NCBI GenBank assembly: GCA_002256205.1
Contig: NKIW01000009.1
Location: 1-64,000 of the forward strand
Source: Rhizobiales bacterium PAR1
GTDB taxonomy: Bacteria; Pseudomonadota; Alphaproteobacteria; Rhizobiales; Beijerinckiaceae
Length of the DNA: 64,000 bases
Reading direction: 5' to 3'
The notes beneath the pieces were generated by a model. It did not search any database, was not told the origin of the DNA, and saw only the letters and a list, made by a program, of their open reading frames with translations. Each line of letters begins with the position of its first letter. The first letter of the stretch is position 1. Shown piece by piece: positions 1 to 64,000 of this stretch. A program made the position numbers and the translations under genes.

Positions 1-149
1 ACGTCCATGCCGCCGTACTTGGCCTTCCAGTTGTAAAGGGTCGCTTCCGATATCCCATGCCTGCGCGCCAGGTCGGCGGTCTTCGCGCCGGCCTCATGCT
101 CCTTCAGCACAGAAATGATCTGCTCTTCCGTGAATCTTGCTCGCTTCAT
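1..149 (-). CDS. IS3-family transposase OrfA, N-terminal part (3' end outside window)
   Basis: Minus-strand reading from the ATG at 149 gives about 49 residues beginning MKRARFTEEQIISVLKEHEA and containing LARRHGISEATLYNWKAKYG. This is the helix-turn-helix of the transposase-8 (IS3/IS911/IS407 OrfA) family, which binds the element's terminal repeats; OrfB would be made by programmed frameshifting. The helix-turn-helix is intact as far as visible. The leucine zipper and the junction with OrfB are beyond the left edge, so whether the element is active cannot be judged. Confidence 0.85.
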   Translation of the reverse strand, partial: MKRARFTEEQIISVLKEHEAGAKTADLARRHGISEATLYNWKAKYGGMD

Positions 150-212
150 CAGTCCGTCCTCATCAGGGCCGGACTCTAACTCCATGTGGAGGAAAATCTC
201 AGTGGCAGGTCA
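1..212 (-). mobile_element. Left end of an IS3-family (IS407-like) insertion sequence, cut by the window edge
   Basis: Read on the minus strand, the element begins at 212 with TGACCTGCCACTGAG, a TG-initiated terminus of the kind IS3-family elements carry. About 63 bp later comes the start codon of an OrfA-type transposase. The rest of the element (OrfB and the right end) lies left of the window. The flank from 213 onward is non-transposon sequence. The target duplication cannot be checked because the other end is missing. Confidence 0.75.
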
Positions 213-227
213 CCATATCCCCATCCC

Positions 228-316
228 CAGACGTCCATTTCCGCCCGTAAGAGTCTGAAAAACCTCAACAATTCTAGGCTATACATTCCCTAGACGTCCT
301 CAGACGTCCATTTCCG
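228..316. repeat. Direct repeat CAGACGTCCATTTCCG upstream of the integrase remnant
   Basis: The 16-mer CAGACGTCCATTTCCG occurs at 228-243 and again at 301-316, with a third partial copy (AGACGTCC) at 292-299. The copies lie between the IS end and the integrase start. Short direct repeats in this position could be integrase arm-type sites, an att core, or an earlier insertion duplication. The sequence does not decide between these. It does not resemble a tRNA 3' end. Confidence 0.5.
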
Positions 317-326
317 TGCGCTTGCT

Positions 327-389
327 ACCAACGTTTTCGTTGGTGCTCCTGTTGGCCTTGAGGCGAAGCCAACAGGCGCGAGGCCAACA
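327..389. promoter_or_regulatory. Two tandem hairpins directly upstream of the integrase start
   Basis: ACCAACG-TTTT-CGTTGGT (327-344) is a perfect 7-bp stem with a TTTT loop. CCTGTTGGC (348-356) pairs perfectly with GCCAACAGG (368-376), and a third GCCAACA (383-389) immediately precedes the ATG at 391, so alternative pairings are possible. The same arrangement (CTGTTGGC, CCAACAG, GCCAACAG, ATG) recurs at 4224-4263. A role in translational control or recombination is inferred only. Confidence 0.45.
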
Positions 390-390
390 A

Positions 391-960
391 ATGGCACTAA
401 CCAACAAGCAGATCGACAACACCAAGCCCGGTCCAAACATCATCAAGCTATCAGATGGCGGTGGTCTTCAACTTTGGGTCATGCCGAACGGATCGAAATT
501 GTGGAACCTCGCCTACAGAGATAGCGCGCAAAAACAGCGCAAGCTCTCATTTGGCCCTTATCCGCGTCTGGGGTTAGCGGATGCCAGAAAGAAGCGCGAT
601 GAAGCCAAGGCTTTGTTGGCCTCAGGGATTGATCCAAACCAACAGAAGCGCCTCGACAAGCTCTCCAAGGCCATAAGCGACGCCACCACCTTCAAAGCCA
701 TTGCCGAGGAATACCTCGACAAGATGAAGCGCGAAGGGCGTGCAGCCTCAACGCTGGAAAAAACCGAATGGCTTTTGGCGATAGCTTTTCCTTTCATCGG
801 AGAGCGCCCGATAAGTGAGATCAAGCCGCAAGAGATTCTTGCAGTTCTCAGGCGTCTGGGGCTGGACAAGAGACGGAGAACGGATTGCCTCTATAGCTAT
901 GCCGTTGCCGTTGAGAGCCCTTCCAGCGCCCTCCTGATGCGTCTCCTATCGGGTGGATGA
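391..960 (+). pseudogene. Truncated P4-type tyrosine integrase (DUF4102 arm-binding plus core-binding region)
   Basis: From MALTNKQIDNTKPGPN the frame matches P4-like phage/island integrases: the N-terminal arm-DNA-binding DUF4102 domain (about residues 1-90, with LSDGGGLQLWV and KLSFGPYPRLGLADARKKRDEA-like sequence split by normal spacing) and the SAM-like core-binding region (about 100-160, ending EILAVLRRL near 860). The catalytic domain with the R-H-R-H-Y residues is absent; after about 865 the frame runs 30 unrelated residues to a stop. Full-length relatives are about 400 residues, so this is a remnant. The start at 391 is preferred over an upstream in-frame start at 316 because family homology begins there. 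It indicates a decayed genomic island. Confidence 0.8.
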
Positions 961-1349
961 GGAAAGCGTCTCCCAGACCATCGAGCTTGTCGGCAAGCCC
1001 TGTCGGTTCGGTGGGCGGCATTGGCTCGCAATCTGCCCGCGTACCGGGCTCACAGTCGCCAAGCTCTACAAGCCCTTGTGGTGCCAAGCGCTTCCTTGCC
1101 CGCAAGGCTTGGCGGCTCGCCTATCGGTCACAACGGACGGCAGCGGGTCTGGATCGCGCCCTTCAGCGCCGGGACCGCATCTTGTTCGCCAAGCTCAAAT
1201 CGGATGATCCTTCCATGCCGATCAAGCCTACGTGGATGCGGTGGAAAACTTTCCAGCTTTGGGTCAACACCATGAACCAAGCCGAAGACGCCTTTGATCG
1301 GGATTTTGCGGCGAGGTTTGGAGGGATGGGTAATCTCTTGGGAAAATGA
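932..1349 (+). pseudogene. Frameshifted small conserved hypothetical protein (CRFGG / KLY motif family)
   Basis: One frame reads VSYRVDEESVSQTIELVGKP, then CRFGGRHWLAICPRTG and TVAKLYKP (to about 1078). The next frame continues CGAKRFLARKAWRLAYRSQR, then LDRALQRRDRILFAKLKSDD and onward to a stop at 1349. Together they match a widespread alphaproteobacterial hypothetical family with paired cysteines (zinc-ribbon-like CRFGG...CP...). The break is an extra C in a CCC run near 1075; the second copy of this stretch at 4073-4210 lacks it and stays in frame. The 5' part before 932 is missing or scrambled at the junction with the integrase remnant. Function unknown. Confidence 0.65.
963..1101 (+). 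repeat. Direct repeat, copy 1 (139 bp), left boundary of the glycan islet
   Basis: This segment starts AAAGCGTCTCCCAGACCA and matches 4073-4210 with two substitutions and one single-base indel. It lies inside the frameshifted hypothetical gene. Sequence diverges immediately on both sides of the repeat. Confidence 0.9.
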
Positions 1350-1526
1350 GGCAAAAGCAAAGGCAAAAAGGTAACTTGGGGGCAGGAAACGGAAGGGCAG
1401 TTTTTCGCTAGAAGAGCGGCAAATTGCCAATCGGCAGGTCGGGGGCTAGACTGTCGCATCCGGGCACCGTAACTTCCTTGGCCGTCAGCGGTTGTCCTGG
1501 ATTCGGCGATTCAGTCGGAGAACTTG

Positions 1527-2078
1527 ATGCGCCCAACTTTCATTGCTGGCGTTGTCGTCCGCGAACTTGCCCCGCATGCCGACGAGCGTGGGCGCTTCAC
1601 CGAAATATACCGCGAGGCTTGGAACACCTGCCCCCCTAATTTGCAGTGGAATTGCGTGTGCAGCAATGCGCGCGTGCTGCGTGGCGTGCATGTCCACGCT
1701 GTGCATCACGACTATCTCTTCGTCGCTGCGGGTACACTCGTACTCGGTCTGCATGACATCCGACCGGAGAGCGCAACCCGCGCGAGCTCTGAGATGATCG
1801 TCATCGAGGCTGAGAAGCCGCTGGGTATCGCCATTCCACCGGGAGTTTGCCATGGCTTCTATTTCCCTATTCCCTCAGTGCACGTCTATGCCGTTTCGGA
1901 ATACTGGAATGCCAAAGACGAACTGGGGTGTCGTTTTGACAGCCCGGAACTCGGTTTGGACTGGCCGGATCGAGAACCACTTCTTTCCGAGCGTGATATG
2001 AAGGCCGGCGACTACGCGCAGATGTGCCAGAAATATGCGGTGGCAAGCGAGCAATCCGGCTCAGGAGAAACCCGCTGA
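1527..2078 (+). CDS. RmlC-like dTDP-4-dehydrorhamnose 3,5-epimerase family protein
   Basis: A 183-residue cupin of the RmlC family, whose members epimerise dTDP-4-keto-6-deoxyhexoses for surface polysaccharides. Landmarks are DERGRFTEIYRE near residue 20, LRGVHVHAVHHDY (the family RGxH motif with the catalytic-site His), HDIRPES (usually VDLRxxS), IPPGVCHGFYF (usually IPxGFAHGF) and a C-terminal LLSERDMKAGDY. Length is normal. The RGVHVH stretch departs from the canonical RGLHxQ, so the nucleotide-sugar substrate may differ. The start at 1527 follows CGGAG; a TTG one codon earlier is possible. First of three overlapping islet genes (TGATG overlap with the next). Confidence 0.8.
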   Translation: MRPTFIAGVVVRELAPHADERGRFTEIYREAWNTCPPNLQWNCVCSNARVLRGVHVHAVHHDYLFVAAGTLVLGLHDIRPESATRASSEMIVIEAEKPLGIAIPPGVCHGFYFPIPSVHVYAVSEYWNAKDELGCRFDSPELGLDWPDREPLLSERDMKAGDYAQMCQKYAVASEQSGSGETR

Positions 2079-3013
2079 TGGCCACGGTCGGCTTGTTCGG
2101 ATTTGGTCGATGGGGAAAACTGATTTTCCGAGATCTGCGCATTCTTGGCGCTGAAGTTCGCGTGATAGTTCCCAGCGAGGAAAGTCAGCGGGCGGCACTT
2201 GCGGCGGGAGCAATGTCGGTGCAGGCGGATTGTGTGACGTCAGACGAACTCGAAGCCCTCGCTGACGTTGACGGCTATGTCGTTGCGGCACCGACGGTCC
2301 TGCATGCAGAGATCCTTTTCAAGCTGGTGGCGACGCGCAAGCCGATTTTCGTCGAGAAGCCCTTCGCGGTCGATAGAGATGCCAGCCGCAAGCTGGTCGA
2401 TGTCGCTGGCGAGCGTATCTTCATAATGGACAAGTGGCGTTATCACCCCGGTATCGACAAACTAGCTGAACTCGTTCGCTCGGGCGTGCTCGGTGATATC
2501 GTGGCGCTGCGCTCCTTCCGGCTCGGTTGGGATAATCCGCATCGTGATGTCGATGCAATCTGGATCCTTGTCCCGCACGATCTGAGTATCGTCCAGCATA
2601 TCATCGGCACCTTGCCAGCGCCGAGACTGGCGATGTCGCTCGGTGCTAACGGCATCGGAAACGATCTGCTCGCAATCTTGCAGGATGGCGACTCCGGCCC
2701 GAAAGTGACGATTGAGATTTCCGCCAACCATCCGGTGTCACGCCGAGCGGTCACCGTTATCGGCACGAAGGGCAGCGCGCAGCTTGGCGATTCCTACGAT
2801 GACAGCGTTGTCTTCGCAGCCGGTGTGCCCAACGGCACTGCCGGCAAGCCTGAGTTGATTCCGGTAGGCGCGCAAATGCCGCTGCTTGCGGAACTGCGCG
2901 CCTTTCTAGCCCATCTCGCAGGCGGCCCACCGCCGCTCTCCCCTGCCATCGACGGTTTGCGGGTTGTTGAACACATTATCACTTTGCGGAAATTAGCGGG
3001 CATGTTGTCATGA
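2078..3013 (+). CDS. Gfo/Idh/MocA-family sugar oxidoreductase
   Basis: About 311 residues starting MATVGLFGFGRWGKLIFRDL, an N-terminal Rossmann fold with the GxGxxG nucleotide motif, followed by FVEKPFAVDRDASRKL around residue 90, the conserved EKP signature of the Gfo/Idh/MocA family. The C-terminal alpha/beta domain completes a normal-length NAD(P)-dependent dehydrogenase acting on sugars or nucleotide sugars. The start codon overlaps the epimerase stop, and the gene overlaps the glycosyltransferase by 4 bp, so the three are translationally coupled. Together they could make and transfer an unusual deoxy or keto sugar. The exact substrate is not readable. An in-frame upstream start at 2024 lies inside the previous gene and lacks family similarity. 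Confidence 0.85.
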   Translation: MATVGLFGFGRWGKLIFRDLRILGAEVRVIVPSEESQRAALAAGAMSVQADCVTSDELEALADVDGYVVAAPTVLHAEILFKLVATRKPIFVEKPFAVDRDASRKLVDVAGERIFIMDKWRYHPGIDKLAELVRSGVLGDIVALRSFRLGWDNPHRDVDAIWILVPHDLSIVQHIIGTLPAPRLAMSLGANGIGNDLLAILQDGDSGPKVTIEISANHPVSRRAVTVIGTKGSAQLGDSYDDSVVFAAGVPNGTAGKPELIPVGAQMPLLAELRAFLAHLAGGPPPLSPAIDGLRVVEHIITLRKLAGMLS

Positions 3014-4059
3014 ACGGCGCGGATACGGCCGCGTTGTTCACCGTGCTTCTGCCAGTACATCGCCCACCGGCACTGCTACCTTTTGCCATCGAGAGCGTGC
3101 TTGCCCAGCGCGAGACGCGCTTCCAACTCTGCATCATCTGCGATGGCACACCATCTGAGACCGTTGCCTGCGCACAAGAATTCGCAGCGAGGGATGCGCG
3201 GATCAAAGTCTTCCCGTTCGAAAAGGGAGAACGCCACGGCGAGGCGCATCGCCACCATGTTCTCCAAGACGCTAACACCGAATTTGTTGCGCAGATCGGC
3301 GATGACGATCTCTGGTTTCCCGACTATCTCGATGAAATGGCGGCCCTACTCGTCCATGCCGATTTCGGTAATCTGCCTCAGACGGAACTGACCTCGGAGG
3401 GCAATATCGGGATATATGCCGAAGATCTCGACAGTCCTGTCGTACGCCGGAAGATGCTTGATGAAAAATGGAACATGGTCGGACCAACCTTTGTCGGTTA
3501 CCGGCTGAGCGCCTACCGCCAGTTGCCAGAGGGCTGGAGCCCGGCACCGCCTGATATCTGGACCGATCTCTATATGTGGCGAAAGTTTCTCGCTATGCCG
3601 GGCTTCCGGTTCGCAACTCGATTAAGTGCGCAAGCACTAAAGCTCTCCGCTGAGACACGACAGGCGTTAACGCTAGCCGAACGAGTTACGGAAACGGCCA
3701 CTTTAGCCGATCGTCTGCGTGATCCCGTCGCCCGCAGTCATTTCCAGATTAAGGCACTGGAGAAACTTGCCATCGGCCAACGCAATGAGCGCCAGCAGCT
3801 TGAAGCCGAAATCACCTCGCAGCGGCAAAGTCTGGTCGCGGAGCATGAGGCTCGTGAGGCACAACTCGAAGCAGAACTGATGCGAACTAGGAGCGACTTT
3901 GCTGCAACGCATCAAGAACTCACCCGTCGCCTGGAAGCGATCAGCGAGATCACCGATGGACTCGGCGCATCTCGGTCCTGGACTCTGGTGAGGAGCATGA
4001 CGCCAGCCGGGCCGGCCATGGATCGCATTGCCGAACTCGCCCGCACAAAGGACGACTGA
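3010..4059 (+). CDS. Family 2 glycosyltransferase with C-terminal coiled coil
   Basis: A 349-residue protein. Residues 1-120 are a GT-A fold: FTVLLPVHRPPALLPFAIES at the start and QIGDDDLWFPDYL as the metal/nucleotide-sugar-binding acidic motif. Residues about 215-320 are rich in Glu, Gln, Arg and Leu with heptad character (NERQQLEAEITSQRQSLVAE), predicting a coiled coil. Near the C terminus, LGASRSWTLVRSM resembles the SxSWRxTxPLR motif often found after such coiled coils in polysaccharide glycosyltransferases. Probably cytoplasmic or membrane-associated, transferring the sugar made by the two upstream enzymes to a glycan or protein. It ends 13 bp before the second copy of the flanking repeat. 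Confidence 0.8.
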   Translation: MNGADTAALFTVLLPVHRPPALLPFAIESVLAQRETRFQLCIICDGTPSETVACAQEFAARDARIKVFPFEKGERHGEAHRHHVLQDANTEFVAQIGDDDLWFPDYLDEMAALLVHADFGNLPQTELTSEGNIGIYAEDLDSPVVRRKMLDEKWNMVGPTFVGYRLSAYRQLPEGWSPAPPDIWTDLYMWRKFLAMPGFRFATRLSAQALKLSAETRQALTLAERVTETATLADRLRDPVARSHFQIKALEKLAIGQRNERQQLEAEITSQRQSLVAEHEAREAQLEAELMRTRSDFAATHQELTRRLEAISEITDGLGASRSWTLVRSMTPAGPAMDRIAELARTKDD

Positions 4060-4072
4060 AAAACGATCCGGC

Positions 4073-4210
4073 AAAGCGTCTCCCAGACCACCGAGCTTGT
4101 CGGCAAGCCCTGTCGGTTCGGTGGGCGGCATTGGCTTGCAATCTGCCCGCGTACCGGGCTCACAGTCGCCAAGCTCTACAAGCCTTGTGGTGCCAAGCGC
4201 TTCCTTGCCC
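4073..4210 (+). repeat. Direct repeat, copy 2 (138 bp), right boundary of the glycan islet
   Basis: Near-identical to 963-1101: T to C in ACCACCGAG, C to T in GGCTTGCAA, and one C fewer in AAGCCTTGTGG. The missing C keeps the CRFGG...KLYKPCGAKRFLA reading frame open across the copy, so this copy preserves the ancestral frame while copy 1 is broken. Similarity stops abruptly at 4210. Confidence 0.9.
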
Positions 4211-4223
4211 CCGCCCATAATTA

Positions 4224-4263
4224 CTGTTGGCGTTGGCGCGACCCAACAGCCGTTAGCCAACAG
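4224..4263. promoter_or_regulatory. Alternative hairpins upstream of a short ORF, matching those at 348-389
   Basis: CTGTTGGC (4224-4231) can pair with GCCAACAG (4256-4263), or CTGTTGG (4224-4230) with CCAACAG (4243-4249). An ATG follows at 4264. Order and sequence echo the element in front of the integrase remnant, so both ends of the islet region carry it. Function unknown. Confidence 0.4.
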
Positions 4264-4377
4264 ATGTCATTGCCCGATGATAAGACTCGGGCGATCAAGA
4301 CCATTGGCAAGGCCCAGTTAATCACCGCCGAGAAGAACCTAAGGCGCTGTGTCAGTCCTGTAGGGGACAAGGTTTGA
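4264..4377 (+). CDS. Short ORF, possible gene remnant
   Basis: A 37-codon frame, MSLPDDKTRAIKTIGKAQLI and onward to TGA at 4377, begins directly after the hairpin element. The position mirrors the integrase start at 391, but the translated sequence does not clearly match an integrase. No ribosome-binding site is evident because the hairpin occupies the region. It is listed as a possible fragment only. Confidence 0.2.
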   Translation: MSLPDDKTRAIKTIGKAQLITAEKNLRRCVSPVGDKV

Positions 4378-4656
4378 CACCCCTTGGGAAAGCACTGATG
4401 GTACTAAATTCGCCCGTGAGATTATCCCGATCTACGCAATGATGATACGCGCCCATGCCGCATTATCATTCATAGCCCATGAGATCATCTTCCGCTTCGT
4501 GGAGCACGCAATTCCGTGTGCCCTGAAGCCGGAGAACACCATGCCCTGCATCCCGCCCCCCGCAACTGCGGCAATCATCGGCTGCGGCGATTGCTTCGCG
4601 GCGTGAGCATCGGCGGCGCTATCCGGCACCCTTTTTCGTCGCTTTCGGAGAGCATC
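4378..4656. other. 279 bp without a convincing gene
   Basis: Plus-strand frame 4439-4606 is open (MMIRAHAALSFIAHEIIFRF and onward) and the opposite strand is open as well, but neither matches a family I recognise or has a good ribosome-binding site. The stretch separates the islet from the backbone gene at 4657 and may hold its promoter. Confidence 0.4.
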
Positions 4657-5268
4657 ATGCCACAGATACCATCGAGCAATATTGCCTTCACACCGACCAT
4701 CAAGGCGATCCAGCAGCGCAAAGGTTCGCGCCATGGTTATGCGCAGATGGAAGCGCGCGGCGGCTGGCAAACGACGATCACGTCCGAGCTTGCGACCTTC
4801 ATCGATACGGTGCGGAGCTTCTATCTCGCGACCGCCAATGCCGAGGGCCAGCCCTATATCCAGCATCGTGGGGGCCCACCGGGGTTTCTCCAAGTGCTTG
4901 GCGAAAGCACGCTTGCAATCGTTGATTTCAAGGGCAATCGGCAATTCATCACGCAAGGCAACCTTGAAGAGAACGCCAAGGCCTTCATCTTCCTCATGGA
5001 TTACGAAAGCCGTCGCCGGATCAAGATCTGGGGCACCGCGCGTATGGTCGAGGACGACACTGCCCTGATCGGGCGTCTGATGCCCGAAGGCTATACCGCG
5101 AGGCCGGAGCAGGTTCTGCTCTTCGAGATCGAAGCGTGGGATGCGAATTGCCCGCAGCATATTCCTCAACGCTTCGAAGCCGAGGATGTCGCGCGTGCCC
5201 TGGCAGCGCGCGATGCCCGCATCGCCGAACTTGAGGCGCGGCTGGCAGAGGCAACGAAGAAGGGCTGA
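4657..5268 (+). CDS. PNPOx-like (pyridoxamine 5'-phosphate oxidase family) FMN-binding protein
   Basis: A 203-residue protein starting MPQIPSSNIAFTPTIKAIQQ after a CGGAGAG ribosome site. The split-barrel core contains FIDTVRSFYLATANAEGQPY, IQHRGGPPGFLQVLGE and GNRQFITQGNL, typical of flavin-binding PNPOx-related proteins that use FMN or F420-like cofactors in redox or detoxification reactions. Residues 170-203 (ARALAARDARIAELEARLAE) form a short coiled coil. The ending FEIEAWDANCPQHIPQRF is characteristic of the bacterial PPOX subgroup that is not the true PdxH. A longer in-frame reading from 4516 lacks family similarity. Substrate unknown. Confidence 0.8.
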   Translation: MPQIPSSNIAFTPTIKAIQQRKGSRHGYAQMEARGGWQTTITSELATFIDTVRSFYLATANAEGQPYIQHRGGPPGFLQVLGESTLAIVDFKGNRQFITQGNLEENAKAFIFLMDYESRRRIKIWGTARMVEDDTALIGRLMPEGYTARPEQVLLFEIEAWDANCPQHIPQRFEAEDVARALAARDARIAELEARLAEATKKG

Positions 5269-5319
5269 GCCGCTCTGGCTCCTGCCCGGATGTGTCGTGC
5301 GTTTACAGGGCGTCCTTTT

Positions 5320-5339
5320 GGGGGCGCTTTTGCGCTCCC
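5320..5339. terminator. Hairpin between convergent genes
   Basis: GGGGGCGC-TTTT-GCGCTCCC forms an 8-bp stem (one G-T pair on the plus strand) ending next to the upp stop at 5341. The flavoprotein gene converges from the left. No clear U-tract follows on either strand, so intrinsic termination is tentative. Confidence 0.35.
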
Positions 5340-5340
5340 G

Positions 5341-5970
5341 TCAATGCGTGCCGTAGATGCGATCGCCGGCATCGCCGAGGCCGGGCATGATATAGCCCTT
5401 CTCGTTCAATCCGCGATCGATGGAGGCCGTCCAGATCGGCACGTCAGGGTGCTCGGCGCGCATGCGCTCGATGCCCTCAGGTGCGGCGAGCAGGCAGACA
5501 TACCGGATATCCCTCGCCCCGCGTGATTTGAGGCGCTCAATCGCCGCGGTGGCGGAATTCCCGGTCGCGAGCATCGGGTCCGTGACGATGATCAGACGGT
5601 CGGCCAGATCATGCGGCGCCTTAAAGAAATACTCGATGGCTTCGAGTGTATCGTGATCGCGGTAGAGCCCGACATGGGCCACGCGCGCGGAAGGGATCAG
5701 CTCCAGCATGCCCTCCGCGAGCGCAAGGCCGGCGCGGAGGATCGGCGCAAGAACAAGCTTCTTGCCCTCGATCATCGGGGCATCCATCGCCTCCATCGGC
5801 GTTTCGATGGGCGCAAGGGTGAGCGGGAGATCCTGCGTCACCTCATAGGCGAGGAGCATCGCGATTTCGCGCACGAGACGGCGGAAGCCGGAGGTCGAGC
5901 GCGTTTTATCCCGCATTAGCGATAATTTATGCTGCACCAGCGGATGCTTGACGACTGTAACGCCCTTCAT
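5341..5970 (-). CDS. upp: Uracil phosphoribosyltransferase
   Basis: A 209-residue enzyme converting uracil plus PRPP to UMP in the cytoplasm. The sequence is canonical: [20 protein letters not shown] at the start, the PRPP loop [12 protein letters not shown] at 129-140, and the uracil-binding C terminus [18 protein letters not shown]. Length matches bacterial Upp. It is the last gene of a minus-strand operon, 22 bp after URC4. In the URC pyrimidine-degradation route described in the yeast Lachancea kluyveri, a uracil phosphoribosyltransferase (URC6) works with URC1 and URC4, so here Upp probably serves catabolism as well as salvage. Confidence 0.97.
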
Positions 5971-5992
5971 GGCGATCTCCCCCTACCCTTGA

Positions 5993-7219
5993 TTAGAAAA
6001 CCGTCCCGTCGCTGACGATCCGGAGCGGTGGCCCGCCGTCAGCACGGGCCTCGCGCGCAAGCTGCCTGCCGGTCGCCCAGGTGCCGCCTTCAAGCACCTT
6101 GGCGAGCGGAAAGTCCACGACGGAAACGCCAAGCACATTCCGGACCAGCGGCGCGATCTCATCGAGCAGCGCAACCGTCAACGCTCGCCATTCGATGATC
6201 ACCGTGCTTTCGGGGCGGTATTCGCCTGCGAGAAGCGCCGCATCCTTCGGCATGATGACGCCGCCATCGAGAAACAGCCCGCCGTTGCGATATTCAGCAA
6301 GACCCGTAAGGGCATCGATGCCTTCGACCGACAAGCCAGCAGCGACAATCGGCTCGATCAGCGAATAGGAGAGCCATTGCGAGAGCTTGTGGAACGGCAC
6401 GAGGTCGCTCCCCTCCGTGCCGTCCTGAAGCGCGGGATAGCGCCAGCAATCACCGAGTGGGACGCTGCCAAGGCTGAGGCGTGAGGGCCAGATCGGTCCG
6501 AGATGCGCCAGAACGGCTTCAAGAATGGCGGCAGCGGGCACCGCCCTGGGGTGCGCGGCGATCAGCAGATCGAACAGCGCACCGGGACGCGGCGCGCCGT
6601 CCGCATCGCGCAGCGTGGAAGCCAGGAGCACCTGCCCCAGCGCGTTGATCAGGCCCGCACGCCCCTCCAGCCCTTCGAGCGGATTTTCCGGGCCGACCTG
6701 AAAGCCCTTGGCGATATCCGCGGATGTAAATGCCGCAAGGCGCTTGGCATCCGCGCGCAGGGGTTCGTTTGGGTTGGCAGAGAAGGCACCAGCGGCAAAC
6801 ATATCGAAGCTGGCGAGTGCGAGCCCCTCCGAGCGCCCGACTGCCACGCCGGTCGCGGGATCGCGGTAGCGCCAGGTGGGCCCGGCACCGGCATCAAGCA
6901 GCACCGAGACTATGGCGAGATCGAAGGCCGCGCGGGCGCGTTCAGCCGGAGAAGGCCAGCGCGTTTCCGCAGCGAGCCGCGCCCAGCGATCCTCACCTGC
7001 ATGCACAAAATGCCGCCAGCGAGCATGGAACGGCACCTTCAGATCCGGGTAAGCCGCGCGTGTCACCGTCGCCACCCGCGCGGCGAGCGCCGGAAGCCGA
7101 TCGAGATGCAACACGAAGTGTTCGAGCTTGCCCGCGACACCAAGATCATAGAGCCGACGCGTCCGGGTGCGGACAGCGGCGGCGGAAAGCAGGTTTTTCG
7201 CGCGATCAGAACTTTTCAA
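5993..7219 (-). CDS. URC4/Urg3-family protein (DUF1688), pyrimidine catabolism
   Basis: About 408 residues. The chosen start is a TTG at 7219 (MKSSDRAKNLLSAAAVRTRT), giving a 14-bp overlap with the URC1 end; upstream codons are out of the family. Landmarks include GSVPLGDCWRYPAL, LVPFHKLSQWLSYSLIEPIV and AEYRNGGLFLDGGVI, all characteristic of DUF1688. The family is required for uracil degradation by the URC pathway in yeast and is found beside URC1 homologues in bacteria; its exact chemical step is unsettled. Operon position between URC1 and upp supports this role. Confidence 0.88.
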   Translation of the reverse strand: MKSSDRAKNLLSAAAVRTRTRRLYDLGVAGKLEHFVLHLDRLPALAARVATVTRAAYPDLKVPFHARWRHFVHAGEDRWARLAAETRWPSPAERARAAFDLAIVSVLLDAGAGPTWRYRDPATGVAVGRSEGLALASFDMFAAGAFSANPNEPLRADAKRLAAFTSADIAKGFQVGPENPLEGLEGRAGLINALGQVLLASTLRDADGAPRPGALFDLLIAAHPRAVPAAAILEAVLAHLGPIWPSRLSLGSVPLGDCWRYPALQDGTEGSDLVPFHKLSQWLSYSLIEPIVAAGLSVEGIDALTGLAEYRNGGLFLDGGVIMPKDAALLAGEYRPESTVIIEWRALTVALLDEIAPLVRNVLGVSVVDFPLAKVLEGGTWATGRQLAREARADGGPPLRIVSDGTVF

Positions 7220-8465
7220 GATCGCGCCCCACCACCTCAGCGAGACCATCCTTGTCGCGCGCGCCTTCAGGCGCGTAATAACCTGCCGCCTTTTTCGCCT
7301 CCATCTCGACCGAAGCATCATCGGGGATGAGATCATCGGGGATCGGCACGCGCTCGCCGATCTCGATACCCGCCGCATCGAGCGCATCGAACTTCATGTT
7401 AGACATCGAGACGAAACGGTCGATCCGGGTAATGCCAAGCCAATGCAGCACATCCGGCATCAGCTGCTGGAAGCGCGCGTCCTGCACCCCGGCGACGCAT
7501 TCGGTGCGTTCGAAGTAGGTCGCGGCCTGATCGCCGCCCTCTTGCCGCTTGCGGGCGTTATAGACGAGGAACTTCGTCACCTCGCCGAGCGCCCTGCCCT
7601 CCTTGCGATTATAAACGATGAGCCCGGTGCCGCCTTTCTGCGCATCCCGCACACATTCCTCGATGCCGTGGATGAGATAGGGCCGGCAGGTGCAGATATC
7701 CGAGCCGAAGACATCCGAGCCGTTGCATTCGTCATGCACCCGGCAAGTGATCCGCGAGCGCCCGCCCGCGAGCCGCGCCGGATCGCCCATGACATAGGCC
7801 GTGATATTGCCGACAGGCGGCAGAAACACCTTCATATCCGAGCGCGTGACGAGCTCGGGATACATGCCGCCGGTTTCCTCGAAGAGCGTGCGTCGCAACT
7901 GCTTCTCGGTCGAGCCGAAGCGCTCGGCGATGCCCGGCAGCCACCAGACCGGGTCAATCGCGATCTTGGTGACGGCGATTTCGCCCTTGTCTTTCAGGAT
8001 CGTCCCGTCCGGCGTGAGCGCGCCGGCAGCAACGGCGCTCTGGATTTCCGGCAGGGTCAGCCGCGCCTTGGTGATCGCGATGGTGGGGCGAAGATCCAGC
8101 CCCTCGGCGATCTCGCGGGCGAAAATCTCGGTCACGCGATGACCGTAGGGGTCGAGCGAGACGATCTTTCCCGGATCAGCCCATTGCGGATAGGGCCCGA
8201 TATTCACGACCGGATGCGTGTTGGTGAAATCGGAGCGCACCTGCGGGTTCAGCACCCCGGCGGAAACAGCGAGCGCACGATAGAGCGAATACGCGCCGCC
8301 ATGTGCGCCGATCACATTCCGATCCGCCGGCTGTGAGACCGTGCCGATCACCGGGCCACGCGTCACAGGATCGGCGGCACCCCAGTGGATCGGGTAGCGC
8401 AAGGACGCCGTGCCGGGTTCGGGATGGGATGTGAGCCGGATATGGCCCTTGCGATTGCTGCTCAT
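7206..8465 (-). CDS. URC1, GTP cyclohydrolase II-like enzyme of uracil catabolism
   Basis: A 419-residue RibA-related protein. The zinc-site pattern is retained: HDECNGSDVFGSDICTCRPY gives C247-x10-C258-x-C260, the same spacing as the zinc cysteines of E. coli RibA. It is about twice the length of RibA, with a roughly 200-residue N-terminal extension typical of the URC1 group rather than a DHBP synthase. Known role in yeast: an essential step of the reductive-independent URC pathway, acting on a uracil-derived nucleotide. It overlaps URC4 and lies 113 bp after the permease gene. Riboflavin synthesis as its main role is unlikely given the neighbours. Confidence 0.88.
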   Translation of the reverse strand: MSSNRKGHIRLTSHPEPGTASLRYPIHWGAADPVTRGPVIGTVSQPADRNVIGAHGGAYSLYRALAVSAGVLNPQVRSDFTNTHPVVNIGPYPQWADPGKIVSLDPYGHRVTEIFAREIAEGLDLRPTIAITKARLTLPEIQSAVAAGALTPDGTILKDKGEIAVTKIAIDPVWWLPGIAERFGSTEKQLRRTLFEETGGMYPELVTRSDMKVFLPPVGNITAYVMGDPARLAGGRSRITCRVHDECNGSDVFGSDICTCRPYLIHGIEECVRDAQKGGTGLIVYNRKEGRALGEVTKFLVYNARKRQEGGDQAATYFERTECVAGVQDARFQQLMPDVLHWLGITRIDRFVSMSNMKFDALDAAGIEIGERVPIPDDLIPDDASVEMEAKKAAGYYAPEGARDKDGLAEVVGRDLEKF

Positions 8466-8578
8466 GTCAGGTCCGCTGTTTCTCCGCCACCATCACCCCA
8501 TGACGGCATGGAATGGGGCGGATCACCAGCAGAATTCACGCGATTCCCTACCTTTTTCTGAAGGTTGGTCGGGAACCT

Positions 8579-9358
8579 TCAGTGTACGAGTTCGCCCCGG
8601 AAGGCCCAACGCGTCGTGCGCTTCTCGACCGCGACGCAGAGCGCGTACATCAGCACGCCCATGATCGCGATGGCGAAGAGCCCGGCAAAGGTCGTGGCCG
8701 TATCATTCCGCGCGCCGGCCGAGAGCATCAGGAAGCCGATGCCGCGATTGCCGCCCACGGTTTCGGCAATCACCGAGCCGATGAAGGCGAGTGTGATCGC
8801 GACCTTCAGGCTCGCGAAAAGATAGGGCATGGCGCGCGGAATGCCGACTTTTGTCAGGATTTCGTAGTTTGAAGCGCCGAGCGAGCGCATCACATCGCGC
8901 ATCTCGGGTTCGATAGTGGCAAGCCCTGTCGCGACATTCACGACGATGGGAAAGAACGAAATCACGAAGGCGGTGATGATCGCCGGCGCGGGCCCCACCC
9001 CCAGCCAGATCATCAGAATAGGCACAATCGCCACCTTCGGCACGGCATTGAAGGCGATCAGGAGCGGATAAAGCCCGGAATAAACGAAGGGGGATGCACC
9101 AATCGCAAGACCGATCAGCACGCCCGCGACGATGGCAAGACCGAAGCCGATCACGGTGGTCCACAGCGTCTGAAGGCAGAATTCGAGCAGGATCTGCCAG
9201 CGTTCCAGCGTCACCACGAAAATCCGGCTCGGGCGCGGCAGCACGATCTCCTCGATGCGGAAGCCGATGCAGGCGAGTTCCCAGAGGAGGAAGAGCACGA
9301 GGGTCACGAGCCAGGGCATCGCGAGCCTCAGCGCGTTGAGAGACTTCTCGCTGGTCAT
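8579..9358 (-). CDS. ABC transporter permease (SsuC/TauC/ThiX type), probable pyrimidine importer
   Basis: About 259 residues starting MTSEKSLNALRLAMPWLVTL; longer reading would overlap the ATPase gene. It has around six membrane segments and the BPD-transport EAA loop GASNYEILTKVGIPRAMPYL near residue 170. The family serves sulfonate, taurine and HMP-pyrimidine (ThiXYZ) importers. With the NMT1/THI5-like binding protein and URC genes in the same operon, the substrate is probably uracil or a related pyrimidine; this is inference from context. Confidence 0.85.
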   Translation of the reverse strand: MTSEKSLNALRLAMPWLVTLVLFLLWELACIGFRIEEIVLPRPSRIFVVTLERWQILLEFCLQTLWTTVIGFGLAIVAGVLIGLAIGASPFVYSGLYPLLIAFNAVPKVAIVPILMIWLGVGPAPAIITAFVISFFPIVVNVATGLATIEPEMRDVMRSLGASNYEILTKVGIPRAMPYLFASLKVAITLAFIGSVIAETVGGNRGIGFLMLSAGARNDTATTFAGLFAIAIMGVLMYALCVAVEKRTTRWAFRGELVH

Positions 9359-9389
9359 ACCCGATCCTTGCTCATATCCGATCCCTGCA

Positions 9390-10199
9390 TCACGCGTGCT
9401 CCTTGTGGATGCAGTCCCGCAGTTCATGGACGATATCGACGAAACCGGGCTTGAAGGTATCCTCCAGCGTGCGCGGTCGCGGCAGCTCGATGGGGCGTTT
9501 GAGGATGATCCTCCCCGGCCGCCTGCTCATGACATAGACCGTGTCGGCGAGATAAACCGCCTCGCGCAGGTCGTGTGTCACCAGCACGGTGGTGAAGCGC
9601 CGCTCCAGCCAGAGGTTTTGCAGAACGCTCCAGAGTTCCTCGCGCGTGAAGGCATCGAGCGCGCCGAAAGGCTCGTCGAGCATCAGGATTTCCGGCTCGT
9701 GAATCAGCGCGCGGCAGAGGTTCGAGCGCTGCTGCATCCCGCCCGAAAGCTGCCAGGGAAACTTGTCGCCGAAGCCGCCAAGCCCGACCGAAGCCAGCAA
9801 AGCCTCGACCTTGGCGACATACTCCGCCCGGTTGGCGCGGAAACGACGCTTGTGCGGCTCCACAACCTCGAGCGGCAGCAGGATGTTGTCGCGAGTCGTG
9901 CGCCAGGGCATCAGGGTCGCGTTCTGGAACGCCATGCCGACACCCTTGATCGGCTTTCTGACCACCTCGCCATGCACTTTCACGCTGCCGGAGGTCGCTG
10001 GCAGAAGCCCTGTGACGAGCTTCATCAGGGTCGATTTGCCACAACCGGAGGGACCGACCACCGCGATGAACTCGCCCTTGCCAATCGAGAGCGTGGCATC
10101 GGCGAGCGCGAGTGTCTTCTCGCCCTCACGGCCGTAGACGAGGCTGGCTCCGCTCAATTCAACGAGCGGCGCCGCCATTTCCGGTGTCATCACGGTCAT
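9390..10199 (-). CDS. ABC transporter ATP-binding protein of the pyrimidine importer
   Basis: About 269 residues starting MTVMTPEMAAPLVELSGASL. Walker [11 protein letters not shown]-loop AFQNATLMPW, signature LSGGMQQR and Walker B ILMLDEPFGALD followed by the switch histidine in VLVTHDLREAVYL make a complete nucleotide-binding domain of the SsuB/TauB class. The gene ends 31 bp before the permease start and begins 16 bp after the binding-protein stop. It energises the importer from the cytoplasmic face. The earlier in-frame start at 10316 lies inside the binding-protein gene and was rejected. Confidence 0.9.
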   Translation of the reverse strand: MTVMTPEMAAPLVELSGASLVYGREGEKTLALADATLSIGKGEFIAVVGPSGCGKSTLMKLVTGLLPATSGSVKVHGEVVRKPIKGVGMAFQNATLMPWRTTRDNILLPLEVVEPHKRRFRANRAEYVAKVEALLASVGLGGFGDKFPWQLSGGMQQRSNLCRALIHEPEILMLDEPFGALDAFTREELWSVLQNLWLERRFTTVLVTHDLREAVYLADTVYVMSRRPGRIILKRPIELPRPRTLEDTFKPGFVDIVHELRDCIHKEHA

Positions 10200-10215
10200 T
10201 CTCCTGCCGCGCCGC

Positions 10216-11247
10216 TTACGGCGTGACCATGCGTTCCGCCTTTGGCGGCAGGAACTGGCTGGAGAACACCTTGGCCGGGTCCGGCGCGGTCGGCAGGCCG
10301 AAAGCTTCCGAGACATCCTTCACCGAGCGGGCAAAGCGCGCCGGATCGACATCGCCCATGCCGTTCGCCTTCACGTAAGGCGTGAGAATGTTCATCTTGA
10401 GCGACATATCGAGCCGCTCGGTCTCCAGCGCATCGTTGATCAGCGGATCACGCTTCTTCGCCGCCGCGATGCCAATCGCTGGATTAGCAATGACTTCCTT
10501 CCAGGCCTTGGCGGTGGCGCGCAGGAAGCCGGTGACCGCCTTGGGATTATTGGCCATGTCCGGCGAGATGATCACGCCGTTGCCGTAAACATCCATGCCG
10601 GCATCCGAGTAGGTCATGGCGACGATGTCATTGAGCCCGACACCGCGCGCCTTGAGATCAAGGATCGACGAGAAATAATGCCCCGAGATGAAATCCACCG
10701 AGCCCTGAACAAGGCTCTGCTCGCGCAATTGCGGCGTGAGATTGACATGCTCGACCTTGCCCTTGTCGATCCCCACCTTCTTGGCGAAAGCCGGGAACAG
10801 CCGGAACGAGGCATCGAACACCGGCGCGCCCAGCTTCTTGCCCTCAAGGTCTTTCGGTGCGCGGATCGGCCCCTTCTTGAGCGCAAAAACGCCGAAGGGC
10901 GGGAAATCATAGACCATGAACACGCTCAGAACTTCCTTGCCGGGGTTCTTGGCGTTGTATTCGATCAGCGAATTCACATCCGCAAACCCGATCTGGTAGG
11001 TGCCGGAGGCGACGCGCTGCACCGCGTTGGCCGAGCCCTGACCGGGGTCCATCGTCACGTCGAGCCCTTCGGCCTTGTAGTAGCCCTTCTCGAGTGCGAC
11101 GAGGAACGGCGAGGTCGGCCCCTGAAATACCCAATCCAGCGTGAACTTGATCGGCACCTGCGCGAAGGCCGGGCCGCCGGCGACGCAACCGAGCGCGGTT
11201 CCCAGTGCCATTGCCGCAAGGCGCGCGGCGCGCTTCCATCCAGACAT
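10216..11247 (-). CDS. ABC transporter substrate-binding protein, NMT1/THI5-like, probable pyrimidine binder
   Basis: About 343 residues beginning MSGWKRAARLAAMALGTALG, a Sec signal peptide cleaved near PAFAQVP. The mature part matches NMT1/THI5-like periplasmic proteins: VPIKFTLDWVFQGPTSPFLV, EKGYYKAEGLDVTM and LEGKKLGAPVFDASF. Members bind HMP, N-formyl aminopyrimidine, riboflavin-type or sulfonate ligands. First gene of the operon leading to URC1-URC4-upp, so a pyrimidine ligand is inferred. The 266 bp upstream region is shared with the divergent SOS operon; the promoter is somewhere there, but no clear operator was found. Confidence 0.88.
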   Translation of the reverse strand: MSGWKRAARLAAMALGTALGCVAGGPAFAQVPIKFTLDWVFQGPTSPFLVALEKGYYKAEGLDVTMDPGQGSANAVQRVASGTYQIGFADVNSLIEYNAKNPGKEVLSVFMVYDFPPFGVFALKKGPIRAPKDLEGKKLGAPVFDASFRLFPAFAKKVGIDKGKVEHVNLTPQLREQSLVQGSVDFISGHYFSSILDLKARGVGLNDIVAMTYSDAGMDVYGNGVIISPDMANNPKAVTGFLRATAKAWKEVIANPAIGIAAAKKRDPLINDALETERLDMSLKMNILTPYVKANGMGDVDPARFARSVKDVSEAFGLPTAPDPAKVFSSQFLPPKAERMVTP

Positions 11248-11491
11248 CGAGCATCCCCTGTTTTGGCGCCACTGAGGTGGCTTGTTGGCATTGTCGGGGA
11301 GCTTCAGTCCAAGAGCAATTGACCTCGGCCCCAAAGGCGATCTTGCGCACAGACTTCTGCTTTTTGCGCGCCCGGTTTGCCCCCGATGAAGACAGATTGC
11401 CGCACTCTTGGGTTGGTTTCAGCCGGCATGCCCCTCCCTTTTTGAGCTGTTCAAGGCGCTTGACTCTGAACGAAATCCGCTCAATTTAAAA

Positions 11492-11506
11492 GAACAAAAT
11501 AGGAAC
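11492..11506 (+). promoter_or_regulatory. LexA (SOS) box of the imuAB-dnaE2 operon
   Basis: GAAC-AAAATAG-GAAC is an exact match to the alphaproteobacterial LexA operator, GTTC-N7-GTTC read on the other strand. It lies 8 bp before the GTG at 11514 and covers the likely ribosome site AGGAAC. Position suggests a very short leader, or that translation starts further in (ATG at 11565). Confidence 0.85.
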
Positions 11507-11513
11507 ATTTGAT

Positions 11514-12320
11514 GTGTCTATCCCGCTCTCCCTTGCCGACATTCCCCTTGTCGCGCCTCTGGCCATGTCGTTGCCAAAGGCTGACGAGAACACTGTGCTG
11601 GCGCCCTTCCTGCACCCGGAAGGCTGTGTTGCGCCCTACCTCGATCTCCATGCCGCACGAGAGGCCGATGGCGCGGCGACAACCGGATTTGCGCTGGCAA
11701 CGGCCCGGATCGCCGCGAGGGAGCGCCCTGTGCTCTGGGTTCGTCACTCGATGCTCGACCGGGAAACCGGGGTCGCCTATGCGCCGGGTCTCGCCGCCTT
11801 TGGTATGGCGCCGGCGCGCCTGATCCTCGTTCAGGCGCGCGATGCCGCCGCTGTGTTGCAGGCCGGGCTGGAAGGCGCGCGCTGCCCCGGCCTCGGTGCT
11901 GTCGTGATTGAACTCTGGGGCGATGCGCGGCTGCTCGATCTCACCGCGAGCCGTCGCCTCGCACTGGCGGCAAAAGCCTCGGGCACCGCGCTGGTGTTCA
12001 ACCATATTGCGGCAACCCCGCAAGCCAGCGCGGCGGAGGCCCGGTGGCAGGTCGCAGCGCTGCCGTCCCGTCCGCTCGCGGGCCATGCGCCGGGGCATCC
12101 GACCTTTCTTCTGACCCTTCAGCGTCATCGCGCTGGTTATCCGCCCGGCACATGGTCTGTGGAGTGGAATTGTGATGAGTATCGTTTCTCCGCTGCCCCC
12201 TTCTCCCCCGTCGCCGGGCGGGAGTCCGCCCCGCCGCTATCTGGCGCTGTGGTTCCCCTTCCTCTCGACAGACCGGGTACGACACCAGAACCCGCAGGCC
12301 TTTTCCGCCGGGCTGGATAA
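11514..12320 (+). CDS. imuA: ImuA, SOS mutagenesis accessory protein (RecA/SulA-related)
   Basis: A 268-residue protein of the proteobacterial ImuA family, which partners ImuB and DnaE2 in damage-induced translesion synthesis. Recognisable parts: GFALATARIAARERPVLWVR, MLDRETGVAYAPGLAAFGMA, LILVQARDAAAVLQAGLEGA, LTASRRLALAAKASGTALVF and the family ending TWSVEWNCDEYRF. No Walker A is visible, as usual for this shorter branch. GTG start at 11514 follows AGGAAC; ATG 11565 is an alternative. The last 146 bp overlap imuB in another frame, a longer overlap than usual, with a low-complexity proline-rich C terminus. First gene of the LexA-controlled operon. Confidence 0.88.
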   Translation: MSIPLSLADIPLVAPLAMSLPKADENTVLAPFLHPEGCVAPYLDLHAAREADGAATTGFALATARIAARERPVLWVRHSMLDRETGVAYAPGLAAFGMAPARLILVQARDAAAVLQAGLEGARCPGLGAVVIELWGDARLLDLTASRRLALAAKASGTALVFNHIAATPQASAAEARWQVAALPSRPLAGHAPGHPTFLLTLQRHRAGYPPGTWSVEWNCDEYRFSAAPFSPVAGRESAPPLSGAVVPLPLDRPGTTPEPAGLFRRAG

Positions 12321-13788
12321 GCGGCCCTTCGCGCTGGTCGAGAAGGTCGGTGGCGCGCTACGACTGGCCGCGCTCAACGCGGCAGCGCTTCAGGCCGGGC
12401 TTGCCTCCGGCACGGGGCTCGCTGATGCACGCTCCGTCGTCCCCGATCTCGTGACCGGCGAGATTGACCGGCAGGCGGATGCCGCATGCCTCCTCGCCGC
12501 GGCCTCGGCCTGCGAGCGCTTCACGCCGCTCGTTGCGCTGGATGGTGAGGCGGGGCTGGTGCTCGATATCACCGGTTGCGCGCATCTCTTCGGCGCGGAG
12601 GAGGATTTGCGCCGTGCTGTCGGGCGATGTCTCGCCGGTTTCGGGCTGACCGCGCGTGCGACTATCGCCGGCACGCCAGAGGCCGCGCGGGCTTTCGCGC
12701 GCTTTTCGCGTCACGGTATCCTCCCGCCGGGCAGCGAGACCAAGCACGCACGTGCCCTGCCGATTGCCGCGCTCGGGGCTGAAGCCGGTATCGCCATCGC
12801 CCTGACGCGTGCGGGGCTCAAAACCCTTGGTGATCTCGCAGATCGCCCCTCCAGCGAACTCGTTGCGCGCTTTGGTGCGCCTTTGGCGGCAGCGCTTTAC
12901 CGGATTTTCGGACGCGAGGATATCCGCATCACACCGCTACGGGCGCCACCGGAGTTCATCGCGGAGAAGCATTTTCCGGAGCCGCTCTCCTCCATGGAAA
13001 GCCTGCTGGTGGTCCTGGAGCGGCTCGCGGGCGATCTTTCGGGGCTCATGGAGCAGCGCGGACAGGGCGGGCGGTGCTTTGAAGCGAGCTTTTTCCGCTC
13101 GGATGGTGCCGTCCGGCGTCTCGTGGTCGAGACTGCGCAAGGCACGCGGGATACCGCGAGCCTGATGCGGCTCATCCGCCTCCGGATCGAGGCGCTGGCG
13201 GACCCGCTCGACCCTGGCTTCGGCTTCGACGCCATCCGGCTTTCGGTGACGCGAAGCGAGGCGCTCGAGCCCGAGCAGCAGGGGCTGGCGGGCGGCAACG
13301 CGCCGAGGGATGCCGAAAACGCGGTCGCGGCGCTGGTCGACCGGCTGGTTGCACGCCTCGGACGTGAAAGTGTACGCCGCTTTCTCCTGCGCGATACCCA
13401 CGACCCTGTGCGTGCGGCTGGCACTCTCTCCTGCCTTTCGGCTGTGGCGCCTGCTTCGGTGGGGACTGCTTCCCCGGAACCCGGTGAGCCACCTTTGCGC
13501 CCCCTGACACTGTTCGAACCGCCGCACCTCATTGAGGCGCTGGCAGAAGTGCCCGATGGCCCACCGTTGCGTTTTCGCTGGCGGCGCGTGCTGCATGATG
13601 TCGCGCGAGCGGAAGGACCGGAGCGCATTGCGCCGGAATGGTGGCTGCATGGCGCGCGCGCGCCGGCAACGCGGGATTATTATCGCGTCGAGGATGGCGC
13701 AGGGCATCGTTTCTGGGTGTTTCGTGAGGGTTTTTTCGAGGATTCCACCGCGCGCCCGCGCTGGTTTCTGCACGGGCTGTTCGCATGA
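12175..13788 (+). CDS. imuB: ImuB, inactive Y-family polymerase-like mutasome hub
   Basis: About 537 residues. After a proline-rich leader the family start PRRYLALWFPFLSTDRVR is seen, then LNAAALQAGLASGTGLADAR, GLVLDITGCAHLFGAEEDL, ATIAGTPEAARAFARF and the little-finger-like region ending in PRWFLHGLFA. The fold is that of Y-family polymerases, but the acidic active-site residues are not conserved, as known for ImuB, which recruits DnaE2 to the beta clamp. ATG at 12175 follows GTG 12172 by one codon. Overlaps imuA by 146 bp and dnaE2 by 4 bp (ATGA), indicating coupled translation in the SOS operon. Confidence 0.92.
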   Translation: MSIVSPLPPSPPSPGGSPPRRYLALWFPFLSTDRVRHQNPQAFSAGLDKRPFALVEKVGGALRLAALNAAALQAGLASGTGLADARSVVPDLVTGEIDRQADAACLLAAASACERFTPLVALDGEAGLVLDITGCAHLFGAEEDLRRAVGRCLAGFGLTARATIAGTPEAARAFARFSRHGILPPGSETKHARALPIAALGAEAGIAIALTRAGLKTLGDLADRPSSELVARFGAPLAAALYRIFGREDIRITPLRAPPEFIAEKHFPEPLSSMESLLVVLERLAGDLSGLMEQRGQGGRCFEASFFRSDGAVRRLVVETAQGTRDTASLMRLIRLRIEALADPLDPGFGFDAIRLSVTRSEALEPEQQGLAGGNAPRDAENAVAALVDRLVARLGRESVRRFLLRDTHDPVRAAGTLSCLSAVAPASVGTASPEPGEPPLRPLTLFEPPHLIEALAEVPDGPPLRFRWRRVLHDVARAEGPERIAPEWWLHGARAPATRDYYRVEDGAGHRFWVFREGFFEDSTARPRWFLHGLFA

Positions 13789-16700
13789 TCAACCCTCCGC
13801 GTTATTCCGAACTCATATCGGCCACCAACTTCTCCTTCCTGCGCGGTGCCTCGCCTGCCGATCATCTCGTGCTGACGGCGGTTCTTCTGGGTTATCAGGG
13901 GCTTGGGATCGCGGACCGCAACACGGTTGCGGGTGTGGTGAGGGCCTTTGGTGCGCTCAGGGATCTGAAGGAAGGCGGCGTCCTGCCGCCGATCCGAGTA
14001 CGGGAAGGCTCGGGGCCGGGTGAATACCGCTATGCCCCCGCCGTCGATGAAAGCATTGATGATAGCCTGCGCACGCTGGTGCGTGAGCGGGCGCAGCGCT
14101 TTCGGCTTGTCACGGGTGCACGGCTCGTTTTCACCGATGGCACGCCGGAGATCGTCGTCCACCCCGCCAAGCGTGAGGGTTGGGGGCGGCTCTGCCGGTT
14201 GTTGACGGCGGGGAATATCCGCGCCGACCGGAAGGGTGAATGCCATCTCACGCTCGACGATCTCCTCACGGATTGCCGCGATCTCCTGCTAATCGCGATG
14301 CCGGATCGCGACCGGAAGCCCCTGCCCGCGCTGCTGGCGCGTCTGAATGAGGCTGCGCCCGGCGCAGTCTGGCTTGGCGCAACCATGCCGCGTCGGGGCG
14401 ACGACCGGCGGCGGCTCGGAGCACTTCACGCCATCGCAAATGCCGCCGGGGTGCCGTTACTCGCCACCAATGACGCGCTCTACGCCGATCCCTCCCAGCG
14501 CGACCTTCAGGATATTCTCACGTGCATCCGCGAAGGCAAAAGCCTGGAGACCATCGGCCGTCTGCTCGAAGCCAATGCCGAACGGCACCTCAAACATCCC
14601 GCTGAAATAGCGCGACTTTTCGTCGATTGCCCGGAGGCCATGGCCGAGACCGTGTCGCTGCTCGCGCGCGTCGATTTCACGCTCGATGAACTCACCTACG
14701 AATACCCTGACGAGCCGGTACCGCCGGGCAAGGATGCGCAGGGCTGGCTGGAGGAACTCACCTTCCGCCATGCCGCGATGCGCTACCCCGAGGGCACTCC
14801 GCCCAAGGTCGAGAAGCTGCTGCATGACGAGTTGGCACTGATCAAAAAGCTCGAATACGCGCGTTATTTCCTCACCATCCACGACATCGTGCGCGTGGCG
14901 GAGGACAAGGGCATCCTCTGTCAGGGGCGCGGCTCGGCGGCGAATTCCGCCGTCTGCTACGTGCTCGGAATCACCTCGGTCGATCCGGCAGAGCATAACC
15001 TCCTCTTCGCACGCTTCATCTCGGAGGAGCGCCGCGAGCCGCCGGATATCGACGTCGATTTCGAGCATGAGCGGCGCGAGGAGATCATCCAGCATATCTA
15101 CGCGCGCTATGGCCGGGAGCGCGCCGGCATCGCCGCGACCGTGATCCATTACCGCCCGAAAAGCGCGATCCGCGATGTCGGAAAGGCGCTCGGGCTCTCA
15201 GAGGATATCACCGCCGCGCTCTCCGGCACGCAATGGGGCAGTTGGGGCAGCGATATCACCCGAAATCAGGTCAAACAGGCTGGTCTTGACCCGGATAATC
15301 CTGAAATCCGTCGTGCGGTGGGGCTGGCCAAGCGCCTGCTAGGGTTTCCGAGGCACCTGTCGCAGCATGTCGGTGGCTTTGTGCTCACGCGCGGGCGGCT
15401 CGATGAACTCGTGCCCATCGGCCGCGCAGCGATGGCGGATCGCACCTTCATCGAGTGGGACAAGGACGATATTGCGACCCTCAAGCTGATGAAGGTCGAT
15501 GTGCTCGCGCTCGGCATGCTCACCTGCATCCGGAAGGCGCTCGACCTCCTCAAGGATCACGAAGGGCTCGACTGGCGCCTGCCGGATGTGCCGAAGGATG
15601 ACCCGGCGACCTATGCCATGCTGTGCCGGGGCGATTCCGTCGGCGTGTTTCAGGTCGAGAGTCGAGCGCAGATCAACATGCTGCCGCGTCTCAAGCCGAA
15701 GGTTTTCTACGACCTCGTGATCCAGGTCGCGATTGTCCGCCCTGGCCCCATTCAAGGGAACATGGTGCATCCTTATCTCAGGCGACGCTCCGGTGCGGAG
15801 CAGGTGAGCTTCCCCTCGCCTGCGCCACCGCATCCGCCGGACGAGCTTTATACCGTGCTCAACAAGACGCTCGGCGTGCCGCTGTTTCAGGAGCAGGCGA
15901 TGCAACTCGCCATGGTCGCGGCGGAGTTCTCGGATATCGAGGCCAACCAGTTGCGCAGGGCGATGGCAACCTTCCGCAATCTTGGCACGATCCACCGCTT
16001 CGAGGCGATGATGGTCGAGCGGATGGTGAAGCGCGGCTATACGCGGGAGTTCGCGCAGAATTGTTACAACCAGATCAAAGGGTTCGGCAGCTATGGCTTC
16101 CCAGAGAGCCACGCCGCCTCCTTCGCCAAGCTGGTCTATATTTCTTCCTACCTCAAATGGCATTTCCCGGATGTTTTCGCCTGCGCCCTGCTCAACGCCC
16201 AGCCCATGGGGTTTTATGCCCCGGCGCAGATCGTCCGCGATGCCCGTGAGCACAGCGTCGAGGTGCGTCCGGTGGATATCAACCACAGCTTCTGGGACAA
16301 TGTGCTCGAACCGGCCCGTCCCGGTGCCACGTCGCACGCGGGTAGGGTACCGCTCGCGCTCAGGCTCGGATTTCGGCAAGCCGAGGGTATCCACGAGGCC
16401 GAAGCCAAGCGGCTGGTGGCCGCGCGGCGGGAGGGATTTTCCTCAGTCGAGGAGCTTTCGACCCGGGCGGGTCTGCATGGCCGGCCTATGCGCGCGCTCG
16501 CCGATGCCGATGCCTTCCGCTCGCTCGGGCTTGATCGCCGTGCCACGCTCTGGGAGGTGCGTCGCCTGCCGGAAGATGACCCGCTGCCGCTTTTCGCCGC
16601 CGCCAACGCGCGCGAACTCGGCAAGGAGGCGGGTCTCCCCCTGCCCGCGATGAGCTTAGGCGAACATGTCGCAACGGATTACCAGACGATGCGGCTTTCG

Positions 16701-17183
16701 CTCAAAGCGCATCCGATGGCGCTGCTACGGCCGATTTTTGCCCACGAAGGCGTGTGCAGTTCAGCACAGACTGCCGCGCGCGCCGATGGGCGCTTCACGA
16801 AAACCGCCGGGCTTGTGCTGGTGCGCCAGCGGCCCGGCAAGGGCAATGCGATCTTCATCACGCTGGAGGACGAGACGGGCGTGACCAATTGCGTGCTCTG
16901 GTCGCGGCAGTTCGAGGCGCTGCGTCGGCCGGTGATGACCGCCCGGCTGATGCTGGTCGAAGGGCGCGTGCAGCGTAGCCCGGAAGGCGTGGTGCATCTC
17001 ATGGCGAGCCATGTCGTCGACCGCTCCGCGACGCTGGACCACCTGTGGGAGGCGCATCAGGGCGGCATGGCTCTCTCGCGGGCGGAGGAGACCATCCCCT
17101 CACCTCTGAACCTTGCGCCGCCGCCGCGCCATCGCCACCCGAGAGACGCCCGTATCCTGCCCAAGAGCCGGGATTTTCATTGA
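13785..17183 (+). CDS. dnaE2: Error-prone DNA polymerase III alpha subunit DnaE2
   Basis: 1132 residues, normal for DnaE2. An N-terminal PHP domain (SELISATNFSFLRGASPADH) is followed by the C-family polymerase core with the catalytic aspartates in PDIDVDF (D423 and D425) and KVDVLALGMLT (D572). Fingers and helix-hairpin-helix regions follow, then an OB-fold near residues 1000-1080 (VLVRQRPGKGNAIFITLEDE). It performs mutagenic translesion synthesis with ImuA and ImuB after LexA cleavage. Last gene of the operon, starting in the ATGA overlap with imuB. The protein appears intact. Confidence 0.96.
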   Translation: MINPPRYSELISATNFSFLRGASPADHLVLTAVLLGYQGLGIADRNTVAGVVRAFGALRDLKEGGVLPPIRVREGSGPGEYRYAPAVDESIDDSLRTLVRERAQRFRLVTGARLVFTDGTPEIVVHPAKREGWGRLCRLLTAGNIRADRKGECHLTLDDLLTDCRDLLLIAMPDRDRKPLPALLARLNEAAPGAVWLGATMPRRGDDRRRLGALHAIANAAGVPLLATNDALYADPSQRDLQDILTCIREGKSLETIGRLLEANAERHLKHPAEIARLFVDCPEAMAETVSLLARVDFTLDELTYEYPDEPVPPGKDAQGWLEELTFRHAAMRYPEGTPPKVEKLLHDELALIKKLEYARYFLTIHDIVRVAEDKGILCQGRGSAANSAVCYVLGITSVDPAEHNLLFARFISEERREPPDIDVDFEHERREEIIQHIYARYGRERAGIAATVIHYRPKSAIRDVGKALGLSEDITAALSGTQWGSWGSDITRNQVKQAGLDPDNPEIRRAVGLAKRLLGFPRHLSQHVGGFVLTRGRLDELVPIGRAAMADRTFIEWDKDDIATLKLMKVDVLALGMLTCIRKALDLLKDHEGLDWRLPDVPKDDPATYAMLCRGDSVGVFQVESRAQINMLPRLKPKVFYDLVIQVAIVRPGPIQGNMVHPYLRRRSGAEQVSFPSPAPPHPPDELYTVLNKTLGVPLFQEQAMQLAMVAAEFSDIEANQLRRAMATFRNLGTIHRFEAMMVERMVKRGYTREFAQNCYNQIKGFGSYGFPESHAASFAKLVYISSYLKWHFPDVFACALLNAQPMGFYAPAQIVRDAREHSVEVRPVDINHSFWDNVLEPARPGATSHAGRVPLALRLGFRQAEGIHEAEAKRLVAARREGFSSVEELSTRAGLHGRPMRALADADAFRSLGLDRRATLWEVRRLPEDDPLPLFAAANARELGKEAGLPLPAMSLGEHVATDYQTMRLSLKAHPMALLRPIFAHEGVCSSAQTAARADGRFTKTAGLVLVRQRPGKGNAIFITLEDETGVTNCVLWSRQFEALRRPVMTARLMLVEGRVQRSPEGVVHLMASHVVDRSATLDHLWEAHQGGMALSRAEETIPSPLNLAPPPRHRHPRDARILPKSRDFH

Positions 17184-17206
17184 AAACAACAAGATCAAAA
17201 AAGAAT

Positions 17207-17241
17207 GGGGCGCTGGCCCGGCTACCCGGATCACGCGCCCC
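17207..17241 (+). terminator. Possible terminator hairpin after dnaE2
   Basis: GGGGCGC (17207-17213) pairs with GCGCCCC (17235-17241), with an inner CCGG-CTAC-CCGG stem, 24 bp after the dnaE2 stop. There is no clear T-run downstream, so factor-independent termination is uncertain. Confidence 0.3.
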
Positions 17242-17388
17242 AGTCGGAGGGACTATCGCCGCGAACAGGACATTCAGGTCATTTTTTCGACCTCATCTGC
17301 CCTGTCTCTATTCTGGCGCCACTCTCACCGCGCTGCTCCCTGCGCGGGCAAGAGAGGTTTAACCAAGGCCCGGCGCGGCCTTGAATTC

Positions 17389-17814
17389 CTACTGACGCGC
17401 CACCGCCGCATCGCGATTGGTGCAGCATTCTGCAAAGGAATCCGCATTGAGGCAGAATTCATGCGCATGCTGGGCTGCCGTGCCATCCGCCAGCTCGTGA
17501 TCGCAGCGCGACTTGTTTTCGCAGCGCGAGCAAAGACGGGTGATATCGCGCTCGGTGACCGGCGAGAATTCCCGGATCGCCGCGTCATTGAGGCCGAACT
17601 GGGCCATCATCTTCGCGACGCGCTCCTGACTCACCGGGTCCGCGTGCATCGCCTCTTCGAGGTCGTTGACGCTGAGACCGACGTCATGGGCCAGAGCTTC
17701 AAGAGTGTCCGGCCCCTGCTCCTGCAACCAGCGATACTCGGCGTTGCCTGACAGCGAATGGCCGATTTTCGATACAAACTGGGCGATCGTTTCGCCGAAA
17801 GAATGCGCGCTCAT
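17389..17814 (-). CDS. DUF6455 family protein
   Basis: A 141-residue conserved hypothetical. The C-terminal half holds the family signature with clustered cysteines: ITRLCSRCENKSRCDHELAD, then EFCLNADSFAECC. The spacing CxxC...C...C...CC suggests metal or cofactor binding, but this is not established. The N-terminal half (NAEYRWLQEQGPDTLEALAH, LSVNDLEEAM) looks helical. No signal peptide, so cytoplasmic. An FNR/FixK-type site lies 51-64 bp upstream of the start, hinting at oxygen-responsive expression. Converges on the dnaE2 operon across 205 bp. Confidence 0.75.
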   Translation of the reverse strand: MSAHSFGETIAQFVSKIGHSLSGNAEYRWLQEQGPDTLEALAHDVGLSVNDLEEAMHADPVSQERVAKMMAQFGLNDAAIREFSPVTERDITRLCSRCENKSRCDHELADGTAAQHAHEFCLNADSFAECCTNRDAAVARQ

Positions 17815-17864
17815 GGCGGTGTCTCCGTTCGCGAAGGAGACTACGCTGCGCCGTGCAGCCCGCC

Positions 17865-17878
17865 TTGAGATGGATCAA
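17865..17878 (-). promoter_or_regulatory. FNR/FixK-like site upstream of the DUF6455 gene
   Basis: TTGAGATGGATCAA satisfies TTGA-N6-TCAA with perfectly inverted half-sites. Its near end is 51 bp from the start codon of the 17389-17814 gene. The first spacer base is G rather than the preferred T/C, so affinity might be reduced. Confidence 0.5.
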
Positions 17879-17961
17879 TCCATTGCGATAAACTGGCCGA
17901 AAACTGCACAACACTCGCTGAATTCTGGCGTTGCGCTGCCAGGTGGCCTGCCCCGCCGACC

Positions 17962-18516
17962 TTAATCTGTTTTCCCGGAGGTCTCGCGAAAGGCTTTGGC
18001 ATTCACGATGACCGGCGACTCACTCCGCAAGCCCATGCAGGCGTTTTCGAGCCTCGGCTCGAATCCCAGCCCGGTACCGATCCACGCGCCTTCCGGCTGG
18101 CCGCGCCCCTCGAATGGTACGGAGCCACGCATCCGAAGAAACAGCGTCAGCGTGTGAGAGGCCGCGACATCCATCGCCAGCGCAAGAAAATGCGTGCAGC
18201 CACGCGTCCGCCCCATCGCGGTCAGCACCGCCTCGCGGAAGCCGGCATTGATGCGGGTGCCGACAAGCCTGCGCACTGGTTCAACCGTGGCCGAGCATTG
18301 CGCAAAAGGCTGGTAATTGGCCTTCGGCTCAATGGAGAGAATTTCGAGTTCAGGCAGAGAAATCGTGCCTTCGATCGAGAGCGAATGAATGAGTTCCGGC
18401 CCGGCAGGCGCGGCATGGATATCCTCAAGGGAGGCAAAAAAGCGCACCAGACCGGCATTGACCGGCTCTATCCGGAGCTTCTTGACCCGCTCGACGCTGC
18501 CCAGCCCTTCCATCAT
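17962..18516 (-). CDS. DUF2889 domain-containing protein
   Basis: About 184 residues. Recognisable DUF2889 features: ELEILSIEPKANYQPFAQCS followed by VRRLVGTRINAGFREAVLTA and GRTRGCTHFLALAMDVAAS, the conserved GCTH segment. ATG at 18516 follows GGGGAAC and lies 19 bp after the EamA stop. A start at 18612 would run 76 bp into the EamA gene and is less likely. Family function is unknown; members are widespread near aromatic or acyl catabolism genes. The ending EPRLENACMGLRSESPVIV shows no further motif. Same direction as the transporter gene, so possibly cotranscribed. Confidence 0.65.
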   Translation of the reverse strand: MMEGLGSVERVKKLRIEPVNAGLVRFFASLEDIHAAPAGPELIHSLSIEGTISLPELEILSIEPKANYQPFAQCSATVEPVRRLVGTRINAGFREAVLTAMGRTRGCTHFLALAMDVAASHTLTLFLRMRGSVPFEGRGQPEGAWIGTGLGFEPRLENACMGLRSESPVIVNAKAFRETSGKTD

Positions 18517-18535
18517 GTTCCCCGGATTGTTCCAG

Positions 18536-19423
18536 TCAGGTTGTTCTGCCGCGGACCCGCTCGCGATGCGCCGTATATAGCCCGCTCGCGACAATGAGAG
18601 TGGCGCCAGCAAAAATCCAGCGGTCCGGAATGGTATTGAACACGAGATAGCCGATCAGGGTCGCCCAGACCAGCTGGATGTAAGAGAACGGTGCCAATGT
18701 CGAGGCGTTCGAGCGCTCCAGCGCAAACACGATCAACGCATGCGCCACAGCAGAGCCGATGCCCACTATGGTGCCCAGCATGATGAGATGAAAGCTCGGC
18801 GTGATCCAAACAAAAGGCAGCAAAATGGTCGTGCCTAAGAGCATGACTGCCGAAGACCAGACTATGGTGGTCTCGGGTGGATCGGTCGCGCTCATTGAGC
18901 GGGTCATGACATTGGAAAGTGCCCAGAAGGCCGCGCCGCCGAGCGGATAGATTGCCGCCATCTGGAACGAACTCGAACCGGGACGGACGATCAGAAGCAT
19001 CCCGAGAAAACCGACAATGGTCGCGCTGACGCGACGGATGCCGACCTTTTCACCCAGAAACACCACGGCAAACACCGTAATCAGTACCGGCCAGATGAAA
19101 TTGATCGCACTCGCATCCGCCAGCGGCAGATACGTCAGACCCGTGAGGAACAGCAACGAGGACATCAGCACGCCCGCGCCGCGCAGCACCTGCTTGAGCG
19201 GGCTATGCGGCAGGAAGATCGCCTTGCCTCTACGCCGATAGGCAATCGGCAAGGTGATGATCATCACGACTACCGAGCGAATCCACGACGCCTCAACCGG
19301 GTGTATCTGCGCCACCATGACTTTCGAGACGGCATCAGAGCACGCGAATATCAGCGCAGCGGAAAGGACAAAGGCTATCGCGAGCGGCTTGTTTTCAGCC
19401 GGGCGCTCTTCGAGTCGGATCAT
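18536..19423 (-). CDS. EamA-family DMT superfamily transporter
   Basis: A 295-residue inner-membrane protein with about ten hydrophobic segments arranged as two EamA repeats, starting LAIAFVLSAALIFACSDAVS and RYLPLADASAINFIWPVLIT-like sequence (LTYLPLADASAINF) in repeat one, and GSAVAHALIVFALERSNAST in repeat two. The family exports amino acids or metabolites or takes up small organics. Substrate not readable. It lies 72 bp downstream of the M20 peptidase and could exchange its amino-acid product. Confidence 0.88.
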   Translation of the reverse strand: MIRLEERPAENKPLAIAFVLSAALIFACSDAVSKVMVAQIHPVEASWIRSVVVMIITLPIAYRRRGKAIFLPHSPLKQVLRGAGVLMSSLLFLTGLTYLPLADASAINFIWPVLITVFAVVFLGEKVGIRRVSATIVGFLGMLLIVRPGSSSFQMAAIYPLGGAAFWALSNVMTRSMSATDPPETTIVWSSAVMLLGTTILLPFVWITPSFHLIMLGTIVGIGSAVAHALIVFALERSNASTLAPFSYIQLVWATLIGYLVFNTIPDRWIFAGATLIVASGLYTAHRERVRGRTT

Positions 19424-19495
19424 GCATGCAGTATGCTGATGATCTCCCGCTTGTCGACCAGGAATGCCGCCGCCTCCGGAATTAAACGCCCGGCG

Positions 19496-20689
19496 TCAGA
19501 TGCTGTCGCAGATGGCCAGTGCGAGCGTCTGCGCTGCGGGCACGAGACTCGCCATCTCGATGAATTCCTCCGGTGTATGGCCGCCTCCGCCAACGGGCCC
19601 CACCGAGCATAGCGTCGGGCAGCCCGCCGCAGCGGTCAGGCCGGAGTCGGCGCAACCGCCAGTGAAATCCGCCGTCACCGTGATGCCATACCCTGCTGCG
19701 GCGCGGGTATAGGCCTCCAGCAGGCGGACGGATTCCGGTGTCTGTACCAGCGGCAGGAATTCGCCCTTGATGATCAGCTCTGCCGTCACGCCCTCGACCG
19801 CCGGCGTCTCGACGATTTTCCGGATGGCGCTGACGGCCTCCTCGCGCTGCGGCGGCTCAATATAACGCAGGTCGATTTCCATCCAGGCGCTCGGCGCAAT
19901 GGTATTGACCGTCTGCCCACCACCGATCAGCCCGACATTGACCGTTATGCCGCGCTGAAGGTCCGTCAGCGCATGGAGCGGTGCGACCTTCTGCGCGAGA
20001 TCGAGGATCGCCGAGCGACCCCGCTCGTAATGCGCACCGGAATGCGCTGCCTTGCCCACGGTCTCGACGCGCATGAAAACGCCGCCCTTGCGGCCACGCG
20101 TGACGACCTGCGTATTCTGATTGCCGGCGGGGGCATTCGCATTCCTGCGGCTGGGTTCCGCATTGAACACCGCGCGGCAGAGCTTCGCTTGCGCCGTGAT
20201 ATCCGGTGCGCAGGCCGGGGATGCGATTTCCTCATCGCTGGTGGTCAGCATCCGCAGCGGGGCGCCAGGCGCACCGCAGGCAGCGAAAGCCGCCATCACG
20301 AAGGCTTCGATCACAAGGCCGGATTTCATATCCGCGACACCTGGCCCATAGCCGCGCCCGTCCCGCACGGTAAAGGGTCTGCGCCCGGCCTCGCCATCCG
20401 GAAAAACGGTATCGCGATGGCCCATCATCAGCACCGGACGCTGATCCTTGGCCTCGGGACAGGGCAAATCCGCGATCAACGCATCGCCGAAGGTTTCATG
20501 CGGGATGACGGAGACCGAAAGCCCTTGCGCGCGCCAGAAGTGCTGGAGAACCTCACCCGCGGCATCAACGCCCGCCTTGTTGTAGGTGCCGGAGTCGACA
20601 TTCACGAGTTCACCGAGCAAGGCGACCATCTCCGCCTCGTGTGCGGCAAGCCACGATACGACCGCTTGCGATAAACCGGTTTTGCTCAT
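19496..20689 (-). CDS. M20 family metallopeptidase (glutamate carboxypeptidase / CPG2-like)
   Basis: A 397-residue zinc amidohydrolase. Metal and catalytic motifs: MMGHRDTVFPDG (H and D ligands), YGPGVADMKSGL (bridging Asp), TTSDEEIASP (catalytic and ligand Glu pair) and GGGGHTPEEF (C-terminal His). A dimerisation lid lies in the middle (GKAAHSGAHYERGRSAILDL). Members cleave C-terminal glutamate or N-acyl amino acids. No signal peptide is apparent, so probably cytoplasmic. Divergent from the IclR/hydantoinase operon and sharing its regulatory region, so it may be co-regulated and process cargo of that system. Confidence 0.88.
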   Translation of the reverse strand: MSKTGLSQAVVSWLAAHEAEMVALLGELVNVDSGTYNKAGVDAAGEVLQHFWRAQGLSVSVIPHETFGDALIADLPCPEAKDQRPVLMMGHRDTVFPDGEAGRRPFTVRDGRGYGPGVADMKSGLVIEAFVMAAFAACGAPGAPLRMLTTSDEEIASPACAPDITAQAKLCRAVFNAEPSRRNANAPAGNQNTQVVTRGRKGGVFMRVETVGKAAHSGAHYERGRSAILDLAQKVAPLHALTDLQRGITVNVGLIGGGQTVNTIAPSAWMEIDLRYIEPPQREEAVSAIRKIVETPAVEGVTAELIIKGEFLPLVQTPESVRLLEAYTRAAAGYGITVTADFTGGCADSGLTAAAGCPTLCSVGPVGGGGHTPEEFIEMASLVPAAQTLALAICDSI

Positions 20690-20720
20690 CCCGCATTTCC
20701 TCTCGTAAATCTACTTGCAA

Positions 20721-20741
20721 ATGTTCCGTTAAATGGATCAT
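20721..20741. promoter_or_regulatory. Imperfect inverted repeat, candidate IclR operator
   Basis: ATGTTCC-GTTAAAT-GGATCAT has one mismatch between 7-bp arms. It sits in the 105-bp divergent gap between the M20 gene (start 20689) and the IclR gene. Placement suits an autoregulatory operator; assignment is inference. Confidence 0.45.
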
Positions 20742-20755
20742 ATTTTGAAAATATG
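20739..20755. promoter_or_regulatory. Perfect palindrome CATATTTTGAAAATATG
   Basis: Seventeen bp with 8-bp arms around a central G, AT-rich in a GC-rich genome. It overlaps the first possible ATG (20753) of the IclR gene, which argues that the true start is the ATG at 20795 and that the palindrome is an operator or promoter element. Confidence 0.5.
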
Positions 20756-20794
20756 GGATTTCAAGTTCCATTTTTTGCAACTTCTGAAGATCGC

Positions 20795-21565
20795 ATGACC
20801 ATTCTCGCCAGCGCGGCCCATGTCCTGAGATGCTTTGACAGCGAGTGCACCGAGGTCACGGTGAGTGATCTCGTGACCCGGCTCGGCATGCCCAAGAGCA
20901 ATGCCTCGCGCTTGCTGCGTGCGATGCGCGCAGTGGGTTTGCTGGAAACGGTCGGAGCCTCCAAGCGCTATCGTCCGGGGCGGCTGCTGGTTGATCTCGC
21001 GCGGGTCTACCGTCGATCTTCGACCTTGCTGGAGCACGCGAGCGCGGTGGTCGCGAAGGTTTCCTCTGCCTGCGGCCATACGGGCTATGTCAGCATTCAG
21101 GATGGCATGATGGTGATGGCGGTGACGGATCACCCCGGTTCCAATGCCTTGCGGGTCGTCAGCACCATCGGGCGACGACTCCCGGCTTTTGCGAGCGCCA
21201 CCGGGCGCAGTCTGCTCGCGCGCTTGCCGGATGGCGAGGTCAAACGCCTTTATGCTACCGGGTTGAAGCCTCCCTCCCCGAGCGCACCGCAAAGCGTTGA
21301 GGAACTTCTCGAACGCCTAGGACGCATCCGCGAAAGCGGCATTGCGACCTCGTCGGACGAAGCTACGCGCGGCGCCGATGCGCTTGCCGTCGCGGTGGGC
21401 GATCCGGCAACGGGCGAGGAAGTCAGCCTCTGTATCGTCTTGCCCGCCTCCGCCGTCGATGCTGCTGAACGCGCGGCCATCGGTCAGGCGCTTTATGAGG
21501 GCGCTGCCGAGATCGCAGCCCTGACGGGCGATGCCTATTTTCCCCGCATGTCTGCGGCGGCCTGA
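20795..21565 (+). CDS. IclR-family transcriptional regulator
   Basis: About 256 residues from MTILASAAHVLRCFDSECTE (270 if ATG 20753 is used). An N-terminal winged helix (VTVSDLVTRLGMPKSNASRL) is followed by the GAF-like IclR effector domain, with RRLPAFASATGRSLLARLPD and GIATSSDEATRGADALAVAV, both typical. The effector is unknown. It is 8 bp upstream of the fused hydantoinase gene in the same direction and divergent from the M20 peptidase, so it probably controls both from the intervening palindromes. GAAG precedes the 20795 start at suitable distance. Confidence 0.9.
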   Translation: MTILASAAHVLRCFDSECTEVTVSDLVTRLGMPKSNASRLLRAMRAVGLLETVGASKRYRPGRLLVDLARVYRRSSTLLEHASAVVAKVSSACGHTGYVSIQDGMMVMAVTDHPGSNALRVVSTIGRRLPAFASATGRSLLARLPDGEVKRLYATGLKPPSPSAPQSVEELLERLGRIRESGIATSSDEATRGADALAVAVGDPATGEEVSLCIVLPASAVDAAERAAIGQALYEGAAEIAALTGDAYFPRMSAAA

Positions 21566-21573
21566 GGACCATC

Positions 21574-24500
21574 ATGACCAAAACCACTTCCCGCTGGCGC
21601 ATCGGCTTTGATATCGGCGGCACCTTCACCGACTTCATTCTCTATGACGGCCAAGAGGCTTCGGTGACCCTGCACAAGCGGCTCACCACGCCGCATGATC
21701 CCTCAGAGGCGGCCCTCATCGGGCTCGAAGAACTCGTCGCGATGCGCGGCATAACGCTCGGTGACATCTCGGAAATGGTGCACGGCACGACGCTCGTCAC
21801 CAATGCGATCATCGAGCGCAAGGGCGCGAAGCTCGGCCTGATCACCAGCGCCGGCTTCCGCGATATCCTCGAAATGGGGACCGAGCAGCGCTACGACATC
21901 TATGATCTTTTCATTGCCTTTCCCGAACCGCTGGTCAGCCGCGATCTGAGGCTTGAAGTGCCCGAGCGCATCGACGCGCAAGGGCGCATCGTTACTGCGC
22001 TGGATACGAAAGCGGTCGAGGCCGCTGCGGCGAAGCTGGTCGCGGCGGGATGCGAAGCGATCGCGGTTTCCTTCCTCCACGCCTATGCCAACCCTGAACA
22101 TGAGCGCGCGGCGGCGGCCCTTATCCGCAAGGCGTTTCCGAGGGTGTTCGTCTCGACCTCCTCGGATGTTGTGGCGGAAATCGGCGAGTATCAGCGCACC
22201 GTCACCACGGCGGCGAATGCCTATGTGCAGCCGCTGATGGGCAAGTATCTCGAACGGATGGATGGGGCGCTGCGTTCGCGCGGCTTTGCCGGTCAGCTCC
22301 GGCTGATGCATTCGGCGGGCGGGCTGGTTTCGGTCGAAACCGCGCGCGCCTTCCCCATCCGCCTGCTGGAGAGCGGCCCGGCCGGCGGTGGTCTTGCCAC
22401 CGCGCTTTTTGGCGCGCTGGCGGGCAAGAAGGACGTGATTTCCTTCGATATGGGTGGCACGACTGCCAAGGCCTGCATGATCGAGAATGGGCGCGCGGAA
22501 ATCGCACCGATGATGGAAGCGGCGCGCGTCCATCGCTTCACCAAGGGGTCTGGCCTGCCGATCAAGGCGCCCGTGATCGAGATGATCGAGATCGGCGCGG
22601 GTGGCGGCTCCATCGCGGCGATTGACGAGGTGGGGCTCCTGAAGGTCGGACCGCATTCGGCGGGCTCGGACCCCGGCCCGGCCTGCTATGGTATGGGCGG
22701 GAAAAAGCCGACCGTAACAGATGCGAACCTCGTGCTCGGCTATTATGACCCCGGCTTCTTCCTCGGCGGGCGGATGAAGCTCGACCTTGAAGCCGCGCGG
22801 CGCGCCGTGGAAACGGTTGCAAAACCGCTCGGCATGTCGATCGAGGAAGCAGCCCTCGGCATCCACAAGGTGGTGGTCGAGAGCATGGCGGCGGCGGCCC
22901 GCGTGCATCTTGTCGAGAAAGGCAATGATCCGCGCCATTACGCCATGGTCGGTTTTGGCGGTGCGGGACCAGCGCATGCCGCGAATGTCGCGCGTGTCAT
23001 GGGCGTTTCGGAGGTCATCATCCCCCCAGCCTCCGGCGCAGCCTCCGCGCTCGGCTTTCTCGCGGCGCCACTCTCGTTTGATGGCGTGCGTTCGCTCCGG
23101 ATCGAATTCCGCGACGGATTCGACGCCGCTTCGGTCAACCGCGTGCTGGAAGCGCTCGAAATCGAGGGACGACGCCACCTCACCGAGGCGGGCGTTGCTG
23201 CGGGCGACATCACCATTGAGCGGCAGGCGGATATGCGTCTTGTCGGCCAGATGCACGATATCGCCGTGCCGCTTCCGCTCGGCCCGCTGACCTCGGCGGC
23301 GCTGCCGGCGATCCGTGAGGCCTTCGTAAAGGCCTACTCGGCACGCTACACATCCGTTTTCGACGGCGCGCGGATCGAGGCGGTGAATTTCCGTGTCCGT
23401 TGTGCCGGGCCGGTGCCGCAACTCTCGCTCAGCGGCGCGGTGGGCGGCGGCGACGTACAAAACAGCCTCAAGGGCGCGCGGAAAGCGTGGTTCGAGGATG
23501 GCGCCGCCGACGCCAAGGTCTATGACCGCTATGCGCTACGTTCCGGCGATATCATCGAAGGCCCGGCGATCATCGAGGAACGCGAGGCGACGACGATCAT
23601 CGGCCCGCGTGATCGCATTGCAGTTGATGAGAGCCTCAACCTTGTGATTGCCGTCGCAGCGACGCGCGCGGCGGAGGTTGTCATCACGCCCGGCATGGAT
23701 CGCCAGACCGCCGTGGCGCGCATTCAGGCCGACCCGATCGGGCTTGAGATCATGTGGAGCCGCCTCGTCAATGTCGTCGAGGAAATGTGGCTCACGGTAT
23801 GCCGTACGGCGTTTTCCCTCGTGATTTCCGAAGCGCAGGATTTTGCCTGCGAACTCCTCGACAAGGATGGTGAGACGCTGGCGCATTCGCCGCGCGCGAT
23901 GCCCGTGTTTAACCTCTGCCTGCCCCGCGCCGTGAAAGCGCTGCTGGCACGCTATCCGGCCGAAACGCTCAAGCCCGGCGACGTGCTCGTCACGAACGAT
24001 CCCTGGCTCTGCGCCGGGCATCTCTTTGATATCGCTGTTGTGACGCCTTGCTTCCGCAACGGGCGGCTCGTCGGGCTGATGGGCACCGTCGGCCATGTCT
24101 CGGATATCGGCGGCACCAAGGATTCGCTTCATGCCCGCGAAATCTACGAAGAGGGCCTGCAAATCCCGCCCATGAAGCTCTTCGAGGAGGGGCGGCCGAA
24201 TGAAACGCTGTTCCGACTGATCAAGGAGAACGTGCGCAACGGCGATCAGGTTCTTGGCGATATCCATTCCTTTGTCGCAGCGAATGCCATCGGCGCCGAG
24301 CGCCTGACGGCCTTCATGGCGGATTACGGGATGGAAGACCTCGGCGCGCTCGCCGATGTCGTCCAAGGCCTCTCTGAAAAGGCCATGCGCGAGGCGATCC
24401 GCGCGCTCCCGGATGGGGTTTACACCTCCACGGTGTCCAACAATCCGCTCGGGACGCCGATGCATTACCCGGTGAAGGTGACGATTGCCGGCGAAGCCAT

Positions 24501-25344
24501 CGAGATCGACTTTGAAGGCGCGCCACCGCAGGTGCCGCAGGGCGGGCTCAATTGCACGCTGAATTATACTGCCGCGCACGCGACCTACCCCCTCAAGTGC
24601 ATGCTCACGCCCGCCGTGCGCGGCAATGCCGGCTGCTATCGCGCGTTCACGGTGAAAGCGCCGGAAGGTTCGATCCTCAACGCGACCTACCCTGCCGCCG
24701 TGAACCTCAGGACGCGCACCGGCTGGTATCTCGCCCCGGTGATCTTCCGCGCGATTGGCGAGGCCGCGCCGCAGCAGGTGCAGGCTTTCACCGGGCTTGC
24801 TGTTGCGGCCAATATCTACGGACAGGATGAAACCGGGCGCTTCTATTCCGACATGCTGTTCTGCGGTGGCGGTCAGGGTGGCTCGGCGAAGGGGGATGGT
24901 CATTCCGCCCTGCTCTGGCCGACCTCGGCGGCGAATACCGCCATCGAACTCATCGAAAGCCGCGCGCCGGTGCTGGTGCTGGAGAAGGGCTTTCTCGCGG
25001 GTTCGGGCGGTGCGGGCAAGCATCGCGGTGGTCTCGGCCAGCGCGTGACACTGCGCAAGCGCGACGACGATGGCTTGCCGATGCTGGTCTCGGTCTATCC
25101 CGAGGGGGTCAACAATCCCATCCCCGGCCTCTTCGGTGGTGCAGCGGGCGGCAGCGCGCGCGGGCGCGTGCTCGATCTGGCCGGCGGCTTGCTTCGCGAT
25201 TGCGGAACAGGACAGCTCGTCGAGCTGAAAACGACCGATCAAATCATCGAACTGGTGCTGGCGGGAGGCTCGGGCTTTGGCGATCCCGCCGAACGTCCGA
25301 CTGAGAGCCAGGCGCGGGACCGCGCGCTCGGCTTTGTCAGCTGA
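21574..25344 (+). CDS. Fused hydantoinase/oxoprolinase (HyuA-HyuB in one polypeptide)
   Basis: 1256 residues. Residues 1 to about 705 are HyuA-type: actin-like ATPase motif IGGTFTDFI (GGTFTD at 15-20), MVHGTTLVTNAIIERKGAKL, ISFDMGGTTAKA and MVGFGGAGPAHAANVARVMG. From about 712 (ADPIGLEIMWSRLVNVVEEM) to the end is HyuB-type with DVLVTNDPWLCAGHLFDIAV and GGSGGAGKHRGGLGQRV-like glycine-rich sequence. The single-chain architecture and length are those of eukaryotic-type 5-oxoprolinase, whereas most bacteria use two genes. Likely ATP-dependent ring opening of 5-oxoproline or a hydantoin in the cytoplasm; N-methylhydantoinase is an alternative. The downstream importer genes probably supply the substrate. 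Confidence 0.88.
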   Translation: MTKTTSRWRIGFDIGGTFTDFILYDGQEASVTLHKRLTTPHDPSEAALIGLEELVAMRGITLGDISEMVHGTTLVTNAIIERKGAKLGLITSAGFRDILEMGTEQRYDIYDLFIAFPEPLVSRDLRLEVPERIDAQGRIVTALDTKAVEAAAAKLVAAGCEAIAVSFLHAYANPEHERAAAALIRKAFPRVFVSTSSDVVAEIGEYQRTVTTAANAYVQPLMGKYLERMDGALRSRGFAGQLRLMHSAGGLVSVETARAFPIRLLESGPAGGGLATALFGALAGKKDVISFDMGGTTAKACMIENGRAEIAPMMEAARVHRFTKGSGLPIKAPVIEMIEIGAGGGSIAAIDEVGLLKVGPHSAGSDPGPACYGMGGKKPTVTDANLVLGYYDPGFFLGGRMKLDLEAARRAVETVAKPLGMSIEEAALGIHKVVVESMAAAARVHLVEKGNDPRHYAMVGFGGAGPAHAANVARVMGVSEVIIPPASGAASALGFLAAPLSFDGVRSLRIEFRDGFDAASVNRVLEALEIEGRRHLTEAGVAAGDITIERQADMRLVGQMHDIAVPLPLGPLTSAALPAIREAFVKAYSARYTSVFDGARIEAVNFRVRCAGPVPQLSLSGAVGGGDVQNSLKGARKAWFEDGAADAKVYDRYALRSGDIIEGPAIIEEREATTIIGPRDRIAVDESLNLVIAVAATRAAEVVITPGMDRQTAVARIQADPIGLEIMWSRLVNVVEEMWLTVCRTAFSLVISEAQDFACELLDKDGETLAHSPRAMPVFNLCLPRAVKALLARYPAETLKPGDVLVTNDPWLCAGHLFDIAVVTPCFRNGRLVGLMGTVGHVSDIGGTKDSLHAREIYEEGLQIPPMKLFEEGRPNETLFRLIKENVRNGDQVLGDIHSFVAANAIGAERLTAFMADYGMEDLGALADVVQGLSEKAMREAIRALPDGVYTSTVSNNPLGTPMHYPVKVTIAGEAIEIDFEGAPPQVPQGGLNCTLNYTAAHATYPLKCMLTPAVRGNAGCYRAFTVKAPEGSILNATYPAAVNLRTRTGWYLAPVIFRAIGEAAPQQVQAFTGLAVAANIYGQDETGRFYSDMLFCGGGQGGSAKGDGHSALLWPTSAANTAIELIESRAPVLVLEKGFLAGSGGAGKHRGGLGQRVTLRKRDDDGLPMLVSVYPEGVNNPIPGLFGGAAGGSARGRVLDLAGGLLRDCGTGQLVELKTTDQIIELVLAGGSGFGDPAERPTESQARDRALGFVS

Positions 25345-25432
25345 GCAGGAACAACAGGTTTTAAATCAACCGCTTGACGAACCGGCCCCAAGGGGCAGAC
25401 GTTAGCGGCAACAGGCGAAACGGAGACACCCC

Positions 25433-27013
25433 ATGCGCAAAAAATTCCCGAAAGATATCTCGCGCCGTGCCTTCCTCGGCGCTGCTGGTGCCAGCCTTGC
25501 GGCAGTCACGCTGCCAGAGGCCGCCTTCGCCCAGAGCGGCGGGCGCAAGGTACTGATCATCGCCTCCAATCAGGATATTCCGAACCTGGACCCGCATATC
25601 GCGACGGGCTATTCCGCAAGCTTCCTGCTGCGGAACGTCTACGACAGCCTGGTGAAGATCGCTGGAAACCCGCCCAAGCCTGTGCCGGGCCTCGCCGCCT
25701 CTTGGACCTCCACGGCGGATGGCAAGGAATACACCTTCAAACTTGACCCTGCGGCGAAGTTCCACAACGGCAAACCGGTGACCGCGGAGGATGTGATCTA
25801 TTCCTTCAAGCGCGCCATCCGCCTCAACAAGGGCAACGCCTGGATGATCCAGGGCGTCGTCGGGCCCGACAGCGTCAGCGCTGTGGATGCGACAACAGTG
25901 AAGTTCGCGCTGCTCAAGCCCTTCGCGGCATTCCTGCAGGTTTTGCCGTGGATCTGGATCGTCTCGAAGGCGGATGTCGAGGCCAACCTCGGCACGGATG
26001 ACGGTCAGAACTGGCTACGGACCAACACCGCCGCCTCCGGCCCGTTCAAGGTGCGCCGCGCCGAGGCCGGCAACCTTTACGAGATCGAGCGCGTCGCTGA
26101 TGGCTGGCAGAAAGGCGGCGGCAACCTCTCCGGCGCGATCTGGCGCATCGTGCGCGAAACCGCCTCACAGCGCCTGATGCTTCAGCGCGGCGAAGCGCAT
26201 ATCGCAGTCGATCTCACCTCCGAGGATATGGATGCGCTGAAGGACAAGCCGGGCGTCGTCTCGATCATCGAGCCGGAATACCGCACCTTCTCGATCAAGA
26301 TGAACACCCGCCACGGCCCGATGGCTGACCCGGAATTGCGCAAGGCAATCTCCTACGCAGTCAATTACAAGGCAATTCTTGATGCCGCCGGCTATGCTGA
26401 CCTGATGATCGGCCCGCTGCCAAACGGCATTCTCGGCCATAACCCGAACCTCGCCGTTTATCGCACCGATCTTGCCAAGGCAAAGGAGCATCTCGCCAAA
26501 TCCAAGGTGCCGAACGGCGGCATCAAGCTCACCTTCGTCCATGTCTCGGGGCTTGAACAGCAGCGTCGTTGGGCGCTGATCCTGCTCGATAGCCTCAAGG
26601 CGCTGAATATCGAACTCGACATCAAGCCGATGATCTGGCCGGATATGGTCGCGGCCTGCCGCTCACCCGAGACCTTCCCGGACATGTTCCCGGTCTATCA
26701 GACCGCGAATTACGGCGATCCCGACAATATTGCCTTCGCCGCCTACCATTCCTCGCGCAATGGCAACTGGCAAAACGCGGTCTATGGCAACCCGGAAGTC
26801 GACGCCCTGATCGAAAAGGGCCGCTCGGAATCGGACGAAGCCAAGCGCATCGCGATTTATCGCGAGATGCAGGAAAAAGTGGTGGCCGATGCGCCGGATA
26901 TCTTCGGCGTGCTCGAAAAGCGCAAGCTCGCGCTTCGTGACGCGGTGCAGGGTTTTGCTTTCGTCCCCGTGGCCTCAAACGCGGTCGAATGCCTCGGATT
27001 GTCGCTGAAATAA
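25433..27013 (+). CDS. ABC transporter substrate-binding protein, family 5 (peptide/DppA-like), Tat-exported
   Basis: 526 residues. The N terminus has a twin-arginine signal, SRRAFLGAAGASLAAVTLPE, with cleavage near AFAQS. The SBP_bac_5 fold follows: LDPHIATGYSASFLLRNVYD, KFHNGKPVTAEDVIYSFKRA and the C-terminal SRNGNWQNAVYGNPEVDALI with REMQEKVVADAPDIF. The family binds oligopeptides, nickel, opines or other small polar ligands. Directly after the fused hydantoinase (88 bp), it heads a five-gene importer. Ligand inferred to be a hydantoin, pyroglutamyl peptide or similar. Confidence 0.9.
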   Translation: MRKKFPKDISRRAFLGAAGASLAAVTLPEAAFAQSGGRKVLIIASNQDIPNLDPHIATGYSASFLLRNVYDSLVKIAGNPPKPVPGLAASWTSTADGKEYTFKLDPAAKFHNGKPVTAEDVIYSFKRAIRLNKGNAWMIQGVVGPDSVSAVDATTVKFALLKPFAAFLQVLPWIWIVSKADVEANLGTDDGQNWLRTNTAASGPFKVRRAEAGNLYEIERVADGWQKGGGNLSGAIWRIVRETASQRLMLQRGEAHIAVDLTSEDMDALKDKPGVVSIIEPEYRTFSIKMNTRHGPMADPELRKAISYAVNYKAILDAAGYADLMIGPLPNGILGHNPNLAVYRTDLAKAKEHLAKSKVPNGGIKLTFVHVSGLEQQRRWALILLDSLKALNIELDIKPMIWPDMVAACRSPETFPDMFPVYQTANYGDPDNIAFAAYHSSRNGNWQNAVYGNPEVDALIEKGRSESDEAKRIAIYREMQEKVVADAPDIFGVLEKRKLALRDAVQGFAFVPVASNAVECLGLSLK

Positions 27014-27033
27014 CGGTTTCAGCCTTCCCGAAG

Positions 27034-27077
27034 AGCATTTTCGCGCGAAGCGGCTCCCGGTTCGCGTGAAGAAAATG
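27034..27077. repeat. REP-like intergenic palindrome
   Basis: GCATTTTC (27034-27041) is inverted as GAAAATGC (27070-27077), with inner CGCGAA and TTCGCG arms around CGGCTCCCGG. This style of roughly 45-bp palindrome is dispersed in many Hyphomicrobiales genomes. It lies between the binding-protein and permease genes, where it may lower downstream expression or stabilise the upstream message. Only one copy was noticed in this window. Confidence 0.6.
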
Positions 27078-27097
27078 CGTCAGGCATAAGGTAACCG

Positions 27098-28105
27098 ATG
27101 CTTCACTTCATCCTCCGCCGTCTTGTTCTGATTGTGCCGGTGCTTTTCGGCCTGACGGCGCTTGTCTTTGCGATCGCGCGGCTTTTGCCGGGCGATCCGG
27201 TGGCGCTCGCCGCCGGGCCGAACGCGACCCCGGCGGAAATTGCGGCCTATGGCAAGGAATTCGGACTCGATCGGCCGCTCATTGTGCAGTACGGCGCCTA
27301 TCTCTCGGGCCTGATGAAGGGCGATTTCGGCGTCTCAATCTACACGCGCCGCCCGGTAATCGAGGATTTACGCGCCTATCTCCCGGCAACGCTGGAACTC
27401 GTCTTTGCGGCGATGTTTCTTGCCATCGCCATCGGCATTCCGGCAGGGCTCGCGGCGGCGGCATGGCGCGACAAATGGCCGGATTATCTCTCCCGCGTCG
27501 TCGCGCTCGGCTCGATCTCGATGCCGCGCTTCTTTCTCGGTCTCCTGTTGCAGCTTCTGTTCGCAATGTGGCTCGGCTGGCTGCCGCTCGGCGGGCGCTT
27601 CCCCATCACCGAAGACCCGCCCGCGCTGGTGACGGGTTTTCTCACACTCGATGCGCTGATTGCACGTGATTTCACCGCCTTTTCGATCGCCTGCCAGCAC
27701 CTTGTGATGCCGGCAATCGCCATGTCGCTCTCCCCGCTCGCGACGATCATGCGGATGATGCGCGCCTCGACGCTGGAGGTGATGCAGCAGGATTATGTGC
27801 TCACCGAGCGCGCGCTCGGCCTCTCCTCGCGGCTCATCATGCTAAAATATGTCTCGCGCAACGCGATTTCCGCGACATTGACCGTGATTGGCCTCTATTT
27901 CGGCTGGCTTCTCGGCGGCACGGTGCTGGTCGAGACGATTTTCGACTGGCCGGGCCTCGGACTCTACGCCACCAAGGCGGTGGTGACGCAGGATTTCATG
28001 CCGGTGATCGGCGTGACGCTGGTGATCGGAACGCTGTTCGTCTTCGCGAATTTCGCGGTGGACCTCCTCTACGGCGTCATCAATCCGAAGGTACGGACGG
28101 AATGA
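27098..28105 (+). CDS. ABC transporter permease, DppB type
   Basis: 335 residues beginning MLHFILRRLVLIVPVLFGLT, the standard DppB/OppB first helix, followed by ARLLPGDPVALAAG and about six membrane segments. The BPD-transport loop is around ERALGLSSRLIMLKYVSRNA, and the family end LVIGTLFVFANFAVDLLYGV with INPKVRTE is present. It forms the membrane channel with the next gene, which overlaps by 4 bp. Confidence 0.93.
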   Translation: MLHFILRRLVLIVPVLFGLTALVFAIARLLPGDPVALAAGPNATPAEIAAYGKEFGLDRPLIVQYGAYLSGLMKGDFGVSIYTRRPVIEDLRAYLPATLELVFAAMFLAIAIGIPAGLAAAAWRDKWPDYLSRVVALGSISMPRFFLGLLLQLLFAMWLGWLPLGGRFPITEDPPALVTGFLTLDALIARDFTAFSIACQHLVMPAIAMSLSPLATIMRMMRASTLEVMQQDYVLTERALGLSSRLIMLKYVSRNAISATLTVIGLYFGWLLGGTVLVETIFDWPGLGLYATKAVVTQDFMPVIGVTLVIGTLFVFANFAVDLLYGVINPKVRTE

Positions 28106-28986
28106 ACGCCCAGGGCTCCGTTCCCGAGTCCGCGCGGCGCTATGCTCTCCGGCGGGCACTGTTCCGCTTCAGCCAGAGCGGACTTTCGCTCGTCGGCCTG
28201 GCGCTGGTGGTGACATTACTGATGATCGCTGTATTCGGGCCGAGCCTTGCGCCCTACCCCGAGCATCTCGGCGGCGCGGTCAACACCGCCGCGCGCTTCC
28301 GCCCGCCGTCGCTGGCGCATCCCTTCGGCACGAACGAACTGGGTCAGGATGTCTTCTCGCTGGTCCTCGGCGGCACCCGCGTTTCGGTTCTCGCGGGTCT
28401 TGCTGTGGTGATGCTCGGCACGCTGATCGGCACCGTCGTCGGTGCGATCGCCGGATACGCCGGGGGCTGGACGGATGAAATCCTGATGCGGATCAGTGAT
28501 TTGAAGCTGACCGTTCCCGGATTGATTCTGGCCATGGCGGTGGCCGCCGCGCTCGGGCCGGGTATCCTCAACATGGTGATCGCCATCGCGCTGTCGTGGT
28601 GGCCGGGCTATGCGCGCCTCGTGCGCGGCGAGGTCATGGCCAAGAAGGAGGAACTCTTCGTCACCGCCGCACGGGCCATCGGCGCCGGACCGGGGCGCAT
28701 TCTCTTCCGCCATATCCTGCCGAATATCCTGACGCCGGTGATCGTGAAAATGTCGCTCGACATGGGCTTCGCGATCCTCACCGTGGCGTCGCTCGGCTTC
28801 ATCGGCATCGGCGTCAAGCCGCCGACGCCGGAATGGGGCTCACTCCTCTCGGTCGCGCGCGGCTACATGCCGGATTACTGGTGGACGGCGATTTTCCCCG
28901 GCCTTGCGATCTTCACCGCCGTTTTCGGCTTCAATCTGCTCGGCGACGGCCTGCGCGACGTGTTCGACCCCAAGGCGAGGCGCTGA
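28102..28986 (+). CDS. ABC transporter permease, DppC type
   Basis: 294 residues. The N-terminal cytoplasmic leader and first helix (SGLSLVGLALVVTLLMIAVF) precede the periplasmic HPFGTNELGQDVFSLVLGGT motif, conserved in DppC/OppC. The EAA loop reads TAARAIGAGPGRILFRHILP, and [16 protein letters not shown] closes the protein as usual. Partner of the DppB-type subunit; the following ATPase gene starts 3 bp later. Confidence 0.93.
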   Translation: MNAQGSVPESARRYALRRALFRFSQSGLSLVGLALVVTLLMIAVFGPSLAPYPEHLGGAVNTAARFRPPSLAHPFGTNELGQDVFSLVLGGTRVSVLAGLAVVMLGTLIGTVVGAIAGYAGGWTDEILMRISDLKLTVPGLILAMAVAAALGPGILNMVIAIALSWWPGYARLVRGEVMAKKEELFVTAARAIGAGPGRILFRHILPNILTPVIVKMSLDMGFAILTVASLGFIGIGVKPPTPEWGSLLSVARGYMPDYWWTAIFPGLAIFTAVFGFNLLGDGLRDVFDPKARR

Positions 28987-28988
28987 GC

Positions 28989-30032
28989 ATGGCTTCCCAA
29001 ACCGTGCCCCCCCTGCTCGATATCCGTGATCTCCACCTCACCATGAAGAGTTTCGATGGCGAAGCGCATGTGCTCAACGGCATCGATCTGACCGTCAACC
29101 GGGGCGAAATCTGGGGGCTGGTGGGGGAAACCGGCTGCGGCAAGTCCCTTACCGGACTCTCGATCTCGCGGCTCGTTTCGACGCCGCCGGCCCGCTATGC
29201 GCGCGGCGAAATCCGCTTTGAGGGCGAGGATGTGCTCAAACTCTCCGAAAGCGCGATGCAGCGCCTCCGGGGGCGGCATATCGGCATGATTTTCCAAGAC
29301 CCGACGACCAACCTGAACCCCAGTTTCCGCATCGGCGAGCAGCTCGTTGATGTCGCGCTGGCAGCGGGGCGGCATAGCCCCGAGATTCTGGGGCTCGAGG
29401 CCCGCGCCTCCTCCAGCGCGCGACGCATGGCTGCGCGAGCACTCGCGGAGACGATGCTCGACAAGGTCGGCATCCCGAACGCGGCGCAGCGGCTCGATGA
29501 TTACCCGCACCAGTTCTCCGGCGGGATGCGACAGCGTGTGCTGATCGCCATGGCGCTGATCGGGCGGCCCGCCCTGCTGGTCGCGGATGAACCTACCACC
29601 GCGCTCGATGTTTCGGTACAGGCGCAGGTGCTGCGGCTCCTCACCGGCATGGTGCAGGAGTACGCAATGGGCGTGCTGCTGATCACCCATAATCTTGGTG
29701 TCGTGGCGGAGACATGCTCGCATGTCGCGGTGATGTATGCCGGGAATATCGTCGAGCGCGGGCCGGTGGCCTCGGTGCTCGCCGCTCCCGCGCACCCTTA
29801 TACAACGGCGCTGCTTGCCGCGATCCCGACACGCGGCGTGAAGCGCGGCGATCTCAAGGGCTTGGCCGGCACGGTTCCCAATCTGATTCAGCCGCCGCCG
29901 GGGTGCCGCTTTGCACCGCGCTGCGCGCTTGCCGGGCCGGACTGCCGCGCGGACGTGCCGCCAATGATTGAACTCGGCGCAGGCCATGGCGCAGCGTGTT
30001 TGCGCGTTGCCTCGCAAACCGAGGCAGCGTGA
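28989..30032 (+). CDS. ABC transporter ATP-binding protein, DppD/OppD type
   Basis: 347 residues starting MASQTVPPLLDIRDLHLTMK. Walker A GETGCGKS, Q-loop MIFQDPTTNLNP, signature FSGGMRQRV, Walker [16 protein letters not shown] and the C-terminal oligopeptide domain with the CxxxxPxC cluster (GCRFAPRCALAGPDCRADVP) that in relatives can hold an Fe-S cluster. In-frame codons upstream of 28989 lie in the permease gene. It overlaps the next ATPase gene by 1 bp (TGATG). Together the two ATPases power the importer. Confidence 0.92.
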   Translation: MASQTVPPLLDIRDLHLTMKSFDGEAHVLNGIDLTVNRGEIWGLVGETGCGKSLTGLSISRLVSTPPARYARGEIRFEGEDVLKLSESAMQRLRGRHIGMIFQDPTTNLNPSFRIGEQLVDVALAAGRHSPEILGLEARASSSARRMAARALAETMLDKVGIPNAAQRLDDYPHQFSGGMRQRVLIAMALIGRPALLVADEPTTALDVSVQAQVLRLLTGMVQEYAMGVLLITHNLGVVAETCSHVAVMYAGNIVERGPVASVLAAPAHPYTTALLAAIPTRGVKRGDLKGLAGTVPNLIQPPPGCRFAPRCALAGPDCRADVPPMIELGAGHGAACLRVASQTEAA

Positions 30033-30835
30033 TGCTGGAGATCGAGAATGTCTCGAAGGTCTTTCCGGGTCGCCGCAGCCTCTTCGGCAAGAGCGAGCCG
30101 GTGGTGGCGCTCGATCAGGTCTCGCTCTCGGTGCGCAAAGGCGGTTGCTTTGGCCTTGTCGGCGAATCCGGCTCGGGCAAGACCACCCTCACCCGCTCGA
30201 TCCTGCGCCTTGATGTGCCGACCTCCGGGCGCATCCTGTTCGAGGGGCAGGATCTCGCAAGCCTTTCGCCCGCAGCTTTACGGCACATTCGAGCGCGCAT
30301 CCAGATCGTGTTTCAAGACCCCTATGCCTCGCTCAATCCACGGATGTCGGTGCATGATATCGTTGCCGAACCGCTGGTGATCCACCGCGACGTGATGGGC
30401 CTCGACAACCGCCAACGGACGGATCGCGCAGTGGAACTCCTCGCGCTGGTGGGGCTTGGTGCGCAGCATCTCCACCGCTATCCACACGAGTTTTCTGGCG
30501 GACAGCGCCAGCGGATCGGCATCGCTCGGGCCCTTGCGACCAATCCCGATCTGATCCTCCTCGATGAGCCGACTTCCGCGCTGGATGTCTCGGTGCAGGC
30601 GCAGGTACTGAACCTCCTGATCGACCTTCAGGACCGGCTCAGCCTGACGTATCTTTTCATCAGCCACGACCTTGGCGTCATCCGCTATGTCTGCGATGAG
30701 ATTGCGCTGATCTGGCGCGGAAAAATCGTCGAAAAAGGGCAGACTGCCGCGGTTTTCGACAATCCGGCGAGCGAATACGCACGGATGCTGATCGCGGCCA
30801 TGCCGGAAGTTCGTTCCGCTGCGACGCGTGAATAG
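30032..30835 (+). CDS. ABC transporter ATP-binding protein, DppF/OppF type
   Basis: 267 residues from [21 protein letters not shown] complete nucleotide-binding domain: Walker [12 protein letters not shown]-loop [16 protein letters not shown], signature [15 protein letters not shown] and Walker [15 protein letters not shown], with [16 protein letters not shown] as H-loop. It is shorter than typical DppF because the C-terminal cysteine-rich oligopeptide domain is missing (the protein ends in [11 protein letters not shown]), which is a known variant. Last gene of the hydantoinase-linked importer. Confidence 0.9.
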
Positions 30836-30927
30836 AGAAAGCGTTTCTACCCGCTTGCATATCGCCAAAAATCATGGCGCTCTAGGCACCACGCGCCGCG
30901 ACAGGCGTTCGACCATGGGAGCCGTCA

Positions 30928-31959
30928 ATGAAGAAAACCACCCTCACCCTGCTTGCACTGGCCGGCATGGCTGCCGCGCCCGCCATGGCGCAGACGCTGG
31001 CGCCCAGCCCGACGCTCGATGCCATCAAGGCGCGCGGCTCGCTCGAATGCGGCGTGCATCTCGGCCTGCCGGGCTTTTCCTTCGCCAATGACAAGGGCGA
31101 ATGGACTGGCCTCGACGTCGATTACTGCAAAGCGCTCGCCGCCGCGATTCTCGGCGATGCCAACAAGGTGAAATTCACGCCTACTTCGGTGCAGCAGCGC
31201 TGGCCGATCCTGCAATCCGGGCAGGTTGATCTCCTCTCGCGCAACACGACGATCACCTTCTCGCGCAATGCCTCGCTCGGCATCAACTTTCAGGGCATCA
31301 ATTTCTATGAGGGCCAAACCTTCATCGTCCGCAAATCCGCCAACGTGAAGGCCGCCAAGGATCTCGACGGCGCCTCGGTCTGCGTTGCGGCAGGCTCGAC
31401 GGAAGAGAAGAACGCGGCGGACTGGTTCCGCGAGCGCTCAATGAAGGTGACGATCACCAACTTCCAGAAGAATGACGACGCCATCGCCGCCTATGACGCC
31501 GGCCGCTGCGACGCCTACACCGCCGGCATCGGGGCTCTCGCGGGCCAGCGCGCCAAGCTCAAGGTGCCGGGCGATCATATCATCCTCGCCGAGCCGATCT
31601 CGAACGATCCGCAAGGCCCTGTCACCCGCTACGGCGATGAGCGCTATCAGGCGGTCGTGCGCTGGGTGCTCAACGGCATGATCGCAGCGGAAGCCCTCGG
31701 CGTGACCTCAAAGAACGTCGACGACATGAAGGCTAACTCGAAGAACGCAGAAGTTCGCCGTCTCCTTGGGGCGGAAGGCAATTTCGGCGCGATGCTCGGG
31801 CTCTCGAACGACTGGATGTACAACGCCATCAAACAAGTCGGGAACTACGCGGAGAGCTATGATCGCACGGTTGGCAAGGACTCCGCGCTGAAGATCGAGC
31901 GAGGCCAGAACCAGCTCTGGACCAAGGGTGGCCTGCTCTTCACCCCGCCGTTCCAATAA
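30928..31959 (+). CDS. aapJ: General L-amino-acid ABC transporter substrate-binding protein (AapJ/BztA)
   Basis: 343 residues. Sec signal peptide MKKTTLTLLALAGMAAAPAM ends at AMAQ. The mature protein has the type 3 solute-binding fold: LECGVHLGLPGFSFANDKGE, GLDVDYCKALAAAILGD, LLSRNTTITFSRNASLGINF and the family end NQLWTKGGLLFTPPFQ. Homologues AapJ and BztA bind a broad range of polar L-amino acids. It is followed in 3 bp by the first permease. Confidence 0.9.
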   Translation: MKKTTLTLLALAGMAAAPAMAQTLAPSPTLDAIKARGSLECGVHLGLPGFSFANDKGEWTGLDVDYCKALAAAILGDANKVKFTPTSVQQRWPILQSGQVDLLSRNTTITFSRNASLGINFQGINFYEGQTFIVRKSANVKAAKDLDGASVCVAAGSTEEKNAADWFRERSMKVTITNFQKNDDAIAAYDAGRCDAYTAGIGALAGQRAKLKVPGDHIILAEPISNDPQGPVTRYGDERYQAVVRWVLNGMIAAEALGVTSKNVDDMKANSKNAEVRRLLGAEGNFGAMLGLSNDWMYNAIKQVGNYAESYDRTVGKDSALKIERGQNQLWTKGGLLFTPPFQ

Positions 31960-31962
31960 GCT

Positions 31963-33135
31963 GTGCCGCGCCCGATGCGGCTTTCCGCTCTCCTCTATGA
32001 CAAGAAAATCCGCGACCTGATCTATCAGGTCGCGGTGCTGGGCGGGCTTGTCGCAACGGGCGTCTATTTCGTCCGCAATGCCTCTGAAAACATGGTCAAG
32101 GCCGGCATCGCCTCCGGCTTTGACTTCCTCGGTCGCACCTCGGGGATTGATGTCCCCTTTGTACTGACGAATTACCAGCCCTCCGACAGCATCCTCGCGC
32201 TGTTCTGGGCCGGGGTGGCCAATACGCTCTTCGTCTCGCTGATCGCGATGGTGCTGGCGACAGTCCTCGGCTTCCTGATCGGCCTCGCACGGCTCTCGAA
32301 CCATTGGCTGCTCTCGACGCTTGCGGGCGGGTACATCGAGTTCGTGCGCAATATCCCGCTGCTGTTCTTCGTGTTGTTCTGGTATTTTGGCGTCATCGCT
32401 GCCCTGCCCCAGCCGCGAGAGAGCATCGGCTTTTTCGGCATCGCGTTTCTCAACAATCGCGGGTTGACGGTGCCAGCGACCGAGAGTCTCTCGGCCTTCG
32501 GCTGGGCGCTGATCGCCATTCTGATCGCCACACTTGCCCATTGGACCTATGCCCGCGTCGCCAAGGCGCGCAAGGAAGCCACCGGGCAGGATGCGCCGGT
32601 GATGCTGGTTGGCCTCGTGCTGCTGATTGGCGTGCCGGTGCTCGCACTGGTGGTGGCCTCCATCGCGACGCAATGGAGCATCCCCGCCCTGCGCGGCTTT
32701 AATTATCGCGGCGGCTTCGTGATTATCCCCGAGTTCGTCGCGCTGCTCGCGGCGCTCGTGACTTATACTGCCGGCTTTATCGCGGAAATCGTGCGTGGCG
32801 GCATCCAGGCGGTGGTCAAAGGCCAGCGCGAGGCTTCCTATGCGCTCGGTCTCACGCGCGGGCAGACGTTGCGGCTCATCATTATCCCGCAGGCGATGCG
32901 GGTGATGATCCCGCCGATGACGAGCCAGTATCTCAACGTTTTGAAAAACTCCTCTTTCGGCGCGGCGATCGCCTATCCGGATATCGTCAGCCTGTTCATG
33001 GGCTCGGCGCTCAACAATACCGGCCAAGCGATTGAAATCATTGCGATGACCCTCGCGGTTTATCTCGTCATCGGCCTCGCCGTTTCGGCGCTGATGAACG
33101 TCTACAACGAAAATACCAAGCTGGTGACGCGATGA
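31963..33135 (+). CDS. aapQ: General L-amino-acid ABC transporter permease (AapQ/BztB)
   Basis: 390 residues from a GTG at 31963 (MPRPMRLSALLYDKKIRDLI); ATG 31975 is an alternative. The large size, with about eight membrane segments, and the VRNASENMVKAGIASGFDFL and NYQPSDSILALFWAGVANTL motifs are diagnostic of AapQ/BztB. The EAA loop reads SYALGLTRGQTLRLIIIPQA. It forms a heterodimeric channel with the next gene, overlapping by 4 bp. No ATPase gene is adjacent. Confidence 0.92.
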   Translation: MPRPMRLSALLYDKKIRDLIYQVAVLGGLVATGVYFVRNASENMVKAGIASGFDFLGRTSGIDVPFVLTNYQPSDSILALFWAGVANTLFVSLIAMVLATVLGFLIGLARLSNHWLLSTLAGGYIEFVRNIPLLFFVLFWYFGVIAALPQPRESIGFFGIAFLNNRGLTVPATESLSAFGWALIAILIATLAHWTYARVAKARKEATGQDAPVMLVGLVLLIGVPVLALVVASIATQWSIPALRGFNYRGGFVIIPEFVALLAALVTYTAGFIAEIVRGGIQAVVKGQREASYALGLTRGQTLRLIIIPQAMRVMIPPMTSQYLNVLKNSSFGAAIAYPDIVSLFMGSALNNTGQAIEIIAMTLAVYLVIGLAVSALMNVYNENTKLVTR

Positions 33136-34193
33136 TGCCGGCCACGCCATCCACCTTCCGCCGCTGGCAGGCGCGGCTGTTTTCGACGCCGCTTCAGGGC
33201 GCGATCACGCTTGTGATCCTCGCGGCACTGACCGTTGCCGCCGTTCCTCTCATCCGCTGGGCGCTGATCAACGCGACATGGCAGGGCACAACGCGGGCGG
33301 ATTGCGTGCCCGGAGGCGCCTGCTGGGTGTTCGTCAAGGCGCGGTTCCTGCAATTCATGGTCGGGTTTTACCCCGAGGCCGAGCGCTGGCGCGCGGGCCT
33401 CTGGGCGCTTCTCGCCGCGCTGGCGCTGATCGCGCTGATCAAGGCACCGGCTAAGCATCGCGGCAGCGTGGCGCTGGGTGTCGTGGTTTTGCTGCCATCG
33501 CTTGGCATCTGGCTGCTCGCGGGCGGATACGGCCTCAAACCGGTCGAAACCCGCGACTGGGGCGGGCTGATGCTCACCATGTTCATCTCGATCCATGCTG
33601 CGTTCATCGCCATTCCACTCGGCATTCTGCTCGCGCTCGGGCGACAATCGAAGCTGCCGGTGATCCGGCTGATCTCAATCCTCTTTATCGAATTCTGGCG
33701 CGGTGTGCCGATTATTGCGGTGATTTTCCTCGCTTCGCTGCTGCTGCCGCTGATCATGCCCTCCGGCGTGGGTGTCGACCGGCTGGCGCGCGCGATCATC
33801 GGATTGGGGCTGGTCATCGCCGCCTATATGGCGGAAGCCGTGCGCGGCGGCTTGCAGGCGCTCCCCTCGGGTCAGGCTGAAGCGGCGACAGCGCTCGGGC
33901 TCGGCTACTGGCGTGCGACACGGCTCATCATCCTGCCGCAGGCGCTGCGGATCTCCCTCCCCGCGATGACCAACGAGTTCATCGCGCTGATCAAGAACAC
34001 GACGCTGGTGCTGGTGGTATCGATCCTCGATCTGCTCGGCGTCGCGCAGGCCTCGATTGCCGATCCCAACTGGGTCGGCATGAGCATGGAGGCGTTTGCC
34101 TTCTCCGGGGCACTTTACTGGCTTATCTGCTTTGCGATTTCGCGCTGGAGTCTGGCGACAGAGGCCAGCCTCGCACGGGCGACGGAGCGTTAG
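33132..34193 (+). CDS. aapM: General L-amino-acid ABC transporter permease (AapM/BztC)
   Basis: 353 residues, with RWALINATWQGTTRADCVPG and GACWVFVKARFLQFMVGFYP in the large periplasmic part, and GGLMLTMFISIHAAFIAIPL leading to the permease core. EAA loop ATALGLGYWRATRLIILPQA. Standard length is slightly greater (about 380). The stop codon overlaps the LacI gene stop by 4 bp on the opposite strand, leaving no room for the usual aapP ATPase gene. Confidence 0.92.
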   Translation: MMPATPSTFRRWQARLFSTPLQGAITLVILAALTVAAVPLIRWALINATWQGTTRADCVPGGACWVFVKARFLQFMVGFYPEAERWRAGLWALLAALALIALIKAPAKHRGSVALGVVVLLPSLGIWLLAGGYGLKPVETRDWGGLMLTMFISIHAAFIAIPLGILLALGRQSKLPVIRLISILFIEFWRGVPIIAVIFLASLLLPLIMPSGVGVDRLARAIIGLGLVIAAYMAEAVRGGLQALPSGQAEAATALGLGYWRATRLIILPQALRISLPAMTNEFIALIKNTTLVLVVSILDLLGVAQASIADPNWVGMSMEAFAFSGALYWLICFAISRWSLATEASLARATER

Positions 34194-35218
34194 GCTTTCA
34201 ACCGGTTCACCAGTTGATGCGGCAGGAGCCGGTCAGCCGGCGTGTCCCCGCCCCAGAGCGCCTGCAATTGGCCGACAATCGCCGCGCCGAAGCTCTCGTA
34301 GGGGATATGCACCGAGGAGAGCCACGGCGCGATCCAGCGGTTAAGCGGGCTGTCATCGACGCCAACGATGAGACAATCCTGAGGGATCGCCACGCCAGTT
34401 TCGCTCGCGAGGCGATAGGCGCCATAAGCCATGAGATCCGAGACGCAGAGCAGGCCCTTCGGCCATCCACCGTCGGCAACCAGTGCTTTTGCCGCCTGAT
34501 AGCCGAGTTCGAGATGCTGGAGCGAAGAAGCTGTCGCGCGCCGCACAAGCGCAGGTTCAACACCCCGCTCTGCAAGGCGATTGAGGAAGCCAGCGACGCG
34601 ATCCGCCACCGCCGTCGAGGTTAGCTTGGCGTGGAGAAGCGCCGGTTCGGCAATGCCTGATTCAAGGAGAAAATCCGCAGCATCAGCGCCCGCAGCCGCA
34701 TTATCGATCCCGACGAAGGGCGCTTGCGGATGGCCTGGCTGCAAAGTTCCGGGCTGCCTGCGTCCAACCAGTACGGCAGGCTCACCGCGCGCGAGAAAGG
34801 CGGCAAGGCCGGGGCTCGCGACGGTCGAGACCAGCACGTAGCCCTGCACGAATTGTGCGCGCATCGCATCGAGGTATTCATCCTGCAAATCCGGCTCGTC
34901 GTGGGTATCGCACAGGATCATCACGTAACCGGCCGCCCGCAGCGCGGCCTCGGTTGAGGTCGCAATCGCGCCCATCGCGGGGTTATCGAGGTTCGGCGCC
35001 AGCATCGCGACAACCCGGCTCTCGCGCTTGCGCAGCGCCTGCCCGACCGAATTCGGACGATAACCGGAGGACTCGATGAGTGCCTGAACGCGCTCGACCG
35101 TTTCACGATTGGCGCGATCAAGCTGACCGTTGACGATGCGCGAGACGGTCGAGACCGAGACTCCCGCTTCCGCGGCGATACTCGCGAGCGACGCGCGCTT
35201 GGTCGAATTCCGTTGCAT
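34190..35218 (-). CDS. LacI-family transcriptional repressor of the sugar operon
   Basis: 342 residues starting MQRNSTKRASLASIAAEAGV. The helix-turn-helix and hinge read AGVSVSTVSRIVNGQLDRAN and NSVGQALRKRESRVVAML; the hinge is that of classical operator-binding LacI proteins. The periplasmic-binding-like effector domain covers residues 65-340. Upstream in-frame sequence (to 35413) crosses the operator and was rejected. The gene is divergent from the sugar importer operon, and the perfect 20-bp palindrome at 35280-35299 lies between them. Ligand probably an alpha-glucoside or xyloside, by context with the GH31 enzyme. Confidence 0.92.
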   Translation of the reverse strand: MQRNSTKRASLASIAAEAGVSVSTVSRIVNGQLDRANRETVERVQALIESSGYRPNSVGQALRKRESRVVAMLAPNLDNPAMGAIATSTEAALRAAGYVMILCDTHDEPDLQDEYLDAMRAQFVQGYVLVSTVASPGLAAFLARGEPAVLVGRRQPGTLQPGHPQAPFVGIDNAAAGADAADFLLESGIAEPALLHAKLTSTAVADRVAGFLNRLAERGVEPALVRRATASSLQHLELGYQAAKALVADGGWPKGLLCVSDLMAYGAYRLASETGVAIPQDCLIVGVDDSPLNRWIAPWLSSVHIPYESFGAAIVGQLQALWGGDTPADRLLPHQLVNRLKA

Positions 35219-35271
35219 CGAGCCTCCCTCCTCGCTCCCTTTTTGAACATGGGATTGCGACGAGAACCAGC

Positions 35272-35299
35272 TTGACACGCTTGGCAAACGTTTGCCAAG
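35272..35299 (+). promoter_or_regulatory. Perfect 20-bp LacI-type operator overlapping a promoter
   Basis: CTTGGCAAACGTTTGCCAAG (35280-35299) is a perfect palindrome with the central CG and AAACGTTT core typical of LacI-family sites. A TTGACA -35 hexamer lies at 35272-35277, so the operator fills the spacer region and binding should block transcription of the importer operon starting at 35401. No strong -10 match was seen; AAGATC near 35298 is a candidate. Confidence 0.8.
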
Positions 35300-35400
35300 A
35301 TCATTTTCAAGATGGTAATCTGGATTCATGCGGCGACATTCCGCTCCGAAAACCACGTGCTTTCGCCTCGCCCAATGAGGCATCTCGGGAGGATACAACG

Positions 35401-36684
35401 ATGAAAACTGCATTCCGCACCGCGGGAATCGCCGCGCTTGGGCTCACCGCCGCCCTACTGGCATCGACCAGCGTTCAGGCGCAGAACGTCAGCCTGCGCT
35501 ACCTTTGCTATTCCGATGCCAACGAGTGCGAGGTCACGCGCGATCTCCTCGACCGTTTCGAGAAGGCCAACCCGACAATTAAGGTGATTGTCGACAAGGT
35601 CGGCTTCAACGTCATCCGTGAGCAGCTGGAGACCCGCCTTCAGGCTGGCGAAGGCCCGGATATGGCGCGCACGACCAGCCTGCCCGGCCTCAACAAGTAT
35701 TATCTTGACCTCCGCCCCTACATCAACGCGGCCAACTGGGAAGCCAATTTCGCCTCGACTCTGCCGTGGATGCGCGTCGGCGCGAACGACAAGGGCATCT
35801 ATGGCTGGATGACGCAGCTCACCGTGACCGGCCCATTCGTCAACAAGACGATGTTCGATCAGGCCGGCGTGAAGCTCCCGGCCCCTGGCGCGACCTGGGA
35901 CGATTGGGCGAAGGCCGTCGCTGAGGTGCAGAAGAAGAACAAGCTCTATGCCGGCATGGTGATGGACCGTTCGGGCCATCGCTTCGCGGGCGTCGCGATC
36001 TCTTACGGCGCGAAGTACTTCGACAAGGACGGCAAACCGAGCGCGGTTGTCGATGACGGCTTCAAGGCCCTCGCCGAGCGCATGGTCACCTGGCACAAGG
36101 ATGGCCTGATGCCCGCCGATACCTGGCCCGCCGCCGCCGGTTCGAAATACAAGAACGCTGGCGAGATGTTCATCAACGGCGACGTGGCCATGCATATCGC
36201 CGGTTCGTGGATGATCGCGAAGTTCCAGAGCGATATCGGCCAGAAATTCGAGTGGGTCGTGCCGCCGCAGCCGTGTGGTCCGGCAGGTTGCTCGGCGATG
36301 CCGGGCGGCGCGGGCATGGTCGCCTTCAAGGGCACCAAGAACCCGGCAGAAGTCGGCAAGGTTATGGAGTTTCTCGTCTCGGAGCCGATCCTCAAGGAAT
36401 ACTATGAGCGCACGGTGCAAATCCCCGCGCACAAGGGTCTTGCCGACAAGGGCCTGACCTATGGCGCGGATATCGGCCCGGCTTCGCAGGCTGCGCTGAA
36501 GCAGTTCACCGCAGATTTTGCGAAAATCGCCCCGGTCGCGCATCAGCTCCAGAGCTACGAGCGCAATGTTGCGGTGTTCAATGCGAGCGTGAATTACGTT
36601 TCGCAGGCGATCACCGGCACGCTCACCCTGCCGCAAGCCTACGCCAAGGTGCAGGAAGAGATCGACAACGCGGTGAAGAAGTAA
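35401..36684 (+). CDS. Sugar ABC transporter substrate-binding protein (family 1)
   Basis: 427 residues with a Sec signal peptide, MKTAFRTAGIAALGLTAALL ending near VQAQN. The SBP_bac_1 fold shows LLDRFEKANPTIKVIVDKVG, LETRLQAGEGPDMART and GEMFINGDVAMHIAGSWMIA, typical for oligosaccharide and alpha-glucoside binding proteins. In-frame codons upstream to 35272 precede the signal peptide and overlap the operator, so 35401 is chosen. First gene of the LacI-controlled operon; two stable hairpins follow it before the permease genes. Confidence 0.92.
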   Translation: MKTAFRTAGIAALGLTAALLASTSVQAQNVSLRYLCYSDANECEVTRDLLDRFEKANPTIKVIVDKVGFNVIREQLETRLQAGEGPDMARTTSLPGLNKYYLDLRPYINAANWEANFASTLPWMRVGANDKGIYGWMTQLTVTGPFVNKTMFDQAGVKLPAPGATWDDWAKAVAEVQKKNKLYAGMVMDRSGHRFAGVAISYGAKYFDKDGKPSAVVDDGFKALAERMVTWHKDGLMPADTWPAAAGSKYKNAGEMFINGDVAMHIAGSWMIAKFQSDIGQKFEWVVPPQPCGPAGCSAMPGGAGMVAFKGTKNPAEVGKVMEFLVSEPILKEYYERTVQIPAHKGLADKGLTYGADIGPASQAALKQFTADFAKIAPVAHQLQSYERNVAVFNASVNYVSQAITGTLTLPQAYAKVQEEIDNAVKK

Positions 36685-36698
36685 GTCGCCGAAAAGAC

Positions 36699-36719
36699 GT
36701 GGCCGGCGAGACCGGCCAC
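36699..36719 (+). other. Intercistronic hairpin after the sugar binding-protein gene
   Basis: GTGGCCGG-CGAGA-CCGGCCAC is a perfect 8-bp stem 15 bp after the stop codon. No T-run follows. Such hairpins commonly protect binding-protein mRNA from 3' decay or attenuate downstream genes. Confidence 0.6.
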
Positions 36720-36760
36720 TGTCGCGTTTTGAACCGAAGCGCCACTCCCAGTCGCAGACT

Positions 36761-36778
36761 CCCGGCCGAAAAGCCGGG
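36761..36778 (+). other. Second intercistronic hairpin in the sugar operon
   Basis: CCCGGC-CGAAAA-GCCGGG, a 6-bp perfect stem 42 bp before the permease start at 36820. No T-tract. Together with the hairpin at 36699 it fills most of the 135-bp gap. Confidence 0.5.
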
Positions 36779-36819
36779 CACGACGCGACGGTTTGTGCTT
36801 GCCCTTTTGAGGACTGTCC

Positions 36820-38067
36820 ATGGCCAACATGCCCCAGACCAAGGAGACCGGATCGCCCTTCCGCCTGCTTGGCTTGGCGTGGGCGCTGCTCGGGGATGTG
36901 CTCGATCCGGTCTTCCGGGCGATCCAGAAGCACATCGGCGCGCATCGCATGGCCTATGTGTTTCTGTTGCCGAATTTGCTGGTTTTCGGTCTGTTTTCCT
37001 TCTGGCCGATGGTGCTGAACTTCTACATCGCCTTCACCGGCGGCACCTCGACCCTGCTGGCCGAGCGCCCCTTCGTCGGCCTTGAGAATTTCCGCGAGCT
37101 GCTCGCTTGCCCGGACTACTTCGACCCTAAAACCTGCCCGGTCGCGGGTTATTCTTTCTGGACCTCGCTGTGGAACACGCTGTTCTTCGCGCTGTTGCAG
37201 GTGCCGATCATGATCGTGGTGGCGCTCGCGACCGCGCTGGTTCTCAACCGTGACATTAGAGCGCGTGGCTTCTGGCGGGCGATTTTCTTCTACCCCGTCA
37301 TGCTCTCGCCGGTGGTGATCGCGGTGATCTGGGACTGGATCCTGAAGCGGCGCGGTATTTTGAACGCTCTGCTCTCAGATGCAGTCGATGGCTGGAACGC
37401 CTTCGTCAAAACCCCGGTTTTCACGCTGGCCTTCGCCTTCGTGATCGGCGTGGTGGTCGCGAGCCTATTGCGTGCTGTATTGCCGAAGGGCTGGCGAGCC
37501 CGCATGCGCAGCCCCCTGCATATCGGCGTCCTGATGGCACTCGCCGCCTTCGGCATGACGATGTTCGGCTCTCCGCCGCAATTCCCGGCGCTGGTGCTGG
37601 CCGATTTCCGGCCAATCAACTGGCTGGTGGACGGTCGCTCGGGCTGGCCCATGTTCTGGGCGATCTTCGTCTACACCTGGGGGCATCTTGGCTTTTACAT
37701 GCTGATCCTACTCGCCGGCTTGCAGGCGATCCCGCGCGATCTTTATGAGGCCGCCGAGATGGATGGCACGCCGAAATGGCGGCAACTCTGGCGCATCACG
37801 CTGCCGCTCCTGACGCCGACGATGATCGTCGTGGTGGTTCTGAGCCTGATACGTGCGTTTCAGGTTTTCGATGAGATCTATGTGCTGACGGGCGGTGGTC
37901 CGGGACAGGCGACGAAAATGATCGTCCAGCACATCTATGAAACCGCCTTCACAGGCGATGCCAAGCGCTATGGCGTCGCGGCAGCTTCCTCGGTGCTGGT
38001 GGCGGGTATTCTGATGCTGCTCACGATGCTTCAGCTCGTGTCCACGAAAAAGAAGGCCGGCGGATGA
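36820..38067 (+). CDS. Sugar ABC transporter permease, MalF/UgpA type
   Basis: 415 residues. First helix AYVFLLPNLLVFGLFSFWPM with the family-typical start, then PFVGLENFRELLACPDYFDP. The EAA motif is YEAAEMDGTPKWRQLWRITL. It is about 100 residues longer than typical MalF-type subunits of this class because of an extra section around residues 190-270 (VIGVVVASLLRAVLPKGWRA and onward) carrying two additional hydrophobic stretches. Overlaps the next permease gene by 4 bp. Confidence 0.9.
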   Translation: MANMPQTKETGSPFRLLGLAWALLGDVLDPVFRAIQKHIGAHRMAYVFLLPNLLVFGLFSFWPMVLNFYIAFTGGTSTLLAERPFVGLENFRELLACPDYFDPKTCPVAGYSFWTSLWNTLFFALLQVPIMIVVALATALVLNRDIRARGFWRAIFFYPVMLSPVVIAVIWDWILKRRGILNALLSDAVDGWNAFVKTPVFTLAFAFVIGVVVASLLRAVLPKGWRARMRSPLHIGVLMALAAFGMTMFGSPPQFPALVLADFRPINWLVDGRSGWPMFWAIFVYTWGHLGFYMLILLAGLQAIPRDLYEAAEMDGTPKWRQLWRITLPLLTPTMIVVVVLSLIRAFQVFDEIYVLTGGGPGQATKMIVQHIYETAFTGDAKRYGVAAASSVLVAGILMLLTMLQLVSTKKKAGG

Positions 38068-39137
38068 TGACCTCAACCGATTTTTCCGCCTTTTTCGGGC
38101 GCAAGCGCGGGCGCAACGGCTTCGACTGGACCGATGCGCTCGCCTATACTTACCTCGTGATCGGCATTCTGATTGTGCTGCTGCCGGTCGTCTGGATGGC
38201 GGTCTCGTCGGTGAAGTCCCAAGCGGCGCTGGGTGAGAATGATCCGCGCATCCTCCCCTACGATCAGGCGCTGGTGACGCCGCCGAATGGCGGGCGCCCG
38301 CTTGGCGTGTTCACCCTGACGCGCGAGAACGGAACCGTCGAGGAAGTTGCGTTGGTCGCGCCGCGCGGCGCGAATGCGCTCGTCTATGCACTCTCCAAAC
38401 CGAACGAGACTTTTGAAGTGCCGCGCAAGAGCCTCACCCGGAAGGATGTGCTCCAGCCGCATTTCGAGAACTACACGGATCCCACCATCGGGCAGGCCAG
38501 CACCTTTAAATTCCTGCGCTATTTCTGGAATTCGACCTTTGTGACAGTCGTCGCGACGCTGCTAACCCTGCTCACCAACGCGATGGCCGCCTTTGCGCTC
38601 TCGAAATACAAGTTCCGCGGACGCGATGCGATCGTGCTGATCATCGTGGCGACCTTGCTCATCCCGCCGACGGTTATTCTGGTGCCGCTGTTCATCACGG
38701 TGCAGAGTTTCGGGCTTTTTAACTCGCTCTGGGGCGTCATCATCCCCGCCGTCGCGACGCCGACTGGCGTGTTCCTGCTGCGCCAATACATGCTGACAAT
38801 CCCGGATGAACTCCTCGAAGCGGCGCGCATGGATGGCGCTTCGGAGTGGAAAATCTTCTGGCGCATCATGCTGCCGCTCGCTCTGCCCGCGCTCGCCGTG
38901 CTCGCGATCCTCTCAGTGATCTGGCGCTGGAATGACTTCATGTGGCCGCTGATCGTGCTCACGCAGAGCGAGGTTTTCACGCTTCAGCTCGGCCTTTCGA
39001 CCTTCAAGGGCGAGCTCAACGACAACATGCACTATCTGCTCGCCATGACGGTGCTGACGCTGCTGCCGGTGACGCTCGTCTTCGTCTTCCTGCAAAAGCA
39101 CATCACCACCGGCATCGCCAATACGGGGCTGAAATAA
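38064..39137 (+). CDS. Sugar ABC transporter permease, MalG/AglG type
   Basis: 357 residues. After the first helix ([20 protein letters not shown]) comes a periplasmic insertion of about 90 residues ([20 protein letters not shown] through [13 protein letters not shown]), as in alpha-glucoside AglG-type permeases, then the core with [20 protein letters not shown] as the EAA loop and [18 protein letters not shown] at the end. The stop overlaps the ATPase start. Consistent with uptake of an oligosaccharide later cleaved by the GH31 enzyme. Confidence 0.9.
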
Positions 39138-40234
39138 TGGCGACTCTCTCCCTCAAGGCGGTCACCAAGGCCTTCGGGCCGACCAAGGTGATCCACGGCA
39201 TCGACCTTGATATCGCGCATGGCGAATTCATCGTCTTCGTCGGCCCCTCGGGCTGCGGAAAATCGACGCTTTTGCGCATGATCGCGGGGCTCGAAGACGT
39301 CTCAACCGGTGATGTCGAGATCGACGGTGCGGTCGTCAACGCCATTCCCGCCGCCGAGCGCGGCCTCGCGATGGTATTCCAGAGCTATGCGCTCTACCCG
39401 CACATGAGCGTGAAGCAGAACCTCTCGTTCGGGCTTGAAAATCTCGGAACGCCGAAAGCTGAAATCGCACGCCGGGTCGATGAGGCCGCGCGGATGCTTC
39501 GGATCGAGCCGCTTCTGGCGCGCAAGCCCGGCCAGCTTTCCGGCGGTCAGCGTCAGCGCGTGGCGATTGGTCGCGCTGTGGTGCGCGAGCCGAAAATCTT
39601 CCTCTTTGACGAGCCGCTCTCGAACCTTGATGCTGAACTGCGCGTACAGATGCGCATCGAGATCGGTAACCTGCATCAGCGCCTTGGCAATACGATGATC
39701 TATGTGACGCATGATCAGGTCGAGGCGATGACCATGGCGGACCGTATCGCGGTGCTCCGGGATGGGCGACTCGAACAATTCGGCAAGCCGCTCGACCTTT
39801 ATAACCGCCCGGCGAACCTCTTCGTCGCGGGTTTCATCGGCTCGCCCCGTATGAATTTCCTCTCCGGCAAGATCGCCGGCGTCGGCGCGAACAGCGTCGA
39901 TGTCGCGCTCGACGGCGGCGGCACTGTCTCCATCCCCTGTGCGCCCGAAGGCGCACAGCCGGGTGAGGCGGTCAAGTTCGGCATCCGCCCGGAGCATATC
40001 GGGCTGACCGTGAATGGCGCGGGGGATGCCGCACTTGCTGTGACGCTCACCGAACAGCTCGGTGGCGAGAGCTATCTTCACGGCGCGCTTCCCTCCGGCG
40101 AAACGCTGTCTATGCGTCTCGCGGGCCAGACGCGCGTTGCGCGCGGAGACTCCATCGGGTTGACGCTGGGTGAGCCCGGTTTTCGCCATCTTTTCCATAC
40201 TGATAGCGGCCTTGCCTTCGCGCCGCTTGCCTGA
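39137..40234 (+). CDS. Sugar ABC transporter ATP-binding protein, MalK/UgpC type
   Basis: 365 residues starting [20 protein letters not shown]. Walker [22 protein letters not shown]-loop [14 protein letters not shown], signature [16 protein letters not shown], Walker [21 protein letters not shown] and a C-terminal TOBE region ([14 protein letters not shown]) identify a carbohydrate importer ATPase. The open frame extends upstream into the permease gene, but similarity starts at 39137. Followed after 9 bp by the glycosidase gene. Confidence 0.93.
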
Positions 40235-40243
40235 GGCCTCGAT

Positions 40244-42604
40244 ATGCAGATTTTCACATCCGTTGGCGCCGTGACGCCGCATGCTCATGGGCTGGATGCT
40301 ACACTCGAGAAGGGCTGGCGCCTGCGCATCCACGCGATGGATACCCACCTGTTGCGCGTTGTCGTCGAGCCGGAGGCCGGTCTGCCGGTAGATCGCACCT
40401 GGATGGTCGCGCCCGAGGGCGATGTGCCGTGGGAAGGCCGAAACCGTGAGGATCTGGCCGGTTTTTCCCCGCCTGTCGTGACGCATGGCGCGCGTGACGG
40501 GGCGACCACCCTCACGGCTGGCGATTTCAGGCTCACGCTGCATCATGCGCCTGTGCGCCTTGAGGTCGAGCAGCGCGTCAGTGGCGCGTGGCAGCCGTGG
40601 TTTACTGATCGCGGCACCGGCGGCTTTGCGCTCGCCGAGCATGGCAGCCGCGTCCGGCATTTCCAGCATCGCCCCGAGGGCGACCGCCACTTCGGCCTAG
40701 GCGACAAGACAGGGCCACTGGATCGTACCGGACGACGCTTCCGCCTCCTCCAGCTCGACGCCCTCGGCTATGACGCCGAAGCGAGCGATCCGCTCTACAA
40801 GCATGTGCCGTATGTGCTCGTGCAATCTGGCGGCGTTTCGGGCGGGATGTTCTATGACAGCCTCGCCCCGATGACCTTCGATCTCGGCAACGAGCGTTCT
40901 AACTACCACGGCATCTATCGCTACGTCGAAATCGAGGAAAAGGGCCTCGATCTCTGGCTGATCGCCGGGCCCGATGTCGCCTCGGTGACGAAGCGTTTCA
41001 CTTCGCTCGTCGGTCGCCCGGCGCTAAGCCCGCGCTGGAGCTTCGGCTTCGCCTTCACGACCATGCACCATGCAGATGACCCGAACGCACAAGACGTGAT
41101 CGCCAATTTTGCGGAACGTTGCCGCGCCGAGCAGATCCCGATCTCCGCGATCCATTTCGGCTCTGGCTATTCGAGCAAGGGCAAGCGACGCTATGTCTTT
41201 ACGTGGAACAAGGACAAGTTCCCGGATGCAACAGCGCTTTTCGCCAAGCTGCGCAACCTCGGTTTTCCAACGGTCGCCAACATTAAACCAGTGTTGATCG
41301 ACGATCACCCGGATTACGCGAGCGTGAAAGCCGCCGGAGGCTTCATCAAGGATGCCGCGGGGGAGCCGGTTCTGGAGCAATTTTGGGACGGAATGGGGTC
41401 CTATCTCGATTTTACCAACCCGGAGATGATCCGCTGGTGGCAGGAGCGCCTGAAAGCGCAGGTGCTCGACGCCGGGTTCGATGCCGGTTGGAACGACAAC
41501 AACGAGTACGAGGTGGGACGCGAGGATTCCGTCGCGACCGGCTTCGGCACGCCACTCGATGCCACCGCGACGCGTCCGCTCAACGCCCTGCTGATGACCC
41601 GCGCGACCTATGAGGCAACGCTGGCGCGCAAGCCTGAGGCGCGCCCGTTCACGATCAGCCGCGCAGGCCCGCCGGGCATACAACGCTATGGCGAAACCTG
41701 GTCAGGTGACAACCTCACCTCATGGCATACCCTCAAGTGGAACATCCGTAACGGGCTTTCCATGGCGCTTTCAGGCATGTCGAAGGTCGGGCACGACATT
41801 GGCGGCTTCACCGGTCCGCGCCCGAACCCCGAGCTGCTCTGCCGCTTCGTCGAGATGATGGCGCTGCATCCGCGTGCCGTGATGAATTCGTGGAAGCCCG
41901 ATGTTGGCGAGGGTCACCTCGCGGCGACCCTGCCGTGGACGCATCCGGAGGTCGTGCCGCACATCCGTGCCGCGCTCTCCCTGCGCACCACCTTCCTACC
42001 CCTGATGTACGCACTCGCTCATCAGGCGCATGTGGATGGCTCGCCGATCATCCGGCCGCTGTTCCATGATTTCCCGGATGATCCGCGCGCTTACGACGAG
42101 CATGACGCCATGATGCTGGGGCCGGATGTGCTGTTCTCGCCTGTGGTGATCGAGGGCGCACGCGAGAAGACGCAATATCTCCCCGCTGGCCCTGCGGGCT
42201 GGATCCATTACCAGACCGGCAAACTGCATGCGGCGGGCTCGACCGTGACGGTTCCAGCAGAGCTCGGTGCGCCGCCGGTGTTCATCCGCGCCGGCGCAGC
42301 GCTGGTGCTGGCGAGCGCGACGCCGGATGTGAAGCCGCATGACGCGCCGGCGCGACGGCTCTATCTCGCCATTGCCGGGCAGCATGGCTCCGGAACGGGC
42401 GCGCATTTCGAGGATGACGGCGTGAGCTTTGCCTTCAACACGGGCGGCGCGCTGGAACTCGGGCTCACTCTCGCGTGGGATGCGGATTCCATCTCTGTCA
42501 CGCTGAAGCGGCCGGCGGGCAACTGGCCCCTGCCCTCGGAAAGCGATTGGCAGGTCGACGCACCGGGTCTCGGGAAGCGCAGGCTCGCGCTGAAGCTCGG
42601 CTGA
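40244..42604 (+). CDS. Glycoside hydrolase family 31 alpha-glycosidase
   Basis: 786 residues. An N-terminal beta-sandwich precedes the GH31 barrel: ALSPRWSFGFAFTTMHHADD, the nucleophile region DAGWNDNNEYEV (Asp418) and the acid/base region YGETWSGDNLTSWHTLKWNI (Asp489), followed by SKVGHDIGGF and the C-terminal LRTTFLPLMYALAHQAHVDG domain. No signal peptide, so it acts in the cytoplasm on sugar delivered by the upstream importer. Alpha-glucosidase is most likely; alpha-xylosidase or another GH31 activity is possible. Last gene of the LacI regulon, followed by a terminator-like hairpin. Confidence 0.92.
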   Translation: MQIFTSVGAVTPHAHGLDATLEKGWRLRIHAMDTHLLRVVVEPEAGLPVDRTWMVAPEGDVPWEGRNREDLAGFSPPVVTHGARDGATTLTAGDFRLTLHHAPVRLEVEQRVSGAWQPWFTDRGTGGFALAEHGSRVRHFQHRPEGDRHFGLGDKTGPLDRTGRRFRLLQLDALGYDAEASDPLYKHVPYVLVQSGGVSGGMFYDSLAPMTFDLGNERSNYHGIYRYVEIEEKGLDLWLIAGPDVASVTKRFTSLVGRPALSPRWSFGFAFTTMHHADDPNAQDVIANFAERCRAEQIPISAIHFGSGYSSKGKRRYVFTWNKDKFPDATALFAKLRNLGFPTVANIKPVLIDDHPDYASVKAAGGFIKDAAGEPVLEQFWDGMGSYLDFTNPEMIRWWQERLKAQVLDAGFDAGWNDNNEYEVGREDSVATGFGTPLDATATRPLNALLMTRATYEATLARKPEARPFTISRAGPPGIQRYGETWSGDNLTSWHTLKWNIRNGLSMALSGMSKVGHDIGGFTGPRPNPELLCRFVEMMALHPRAVMNSWKPDVGEGHLAATLPWTHPEVVPHIRAALSLRTTFLPLMYALAHQAHVDGSPIIRPLFHDFPDDPRAYDEHDAMMLGPDVLFSPVVIEGAREKTQYLPAGPAGWIHYQTGKLHAAGSTVTVPAELGAPPVFIRAGAALVLASATPDVKPHDAPARRLYLAIAGQHGSGTGAHFEDDGVSFAFNTGGALELGLTLAWDADSISVTLKRPAGNWPLPSESDWQVDAPGLGKRRLALKLG

Positions 42605-42662
42605 TACGCCATTACGAAACGCCGCATATTCCCATTGTCCCCCTCGCCGCATGATCTACATT

Positions 42663-42686
42663 CGCCGTCTCCTTTCGGAGACGGCG
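42663..42686 (+). terminator. Strong hairpin after the GH31 operon
   Basis: CGCCGTCTCC-TTTC-GGAGACGGCG is a perfect 10-bp stem with a 4-nt loop, 58 bp after the stop at 42604, followed by TTCGTCTGT. The T content downstream is modest, but stem strength and position suit a transcription end. Confidence 0.7.
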
Positions 42687-42817
42687 TTCGTCTGTCACGA
42701 GTGAATTCCTCTGCCGGGCGGATTGGGATACAAAAAGTCCACTGACGATTAGAGTTTTTCTGATCAGCGCTATGCCGCTATCCTAATCTCACAATAGTAT
42801 TCGGAGTTTTTAACGTG

Positions 42818-43573
42818 ATGAGAGTGGACGGCAAGCGAGCGCTGGTGACCGGCGCTTCAGGTGGGCTTGGGGCGCATTTCGCAACAATTCTGGCGCAATC
42901 GGGTGCGCATGTCGCGGTGGCGGCGCGGCGCGTTGCCGATTGCGAGAAAATCGCCAGCAGCATCGTCGCCAAAGGTGGCCGCGCAACGCCGGTTCGGCTC
43001 GATGTTGCGGATCAGGCCTCGGTAAGCGAGGCGCTGAAGGACATTGTGAGCGCGATGGGCGGGGTGGATATCCTCATCAACAACGCGGGCATTGCCAATA
43101 CGGCACCTTGGCTTTCGACGAGCGAAGAGGCCTATGATGCGGTGCTCGACACCAACCTCAAGGGCGCATTTCTCGTCGCCAAGGCGGTCGCAGCGTCGAT
43201 GCGTGATGCGGGAACTGGCGGCAGCATCGTCAATATCGCCTCGATCCTCGGGCTTGGCGTTACCGGTCAGGTCGGGCCTTATGCGGTCTCGAAGGCTGCG
43301 CTGATCCAGATGACGAAATCGATGGCGCTCGAATGGGCGCGCTTTTCCATCCGCGTCAATGCTCTTTGCCCTGGCTATGTCGAAACGGACATCAACCGCG
43401 ATTTCTTCGCGACCGAGGCCGGCACAGCCATCATCCGGCGCATCCCGCAGCGGCGGCTTGGGCAAATGAACGACCTTGACGCGCCGTTGCTGTTGCTCGC
43501 CTCCGATGCTGGCAGCTATATCACCGGCACCACGCTGGCGGTCGATGGCGGGCATTTGCTCGCCCCCTTATAA
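42818..43573 (+). CDS. Short-chain dehydrogenase/reductase (SDR)
   Basis: About 251 residues. The classical SDR motifs are present: cofactor loop VTGASGGLGAHFATIL, structural NNAG in ILINNAGIANTAPW, catalytic SIVNIASILGL with YAVSKAALIQMTKS (the Tyr-x-x-x-Lys pair), and the C-terminal GTTLAVDGGHLL. It probably oxidises or reduces a 3-hydroxyacyl or hydroxy-acid substrate with NAD(P). ATG 42818 follows a GTG (42815) and a GGAG site. First of three genes; in the analogous levulinate (lva) set, LvaD is an SDR. Confidence 0.9.
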   Translation: MRVDGKRALVTGASGGLGAHFATILAQSGAHVAVAARRVADCEKIASSIVAKGGRATPVRLDVADQASVSEALKDIVSAMGGVDILINNAGIANTAPWLSTSEEAYDAVLDTNLKGAFLVAKAVAASMRDAGTGGSIVNIASILGLGVTGQVGPYAVSKAALIQMTKSMALEWARFSIRVNALCPGYVETDINRDFFATEAGTAIIRRIPQRRLGQMNDLDAPLLLLASDAGSYITGTTLAVDGGHLLAPL

Positions 43574-43584
43574 GGACTTCAAGG

Positions 43585-44805
43585 ATGGACTTCTCGATTT
43601 CTCCGGAACTCGACGCCCTTCGCCAGCGCATCGCCGGTTTTGTTCAGCGCGAGCTGATCCCGCTCGAAAGCGATCCTGCCGCCTATGATGCGCATGAAAA
43701 TATCGCCCATGCACCGCTCGAGGCGATGCGGGCAAAGGCCCGCGCCGAAGGGCTCTGGTGCCTCCAGCTCAAGCCGGAAACTGGCGGACTCGGCGTCGGC
43801 CGCATGGGCATGGCCGTCTGTTACGAGGCGATGAACCGCTCGATTTTCGGCCCTGTAGTGTTCAATTCCGCCGCGCCGGACGACGGCAACATGATGGTGC
43901 TCGAAGCGATCGGCACCCCGGCGCAGAAGGCCAAATGGCTCGTGCCCATCGTCGATGGCAAAGTGCGCTCGGCCTTCGCGATGACAGAGCCGCATCCCGG
44001 TGGCGGCTCCGATCCCTCGATGATCCAGACACGCGGCGAGAAGCAGCTGGACGGAAGCTGGAAAATCTATGGCCACAAGTGGTTCATCACCGGCGCGGAG
44101 GAAGCCGCCCATTTTATTCTGATCGCGCGGACCTCGGATGATCCGAAGCGCGGCTTGACCGCTTTCGCCTTCCATAAAGACCAGCCCGGCTGGGAGATTA
44201 CCCGGCGCATCGCCATCATGGGGCCGGAGGAGCACGGCGGACACTGCGAACTCACCTTCGACGGGCTGCATATTCCAGCCGAAGACGTGCTGATCGGCGA
44301 AGGCGCAGGGATGAAGGTCACGCAAATCCGCCTCGGCCCGGCAAGGCTCACCCATTGCATGCGCTGGCTGGGCCTTGCCAAGCGTTGCGTCGAGATCGCG
44401 ACTGATTATGCCGCAACGCGCGAAGGCTTCGGCGTTCGGCTCGCGGATCGCGAGAGTGTGCAACTCATGCTCGGCGGGCTCGCGATGGAGATCGAGATCG
44501 GGCGCCTCCTTGTCATGAAGGCCGCATGGGAGCTTGATCGTGGCGGTTTTGCCCGCAAGGAAGTCTCGATGGCGAAGATTCAGGCCGCGAATACGCTCCA
44601 CAAGGCCGCCGATATCGCCATCCAGATCAACGGTGCGCGTGGCTATTCGAAGGATACCATCCTCGAATGGGTCTATCGCTATGCGCGGCAGGCGCGGCTT
44701 GTCGACGGCGCAGATGAGGTGCATCGCATGGTGCTGAACCGTTTCCTGTCATCGGAGGGGCCGGATTTCTGGCATTGGCCGACAACGGGTGAAAAGCCGC
44801 GATGA
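43585..44805 (+). CDS. Acyl-CoA dehydrogenase family protein (ACAD10/11-, LvaC-like)
   Basis: 406 residues. FAD-dependent acyl-CoA dehydrogenase with [20 protein letters not shown] and [20 protein letters not shown] in the middle domain, and the C-terminal helical bundle [20 protein letters not shown] followed by [20 protein letters not shown]. The ending and the neighbouring kinase-like gene suggest the ACAD11 subgroup, in which the enzyme handles 4-phosphoacyl-CoA intermediates. Overlaps the APH-type gene by 4 bp, starts 12 bp after the SDR gene. Confidence 0.88.
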
Positions 44806-45809
44806 GCGCGCCGGAATTCGACGTCGCGCGGCTCGATGCCTATCTGAAATCGGTGCTGCCGGGACTTTCCGGCACGCCGGAGATCGCACGCATCTCGGGC
44901 GGGCAATCCAACCCGACGTTTTTTGTCACCTATCCCACCCGCGCGCTCGTTTTGCGCAAGCAGCCGCCGGGGTCGCTGCTCCCTTCGGCGCACGCCATTG
45001 ACCGCGAATTCCGCGTGCTCTCGGCGCTATGGAACACACCTGTTCCTGTGCCGGAAGCGCTGCATTACTGCACCGATGCCGGGATCATCGGCACGCCGTT
45101 CTACCTGATGACACGGCTCGACGGCCGGGTTTTCCATGAATGCACACTGGAGGGCGTGACCCCGGCCGAACGCACGGCGATGTATCTCTCGATGGCCGAG
45201 ACACTGGCGGCGCTGCACAGCGTCGACCCTGAAGCCGTGGGTCTCGGCGATTTTGGCCGCCCCAGCGGCTATTTCGCGCGCCAGATCAGCCGTTGGGGCC
45301 GGCAATGGCAGGAGAACCGCACGCGCGAGGATGCCCATATGGATCGGCTGATTGCGTGGCTGCCCGCGCATATCCCGCCGGGCGAGGTCTCCGCCATCGC
45401 GCATGGCGATTTTCGCGTCGGCAACCTGATGTTCCACCCCACCGAGCCGCGTGTGATCGCGATCCTCGATTGGGAATTGGCGACGCTCGGGCATCCGCTG
45501 GCCGATCTCGCCCATTTCGGCATGGCCTGGCACACGGGGCCGGACGAGTATGGCGGCCTCGCGGGGCTTGATCTCGCTTCGCTTGGCATCCCCGCGCATC
45601 CGGCCTTAGTTGCGACCTACTACGCGAAAAGCCGCCACGGCGTGACGCTTGAGCCCTTCCATATGGCGTTTGCGCTGTTCCGCTGGGCGGCGATCTTTGA
45701 GGGCATCGCCTATCGCGCTAAAATGGGGACTGCGAACGCCGCGAATGCTGCGGAAGTCGGCGTTCTCTCTGCCGTTTTTGCCCGGCAAGCGGCGCGGCTG
45801 ATCGACTAG
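44802..45809 (+). CDS. APH-family phosphotransferase (ACAD10/11 N-terminal-like, LvaA-like)
   Basis: 335 residues of the aminoglycoside-phosphotransferase fold. [20 protein letters not shown] is the nucleotide loop region, [20 protein letters not shown] the conserved block of the ACAD-linked subgroup with the ATP-binding Lys, and the catalytic [20 protein letters not shown] with [20 protein letters not shown] completes the kinase site. The role is not antibiotic resistance; relatives fused or linked to acyl-CoA dehydrogenases phosphorylate 4-hydroxyacyl-CoAs. The gene ends 1 bp from the convergent GntR gene. Confidence 0.87.
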
Positions 45810-45810
45810 C

Positions 45811-46488
45811 TTACTTCGGAATCCGCTCGACCGTGCCATCGAGATGCTGGCCGAGGATGGTGATGAGGCGTTCGGCATCGCGCGCCATCAGCGCGGCAAT
45901 GATCGCGTCATGCTCGGCAAGGCCTTTGGCCCAGTTCTCCGGTGTACGCGCACCGCCGTAACGCACCTGCTTGATCCGGGCCTGAAGCTTGTCATGCGCA
46001 TCGAGCATCACGGCGTTCCCCGCCGCGCGGACGATGGCGGAATGCGTTTCCTGATCGAGCTTGAAATAGCCGAGGCGATCCTTCCGGCCGTAGAGCGCCT
46101 TCATGTCCTCGTGGATTTTGCGGATGCCCGCGAGTTCTCCATCCGAGGCGCGCTCGCAAACGTGACGCGCGGCAGCAAGCTCCAGCGCCTTGATCACCTC
46201 AAGGATTTCGCGCACGTCGCTTTCCGAAAAGCGGCGGACGATCGCGCCTTTCGCCGGGATGATCTCGATCAGCCCCTCGCTGGCGAGCGTCTTGATCGCC
46301 TCGCGCAGCGGCGTACGGGAAACGCCGAGCGAGGCCCCCACCTGCCCTTCGTTGATCCGCGCGCCGGGCGCAAGCCGCCCGTCGATGATCATGTCACGAA
46401 GCTGGTTGAGCACGGCATCGTGCAACGTGACGCGGGTAATCCGCATCGCGCCATCCGCTGGCAAACTGGCGGCGGTTTCCGTAGTCAT
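45811..46488 (-). CDS. GntR-family (FadR subfamily) transcriptional regulator
   Basis: About 225 residues from MTTETAASLPADGAMRITRV. The winged helix contains NEGQVGASLGVSRTPLREAI and SEGLIEIIPAKGAIV; the all-helical FCD effector domain follows (EVIKALELAAARHVCERASD, with metal-type histidines in LAEHDAIIAALMARD and ILGQHLDGTVE). It is the last gene of the minus-strand operon, 81 bp after the amidohydrolase, so it probably regulates that operon in response to an organic-acid or amino-acid-like ligand. A start at 46524 is in frame but less likely. Confidence 0.88.
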   Translation of the reverse strand: MTTETAASLPADGAMRITRVTLHDAVLNQLRDMIIDGRLAPGARINEGQVGASLGVSRTPLREAIKTLASEGLIEIIPAKGAIVRRFSESDVREILEVIKALELAAARHVCERASDGELAGIRKIHEDMKALYGRKDRLGYFKLDQETHSAIVRAAGNAVMLDAHDKLQARIKQVRYGGARTPENWAKGLAEHDAIIAALMARDAERLITILGQHLDGTVERIPK

Positions 46489-46569
46489 GGGCCCAGTTAT
46501 CCTTCCCGTTCCATGGTTCGTCATAGGCGGGAACCCGTGTGGGCTGTCAAGCAGCTCGGCGCGCGAGGA

Positions 46570-47733
46570 TCACGCCTTCACCTTGGGAAAGCGGCTCGAG
46601 CGCTTCGGGTGCCACCATTTCCCCTTGAGCACCACGCCCTCGGAGAGGATCCGCCGGTCGCCGATGAGGTGCTCACCGGTGACGTCGACGTAATCGAACT
46701 TGCCTTCCTTCACGGTGAGGATGGTCGCGTCGCCGAGCGCGCCGACCTTGAGCGAGCCGTATTCCGGACGTCGCAGCGCCATGCCAGCGTTGAGGGTCGA
46801 GGTTTTCACAACATCATAGAGGCTCATGCCAAGGCAGAGGAACTTCGACATCGTGGTGACCTGATCAAACGCCGGACCATCAATGCAGAGCTGATGCACG
46901 TCTGACGAGATCGTATCCGGCTGGAAGCCGTTGGCGAGCATTGCGCGCGCTGTCTTGAAGGCAAACGAGCCCGCGCCATGGCCGATATCGAACAGAACGC
47001 CGCGCTTCCGTGCCGCCAGCACCGCCGGTTTCACTGTGCCCTGCGCGGTGGCGGGCGAATTCGGGAACGGACGGAAGGCGTGGGTCAGCACGTCGCCGGG
47101 GCGGAGCATGTCCAGCACCTCCTCGTAGGAGGGCGGCGGATGATCGATGTGGCACATCAGCGGCATGCCGACTTCCTCAGCCACCTGAAGCGCCATGTTG
47201 AGCGGTGCCGTGCCCTGATCGCCTGAGGAATGCCGCCCGACCCGGACCTTGATGCCGACGATATGCTCGCGGTTTTCATCCGCGATCTTGGCACATTCCG
47301 CCGGGGCCAACAGTTTGATGTTCTCGCTCTCGCCGACCATGATTGTCTTCGAGAAGCCGTAAATGCCAGCGAATGAGACGTGGAGATAGGCAAGAATCCG
47401 CGCTTCCGAGCGCTCGATGACGTGCTTCTGGAAGCCGGCCCAGTTGCCCGGCCCTGCCGAACCGGTATCGACCGAGGTCGTCACGCCCGACGTGCGGCAG
47501 AAATCATCCGCATCGATGCCGAGCGAGGTGCCGCCCCAATAGACATGGGTGTGAAGGTCAATGAGACCGGGCGTGACGATATAGCCAGAGACGTCGCGTA
47601 CTTCCGCCGCGCCCTTCAGATCCTTCCCGAAGCCGGAAACGCGGCCGTTGGTGAAGGCGACGTCCATCACGCCGTCATGGTTCTGCGAGGGGTCGATGAC
47701 CCGCGCGCCCTTCAGGATGAGATCATGCGTCAT
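46570..47733 (-). CDS. Amidohydrolase/deacetylase family metallohydrolase (cyclic-amidohydrolase type)
   Basis: 387 residues of the amidohydrolase superfamily. Metal motifs: VTPGLIDLHTHVYWGG (HxH), EHIVGIKVRVGRHSSG with the lysine that is usually carboxylated, PLMCHIDHPPPSYEEVL and VLTHAFRPFP histidines, and DTISSDVHQL with the catalytic Asp. The N terminus (DLILKGARVIDPSQNHDGVM) and HAFRPFPNSP place it with the amidohydrolase/deacetylase group related to dihydroorotase and hydantoinase. Likely opens a cyclic ureide or hydrolyses an N-acyl bond before the carbamoylase acts. It lies 46 bp after the carbamoylase in the same operon. Confidence 0.85.
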   Translation of the reverse strand: MTHDLILKGARVIDPSQNHDGVMDVAFTNGRVSGFGKDLKGAAEVRDVSGYIVTPGLIDLHTHVYWGGTSLGIDADDFCRTSGVTTSVDTGSAGPGNWAGFQKHVIERSEARILAYLHVSFAGIYGFSKTIMVGESENIKLLAPAECAKIADENREHIVGIKVRVGRHSSGDQGTAPLNMALQVAEEVGMPLMCHIDHPPPSYEEVLDMLRPGDVLTHAFRPFPNSPATAQGTVKPAVLAARKRGVLFDIGHGAGSFAFKTARAMLANGFQPDTISSDVHQLCIDGPAFDQVTTMSKFLCLGMSLYDVVKTSTLNAGMALRRPEYGSLKVGALGDATILTVKEGKFDYVDVTGEHLIGDRRILSEGVVLKGKWWHPKRSSRFPKVKA

Positions 47734-47779
47734 GGCGTTTCCTCTTTGACATCTCTGTTCTCTGCGCTGGCCGTGTGCC

Positions 47780-48727
47780 TCATTCAGGCAGCACAGCCCC
47801 CTTGCGCTCGACGATCATCCGGTATTGCTCCGGCTCGCGATGGCGAGCAAAATTGAACACGGAATTCTTGTAGCTCTGGCCGAGATCGAGATCGCAGCGG
47901 GCAACAATCAACTCGTCCCCGCGCGTTACGGCCTGCGCAACAATCTCGCCCGTCGGCGCGATGATGCAGGAACCGCCGATCATCTCGCAGCCCTCTTCCA
48001 TGCCACACTTGGCAACGCCGACGACCCATGTTGCATTCTGGTAGGCCGCCGATTGCATGACGAGGTGATTGTGAAAATCGCCAAGACGATCATGCTCCGG
48101 CGCAGGTGGGTTATGCACCGGGGTGTTGTACCCCAGCAGGATCATCTCAACGCCTTGCAGGCCCATCACGCGGTAGCTCTCTGGCCAGCGGCGATCATTG
48201 CAGATCATCTGCCCGAAAAGGCCGGATTGGAGGTCCACCCTGGCGCGATTGACGCCCCAGGATAGGTTTCCGACTTCGAAATAGCGCTTTTCAAGATGCT
48301 GGAAGGCGCGCCATGGCTCGTGCTCGGCATGACCGGGGAGATGAATCTTGCGGTATTTGCCGATGATCTTGCCGGATTTATCGACCAGAATCTGCGTATT
48401 AAAGCGGCGCGTCTTGCCGCCTTCCTCGGTCAATTCGGCAAAACCGAGGGTGAAGCCGATGCCCCATTCGCGCGCGGCGTTGAACAGCGGCGCGGTCTCG
48501 TTCGAGGGCATTTCGCGCTCGAAGAACGTATCCACTTCCGCCTGATCTTCCATGTACCAGCGCGGAAAGAAGGTCGTGAGCGTCAGTTCCGGGAAGGCGA
48601 CGAGGTCGCAGCCGTTGGATCTGGCCTGCTTCAAAAGCTCGATCATCCGGGCGATGACCTGCGGACGGTTTTCAGACCGCTGGATGCCGCCGATCTGCGC
48701 GGCGCCGACCGTGATAACGCGGCTCAT
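47780..48727 (-). CDS. N-carbamoyl-D-amino-acid hydrolase (nitrilase superfamily)
   Basis: 315 residues matching D-carbamoylase. The catalytic triad is visible: Glu47 in AFPELTLTTFFPRW, Lys127 in GKYRKIHLPGH and Cys176 in MICNDRRWPESYRVMG. Substrate-side motifs YNTPVHNPPAPEHDRL and MEEGCEMIGGSCIIAPTGEI also fit. It removes the carbamoyl group of an N-carbamoyl amino acid, releasing CO2 and ammonia. The start overlaps the diaminopropionate ammonia-lyase stop by 4 bp, so the two are coupled. A relaxed substrate (ureido side chain) cannot be excluded. Confidence 0.9.
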   Translation of the reverse strand: MSRVITVGAAQIGGIQRSENRPQVIARMIELLKQARSNGCDLVAFPELTLTTFFPRWYMEDQAEVDTFFEREMPSNETAPLFNAAREWGIGFTLGFAELTEEGGKTRRFNTQILVDKSGKIIGKYRKIHLPGHAEHEPWRAFQHLEKRYFEVGNLSWGVNRARVDLQSGLFGQMICNDRRWPESYRVMGLQGVEMILLGYNTPVHNPPAPEHDRLGDFHNHLVMQSAAYQNATWVVGVAKCGMEEGCEMIGGSCIIAPTGEIVAQAVTRGDELIVARCDLDLGQSYKNSVFNFARHREPEQYRMIVERKGAVLPE

Positions 48728-49872
48728 GGAGTACCCTCCTTACCCGACAACACCTGCTCGGGTATCAAGACTTGTTCGGGCGTTTTGCCAACGAGTTCCG
48801 TGTAAACGGCAGCGTCCGTCGCGCCCTCGGTGCCATAGAGCAGCACGCGCGAGGAGCCATCGAGCCCCAGCGCAGCGCGCATCGCCGGGTTCGCTGCTGC
48901 CTTGAAGAAGCCTGCGAGGCCCGCGACGCCGGATTCCCCGCCGACAACATGGAGGGCCGCCAACTCACGCATCGCGGCGATGGCTTCTGCGTCCGCCACG
49001 GTCATGAAGGCATCCGCGCCGGGTTCAAGGATTTTCCACGCGAGGATGGAAGGCTCGCCGCAGGCAAGGCCCGCGATGATCGTTTCAAGATCACCTGTGA
49101 CGGTCGTCACCTTGCCCGCCGCCGCGCTTTCCGTGAGGCATGCCGCGTTTTCAGGCTCAACGACGATCAGTTTGGGGCGATCCGCGCCGTATTTCTCCCA
49201 ACGATAGGAGAGCACCGCCGCCGCAATGCCGCCGACACCGCCCTGCACGAAGATATGCGTCGGCTTGGCACCGGCTTCTTCGGCTTCCATCGCCAGCACG
49301 GCATAGCCCTGCATCACATCGCGCGGGATATCCTCGTAGCCTGGCCATGAGGTATCCGAGACGATCTGCCAGCCATTTTTGGCCGCGGCTTCCGCAGAAG
49401 CGCGGACGGAATCATCGTAATTATGCCCTTCGCGCACAACCTCAGCACCGAACGAGCGGATCGCCTCCGCCCTTCCCTCGCTGACGCCTTCGTGCACATA
49501 GATCACGGCACGAATGCCGGCGCGGCGCGCGCCCCAGGCCACCGCGCGGCCGTGGTTTCCATCGGTCGCGCAGGTGACAACGAGGCCTTCCTTGCCACGT
49601 TTGACAACGAGGCGGTCCACCGCATAGGCGCCGCCGAGGGCTTTGAAACTTTTCAGCTCGAAGCGCCGGCCCTCATCCTTGTAGAGCACCTGCCCGACGT
49701 CAGTCTTGGCCGCGAGCGCCGGCAGATCATGTAGCGGCGTCGGCGTGTAGCCGGCCCAACCGCTGATGTGCGCGCGTGCCTCTTTCGCGCGGGCGATAGA
49801 AAGGATGGCCTGAAGCTCCGGACCATAGGCGCGCGCCCGGTCAAGCTTCGGGTTGAGAAGGAAATCAGGCAT
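48724..49872 (-). CDS. dpaL: Diaminopropionate ammonia-lyase (PLP-dependent, fold type II)
   Basis: 382 residues. It aligns by motif with E. coli YgeX/DpaL: PLP lysine Lys77 in RFELKSFKALGGAYAV, Asp104 in CATDGNHGRAVAWGA and Asp173 in IVSDTSWPGYEDIPRDVMQG, the two acidic residues that act on D- and L-diaminopropionate. GLACGEPSILAWKIL and GGESGVAGLAGF complete the fold. Converts 2,3-diaminopropionate to pyruvate and two ammonia. It overlaps the importer ATPase gene by 8 bp and the carbamoylase by 4 bp. In E. coli, ygeX also lies near an M20 gene (ygeY) and hyuA. Confidence 0.9.
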   Translation of the reverse strand: MPDFLLNPKLDRARAYGPELQAILSIARAKEARAHISGWAGYTPTPLHDLPALAAKTDVGQVLYKDEGRRFELKSFKALGGAYAVDRLVVKRGKEGLVVTCATDGNHGRAVAWGARRAGIRAVIYVHEGVSEGRAEAIRSFGAEVVREGHNYDDSVRASAEAAAKNGWQIVSDTSWPGYEDIPRDVMQGYAVLAMEAEEAGAKPTHIFVQGGVGGIAAAVLSYRWEKYGADRPKLIVVEPENAACLTESAAAGKVTTVTGDLETIIAGLACGEPSILAWKILEPGADAFMTVADAEAIAAMRELAALHVVGGESGVAGLAGFFKAAANPAMRAALGLDGSSRVLLYGTEGATDAAVYTELVGKTPEQVLIPEQVLSGKEGTP

Positions 49873-50905
49873 TTTTTATGGTTCCGGTCAGCAGCGGGTT
49901 TTCCGCCGCCGGGAGGTCATGGAGGTGGCAGGCCGCGACGTGTTTATGCGCCATCTGCCGCAGCTCCGGCTCTTCCGAGCGGCAGCGATCAAACGCATAG
50001 GGGCAGCGGGTGTTGAAGCGGCAGCCCTTCGGCGGGTTAATCGGGCTTGGCACATCGCCCTTCAGCAGGATGCGCTCGCGCTTGGCGTCCGGATCGGGGA
50101 TCGGCACCGCTGAGAGCAGCGCTTTCGTGTAGGGGTGCATTGGCGCGGAGAAAATCTGGTCGCGCGTGCCCTTCTCGACGATCTTGCCGAGATACATCAC
50201 CGCGATGCGATGCGTCATGTGCTCCACAATCGCGAGATCATGGCTGATGAACAACAGCGCGAGGCCCAGTTCCTTCTGCAGATCACAGAGGAGATTGACG
50301 ATCTGCGCCTTCACCGAAACGTCGAGCGCAGAAACGGCCTCGTCGCAGATAATGATATCTGGCTCGGCGGCGAGCGCACGAGCAATGCCGATGCGCTGGC
50401 GCTGCCCGCCGGAGAATTCATGCGGCCAGCGGTTCACCGCGTCGCGCGGCAGACCGACCTTGTCCATCAGCTTGCCGATGCGTTCGTCGATCTCGGCTTC
50501 GTTCGTCGCGAGCCCGAAATTGGTAATCGGCTCGGCGAGAATATCCCGCACCCGCATCCGCGGATTGAGCGAGGAAAACGGGTCCTGAAAAACGACTTGC
50601 ATCGATTTGCGCAAGGGCCGCAGCGCGGCACTGGAAAGCTCGTCAATGCGCTGACCGTTCAGCACCACCTGCCCTTCGGTGATGGTGAAGAGGCGCAGGA
50701 TTGCCTTGCCAACGGTGGATTTGCCGCAGCCGGATTCGCCAACCAGCGAGAGTGTCTCGCCGCGATCAATCGAGAACGAGACGCCATCAACCGCGTAAAC
50801 AAAGCCGGTAATGGTCGAGAACAGCCCGCCGGTAATGGCAAAGTGCTTCTTGAGGTCGTTGACCTGAAGGATCGGCTCGCCGGGATGGGTCACAGGCGTG
50901 CTCAT
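49865..50905 (-). CDS. ABC transporter ATP-binding protein, DppF/OppF type
   Basis: 346 residues: Walker [18 protein letters not shown]-loop [16 protein letters not shown], signature [15 protein letters not shown], Walker [15 protein letters not shown] (Ala where Pro is usual) and H-loop [14 protein letters not shown]. The C-terminal oligopeptide domain retains the cysteine cluster [15 protein letters not shown]. Second ATPase of the importer coupled to the diaminopropionate/carbamoylase genes; overlaps both neighbours. Confidence 0.93.
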
Positions 50906-51891
50906 GCAACCTCCGTGGCTTTTTCAGCGTAGTGACACGCCGCGATCTGCCCCGGCGCCTTCACTTCCAGCCCCGGCGCGACCTTGCGGCAAAGATCCGT
51001 CGCGATGGGGCAACGGCCGGCGAAGACGCAGCCCTCGATCTTCTTCTTGAGGCTCGGGACAAGGCCGGGAATTTCGGCCAAGCGCGCCGAGCCGCCATGA
51101 ATGGAGGAGCCGAGTTTCGGCACCGCACCGAGCAGACCCTGCGTGTAGGGGTGCTTAGGCGATTTGAAGAGCTGGCGCACCGGCGCCTCCTCCACCTTGC
51201 GGCCCGCGTACATCACCACCACCTGATCCGCGACTTCCGCCACGACGCCGAGATCATGCGTGATCAGCATGATCGCCGCACCCACGCGGGTCTTGAGATC
51301 GCGCATCAGATCGAGAATTTGCGCCTGAATGGTTACGTCGAGCGCGGTGGTCGGCTCGTCGGCGATCAGAAGTTTGGGCGAGCAGGCAAGCGCAATCGCG
51401 ATCATCACGCGCTGGCGCATCCCGCCCGAAAGCTGGTGAGGGTATTCGTTGACGCGCCGAGCGGGCTCGGGAATGCCGACCAGCGTGAGCATATCGATGG
51501 CGCGCTGGTGCGCATCGGCCTTCGAGAGGTTCTGATGGAGGCGCAGCGTTTCGCCGATCTGCTTGCCGATGGTGAGCACCGGGTTGAGGCTCGTCATCGG
51601 CTCCTGAAAGATCATCGAGATTTCATTGCCGCGAATGGCCCGCATCTCATCCGGTGTGCAATCGAGCAGGTTGCGGCCTTCAAAGCGGATTTGCCCGGCC
51701 ATCTTGCCCGGCGGCTCCGGGATCAGGCGCAGGATCGACATCGCGGTGACGGATTTGCCGCAACCGGATTCGCCGACGACAGCAAGCGTCTGCCCCGCCT
51801 CAATGTTGAAGGAAACACCATCGACGGCGCGGTTCACCCCGTCCGGCGTACGGAAATGCGTCTGGAGCTGGTCGATTTCAAGCAGAGCCAT
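50902..51891 (-). CDS. ABC transporter ATP-binding protein, DppD/OppD type
   Basis: 329 residues: Walker [22 protein letters not shown]-loop [16 protein letters not shown], signature [16 protein letters not shown] and Walker [16 protein letters not shown]-terminal oligopeptide domain with [15 protein letters not shown]. Overlaps the DppF-type gene by 4 bp and follows the DppC-type gene by 2 bp, so expression is tightly coupled. Confidence 0.93.
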
Positions 51892-51893
51892 GA

Positions 51894-52802
51894 TCAGAGC
51901 CTTTTGGCCATGCGTGGATCAAGCGAATCTCGCAACCCGTCGCCGAGAAGGTTCACGGCCAGAACGGTGATTGAGAGGAAAATCGCCGGAAACAGGATGA
52001 TGTGGGGCTTCACCTGCCAGAGCGTGCGCCCCTCGGCCATGATGTTTCCCCACGAGGGCACGGAGGGCGGGATACCAGCGCCGATGAAGGAGAGAATGGC
52101 TTCCACGATCATCGCCGAGGCGCAAATATAGGTCGCCTGCACGCTCATCGGCGCCATCGTGTTCGGCAGGATATGGCGGAAAATCAGCCTTGGCGTTTTG
52201 GTGCCGGCGGCAATCGCGGCATCGACATAGGGCTGTTCGCGCAAGGTGAGCACCACGCCGCGCACAAGACGCGCAACGCGTGGAATCTCTGCCACCGTAA
52301 TCGCGATGATAACATTCTGCACTGAACCACGCGTCAGCGCCATCAGCGCCACCGCGAGCAGGATCGGCGGGATCGACATCATGCCGTCAATGATGCGCAT
52401 GATCAGGCTATCGGCCCAGCGCACCATGCCGGAGACAAGACCGATGGCGAGACCGGCGATCGAGGCAAGCACTGCCACGGAAAATCCGACGAGCAGCGAG
52501 ACCCGCGCCCCGTAAATCACGCGCGAGTAAATGTCGCGCCCCAATTGATCGGTGCCAAACCAGTAATCCGCGCTCGGCACGCGGGTGCGTTTCGCGGGAG
52601 CCAGCGCTGTGGGGTCCACGGTCCACAAGAGCGGCGCAGCGAGGGCGAGGAAGAGCATCAGCAACAGCAGCCCAGCGCCCACCGCAATGGCCGGGTTGCG
52701 GCGGCAATAGCCGATGAAACCGGTCAGTGGTGCGCGGGCCGGCAGCACATCCGGCAGCTGGCGCGCAACGACAACGTCTTTTTCCGTGAGAAGGCGGGTC
52801 AT
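51894..52802 (-). CDS. ABC transporter permease, DppC type
   Basis: 302 residues. Cytoplasmic leader, first helix [20 protein letters not shown], periplasmic [23 protein letters not shown] loop [20 protein letters not shown] and the closing [18 protein letters not shown]. About six membrane segments. Forms the pore with the DppB-type subunit encoded 19 bp upstream. Confidence 0.93.
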
Positions 52803-52821
52803 GACGGCTCCGTATACCTTC

Positions 52822-53763
52822 TCAATACCGAATTCTCGGGTCGATCAGCGTGTAGATGAGATCGACAAGGAGATTGATCAGCACGTAAACGAAGGAAAAC
52901 ATCAAAACGACACCCTGAATCACCGGATAATCGCGCCGCAAAATCGCATCGACGGTCAGGCGACCAAGGCCGGGAATGGCAAAGACGCTTTCGGTGACCA
53001 CCGCTCCGCCGATCAGCAGCGCGATGCCGATGCCGATCACGGTAACGATGGGAATCGCCGCGTTTTTCAGCGCATGCACGAAAAGAATACTCGGCTGCGA
53101 GACCCCTTTCGAGCGCGCAGTGCGGATATAATCCTGTTGCAACACTTCCAGCATCGAGGCGCGGGTGATGCGCGCGATCAGCGCGATATAGACAAAACCG
53201 AGCGTGATCGCCGGGAGGATGAGGTTCTCGAACCACGGCCAGACGCCCTGAGAGAGCGGCGTATAGCCCTGCACCGGCAGCCAATCGAGCTGAAGCGCGA
53301 AGATATAAGCGAGGAGGTAGCCCACCACGAAGACCGGCACCGAAAATCCGGTGACAGAGACCGCCATGGCGAGGCGGTCGATCCAGCTTCCGGCCTTCCA
53401 TGCGGCGATCACGCCCATGGGCACCGCGATGCCGATCGCCAGCACCAGCGTCACCGCCATCAGGCTGACAGTCGGCTCGATGCGCTGCTTGATGAGCTGC
53501 GTCACCGGCAGCGATGTGAAAATCGAGATGCCAAGATCGCCCCGAAGGACATTGAACAACCATTCGCCGAAGCGGATCAAAAACGGCCGATCCAGCCCGA
53601 GACCCTGCCGGATGCGCTCGACGTCCTGCGGGGTAGCCTGATCACCCGCAATCACCGCCGCCGGATCGCCGGGCGCAATATAAAGCAGCGAAAACACGAA
53701 CAGCGCGACGAAGGCCATCACCGGAATGGTCGCGATGATCCGCCGGACGATAAACGCAAACAT
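52822..53763 (-). CDS. ABC transporter permease, DppB type
   Basis: 313 residues from MFAFIVRRIIATIPVMAFVA, the standard DppB start, with LLYIAPGDPAAVIAGDQATP and about six membrane segments. EAA loop ARSKGVSQPSILFVHALKNA and end NLLVDLIYTLIDPRIRY are typical. It lies 71 bp after the binding-protein gene in the nine-gene operon. Confidence 0.93.
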   Translation of the reverse strand: MFAFIVRRIIATIPVMAFVALFVFSLLYIAPGDPAAVIAGDQATPQDVERIRQGLGLDRPFLIRFGEWLFNVLRGDLGISIFTSLPVTQLIKQRIEPTVSLMAVTLVLAIGIAVPMGVIAAWKAGSWIDRLAMAVSVTGFSVPVFVVGYLLAYIFALQLDWLPVQGYTPLSQGVWPWFENLILPAITLGFVYIALIARITRASMLEVLQQDYIRTARSKGVSQPSILFVHALKNAAIPIVTVIGIGIALLIGGAVVTESVFAIPGLGRLTVDAILRRDYPVIQGVVLMFSFVYVLINLLVDLIYTLIDPRIRY

Positions 53764-53834
53764 GGGGGCTGCCAGCTCCTTGCCAGAAAACCGCCCCGAC
53801 GAAACAGCCGGAGCGGCAGAATTTCAGGAAGACA

Positions 53835-55433
53835 TCAGGCCTTCGAAACGCCCCAGAAGAAGGGCAACGGGCCCTTCACGATGCCGGTGACATTCTTCCT
53901 CCACGCGGTGTAGCTGAGGAAGAAGCCGGTCGGCGCGAAGATAACGTCTTCGAGCGCAGCCTTATTCAGAGCAGCGATCGCCGCCTTCTCTTCGGTCAGA
54001 TCCTTGGCGTCGAACCACGAGCTGACGTACTTCTCGGTTTCCGGGCTATCCGGCCAGCCGAACCAGGCCTTCTCGCCGTTGCCGCGGATGGCGGTATACG
54101 GTGCCGGGTTGAGGCAGTCCGCGCCGGCGTGCCAAGTGTGGAACATGCTCCAACCGCCCTGCCCCGGCGGGGTTTTCTGCGCACGGCGGGCGCCCACGGT
54201 ACCCCAGTCGGTTGCGACGAAATCGACGGTCATGCCCATCTTTTTCAGAAGATCGGCGGTAACATCACCCATCGACTTGGTGATCGGCTGGTCCTGCGCC
54301 ACGACGCAGGTGACGGGCTGGCCGGCATAGCCCGATTCAGCCAGAAGTTTCTTGGCTGCGTCGAGCGACTTCATCTTAAGAATTTCACCGCCCGATTCGG
54401 TATAAAGCGGGGTGTCGGGCGTGAAGAAACCCGGCAGCGGCTTCCAGAGTTTGGTGTCGTCGCCGACAACCGCGCGCATGAAATCTTCCTGATTCATCGC
54501 CGCGAGAACCGCACGGCGGGCCTTCACGTTGTTGAATGGTGCATGGAGGTGGTTCATGCGGAACGCGCCGATGTTACCCAGCGGATCAGCGATATCGACC
54601 GAGATATTGCGGTTGCCCTTGAGCACCGGCACGAGATCCGGCAGCGGCTGTTCCCACCAGTCGACTTCGCCGTTCTGAAGCGCGGCGGAGGCGGTCGCAG
54701 GGTCCGGCATAATGACCCACTCGATACGGTCGACCATCATCTTCTTGCCGCCGGCAAGCCACGAAGCGGCTTCGTCACGCGGCTTGTAATCGGCGAAGCG
54801 TTCGAACACCGCCTTGGCGCCCGGCACCCACTCTTCCTTCTTGAACTTCATCGGGCCGGAGCCGATGTATTCGGTGATCTGCTTGAAGGGGTCGGTTTCG
54901 GCAATGCGCGCAGGCATGATGAAGGTGCAGGGCGCATTGTTCTTGCCAAGCGCGAGCAGCATCTTCGGATAGGGCTTCTTCAGCGCCCAGCGGAAGGTAA
55001 GATCATCGACCGCGACAAGCTCGTTCTGGAGCGCGCGGAGCATCAGGCCCATCGGGTCGCGCTGCGACCAACGCACAAGGCTCTGCACGGCATCCTTCGC
55101 CAAAACCGGCGTGCCATCGTGGAATTTCATGCCCGCGCGGAGCTTGAAGGTCCAGACAAGGCCATCTGCCGAGACTTCTTCCTTCTCGACCATCTGCCGC
55201 TGCGGAACGAGGCTATCGTCAACGCCGTACAGCGTATCCCAGACGAGCGCTGCCGCGTTGCGGACGACGTATTGGGTACCCCAGATCGGGTCAAAATTGG
55301 CAAGGTTCGCCTGCGGCACGAAGCGCAAGGTCTTGGCTGCAGCGCCCTGTGACAGTGCTGGCGTCGCCAGACCGCCGCTCGCCGCCAGAAGCGCCGCGCC
55401 GCCCGTCGATTTCATGAAAGTCCTGCGATCCAT
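53835..55433 (-). CDS. ABC transporter substrate-binding protein, family 5, Tat-exported
   Basis: 532 residues. The start at 55433 gives MDRRTFMKSTGGAALLAASG, a twin-arginine signal with cleavage near ALSQG. SBP_bac_5 features: LRFVPQANLANFDPIWGTQY, KFHDGTPVLAKDAVQSLVRW and NHLHAPFNNVKARRAVLAAM. First gene of the operon leading through the importer to dpaL, carbamoylase, amidohydrolase and GntR. A perfect 19-bp palindrome lies 39-57 bp upstream. The ligand is unknown; a ureido or N-carbamoyl amino acid or a peptide is inferred. Confidence 0.9.
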   Translation of the reverse strand: MDRRTFMKSTGGAALLAASGGLATPALSQGAAAKTLRFVPQANLANFDPIWGTQYVVRNAAALVWDTLYGVDDSLVPQRQMVEKEEVSADGLVWTFKLRAGMKFHDGTPVLAKDAVQSLVRWSQRDPMGLMLRALQNELVAVDDLTFRWALKKPYPKMLLALGKNNAPCTFIMPARIAETDPFKQITEYIGSGPMKFKKEEWVPGAKAVFERFADYKPRDEAASWLAGGKKMMVDRIEWVIMPDPATASAALQNGEVDWWEQPLPDLVPVLKGNRNISVDIADPLGNIGAFRMNHLHAPFNNVKARRAVLAAMNQEDFMRAVVGDDTKLWKPLPGFFTPDTPLYTESGGEILKMKSLDAAKKLLAESGYAGQPVTCVVAQDQPITKSMGDVTADLLKKMGMTVDFVATDWGTVGARRAQKTPPGQGGWSMFHTWHAGADCLNPAPYTAIRGNGEKAWFGWPDSPETEKYVSSWFDAKDLTEEKAAIAALNKAALEDVIFAPTGFFLSYTAWRKNVTGIVKGPLPFFWGVSKA

Positions 55434-55736
55434 TTTCCGTCTCCAGCTCCTGAGGCCATGGCGCACGTGGTGTTTCGAGGCCCTCGAAACCGTACCCCAT
55501 CACAGTGTTTCTTTGCATGGATCACAAAGCCGGCGACCGCCCTTGCTTTCCACGCTCTCCCGATAGCGGCGGGGTTCACCCCCTGCCCTGTTTTTAACGG
55601 GACGTATGACGCCGGCAGCAAGCCTTGTGCCATTCGTTCCCTTTCGCAGAACAGCTTTCCAAGATCGCTGCCCGTTGGAGAAGATAGTTTCACCCCTTAT
55701 TCAGAATGGCAAGATTGGATTGTTGCGACTAACAGT
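55434..55736. other. 303-bp regulatory gap upstream of the binding-protein gene
   Basis: No gene was found. The gap contains the palindrome at 55472-55490 and probably the promoter of the nine-gene minus-strand operon. The far side ends at the amidase stop, so the amidase and this operon are separate or partly read through. Confidence 0.6.
55472..55490. promoter_or_regulatory. Perfect 19-bp palindrome upstream of the nine-gene operon
   Basis: GTTTCGAGG-C-CCTCGAAAC has 9-bp perfect arms around a single base. It is 39 bp from the binding-protein start, in operator or leader position. The GntR protein encoded at the operon end is a candidate binder, although the sequence is not a standard FadR-type site. 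As RNA it could also fold with a 3-nt loop. Confidence 0.6.
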
Positions 55737-57149
55737 TCAGCCGCCGCGCCGGGGTTTGGTGATCCGCGCGAAGGGATTTCCAGTCTCATAGGCCGCTGAA
55801 GCGCGCAAAACGATGCGATCCGCGCCGAACGGGCCGACGATTTGCAAGCCGACCGGCAAGCCTGCCGCCGTCAATCCACAGGGAACAGAGGCCGCTGGCG
55901 CCTGCGTGATGTTGAAGGGGTATGTAAATGGCGTCCAGCGTGTCCAGTCCTCGCCATAGCGCCCGTGTGCAGGCGTCAGGCGCGACGCCTCAAAAGCAGG
56001 CACCGCAAGGCTCGGCGTTAGCAGGAGATCGTAGCGCTCGTGAAAGCGGGCCATCGCCAGCGCGAGTGTGTTGCGCTGGTTGAGCAACGCGTCGACATAG
56101 GCCGCTGCGGTGACTTTCTCGCCCTCTACCGCCACAGCGACGAGGCCGGGGTCCATCTTCTTCCGGTCTGCGGCGGAAATCGACCGCAACGCCAGCGCCG
56201 CGCCGGCTGACCAAAGCGTCATCAGCGTGTCGATGGGATCGACAAAGCCGGGATCGGCCCGCTCAACAATCGCGCCCAAGGCCTCGAAGCGCCGAGCCGC
56301 CGCCTCGGTGAGGGCCGCAACCTCAGGGTCGACCTCGACATCAAAGCCGAGCTTGGGCGAGAAGGCGATCCTGAGGCCCTTCACCCCATCGCCGATGCCC
56401 TCAAGGTAGTCGGGGATCGGGGCCAACGTCGCGGTCATGTCACGCTTATCGGGACGCCCGACGATATTCATCGCCAGCGCCGTTTCACGCACCGAGCGCG
56501 TCAGCGGGCCGAGATGGGCGAGAAAGCCCATCGTGGAGACCGGATAGGCCGGGATATGGCCATAGGTCGGCTTGAGCCCGAAGACGCCAGTGAAAGCGGC
56601 GGGAATCCGCACAGAGCCTGCCCCATCGGTTCCGAAGTGCATCACGCCGAGGTTCAGCGCTGAGCAGGCCGCAGCGCCGGCGGAGGAGCCACCGGTGGTC
56701 ATCCGCGTATCCCACGGATTGCGGGTGATGCCAGAGAGCGGACTATCGGAAAGACCTTTCCAGCCGTATTCGGGCATGGTGGTTTTGCCGAGGAACACGG
56801 CCCCCGCCTCACGTAACCGCGCCGTGATGGGGGCATCCTCTGTCGCCGGCGCGCTCGAAGCCAACGCCGACCCACGACGACAGGGCCAGCCTGCAACGAC
56901 GAGATTATCCTTGATCGTTACTGGTATGCCATCAAGCGGGCCGAGGGCCTCGCCCTTCATCAGCCGCGCCTCGGCGGCCTTTGCCATGGCGAGCGGAACG
57001 GCTTCGTCGCGGACGATGAAGGCGTTGATCTCAGGCTCGAAGCGGTCGATCCGCGCGAGGGTGTCCCGCGCCACCTCGACCGGCGACAGCGTTTTCGCGC
57101 GGTAGGCTGCGGCCAGACCAAAGGCATCGAGATCGGCGATTTCCGTCAT
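55737..57149 (-). CDS. Amidase (amidase-signature family)
   Basis: 470 residues. The Ser-cisSer-Lys triad is readable: Lys80 in GIPVTIKDNLVVAG, Ser155 in TTGGSSAGAAACSALN and Ser179 in GTDGAGSVRIPAAFTG. The glycine before the nucleophile is preceded by Ala instead of the usual Gly, a minor variation. Family members hydrolyse aliphatic or aryl amides and related ureides. No signal peptide. Lies downstream of the carbamoylase and PLP-enzyme genes on the same strand. Confidence 0.9.
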   Translation of the reverse strand: MTEIADLDAFGLAAAYRAKTLSPVEVARDTLARIDRFEPEINAFIVRDEAVPLAMAKAAEARLMKGEALGPLDGIPVTIKDNLVVAGWPCRRGSALASSAPATEDAPITARLREAGAVFLGKTTMPEYGWKGLSDSPLSGITRNPWDTRMTTGGSSAGAAACSALNLGVMHFGTDGAGSVRIPAAFTGVFGLKPTYGHIPAYPVSTMGFLAHLGPLTRSVRETALAMNIVGRPDKRDMTATLAPIPDYLEGIGDGVKGLRIAFSPKLGFDVEVDPEVAALTEAAARRFEALGAIVERADPGFVDPIDTLMTLWSAGAALALRSISAADRKKMDPGLVAVAVEGEKVTAAAYVDALLNQRNTLALAMARFHERYDLLLTPSLAVPAFEASRLTPAHGRYGEDWTRWTPFTYPFNITQAPAASVPCGLTAAGLPVGLQIVGPFGADRIVLRASAAYETGNPFARITKPRRGG

Positions 57150-57207
57150 GTTTCAATCCGTTACGCGGGTTGGCGAAGAAGGTGATTCCGGGACTTCAGA
57201 AACTGAT

Positions 57208-58437
57208 TCAGGCATTCGCAACGTCGAGCACCACCTGCAAAAGCACGTTGGCCCCGGAAGCGATGTCCGCATCAGTCGAGAATTCCTTCGGGTTGTGCGA
57301 TAGCCCGCCGATGGAGGGCACGAAGATCATCGCCGTCGGGCAGAGTTGCGCCATCATCTGCGCGTCGTGGCCCGCGCCGGAGATCATGCGGCGCACCGGC
57401 ATACCGAGGCTTTTTGCCGCCCCTTCGACCTTGGCGATCATGCCGTCATCGAAGGGTGTCGGCGGGAAGCGTGCGAGATCACGCGTGGTGATCGTGAGAT
57501 CCATCTGCCGCGCCATATCTTCAGCGAAAGCGCGGATCGCGGCTTCGGCCTCATCAAGCCGGGCCTGATCGGGATTGCGCAAATCCAGCGTCACGGTGAC
57601 AGTTTCCGGCACGACGTTCACATTGCCGGGTTCGACGCGGATGAAACCCATATTCGCGAGCTGGCCGGGGATGCGCGTGGTGGTCTCATAGGCGAAGACA
57701 TTGACGCGCGCAGCGAGAAGGCCCGCGTCTTTCCGGTATTTCATTGGGGTGGTGCCGCCGTGGTTGGGCTGCCCGCCAAAGGTCATTTCGAGCCAGGTGA
57801 TGCCCTGAATACCGGTAACGGCGCCAATGCCGCCGCCCTCATGCTCCAGCACCGGTCCCTGCTCGATGTGGAGTTCGAAATAGGCATGCGCCTTCAGGAA
57901 GCCCGGCTTTTCCGGGCCCTCGTAGCCGATGCGGCGCAGCTCGGTGCCGAGCACGAAACCATCAGCATCCGCCTGGGCCTGCGCTTCCGCGACGCTCATG
58001 CCGCCGAGCCAGACATAAGAACCCAGCATATCCGGATGGAAACGCGCGCCCTCCTCGTTCGTGAAGGCGATCACCGCGATATCGCGTTTGGGGCGGATGT
58101 CGAGATCATTGAGGGTCGCAACAACCTCCAGCCCGCCGATCACGCCGAGCGCACCATCAAAGCGCCCGCCGGTCGCGACGGTATCGATATGCGAACCCAT
58201 CACAACCGCCGGGCCTTCCTCCTGCCCCTTGAGGATGCCGACGATATTGCCGATGGCATCGACCTTCACATCAAGGCCCAGCGCCCGCATCTCGGCGCAG
58301 AGCCAGTCGCGTCCTGCCTTGTCCTCATCCGAAAGCGCGAGGCGGCGGCAACCGCCTTCGGGCGTCGCGCCAATACTGGCGAGCGCAGCAAGACGCGAGA
58401 CGAGGCGGGAACCGTCGATGCGCTGGTTGGTCTGCAT
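57208..58437 (-). CDS. M20 Zn-dependent hydrolase of the N-carbamoyl-L-amino-acid hydrolase / allantoate amidohydrolase group
   Basis: 409 residues from MQTNQRIDGSRLVSRLAALA. Motifs: VMGSHIDTVATGGRFDGALG (metal His/Asp and bridging Asp), AFTNEEGARFHPDMLGS (Glu pair), YFELHIEQGPVLEHEG (His), FGGQPNHGGTTPMKYRKDA (lid Asn/His) and ISGAGHDAQMM with SIGGLSHNPKEFS. This motif set defines the L-carbamoylase, ureidoglycolate and allantoate amidohydrolase group. It complements the D-carbamoylase at 47780, and sits 11 bp from the PLP-enzyme gene. Confidence 0.9.
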   Translation of the reverse strand: MQTNQRIDGSRLVSRLAALASIGATPEGGCRRLALSDEDKAGRDWLCAEMRALGLDVKVDAIGNIVGILKGQEEGPAVVMGSHIDTVATGGRFDGALGVIGGLEVVATLNDLDIRPKRDIAVIAFTNEEGARFHPDMLGSYVWLGGMSVAEAQAQADADGFVLGTELRRIGYEGPEKPGFLKAHAYFELHIEQGPVLEHEGGGIGAVTGIQGITWLEMTFGGQPNHGGTTPMKYRKDAGLLAARVNVFAYETTTRIPGQLANMGFIRVEPGNVNVVPETVTVTLDLRNPDQARLDEAEAAIRAFAEDMARQMDLTITTRDLARFPPTPFDDGMIAKVEGAAKSLGMPVRRMISGAGHDAQMMAQLCPTAMIFVPSIGGLSHNPKEFSTDADIASGANVLLQVVLDVANA

Positions 58438-58448
58438 CTTTCGCCTCC

Positions 58449-59606
58449 CTAGACCGCAGCGGCCTTGATCGCGGCATCGAGGTCCGCGAAGAGGTCGTTC
58501 ACGTCCTCCACGCCGGTCGAGAGGCGCAGGAGATCCAGCGGGCACGGCGTCCCTGCCCCTTCAATCGAGGCGCGATGCTCAATGAGGCTTTCGACACCGC
58601 CGAGCGAGGTCGCGCGCTTCCAAAGTGTGACATTGGCCGCTGCGCCGATCGCCTGCCTCTCTCCGCCTCTGAGGCGAATGGAGAGCATGCCGCCGAAACC
58701 GCCGGTCATCTGCCGCGCCGCGAGCGCATGGCCGGGATGCGAGGCGAGGCCCGGATAGAGCACCTCATGTACATGGGCGTGGTTGGCAAAGCGGGTCGCC
58801 AGCTCCATCGCGCTTTCGCAGGAGGCTTTGACGCGCAAGGAGAGCGTGCGCATGCCGCGAATGAGCAAAAAGGCTTCGAATGGCCCGAGGATCAGCCCCT
58901 GAATAGCGCGAACACGCTTGATGCGGGTCCAGTATTCATCTTCGGCGCGTGTCGCGAGCGCGCCGGCAAGCACATCGGAATGGCCGTTGAGGTATTTCGT
59001 CGCCGAATGCATCACGATATCCGCGCCAAAATCGAGCGGACGGGTGAGGATCGGCGTCGCGCCGGTCGAATCGACCGCGACGCGGGCACCGGCGGCATGG
59101 GCGATCTCGGAAACACCTGCAATATCGGTGATCGACCACAGCGGGTTGGAGGGCGTCTCGAGCCAGACGAGTTTCGTTGCGCCCGGCACCACGGCGGCGC
59201 GGACGGTATCCAGATCCGAGGTATCGACAAACGTCGTCTTGAGGCCCCATTCGGCGGCATCGTTCAGCAGCCAGTTGCGCAAGGCCCAGTACATGACGGT
59301 CGGCGCGACAATATGATCACCGGGCTTCAGCGCGAGGAACACCGCGACCGCCGCGCTCATACCTGAGCCGAGCACGATGGCGGCTTTCGCATCCTCCAGC
59401 ATCGCGATGATGCTTTCAGCCTCACGCACGGTTTCGTTGTCCGGGCGACCGTAGATATTGCCCGTGCGATACTGGTTATCCGGGTCGCGCAGGAAGGTCG
59501 TGGTGACGTGGATCGGCGGCACAACGGCGCGAGTCGGCTCGTCGATCTTGCCCATGGCCTGAGCGGCCAGCGTGCGGGGGGACCAGAGTTTCGGATTTTT
59601 AGCCAA
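58449..59606 (-). CDS. Cys/Met-metabolism PLP-dependent enzyme (cystathionine gamma-synthase/lyase family)
   Basis: 385 residues. VTTTFLRDPDNQYRTGNIYG with RPDNETVREAE near the N terminus, the PLP lysine in MHSATKYLNGHSDVLAGAL, and the C-terminal ERQAIGAA...SLGGVESLIEHRAS are typical of the family. Activities include cystathionine gamma-lyase/synthase and methionine gamma-lyase; which one cannot be told. Cluster with carbamoylase and amidase suggests catabolism of a sulfur-containing N-carbamoyl or hydantoin-derived amino acid. First gene of this minus-strand group, divergent from the M20D gene. Confidence 0.88.
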   Translation of the reverse strand: MAKNPKLWSPRTLAAQAMGKIDEPTRAVVPPIHVTTTFLRDPDNQYRTGNIYGRPDNETVREAESIIAMLEDAKAAIVLGSGMSAAVAVFLALKPGDHIVAPTVMYWALRNWLLNDAAEWGLKTTFVDTSDLDTVRAAVVPGATKLVWLETPSNPLWSITDIAGVSEIAHAAGARVAVDSTGATPILTRPLDFGADIVMHSATKYLNGHSDVLAGALATRAEDEYWTRIKRVRAIQGLILGPFEAFLLIRGMRTLSLRVKASCESAMELATRFANHAHVHEVLYPGLASHPGHALAARQMTGGFGGMLSIRLRGGERQAIGAAANVTLWKRATSLGGVESLIEHRASIEGAGTPCPLDLLRLSTGVEDVNDLFADLDAAIKAAAV

Positions 59607-59823
59607 GTCAGGGCTCCTTGAGGCGCAACCGGCAGCGAAAGCCGCGCCTGTTCAGCGCAGCTCTACCGATCAGAGGTGTGGTTGGCGCCAATCCTCCCCA
59701 TCGGCGCAAGAAGTGCAATCGCAAACTTGCCTCTATGTCAGGAGGCTGCGGTTTTAGGGTTGGCTTGATGGTCTTTGACGCTATGTTCGTTGCTCACGTG
59801 TCTCTGACCTTCATGGGATTCTC

Positions 59824-60990
59824 ATGGCTATCGATCCGTCCATTCTCGCTCTCAAGGATGAAGTCTCGCGCTGGCGACGGGATTTCCATGAACATCCGGA
59901 GCTTCTGTACGAGGTGCACCGCACCGCGCGCATCGTCGCGGAAAAGCTGCGTTCTTTTGGCTGCGATGAGGTGGTCGAGGGAATCGGCAAAACCGGTGTT
60001 GTCGGCGTCATCCACGGGCGCAACGGGCCGGGCGGCAAGGTCGTCGGCCTGCGTGCGGATATGGATGCGCTCCCGATCGAGGAGGAAACCAACCTCCCGC
60101 ATCGCTCGAAAACACCGGGAACCATGCACGCCTGCGGGCATGACGGCCACACTTCCATGTTGCTCGGCGCGGCAAAACATCTTGCCGCAACGCGTGACTT
60201 CGACGGCACCACCATCGTGATCTTCCAGCCCGCCGAAGAAGGCGGCGCGGGTGGCAAGGCGATGGTAGAAGACGGGTTGATGACCCGCTGGGGCATTCAG
60301 GAAGTCTATGGCATGCACAACATGCCGGGCATCGCGCCGGGGCATATTGCGCTGCGTCGCGGCCCGATCATGGCGGCAGCGGACCAGTTCACCATCGAAA
60401 TCGAGGGCAAGGGCGCGCATGCGGCCGCCCCACACCTCGGGATCGATCCGGTGTTCATCGGTTCGCAGATGGTCGGCGCGCTGCAGTCCATCGCTTCACG
60501 CAACGCCGACCCGCTCAAATCGGTCGTCGTCTCGGTGACGATGTTCCACGCCGGCACCGCCTTCAACATCATCCCCTCGCGCGCGACGCTCACCGGCACG
60601 GTGCGCACGCTGGAAGCTTCGATGCGGGATCTCGCCGAGACGCGCTTCCGCGCCATCGTCGAGGCAACGGCAAAAATGCACGGCGCCGAGGTGCGCATCA
60701 CCTATGATCGCGGCTATCCTGCGACGGTCAACCACCCGGCGGAGGCCGATTATGCCGCCGCGATCGCCAAGAAAACCTTCGGCGCGGACGCAGTGGACGA
60801 TACTGTCGCGCCGATGATGGGCGGCGAGGATTTCTCCTACATGTTGCTGGAGCGCCCCGGCGCCTATGTCTTCATCGGCAACGGTGATTCAGCGGGCCTG
60901 CATCACCCTGCCTACGACTTCAATGACGATGTGCTGCCGGCGGGTATCCAGTTCTGGAGCGAAATCGCGAAGGCCAGAACAGCGGCGTGA
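59824..60990 (+). CDS. M20D-family amidohydrolase (hippurate hydrolase / N-acyl-amino-acid hydrolase type)
   Basis: 388 residues. RRDFHEHPELLYEVHRTARI, GLRADMDALPIEEETN, MHACGHDGHTSMLLGAAKHL (metal ligands), IFQPAEEGGAGGKAMVEDGL (catalytic Glu), YGMHNMPGIAPG and MMGGEDFSYMLLERPGAYVF make the complete M20D set. Members deacylate N-acetyl, N-benzoyl or N-carbamoyl-like amino acids, and indole-acetyl conjugates. Divergent from the PLP enzyme across 217 bp with no other gene. Confidence 0.92.
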   Translation: MAIDPSILALKDEVSRWRRDFHEHPELLYEVHRTARIVAEKLRSFGCDEVVEGIGKTGVVGVIHGRNGPGGKVVGLRADMDALPIEEETNLPHRSKTPGTMHACGHDGHTSMLLGAAKHLAATRDFDGTTIVIFQPAEEGGAGGKAMVEDGLMTRWGIQEVYGMHNMPGIAPGHIALRRGPIMAAADQFTIEIEGKGAHAAAPHLGIDPVFIGSQMVGALQSIASRNADPLKSVVVSVTMFHAGTAFNIIPSRATLTGTVRTLEASMRDLAETRFRAIVEATAKMHGAEVRITYDRGYPATVNHPAEADYAAAIAKKTFGADAVDDTVAPMMGGEDFSYMLLERPGAYVFIGNGDSAGLHHPAYDFNDDVLPAGIQFWSEIAKARTAA

Positions 60991-61004
60991 TTGAAACCGG
61001 CGGC

Positions 61005-61391
61005 CTAGCGCCGCCGGTCCGATTTGGATTCCCAGCCCCATATCAGCAGGTATCCGAGGGGAAACGCCAAGCCTAAACCCAAAACCGCCCCCCAGGAACG
61101 TGCAACGAAAGTGCGGTCCATGCGCGCTTTTGGCTGATACCCCTCCGGTTTGGACGTCAGGTCGTGCGCCATGATTGTCATGACCACTGCGATGGCGAGC
61201 TTTACCGCAAGCCTGAACTTGGCTTCGCCCATGCGCAGCTTGACGGCGAGCGATATCAGATTGCCCAGCCCGAAAATGTACAGGCATGCAGCGTAAAGGG
61301 CATCGACGGAAAATAGCCCGATCGCAAGGCAAGTTGCGCCTATCGTTCCCCAGATCTCAAGATGCGCTCGCACTTCTGTGTCAGAACTCAC
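61005..61391 (-). CDS. Small membrane protein of unknown function
   Basis: About 128 residues from a GTG at 61391 with GAGG nine bases upstream (MSSDTEVRAHLEIWGTIGAT); a TTG at 61406 is an alternative start. Three to four hydrophobic segments: IWGTIGATCLAIGLFSVDAL, AACLYIFGLGNLISLAV, LAVKLAIAVVMTIMA and WGAVLGLGLAFPLGYLLIWG. The ending WESKSDRRR is positively charged. No family recognised. It follows the ATPase gene by 21 bp in the same direction and converges on the M20D gene. Confidence 0.65.
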   Translation of the reverse strand: MSSDTEVRAHLEIWGTIGATCLAIGLFSVDALYAACLYIFGLGNLISLAVKLRMGEAKFRLAVKLAIAVVMTIMAHDLTSKPEGYQPKARMDRTFVARSWGAVLGLGLAFPLGYLLIWGWESKSDRRR

Positions 61392-61412
61392 CTTGCGCTG
61401 CCTCAACTTTAT

Positions 61413-62420
61413 TCAGCTCCGCCCCTCTTCGACCGCATGGCAGGCCACACCGCCATTTATTTCCGGGATTTCACGCATTGCCGGCGCCTCGGCCTTGCAG
61501 CGGGCGTTGGCGAGCGGACAGCGCGGATGGAAGGTGCAGCCTGAAGGCGGCGAGATCGGGTTCGGGATTTCCCCCGCGACCATGACGCGGGCGCGGCCGG
61601 ACATCGCAAGATCCGGCACGGCATCCAGCAGCATCCGCGTGTAGGGGTGGCGCGGCGCGGAGAAGAGCTGCTTGCTTGTCGACACCTCGACCAGACGCCC
61701 AAGATACATCACGCCGATGCGATCCGCCATATGACGGACCACAGCGAGATTGTGGCTGATGAAGAGGTATGTGAGACCGAATTCCTTCTGCAAATCACGC
61801 ATCAGGTTCAGGATTTGTGCCTGAACCGAGACATCAAGCGCCGAGGTTGGCTCGTCGCAGACGATGAATTCTGCGCTCGACGCCAAGGCACGCGCAATAG
61901 CGATCCGCTGGCGCTGGCCGCCGGAAAATTCGTGCGGAAACTTCTTGCCATCATCCGGGTGGAGGCCGACCAGTGTCAGTAATTCGCCGATGCGCGCCGT
62001 TACAGCCTCGCCCTTGAGTAGACCAAAGGCGTGGATCGGCTCGGCAATGATCCGCTCGACGCGCCAGCGCGGGTTGAGGCTCGCGTAGGGATCCTGAAAG
62101 ATCATCTGGATACGCTTGCGCAGAGCCTGCCGCTCGGCGCTGCCCTGTACTTTCGTCATCGAGACGCCGTCGATGGTCACCTCGCCACCCGAGACCGGCA
62201 GCAGTCCGACCGCCATACGAGCGACAGTGGACTTGCCGGAGCCGGATTCGCCCACCAGCGCAAAGGTCTCACCCTTGCGGATATCGAACGAGAGCCCGTC
62301 GACCGCCTTGAGCCAGGCTTTCGGTGCCCCCTCCAGCACGCGGTTGAGCCAGGGGCGCGAGACGTCGAAGACGCGCTTGAGATCACGAACCTCGACGAAG
62401 GCTTTCGAGTTCTCGCTCAT
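61413..62420 (-). CDS. ABC transporter ATP-binding protein, DppF/OppF type
   Basis: 335 residues: Walker A GESGSGKSTVARMAVG, Q-loop [16 protein letters not shown], signature [16 protein letters not shown], Walker [15 protein letters not shown] and H-loop YLFISHNLAVVRHM (Asn after His is a change from Asp). The C-terminal oligopeptide domain carries GCTFHPRCPLANARC. Part of a further dipeptide-type importer continuing to the right edge; overlaps the next ATPase by 4 bp. Confidence 0.92.
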   Translation of the reverse strand: MSENSKAFVEVRDLKRVFDVSRPWLNRVLEGAPKAWLKAVDGLSFDIRKGETFALVGESGSGKSTVARMAVGLLPVSGGEVTIDGVSMTKVQGSAERQALRKRIQMIFQDPYASLNPRWRVERIIAEPIHAFGLLKGEAVTARIGELLTLVGLHPDDGKKFPHEFSGGQRQRIAIARALASSAEFIVCDEPTSALDVSVQAQILNLMRDLQKEFGLTYLFISHNLAVVRHMADRIGVMYLGRLVEVSTSKQLFSAPRHPYTRMLLDAVPDLAMSGRARVMVAGEIPNPISPPSGCTFHPRCPLANARCKAEAPAMREIPEINGGVACHAVEEGRS

Positions 62421-63427
62421 TTTGCACCCCCATCGTAGAGGTGGCAGGCAACGCGGTGGCCCGGCATGATCGCCGCGCCGGAGGAGAGATCACCCTTGGG
62501 ATCACTCGGCTCCGGACGTTCGATGCGGCAGCGGTCCATCACGCGTTCGCAGCGCGGGTTGAAGGCGCATCCCTTCGGAATATTGGTGAGGCGCGGCATC
62601 GAACCGGGAATTTGCACAAGGCGCTCGGCCTCGGCTTCCAGCGTCGGGATCGCGCCCATCAGCCCCTTGGCGTAGGGGTGAAGCGGATGCTTCACGACAT
62701 CGCGCACGGGGCCAATTTCGGCGACGCGCCCGGCATACATCACCGCGACGCGGTCCGCTGTTTCGGCGATAACACCCATGTCGTGCGTCACCAGCATCAC
62801 CGCCGTCCCGCGTTCGCGGCAGAGCTTCTTGATGAGCTGGATGATCTGCGCCTGCACGGAAACATCAAGCGCGGTTGTGGGCTCGTCCGCGACGATGAAA
62901 TCCGGCTCGGCGGAAAGCGCGAGGGCGATCACCACGCGCTGGCGCATGCCCCCAGAGAATTCATGCGGATAGCCATCGATGCGGCGCTCCGGTGCCGGGA
63001 TTCCGACCTCGGCGAGAAGGTCGATGGCGCGCGCGCGCGCGGCGCTGGCGGAAAGATCGGTATGGGTCTGGATAGTTTCGATCAACTGCTCGCCGACGCG
63101 GTAAAGCGGGTTGAGTGAGGTCAGCGGATCCTGAAAGATCATCGCGATCTTGCGCCCGCGGATGCGGCGCATCTCCTCGGCGGGGAGATTGTCGATCCGC
63201 TTGCCGTGCAGCAGGATTTCGCCGCCCGCAATGCGGCCCGGTGGCTCGATCAGGCCGATAATCGCCGAGCCGGTGACGGATTTACCCGCGCCGCTCTCGC
63301 CGACAACACCCAGCACCTCGCCGGGCATGATATCGAAGGAGACGCCATCAATAGCACGCAGAATGCCGCGCCGCGTCGCGAATTCGACCACGAGATTGCG
63401 AACAGAAATGACGGGTGCTTGAGTCAT
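62417..63427 (-). CDS. ABC transporter ATP-binding protein, DppD/OppD type
   Basis: 336 residues from MTQAPVISVRNLVVEFATRR. Walker A GESGAGKSVTGSAIIGLIEP, Q-loop MIFQDPLTSLNPLYRV, signature [16 protein letters not shown], Walker [15 protein letters not shown] and C-terminal GCAFNPRCERVMDRC. An in-frame start five codons earlier (63442) is possible but lies almost against the permease stop. Third DppD-type ATPase of the window. Confidence 0.92.
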   Translation of the reverse strand: MTQAPVISVRNLVVEFATRRGILRAIDGVSFDIMPGEVLGVVGESGAGKSVTGSAIIGLIEPPGRIAGGEILLHGKRIDNLPAEEMRRIRGRKIAMIFQDPLTSLNPLYRVGEQLIETIQTHTDLSASAARARAIDLLAEVGIPAPERRIDGYPHEFSGGMRQRVVIALALSAEPDFIVADEPTTALDVSVQAQIIQLIKKLCRERGTAVMLVTHDMGVIAETADRVAVMYAGRVAEIGPVRDVVKHPLHPYAKGLMGAIPTLEAEAERLVQIPGSMPRLTNIPKGCAFNPRCERVMDRCRIERPEPSDPKGDLSSGAAIMPGHRVACHLYDGGAK

Positions 63428-63445
63428 ATCAGGGCCTTGCACGCC

Positions 63446-64000
63446 TCACCTCAACTTCGGATTCAAGGCATCGCGCAGCCAGTCGCCGAGCAGATTCACC
63501 GCCAGCACGATGATCGCCAGCGTCGCGCCGGGGAAAGTGACGATCCACCAGTCGCCCGAGAAGAGATACTTGTTGCCAATGGAGATCAGCGTGCCGAGCG
63601 AGGGCTGCGTCGCCGGCAGGCCGACGCCGAGAAACGAGAGCGTCGCCTCGGTGATGATCGCGAGGCCAAGATTGATCGTGAGGATCACCAGCACTGGGCC
63701 GATGACGTTCGGAAGCACATGGCGCACCATGATCACCGGCGCGGTAAGCCCGACAAGCCGCGCAGCATGGACGTAATCCTTGTTCTTCTCGACCATGGTC
63801 GAGCCCCGGATGGTGCGGGCATATTGCACCCAGAAGCTGAGGCCGATCGAAATCACCAATACGGGAATCGCCGTGTCCTCGCGCGATGAGCCCTTGAACA
63901 ACGCGTGAACCACGCCGTCGATCAGCAGTGCGATCAGGATCGCCGGGAAAGTGAGCTGCACATCCGCAACCCGCATGATGATGGAATCGACCTTGCCGCC
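63446..64000 (-). CDS. ABC transporter permease, DppC type (5' end outside window)
   Basis: About 184 residues are visible, and the reading is open to the right edge, beginning within GGKVDSIIMRVADVQLTFPA. The EAA loop YVHAARLVGLTAPVIMVRHV, the ATLSFLGVGLPATQPSLGTL segment and the end VNLLGDWLRDALNPKLR identify the DppC class. The N-terminal half, the DppB-type gene and the binding protein should lie to the right. Confidence 0.9.
   Translation of the reverse strand, partial: GGKVDSIIMRVADVQLTFPAILIALLIDGVVHALFKGSSREDTAIPVLVISIGLSFWVQYARTIRGSTMVEKNKDYVHAARLVGLTAPVIMVRHVLPNVIGPVLVILTINLGLAIITEATLSFLGVGLPATQPSLGTLISIGNKYLFSGDWWIVTFPGATLAIIVLAVNLLGDWLRDALNPKLR

Follow-up and report, generated by a model that had tools for sequence, protein, structure and literature searches.

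Gene content of the dpaL operon

The window, by which we mean the whole 64,000-nucleotide stretch of DNA analysed, holds a run of assigned genes between 45811 and 59606 that all lie on the minus strand. In the direction of transcription the run opens with a gene for a PLP enzyme of the cystathionine gamma-synthase/lyase family (58449-59606), which among relatives was seen at this place only in locus L009, although the fetched flanks stop at about this point. It is followed by hyuC (57208-58440), encoding a 410-aa M20-type amidase of the hydantoinase/carbamoylase family that represents a second carbamoylase, and by an amidase gene of the PRK06169 type (55737-57149; 614 bits on NF004815, cut-off 506). 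Then come the genes of an oligopeptide-type importer, namely an SBP_bac_5 substrate-binding protein (53835-55466), permeases of the OppB/DppB type (52822-53763) and the OppC/DppC type (51894-52802), and ATPases of the OppD/DppD type (50902-51891) and the OppF/DppF type (49865-50905). Family matches identify these products except for the OppC/DppC-type permease, an open reading frame named from its place between the other importer genes, which is conserved in relatives, and not from a family scan of its own sequence. The last ATPase gene overlaps by 8 bp with dpaL (48724-49872), encoding a 382-aa protein of the diaminopropionate ammonia-lyase family, and dpaL overlaps by 4 bp (48724-48727 in the list of open reading frames) with the gene for a 315-aa N-carbamoyl-D-amino-acid hydrolase of the nitrilase superfamily (DCase, 47780-48727). 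An amidohydrolase/deacetylase gene (46570-47733) and a gene for a GntR/FCD regulator (45811-46524; family match), probably the local regulator, close the run.

A sequence-only reading of this DNA had pointed to the 4 bp overlap of dpaL and the D-carbamoylase gene, to a set of catalytic residues in both products and to a dedicated importer upstream of dpaL, and the open reading frames, the alignments and the importer genes bear this out. The same reading made no mention of hyuC, and its proposal that the reactions run in operon order does not agree with the order of transcription, in which hyuC, the amidase and importer genes, dpaL, the DCase gene and the amidohydrolase gene follow one another.

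Identities of the encoded enzymes

The window DpaL scored 457 bits on the family model NF006058 (cut-off 276) and 324 bits on the YgeX equivalog TIGR03528, below its cut-off of 532, and it shares 39% identity with E. coli YgeX. Its residues K77, D104 and D173 correspond to K77, D120 and D189 in E. coli YgeX, and all 81 sequences compared, the window's and those of the 80 loci, retain the three. Six other PALP proteins of the window genome were aligned, with the weakest PALP match excluded and some of these positions falling outside the alignment, and none of them matched D104 or D173. By model and residues, we assign the protein to the diaminopropionate ammonia-lyase family, outside the YgeX equivalog.

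The DCase carries the Glu-Lys-Cys triad (E47, K127, C176), each of its 11 best matches among solved structures bears the name N-carbamoyl-D-amino-acid hydrolase (E 4e-126 to 3e-114), and it is present as a single copy in the window genome at E 1e-60. HyuC scored 409 bits on TIGR01879 (cut-off 204), and its PDB matches include N-carbamoyl-L-amino acid and beta-alanine amidohydrolases; its placement in a tree is described below. The product of 46570-47733 had been read from the sequence as a cyclic-amidohydrolase-type, hydantoinase-like enzyme. This identity was rejected, since the protein reached only 29.8 bits on the D-hydantoinase model TIGR02033 (cut-off 393) and passed the amidohydrolase/deacetylase model NF006689 with 437 (cut-off 371). 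Its best solved-structure match is PDB 2ogj, which we take to be Atu3266, a COG3964 amidohydrolase, and we presume the window enzyme to be of the COG3964 type as well.

Past the operon, a divergent gene at 59824-60990 encodes a 388-aa M20-type amidohydrolase-like protein and 61413-63976 holds parts of a second Opp/Dpp-type importer, both named from their translations only. On the same contig, more than 100 kb from the operon, the window genome has a second hydantoin-type cluster (L113, G000:C7:154000-169539) with Opp-type importer genes, a D-hydantoinase, a distant M20 carbamoylase, an SsnA-like amidohydrolase and a hydantoin-racemase-like gene.

Linkage of dpaL with DCase and hyuC genes

Genome contigs were scanned for DpaL relatives, and the best 80 of 459 were taken as loci. 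A DCase or HyuC gene was counted when it lay within 10 kb on the same strand, with at least 45% identity for DCase. DCase accompanies DpaL in 63 of the 80 loci and DCase and HyuC together in 49; in the 65 loci whose flanks reach 3 kb or more on each side, the numbers are 54 and 44. At the same threshold, HyuC without DCase was seen only on two short contigs (L058 and L076). Any one of the 41 genomes concerned (the window's and 40 carrying loci) has between 0 and 3 DCase genes at E 1e-60, whereas 63 of 80 loci are linked, and a chance adjacency of dpaL and DCase was therefore rejected.

The order of genes varies. Close relatives of the window show the window's order, and other loci show hyuC-dpaL-DCase-amidohydrolase. 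In Burkholderiales the order is RpiR-dpaL-hyuC-DCase-MFS permease-YgeY-like, and in Alcaligenes importer genes sit between hyuC and DCase. Rhizobiaceae and Martelella have a D-hydantoinase and a PotA-type importer divergent from dpaL-hyuC-DCase. Both Roseibium loci read amidase-dpaL-DCase-hydantoin racemase, the racemase gene lying directly 3' of DCase, with a D-hydantoinase about 9 kb off. Across the 80 loci a same-strand COG3964-type gene occurs in 20, a D-hydantoinase in 10 and a YgeY-like hydrolase in 18. The first two never share a locus, which fits mutual replacement, a pattern confounded by kinship. In three loci (L021, L022, L025) the COG3964-type amidohydrolase directly follows DpaL and no DCase was found, and for this reason the COG3964-type enzyme may itself release DAP (2,3-diaminopropionate) from a D-configured derivative.

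RidA genes are present in 17 of the 80 loci, 16 of these with a COG3964-type gene, which fits an enamine product; none was found in the window. In the sister operons L010-L018 and L020, the COG3964-type gene is followed by genes for RidA and a D-serine-dehydratase-like PLP enzyme, and the latter enzyme was likewise not found in the window.

At E 1e-90, DpaL was detected in 11 of 17 genomes of the window's genus and in 1 of 20 from the family's other genera, therefore the dpaL locus is an accessory trait. Mapped on the DpaL tree, DCase linkage shows 10 changes and has therefore been gained or lost repeatedly.

For a control starting from DCase, 385 genomes of the same class were searched; 67 had a match, and the 40 best matches, not counting the window's own, were taken as loci. 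DpaL lay within the fetched stretch at 9 of these 40 loci, some of which are on short contigs. DCase-HyuC pairs with no DpaL nearby also exist, their HyuC genes comprising 4 members of a 45-row clade described below and 4 more distant ones. Therefore DCase is common to other pathways, and the DCase-HyuC pair serves other purposes too. The expectation that the dpaL-carbamoylase pairing would be conserved outside this strain thus holds when loci are approached through DpaL, but the pairing is not obligatory for DCase. In a DCase tree, the 63 DpaL-linked rows stand largely apart from the remaining 17 DCases found in the 41 genomes, with 2 label changes against a mean of 15.7 for shuffled labels (0 of 500 shuffles as low as 2), in a sample gathered through DpaL, which favours separation.

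Relation to the reductive uric-acid pathway

The chemistry of a reductive uric-acid pathway was reported in 2025. In the published account, uric acid is converted through yanthine, ureidomethyl-hydantoin (UMH), 2,3-diureidopropionate (DUPA), albizziin and DAP to pyruvate, the final step being that of DpaL/YgeX (PMC12507026). It also states that E. coli YgeY and YgeX turn albizziin into pyruvate and that YgeX is equally active on the two enantiomers of DAP, L and D (PMC12507026). Its culture experiments showed UMH and albizziin, and a low level of albizziin was present in fresh LB (PMC12507026); cross-feeding on pathway intermediates is therefore plausible. Opinions differ on the ureido group that is removed first, and the configuration has been proposed to be R (PMC12990295), which suits a D-carbamoylase. 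The sequence-only reading knew of no described pathway with this gene set, a statement overtaken in part by the published conversion of albizziin to pyruvate (PMC12507026). Among the matches listed from the open-access literature, we found no report of a pathway joining DpaL to a D-carbamoylase.

We searched for the head of the pathway in the same 41 genomes, including the window's and excluding that of locus L075. SsnA exceeded its family cut-off in none of them, the best window-genome match reaching 175 bits against a cut-off of 455. Nor did YgfK in any, UacX-type replacements lying outside this search. Matches to YgfK below the cut-off occurred in 12 of the 41 genomes, all at model positions of at least 433, the general oxidoreductase part. 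An SsnA-like gene more than 100 kb off scored higher on the models for N-ethylammeline chlorohydrolase and 5'-deoxyadenosine deaminase, below those cut-offs too. In 10 further DpaL genomes SsnA again did not exceed its cut-off, and a search of the 80 loci with E. coli XdhD and YgeW gave one XdhD-like match and no YgeW. That the window genome encodes the reductive uric-acid pathway in full was rejected because neither SsnA nor YgfK exceeded its cut-off. Since the same holds in all 41 genomes, these dpaL clusters are probably entered at some compound other than uric acid itself.

An exchanged slot in SsnA clusters

The Hyphomicrobiales MAG bog_931 (G482), which comes from a bog, has a dpaL without DCase behind a xanthine permease gene (L050), on a contig that starts inside a pyruvate:ferredoxin oxidoreductase gene. 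A second contig (G482:C158, L191) carries HyuA, a YgfK-like protein, an Amidohydro_3 enzyme, HyuC, RpiR, XdhD and SsnA together, and ends within the start of a pyruvate:ferredoxin oxidoreductase gene; the two contigs may be neighbours. The Amidohydro_3 enzyme is of the same Pfam family as C. difficile UacY. The HyuC shares 65-67% identity with its eight best locus matches, all from Burkholderiales dpaL clusters, and the RpiR shares 40-42% with the RpiR of dpaL clusters.

SsnA of this kind was found at E 1e-40 in 4 of 151 genomes, G482 and its relatives. When 398 genomes of the phylum were searched for SsnA at E 1e-45, the single match lay in a cluster of the E. coli type. The four related clusters (L191 in G482 and L198-L203 in G898, G870 and G913) have a common RpiR-XdhD-SsnA core. 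Beside it, G898 and G913 carry ygeY-ygeW-yqeA, with 29-32%, 64-65% and 44-46% identity to the respective E. coli proteins, whereas G482 and G870 carry HyuC and the Amidohydro_3 enzyme in this slot instead. Among the four genomes DpaL was found only in G482, on the other contig; around the SsnA clusters of G870, G898 and G913 the fetched stretches showed no dpaL, and a DCase was seen around none of the four.

In the HyuC tree, the G482 and G870 proteins fall within a clade (support 96/93) of 45 rows, 39 of them DpaL-linked, 4 not, and 2 being these. The clade is sister to the group of 14 that contains the window's HyuC, at a fork with 91/90, under the mark for strong support, and the window's HyuC shares 50-55% identity with those of the uric-acid clusters. 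From these sequence relationships we infer that HyuC of this kind can cleave a ureido group between DUPA and DAP, and that DCase would do the job of UacY or YgeW in dpaL-hyuC-DCase clusters. The exchange is the strongest link we found between the operon and uric-acid breakdown, and it suggests a uric-acid pathway with interchangeable tail modules.

Proposed function and alternatives

D-carbamoylases cleave the alpha-N-carbamoyl (alpha-ureido) group of D-amino acids. Because of this, the DCase more likely makes albizziin from 2,3-diureidopropionate than cuts the beta-ureido group of albizziin, and HyuC is the better candidate for the other ureido group. We put at about even the chance that the operon scavenges ureido-capped diaminopropionate (DUPA, albizziin or their hydantoin) by way of DCase, HyuC and DpaL, and we infer its substrate, order of cuts, enzyme replacements and accessory roles as follows. 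The importer would take up a ureido- or hydantoin-type derivative of DAP, DCase would cleave the D/R form at its alpha (2-)ureido group, HyuC would remove the remaining ureido group or act on the L form, and DpaL would convert DAP to pyruvate and ammonia. The amidase and the COG3964-type enzyme would possibly deacylate a side chain or take the slot of the D-hydantoinase. Such a pathway would be the tail of the reductive uric-acid pathway, detached from its head and rebuilt with other hydrolases.

The gene content expected of the tail is present, namely DpaL and two predicted ureido-cleaving enzymes, and kin of the HyuC stand in two SsnA clusters, whereas a DCase was seen in none. In favour of the ureido-DAP scavenging reading are the linkage of DpaL with DCase and HyuC in varied gene orders, the D-hydantoinase, YgeY-like and racemase genes of other loci, the separation of DpaL-linked DCases on the tree, the gene content of G482 with the slot exchange, and the published intermediates. 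We rate it no higher because three of the four SsnA clusters showed no dpaL nearby and all four lacked a nearby DCase in the fetched stretches. Also weighing against it are the missing SsnA and YgfK matches over the cut-offs, the 9 of 40 count from the DCase side, the 39% identity of DpaL to YgeX with its score below the equivalog cut-off, and the modest similarity of the window's HyuC to those of the uric-acid clusters. The operon is probably a variant of the known pathway's tail. A bolder version, which we hold only tentatively and regard as having the odds somewhat against it, is a widespread undescribed pathway of Pseudomonadota that scavenges uric-acid intermediates of others (ureidomethyl-hydantoin, diureidopropionate, albizziin). 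In it, the natural role of D-carbamoylases would be to free (R)-2,3-diureidopropionate of its 2-ureido group, a step for which E. coli has the carbamoyltransferase and C. difficile the D-aminoacylase.

The same genes could instead serve general use of D- and L-hydantoins or N-carbamoyl-amino acids, DCase taking the D form and HyuC the L form of one alpha-ureido acid, and DpaL consuming both enantiomers of mono-carbamoylated DAP (for example from 5-aminomethylhydantoin) or serine-like products. This would agree with the DCase-HyuC pairs that lack DpaL, with the joint presence of D-hydantoinase, DCase, hydantoin racemase and DpaL in Roseibium, with the host's separate same-contig cluster of D-hydantoinase, distant M20 carbamoylase and hydantoin-racemase-like gene, and with the equal activity stated for YgeX on both enantiomers (PMC12507026). 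However, a sister-clade HyuC fills the YgeY/YgeW slot of uric-acid clusters, and the YgeY-like hydrolase in 18 of 80 DpaL clusters would be superfluous for a mono-ureido substrate, and we consider this explanation rather doubtful. Scavenging of N-acyl-DAP or D-peptides, with the amidase and the COG3964-type enzyme stripping acyl groups and carbamoyl removal incidental, is unlikely: the recurrence of two carbamoylases from different superfamilies with DpaL argues against it, although the operon does combine an oligopeptide-type importer with both enzymes, and dpaL genes without DCase lie beside M20-family hydrolases (L038, L048, L070, L081) and gamma-glutamyltransferase (L038, L055).

The sequence-only reading had albizziine or 2-oxoimidazolidine-4-carboxylate imported, the ring opened by the amidohydrolase, the carbamoyl group removed by the D-carbamoylase and the product cleaved by DpaL. 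The dpaL-DCase adjacency speaks for this scheme, as does albizziin being a real intermediate that YgeY and YgeX convert to pyruvate and that occurs at a low level in fresh LB (PMC12507026). The established alpha-specific chemistry of the D-carbamoylase family, an amidohydrolase that is not hydantoinase-like and the three loci in which this enzyme follows DpaL with no DCase found all weigh against it, and as a whole it appears improbable. Its albizziine idea is partly supported: a putative ureido-diaminopropionate cargo gains from the widespread linkage and from the tie to a pathway with ureido-DAP intermediates (PMC12507026), but the adjacent D-carbamoylase more likely acts on the alpha-ureido than on albizziine's beta-ureido group.

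Comparison with known systems

According to PMC12507026, the E. coli reductive uric-acid cluster comprises xdhD-ygfM, ygfK, ssnA, hyuA, ygeW, ygeY, ygeX and yqeA, and the C. difficile variant has uacX and uacY. Like these clusters, the window's operon has DpaL/YgeX for its last step, and the two ureido groups of DAP would, by prediction, be removed by distinct enzymes, one of them M20-type. Unlike them, it lies in a genome without SsnA or YgfK over the cut-offs, has DCase and HyuC in place of YgeW/UacY and YgeY, and adds a dedicated oligopeptide-type importer, a COG3964-type enzyme and an amidase.

Clusters of D-hydantoinase, D-carbamoylase and hydantoin racemase underlie the industrial hydantoinase process, and D-carbamoylases and hydantoinases have been used for decades in D-amino acid production; to our knowledge, their natural purpose has been unclear. 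The window's DCase belongs to the same family as those of such clusters, and the Roseibium relatives hold all three enzymes, but the window's DCase is coupled to DpaL, and a specific amino-acid product is therefore implied. The conserved coupling to DpaL would offer a natural substrate class for D-carbamoylases and hydantoinases. Scavengers of the uric-acid pathway perhaps exist outside the gut, and the slot filled would predict a function for several hydrolase families.

Two minor observations concern neighbours of dpaL. In L038 and L055, DpaL without DCase adjoins gamma-glutamyltransferase, in L038 together with an ArgE/DapE-type M20 deacylase, neighbourhoods that suggest scavenging of other N-substituted diaminopropionates. 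In Phreatobacter, a gene of the M81/MlrC-type metallopeptidase family (L032:5926-7431, minus strand) lies upstream of dpaL-DCase, and a sequence cluster, not compared directly with this gene, occupies a similar place in five other loci.
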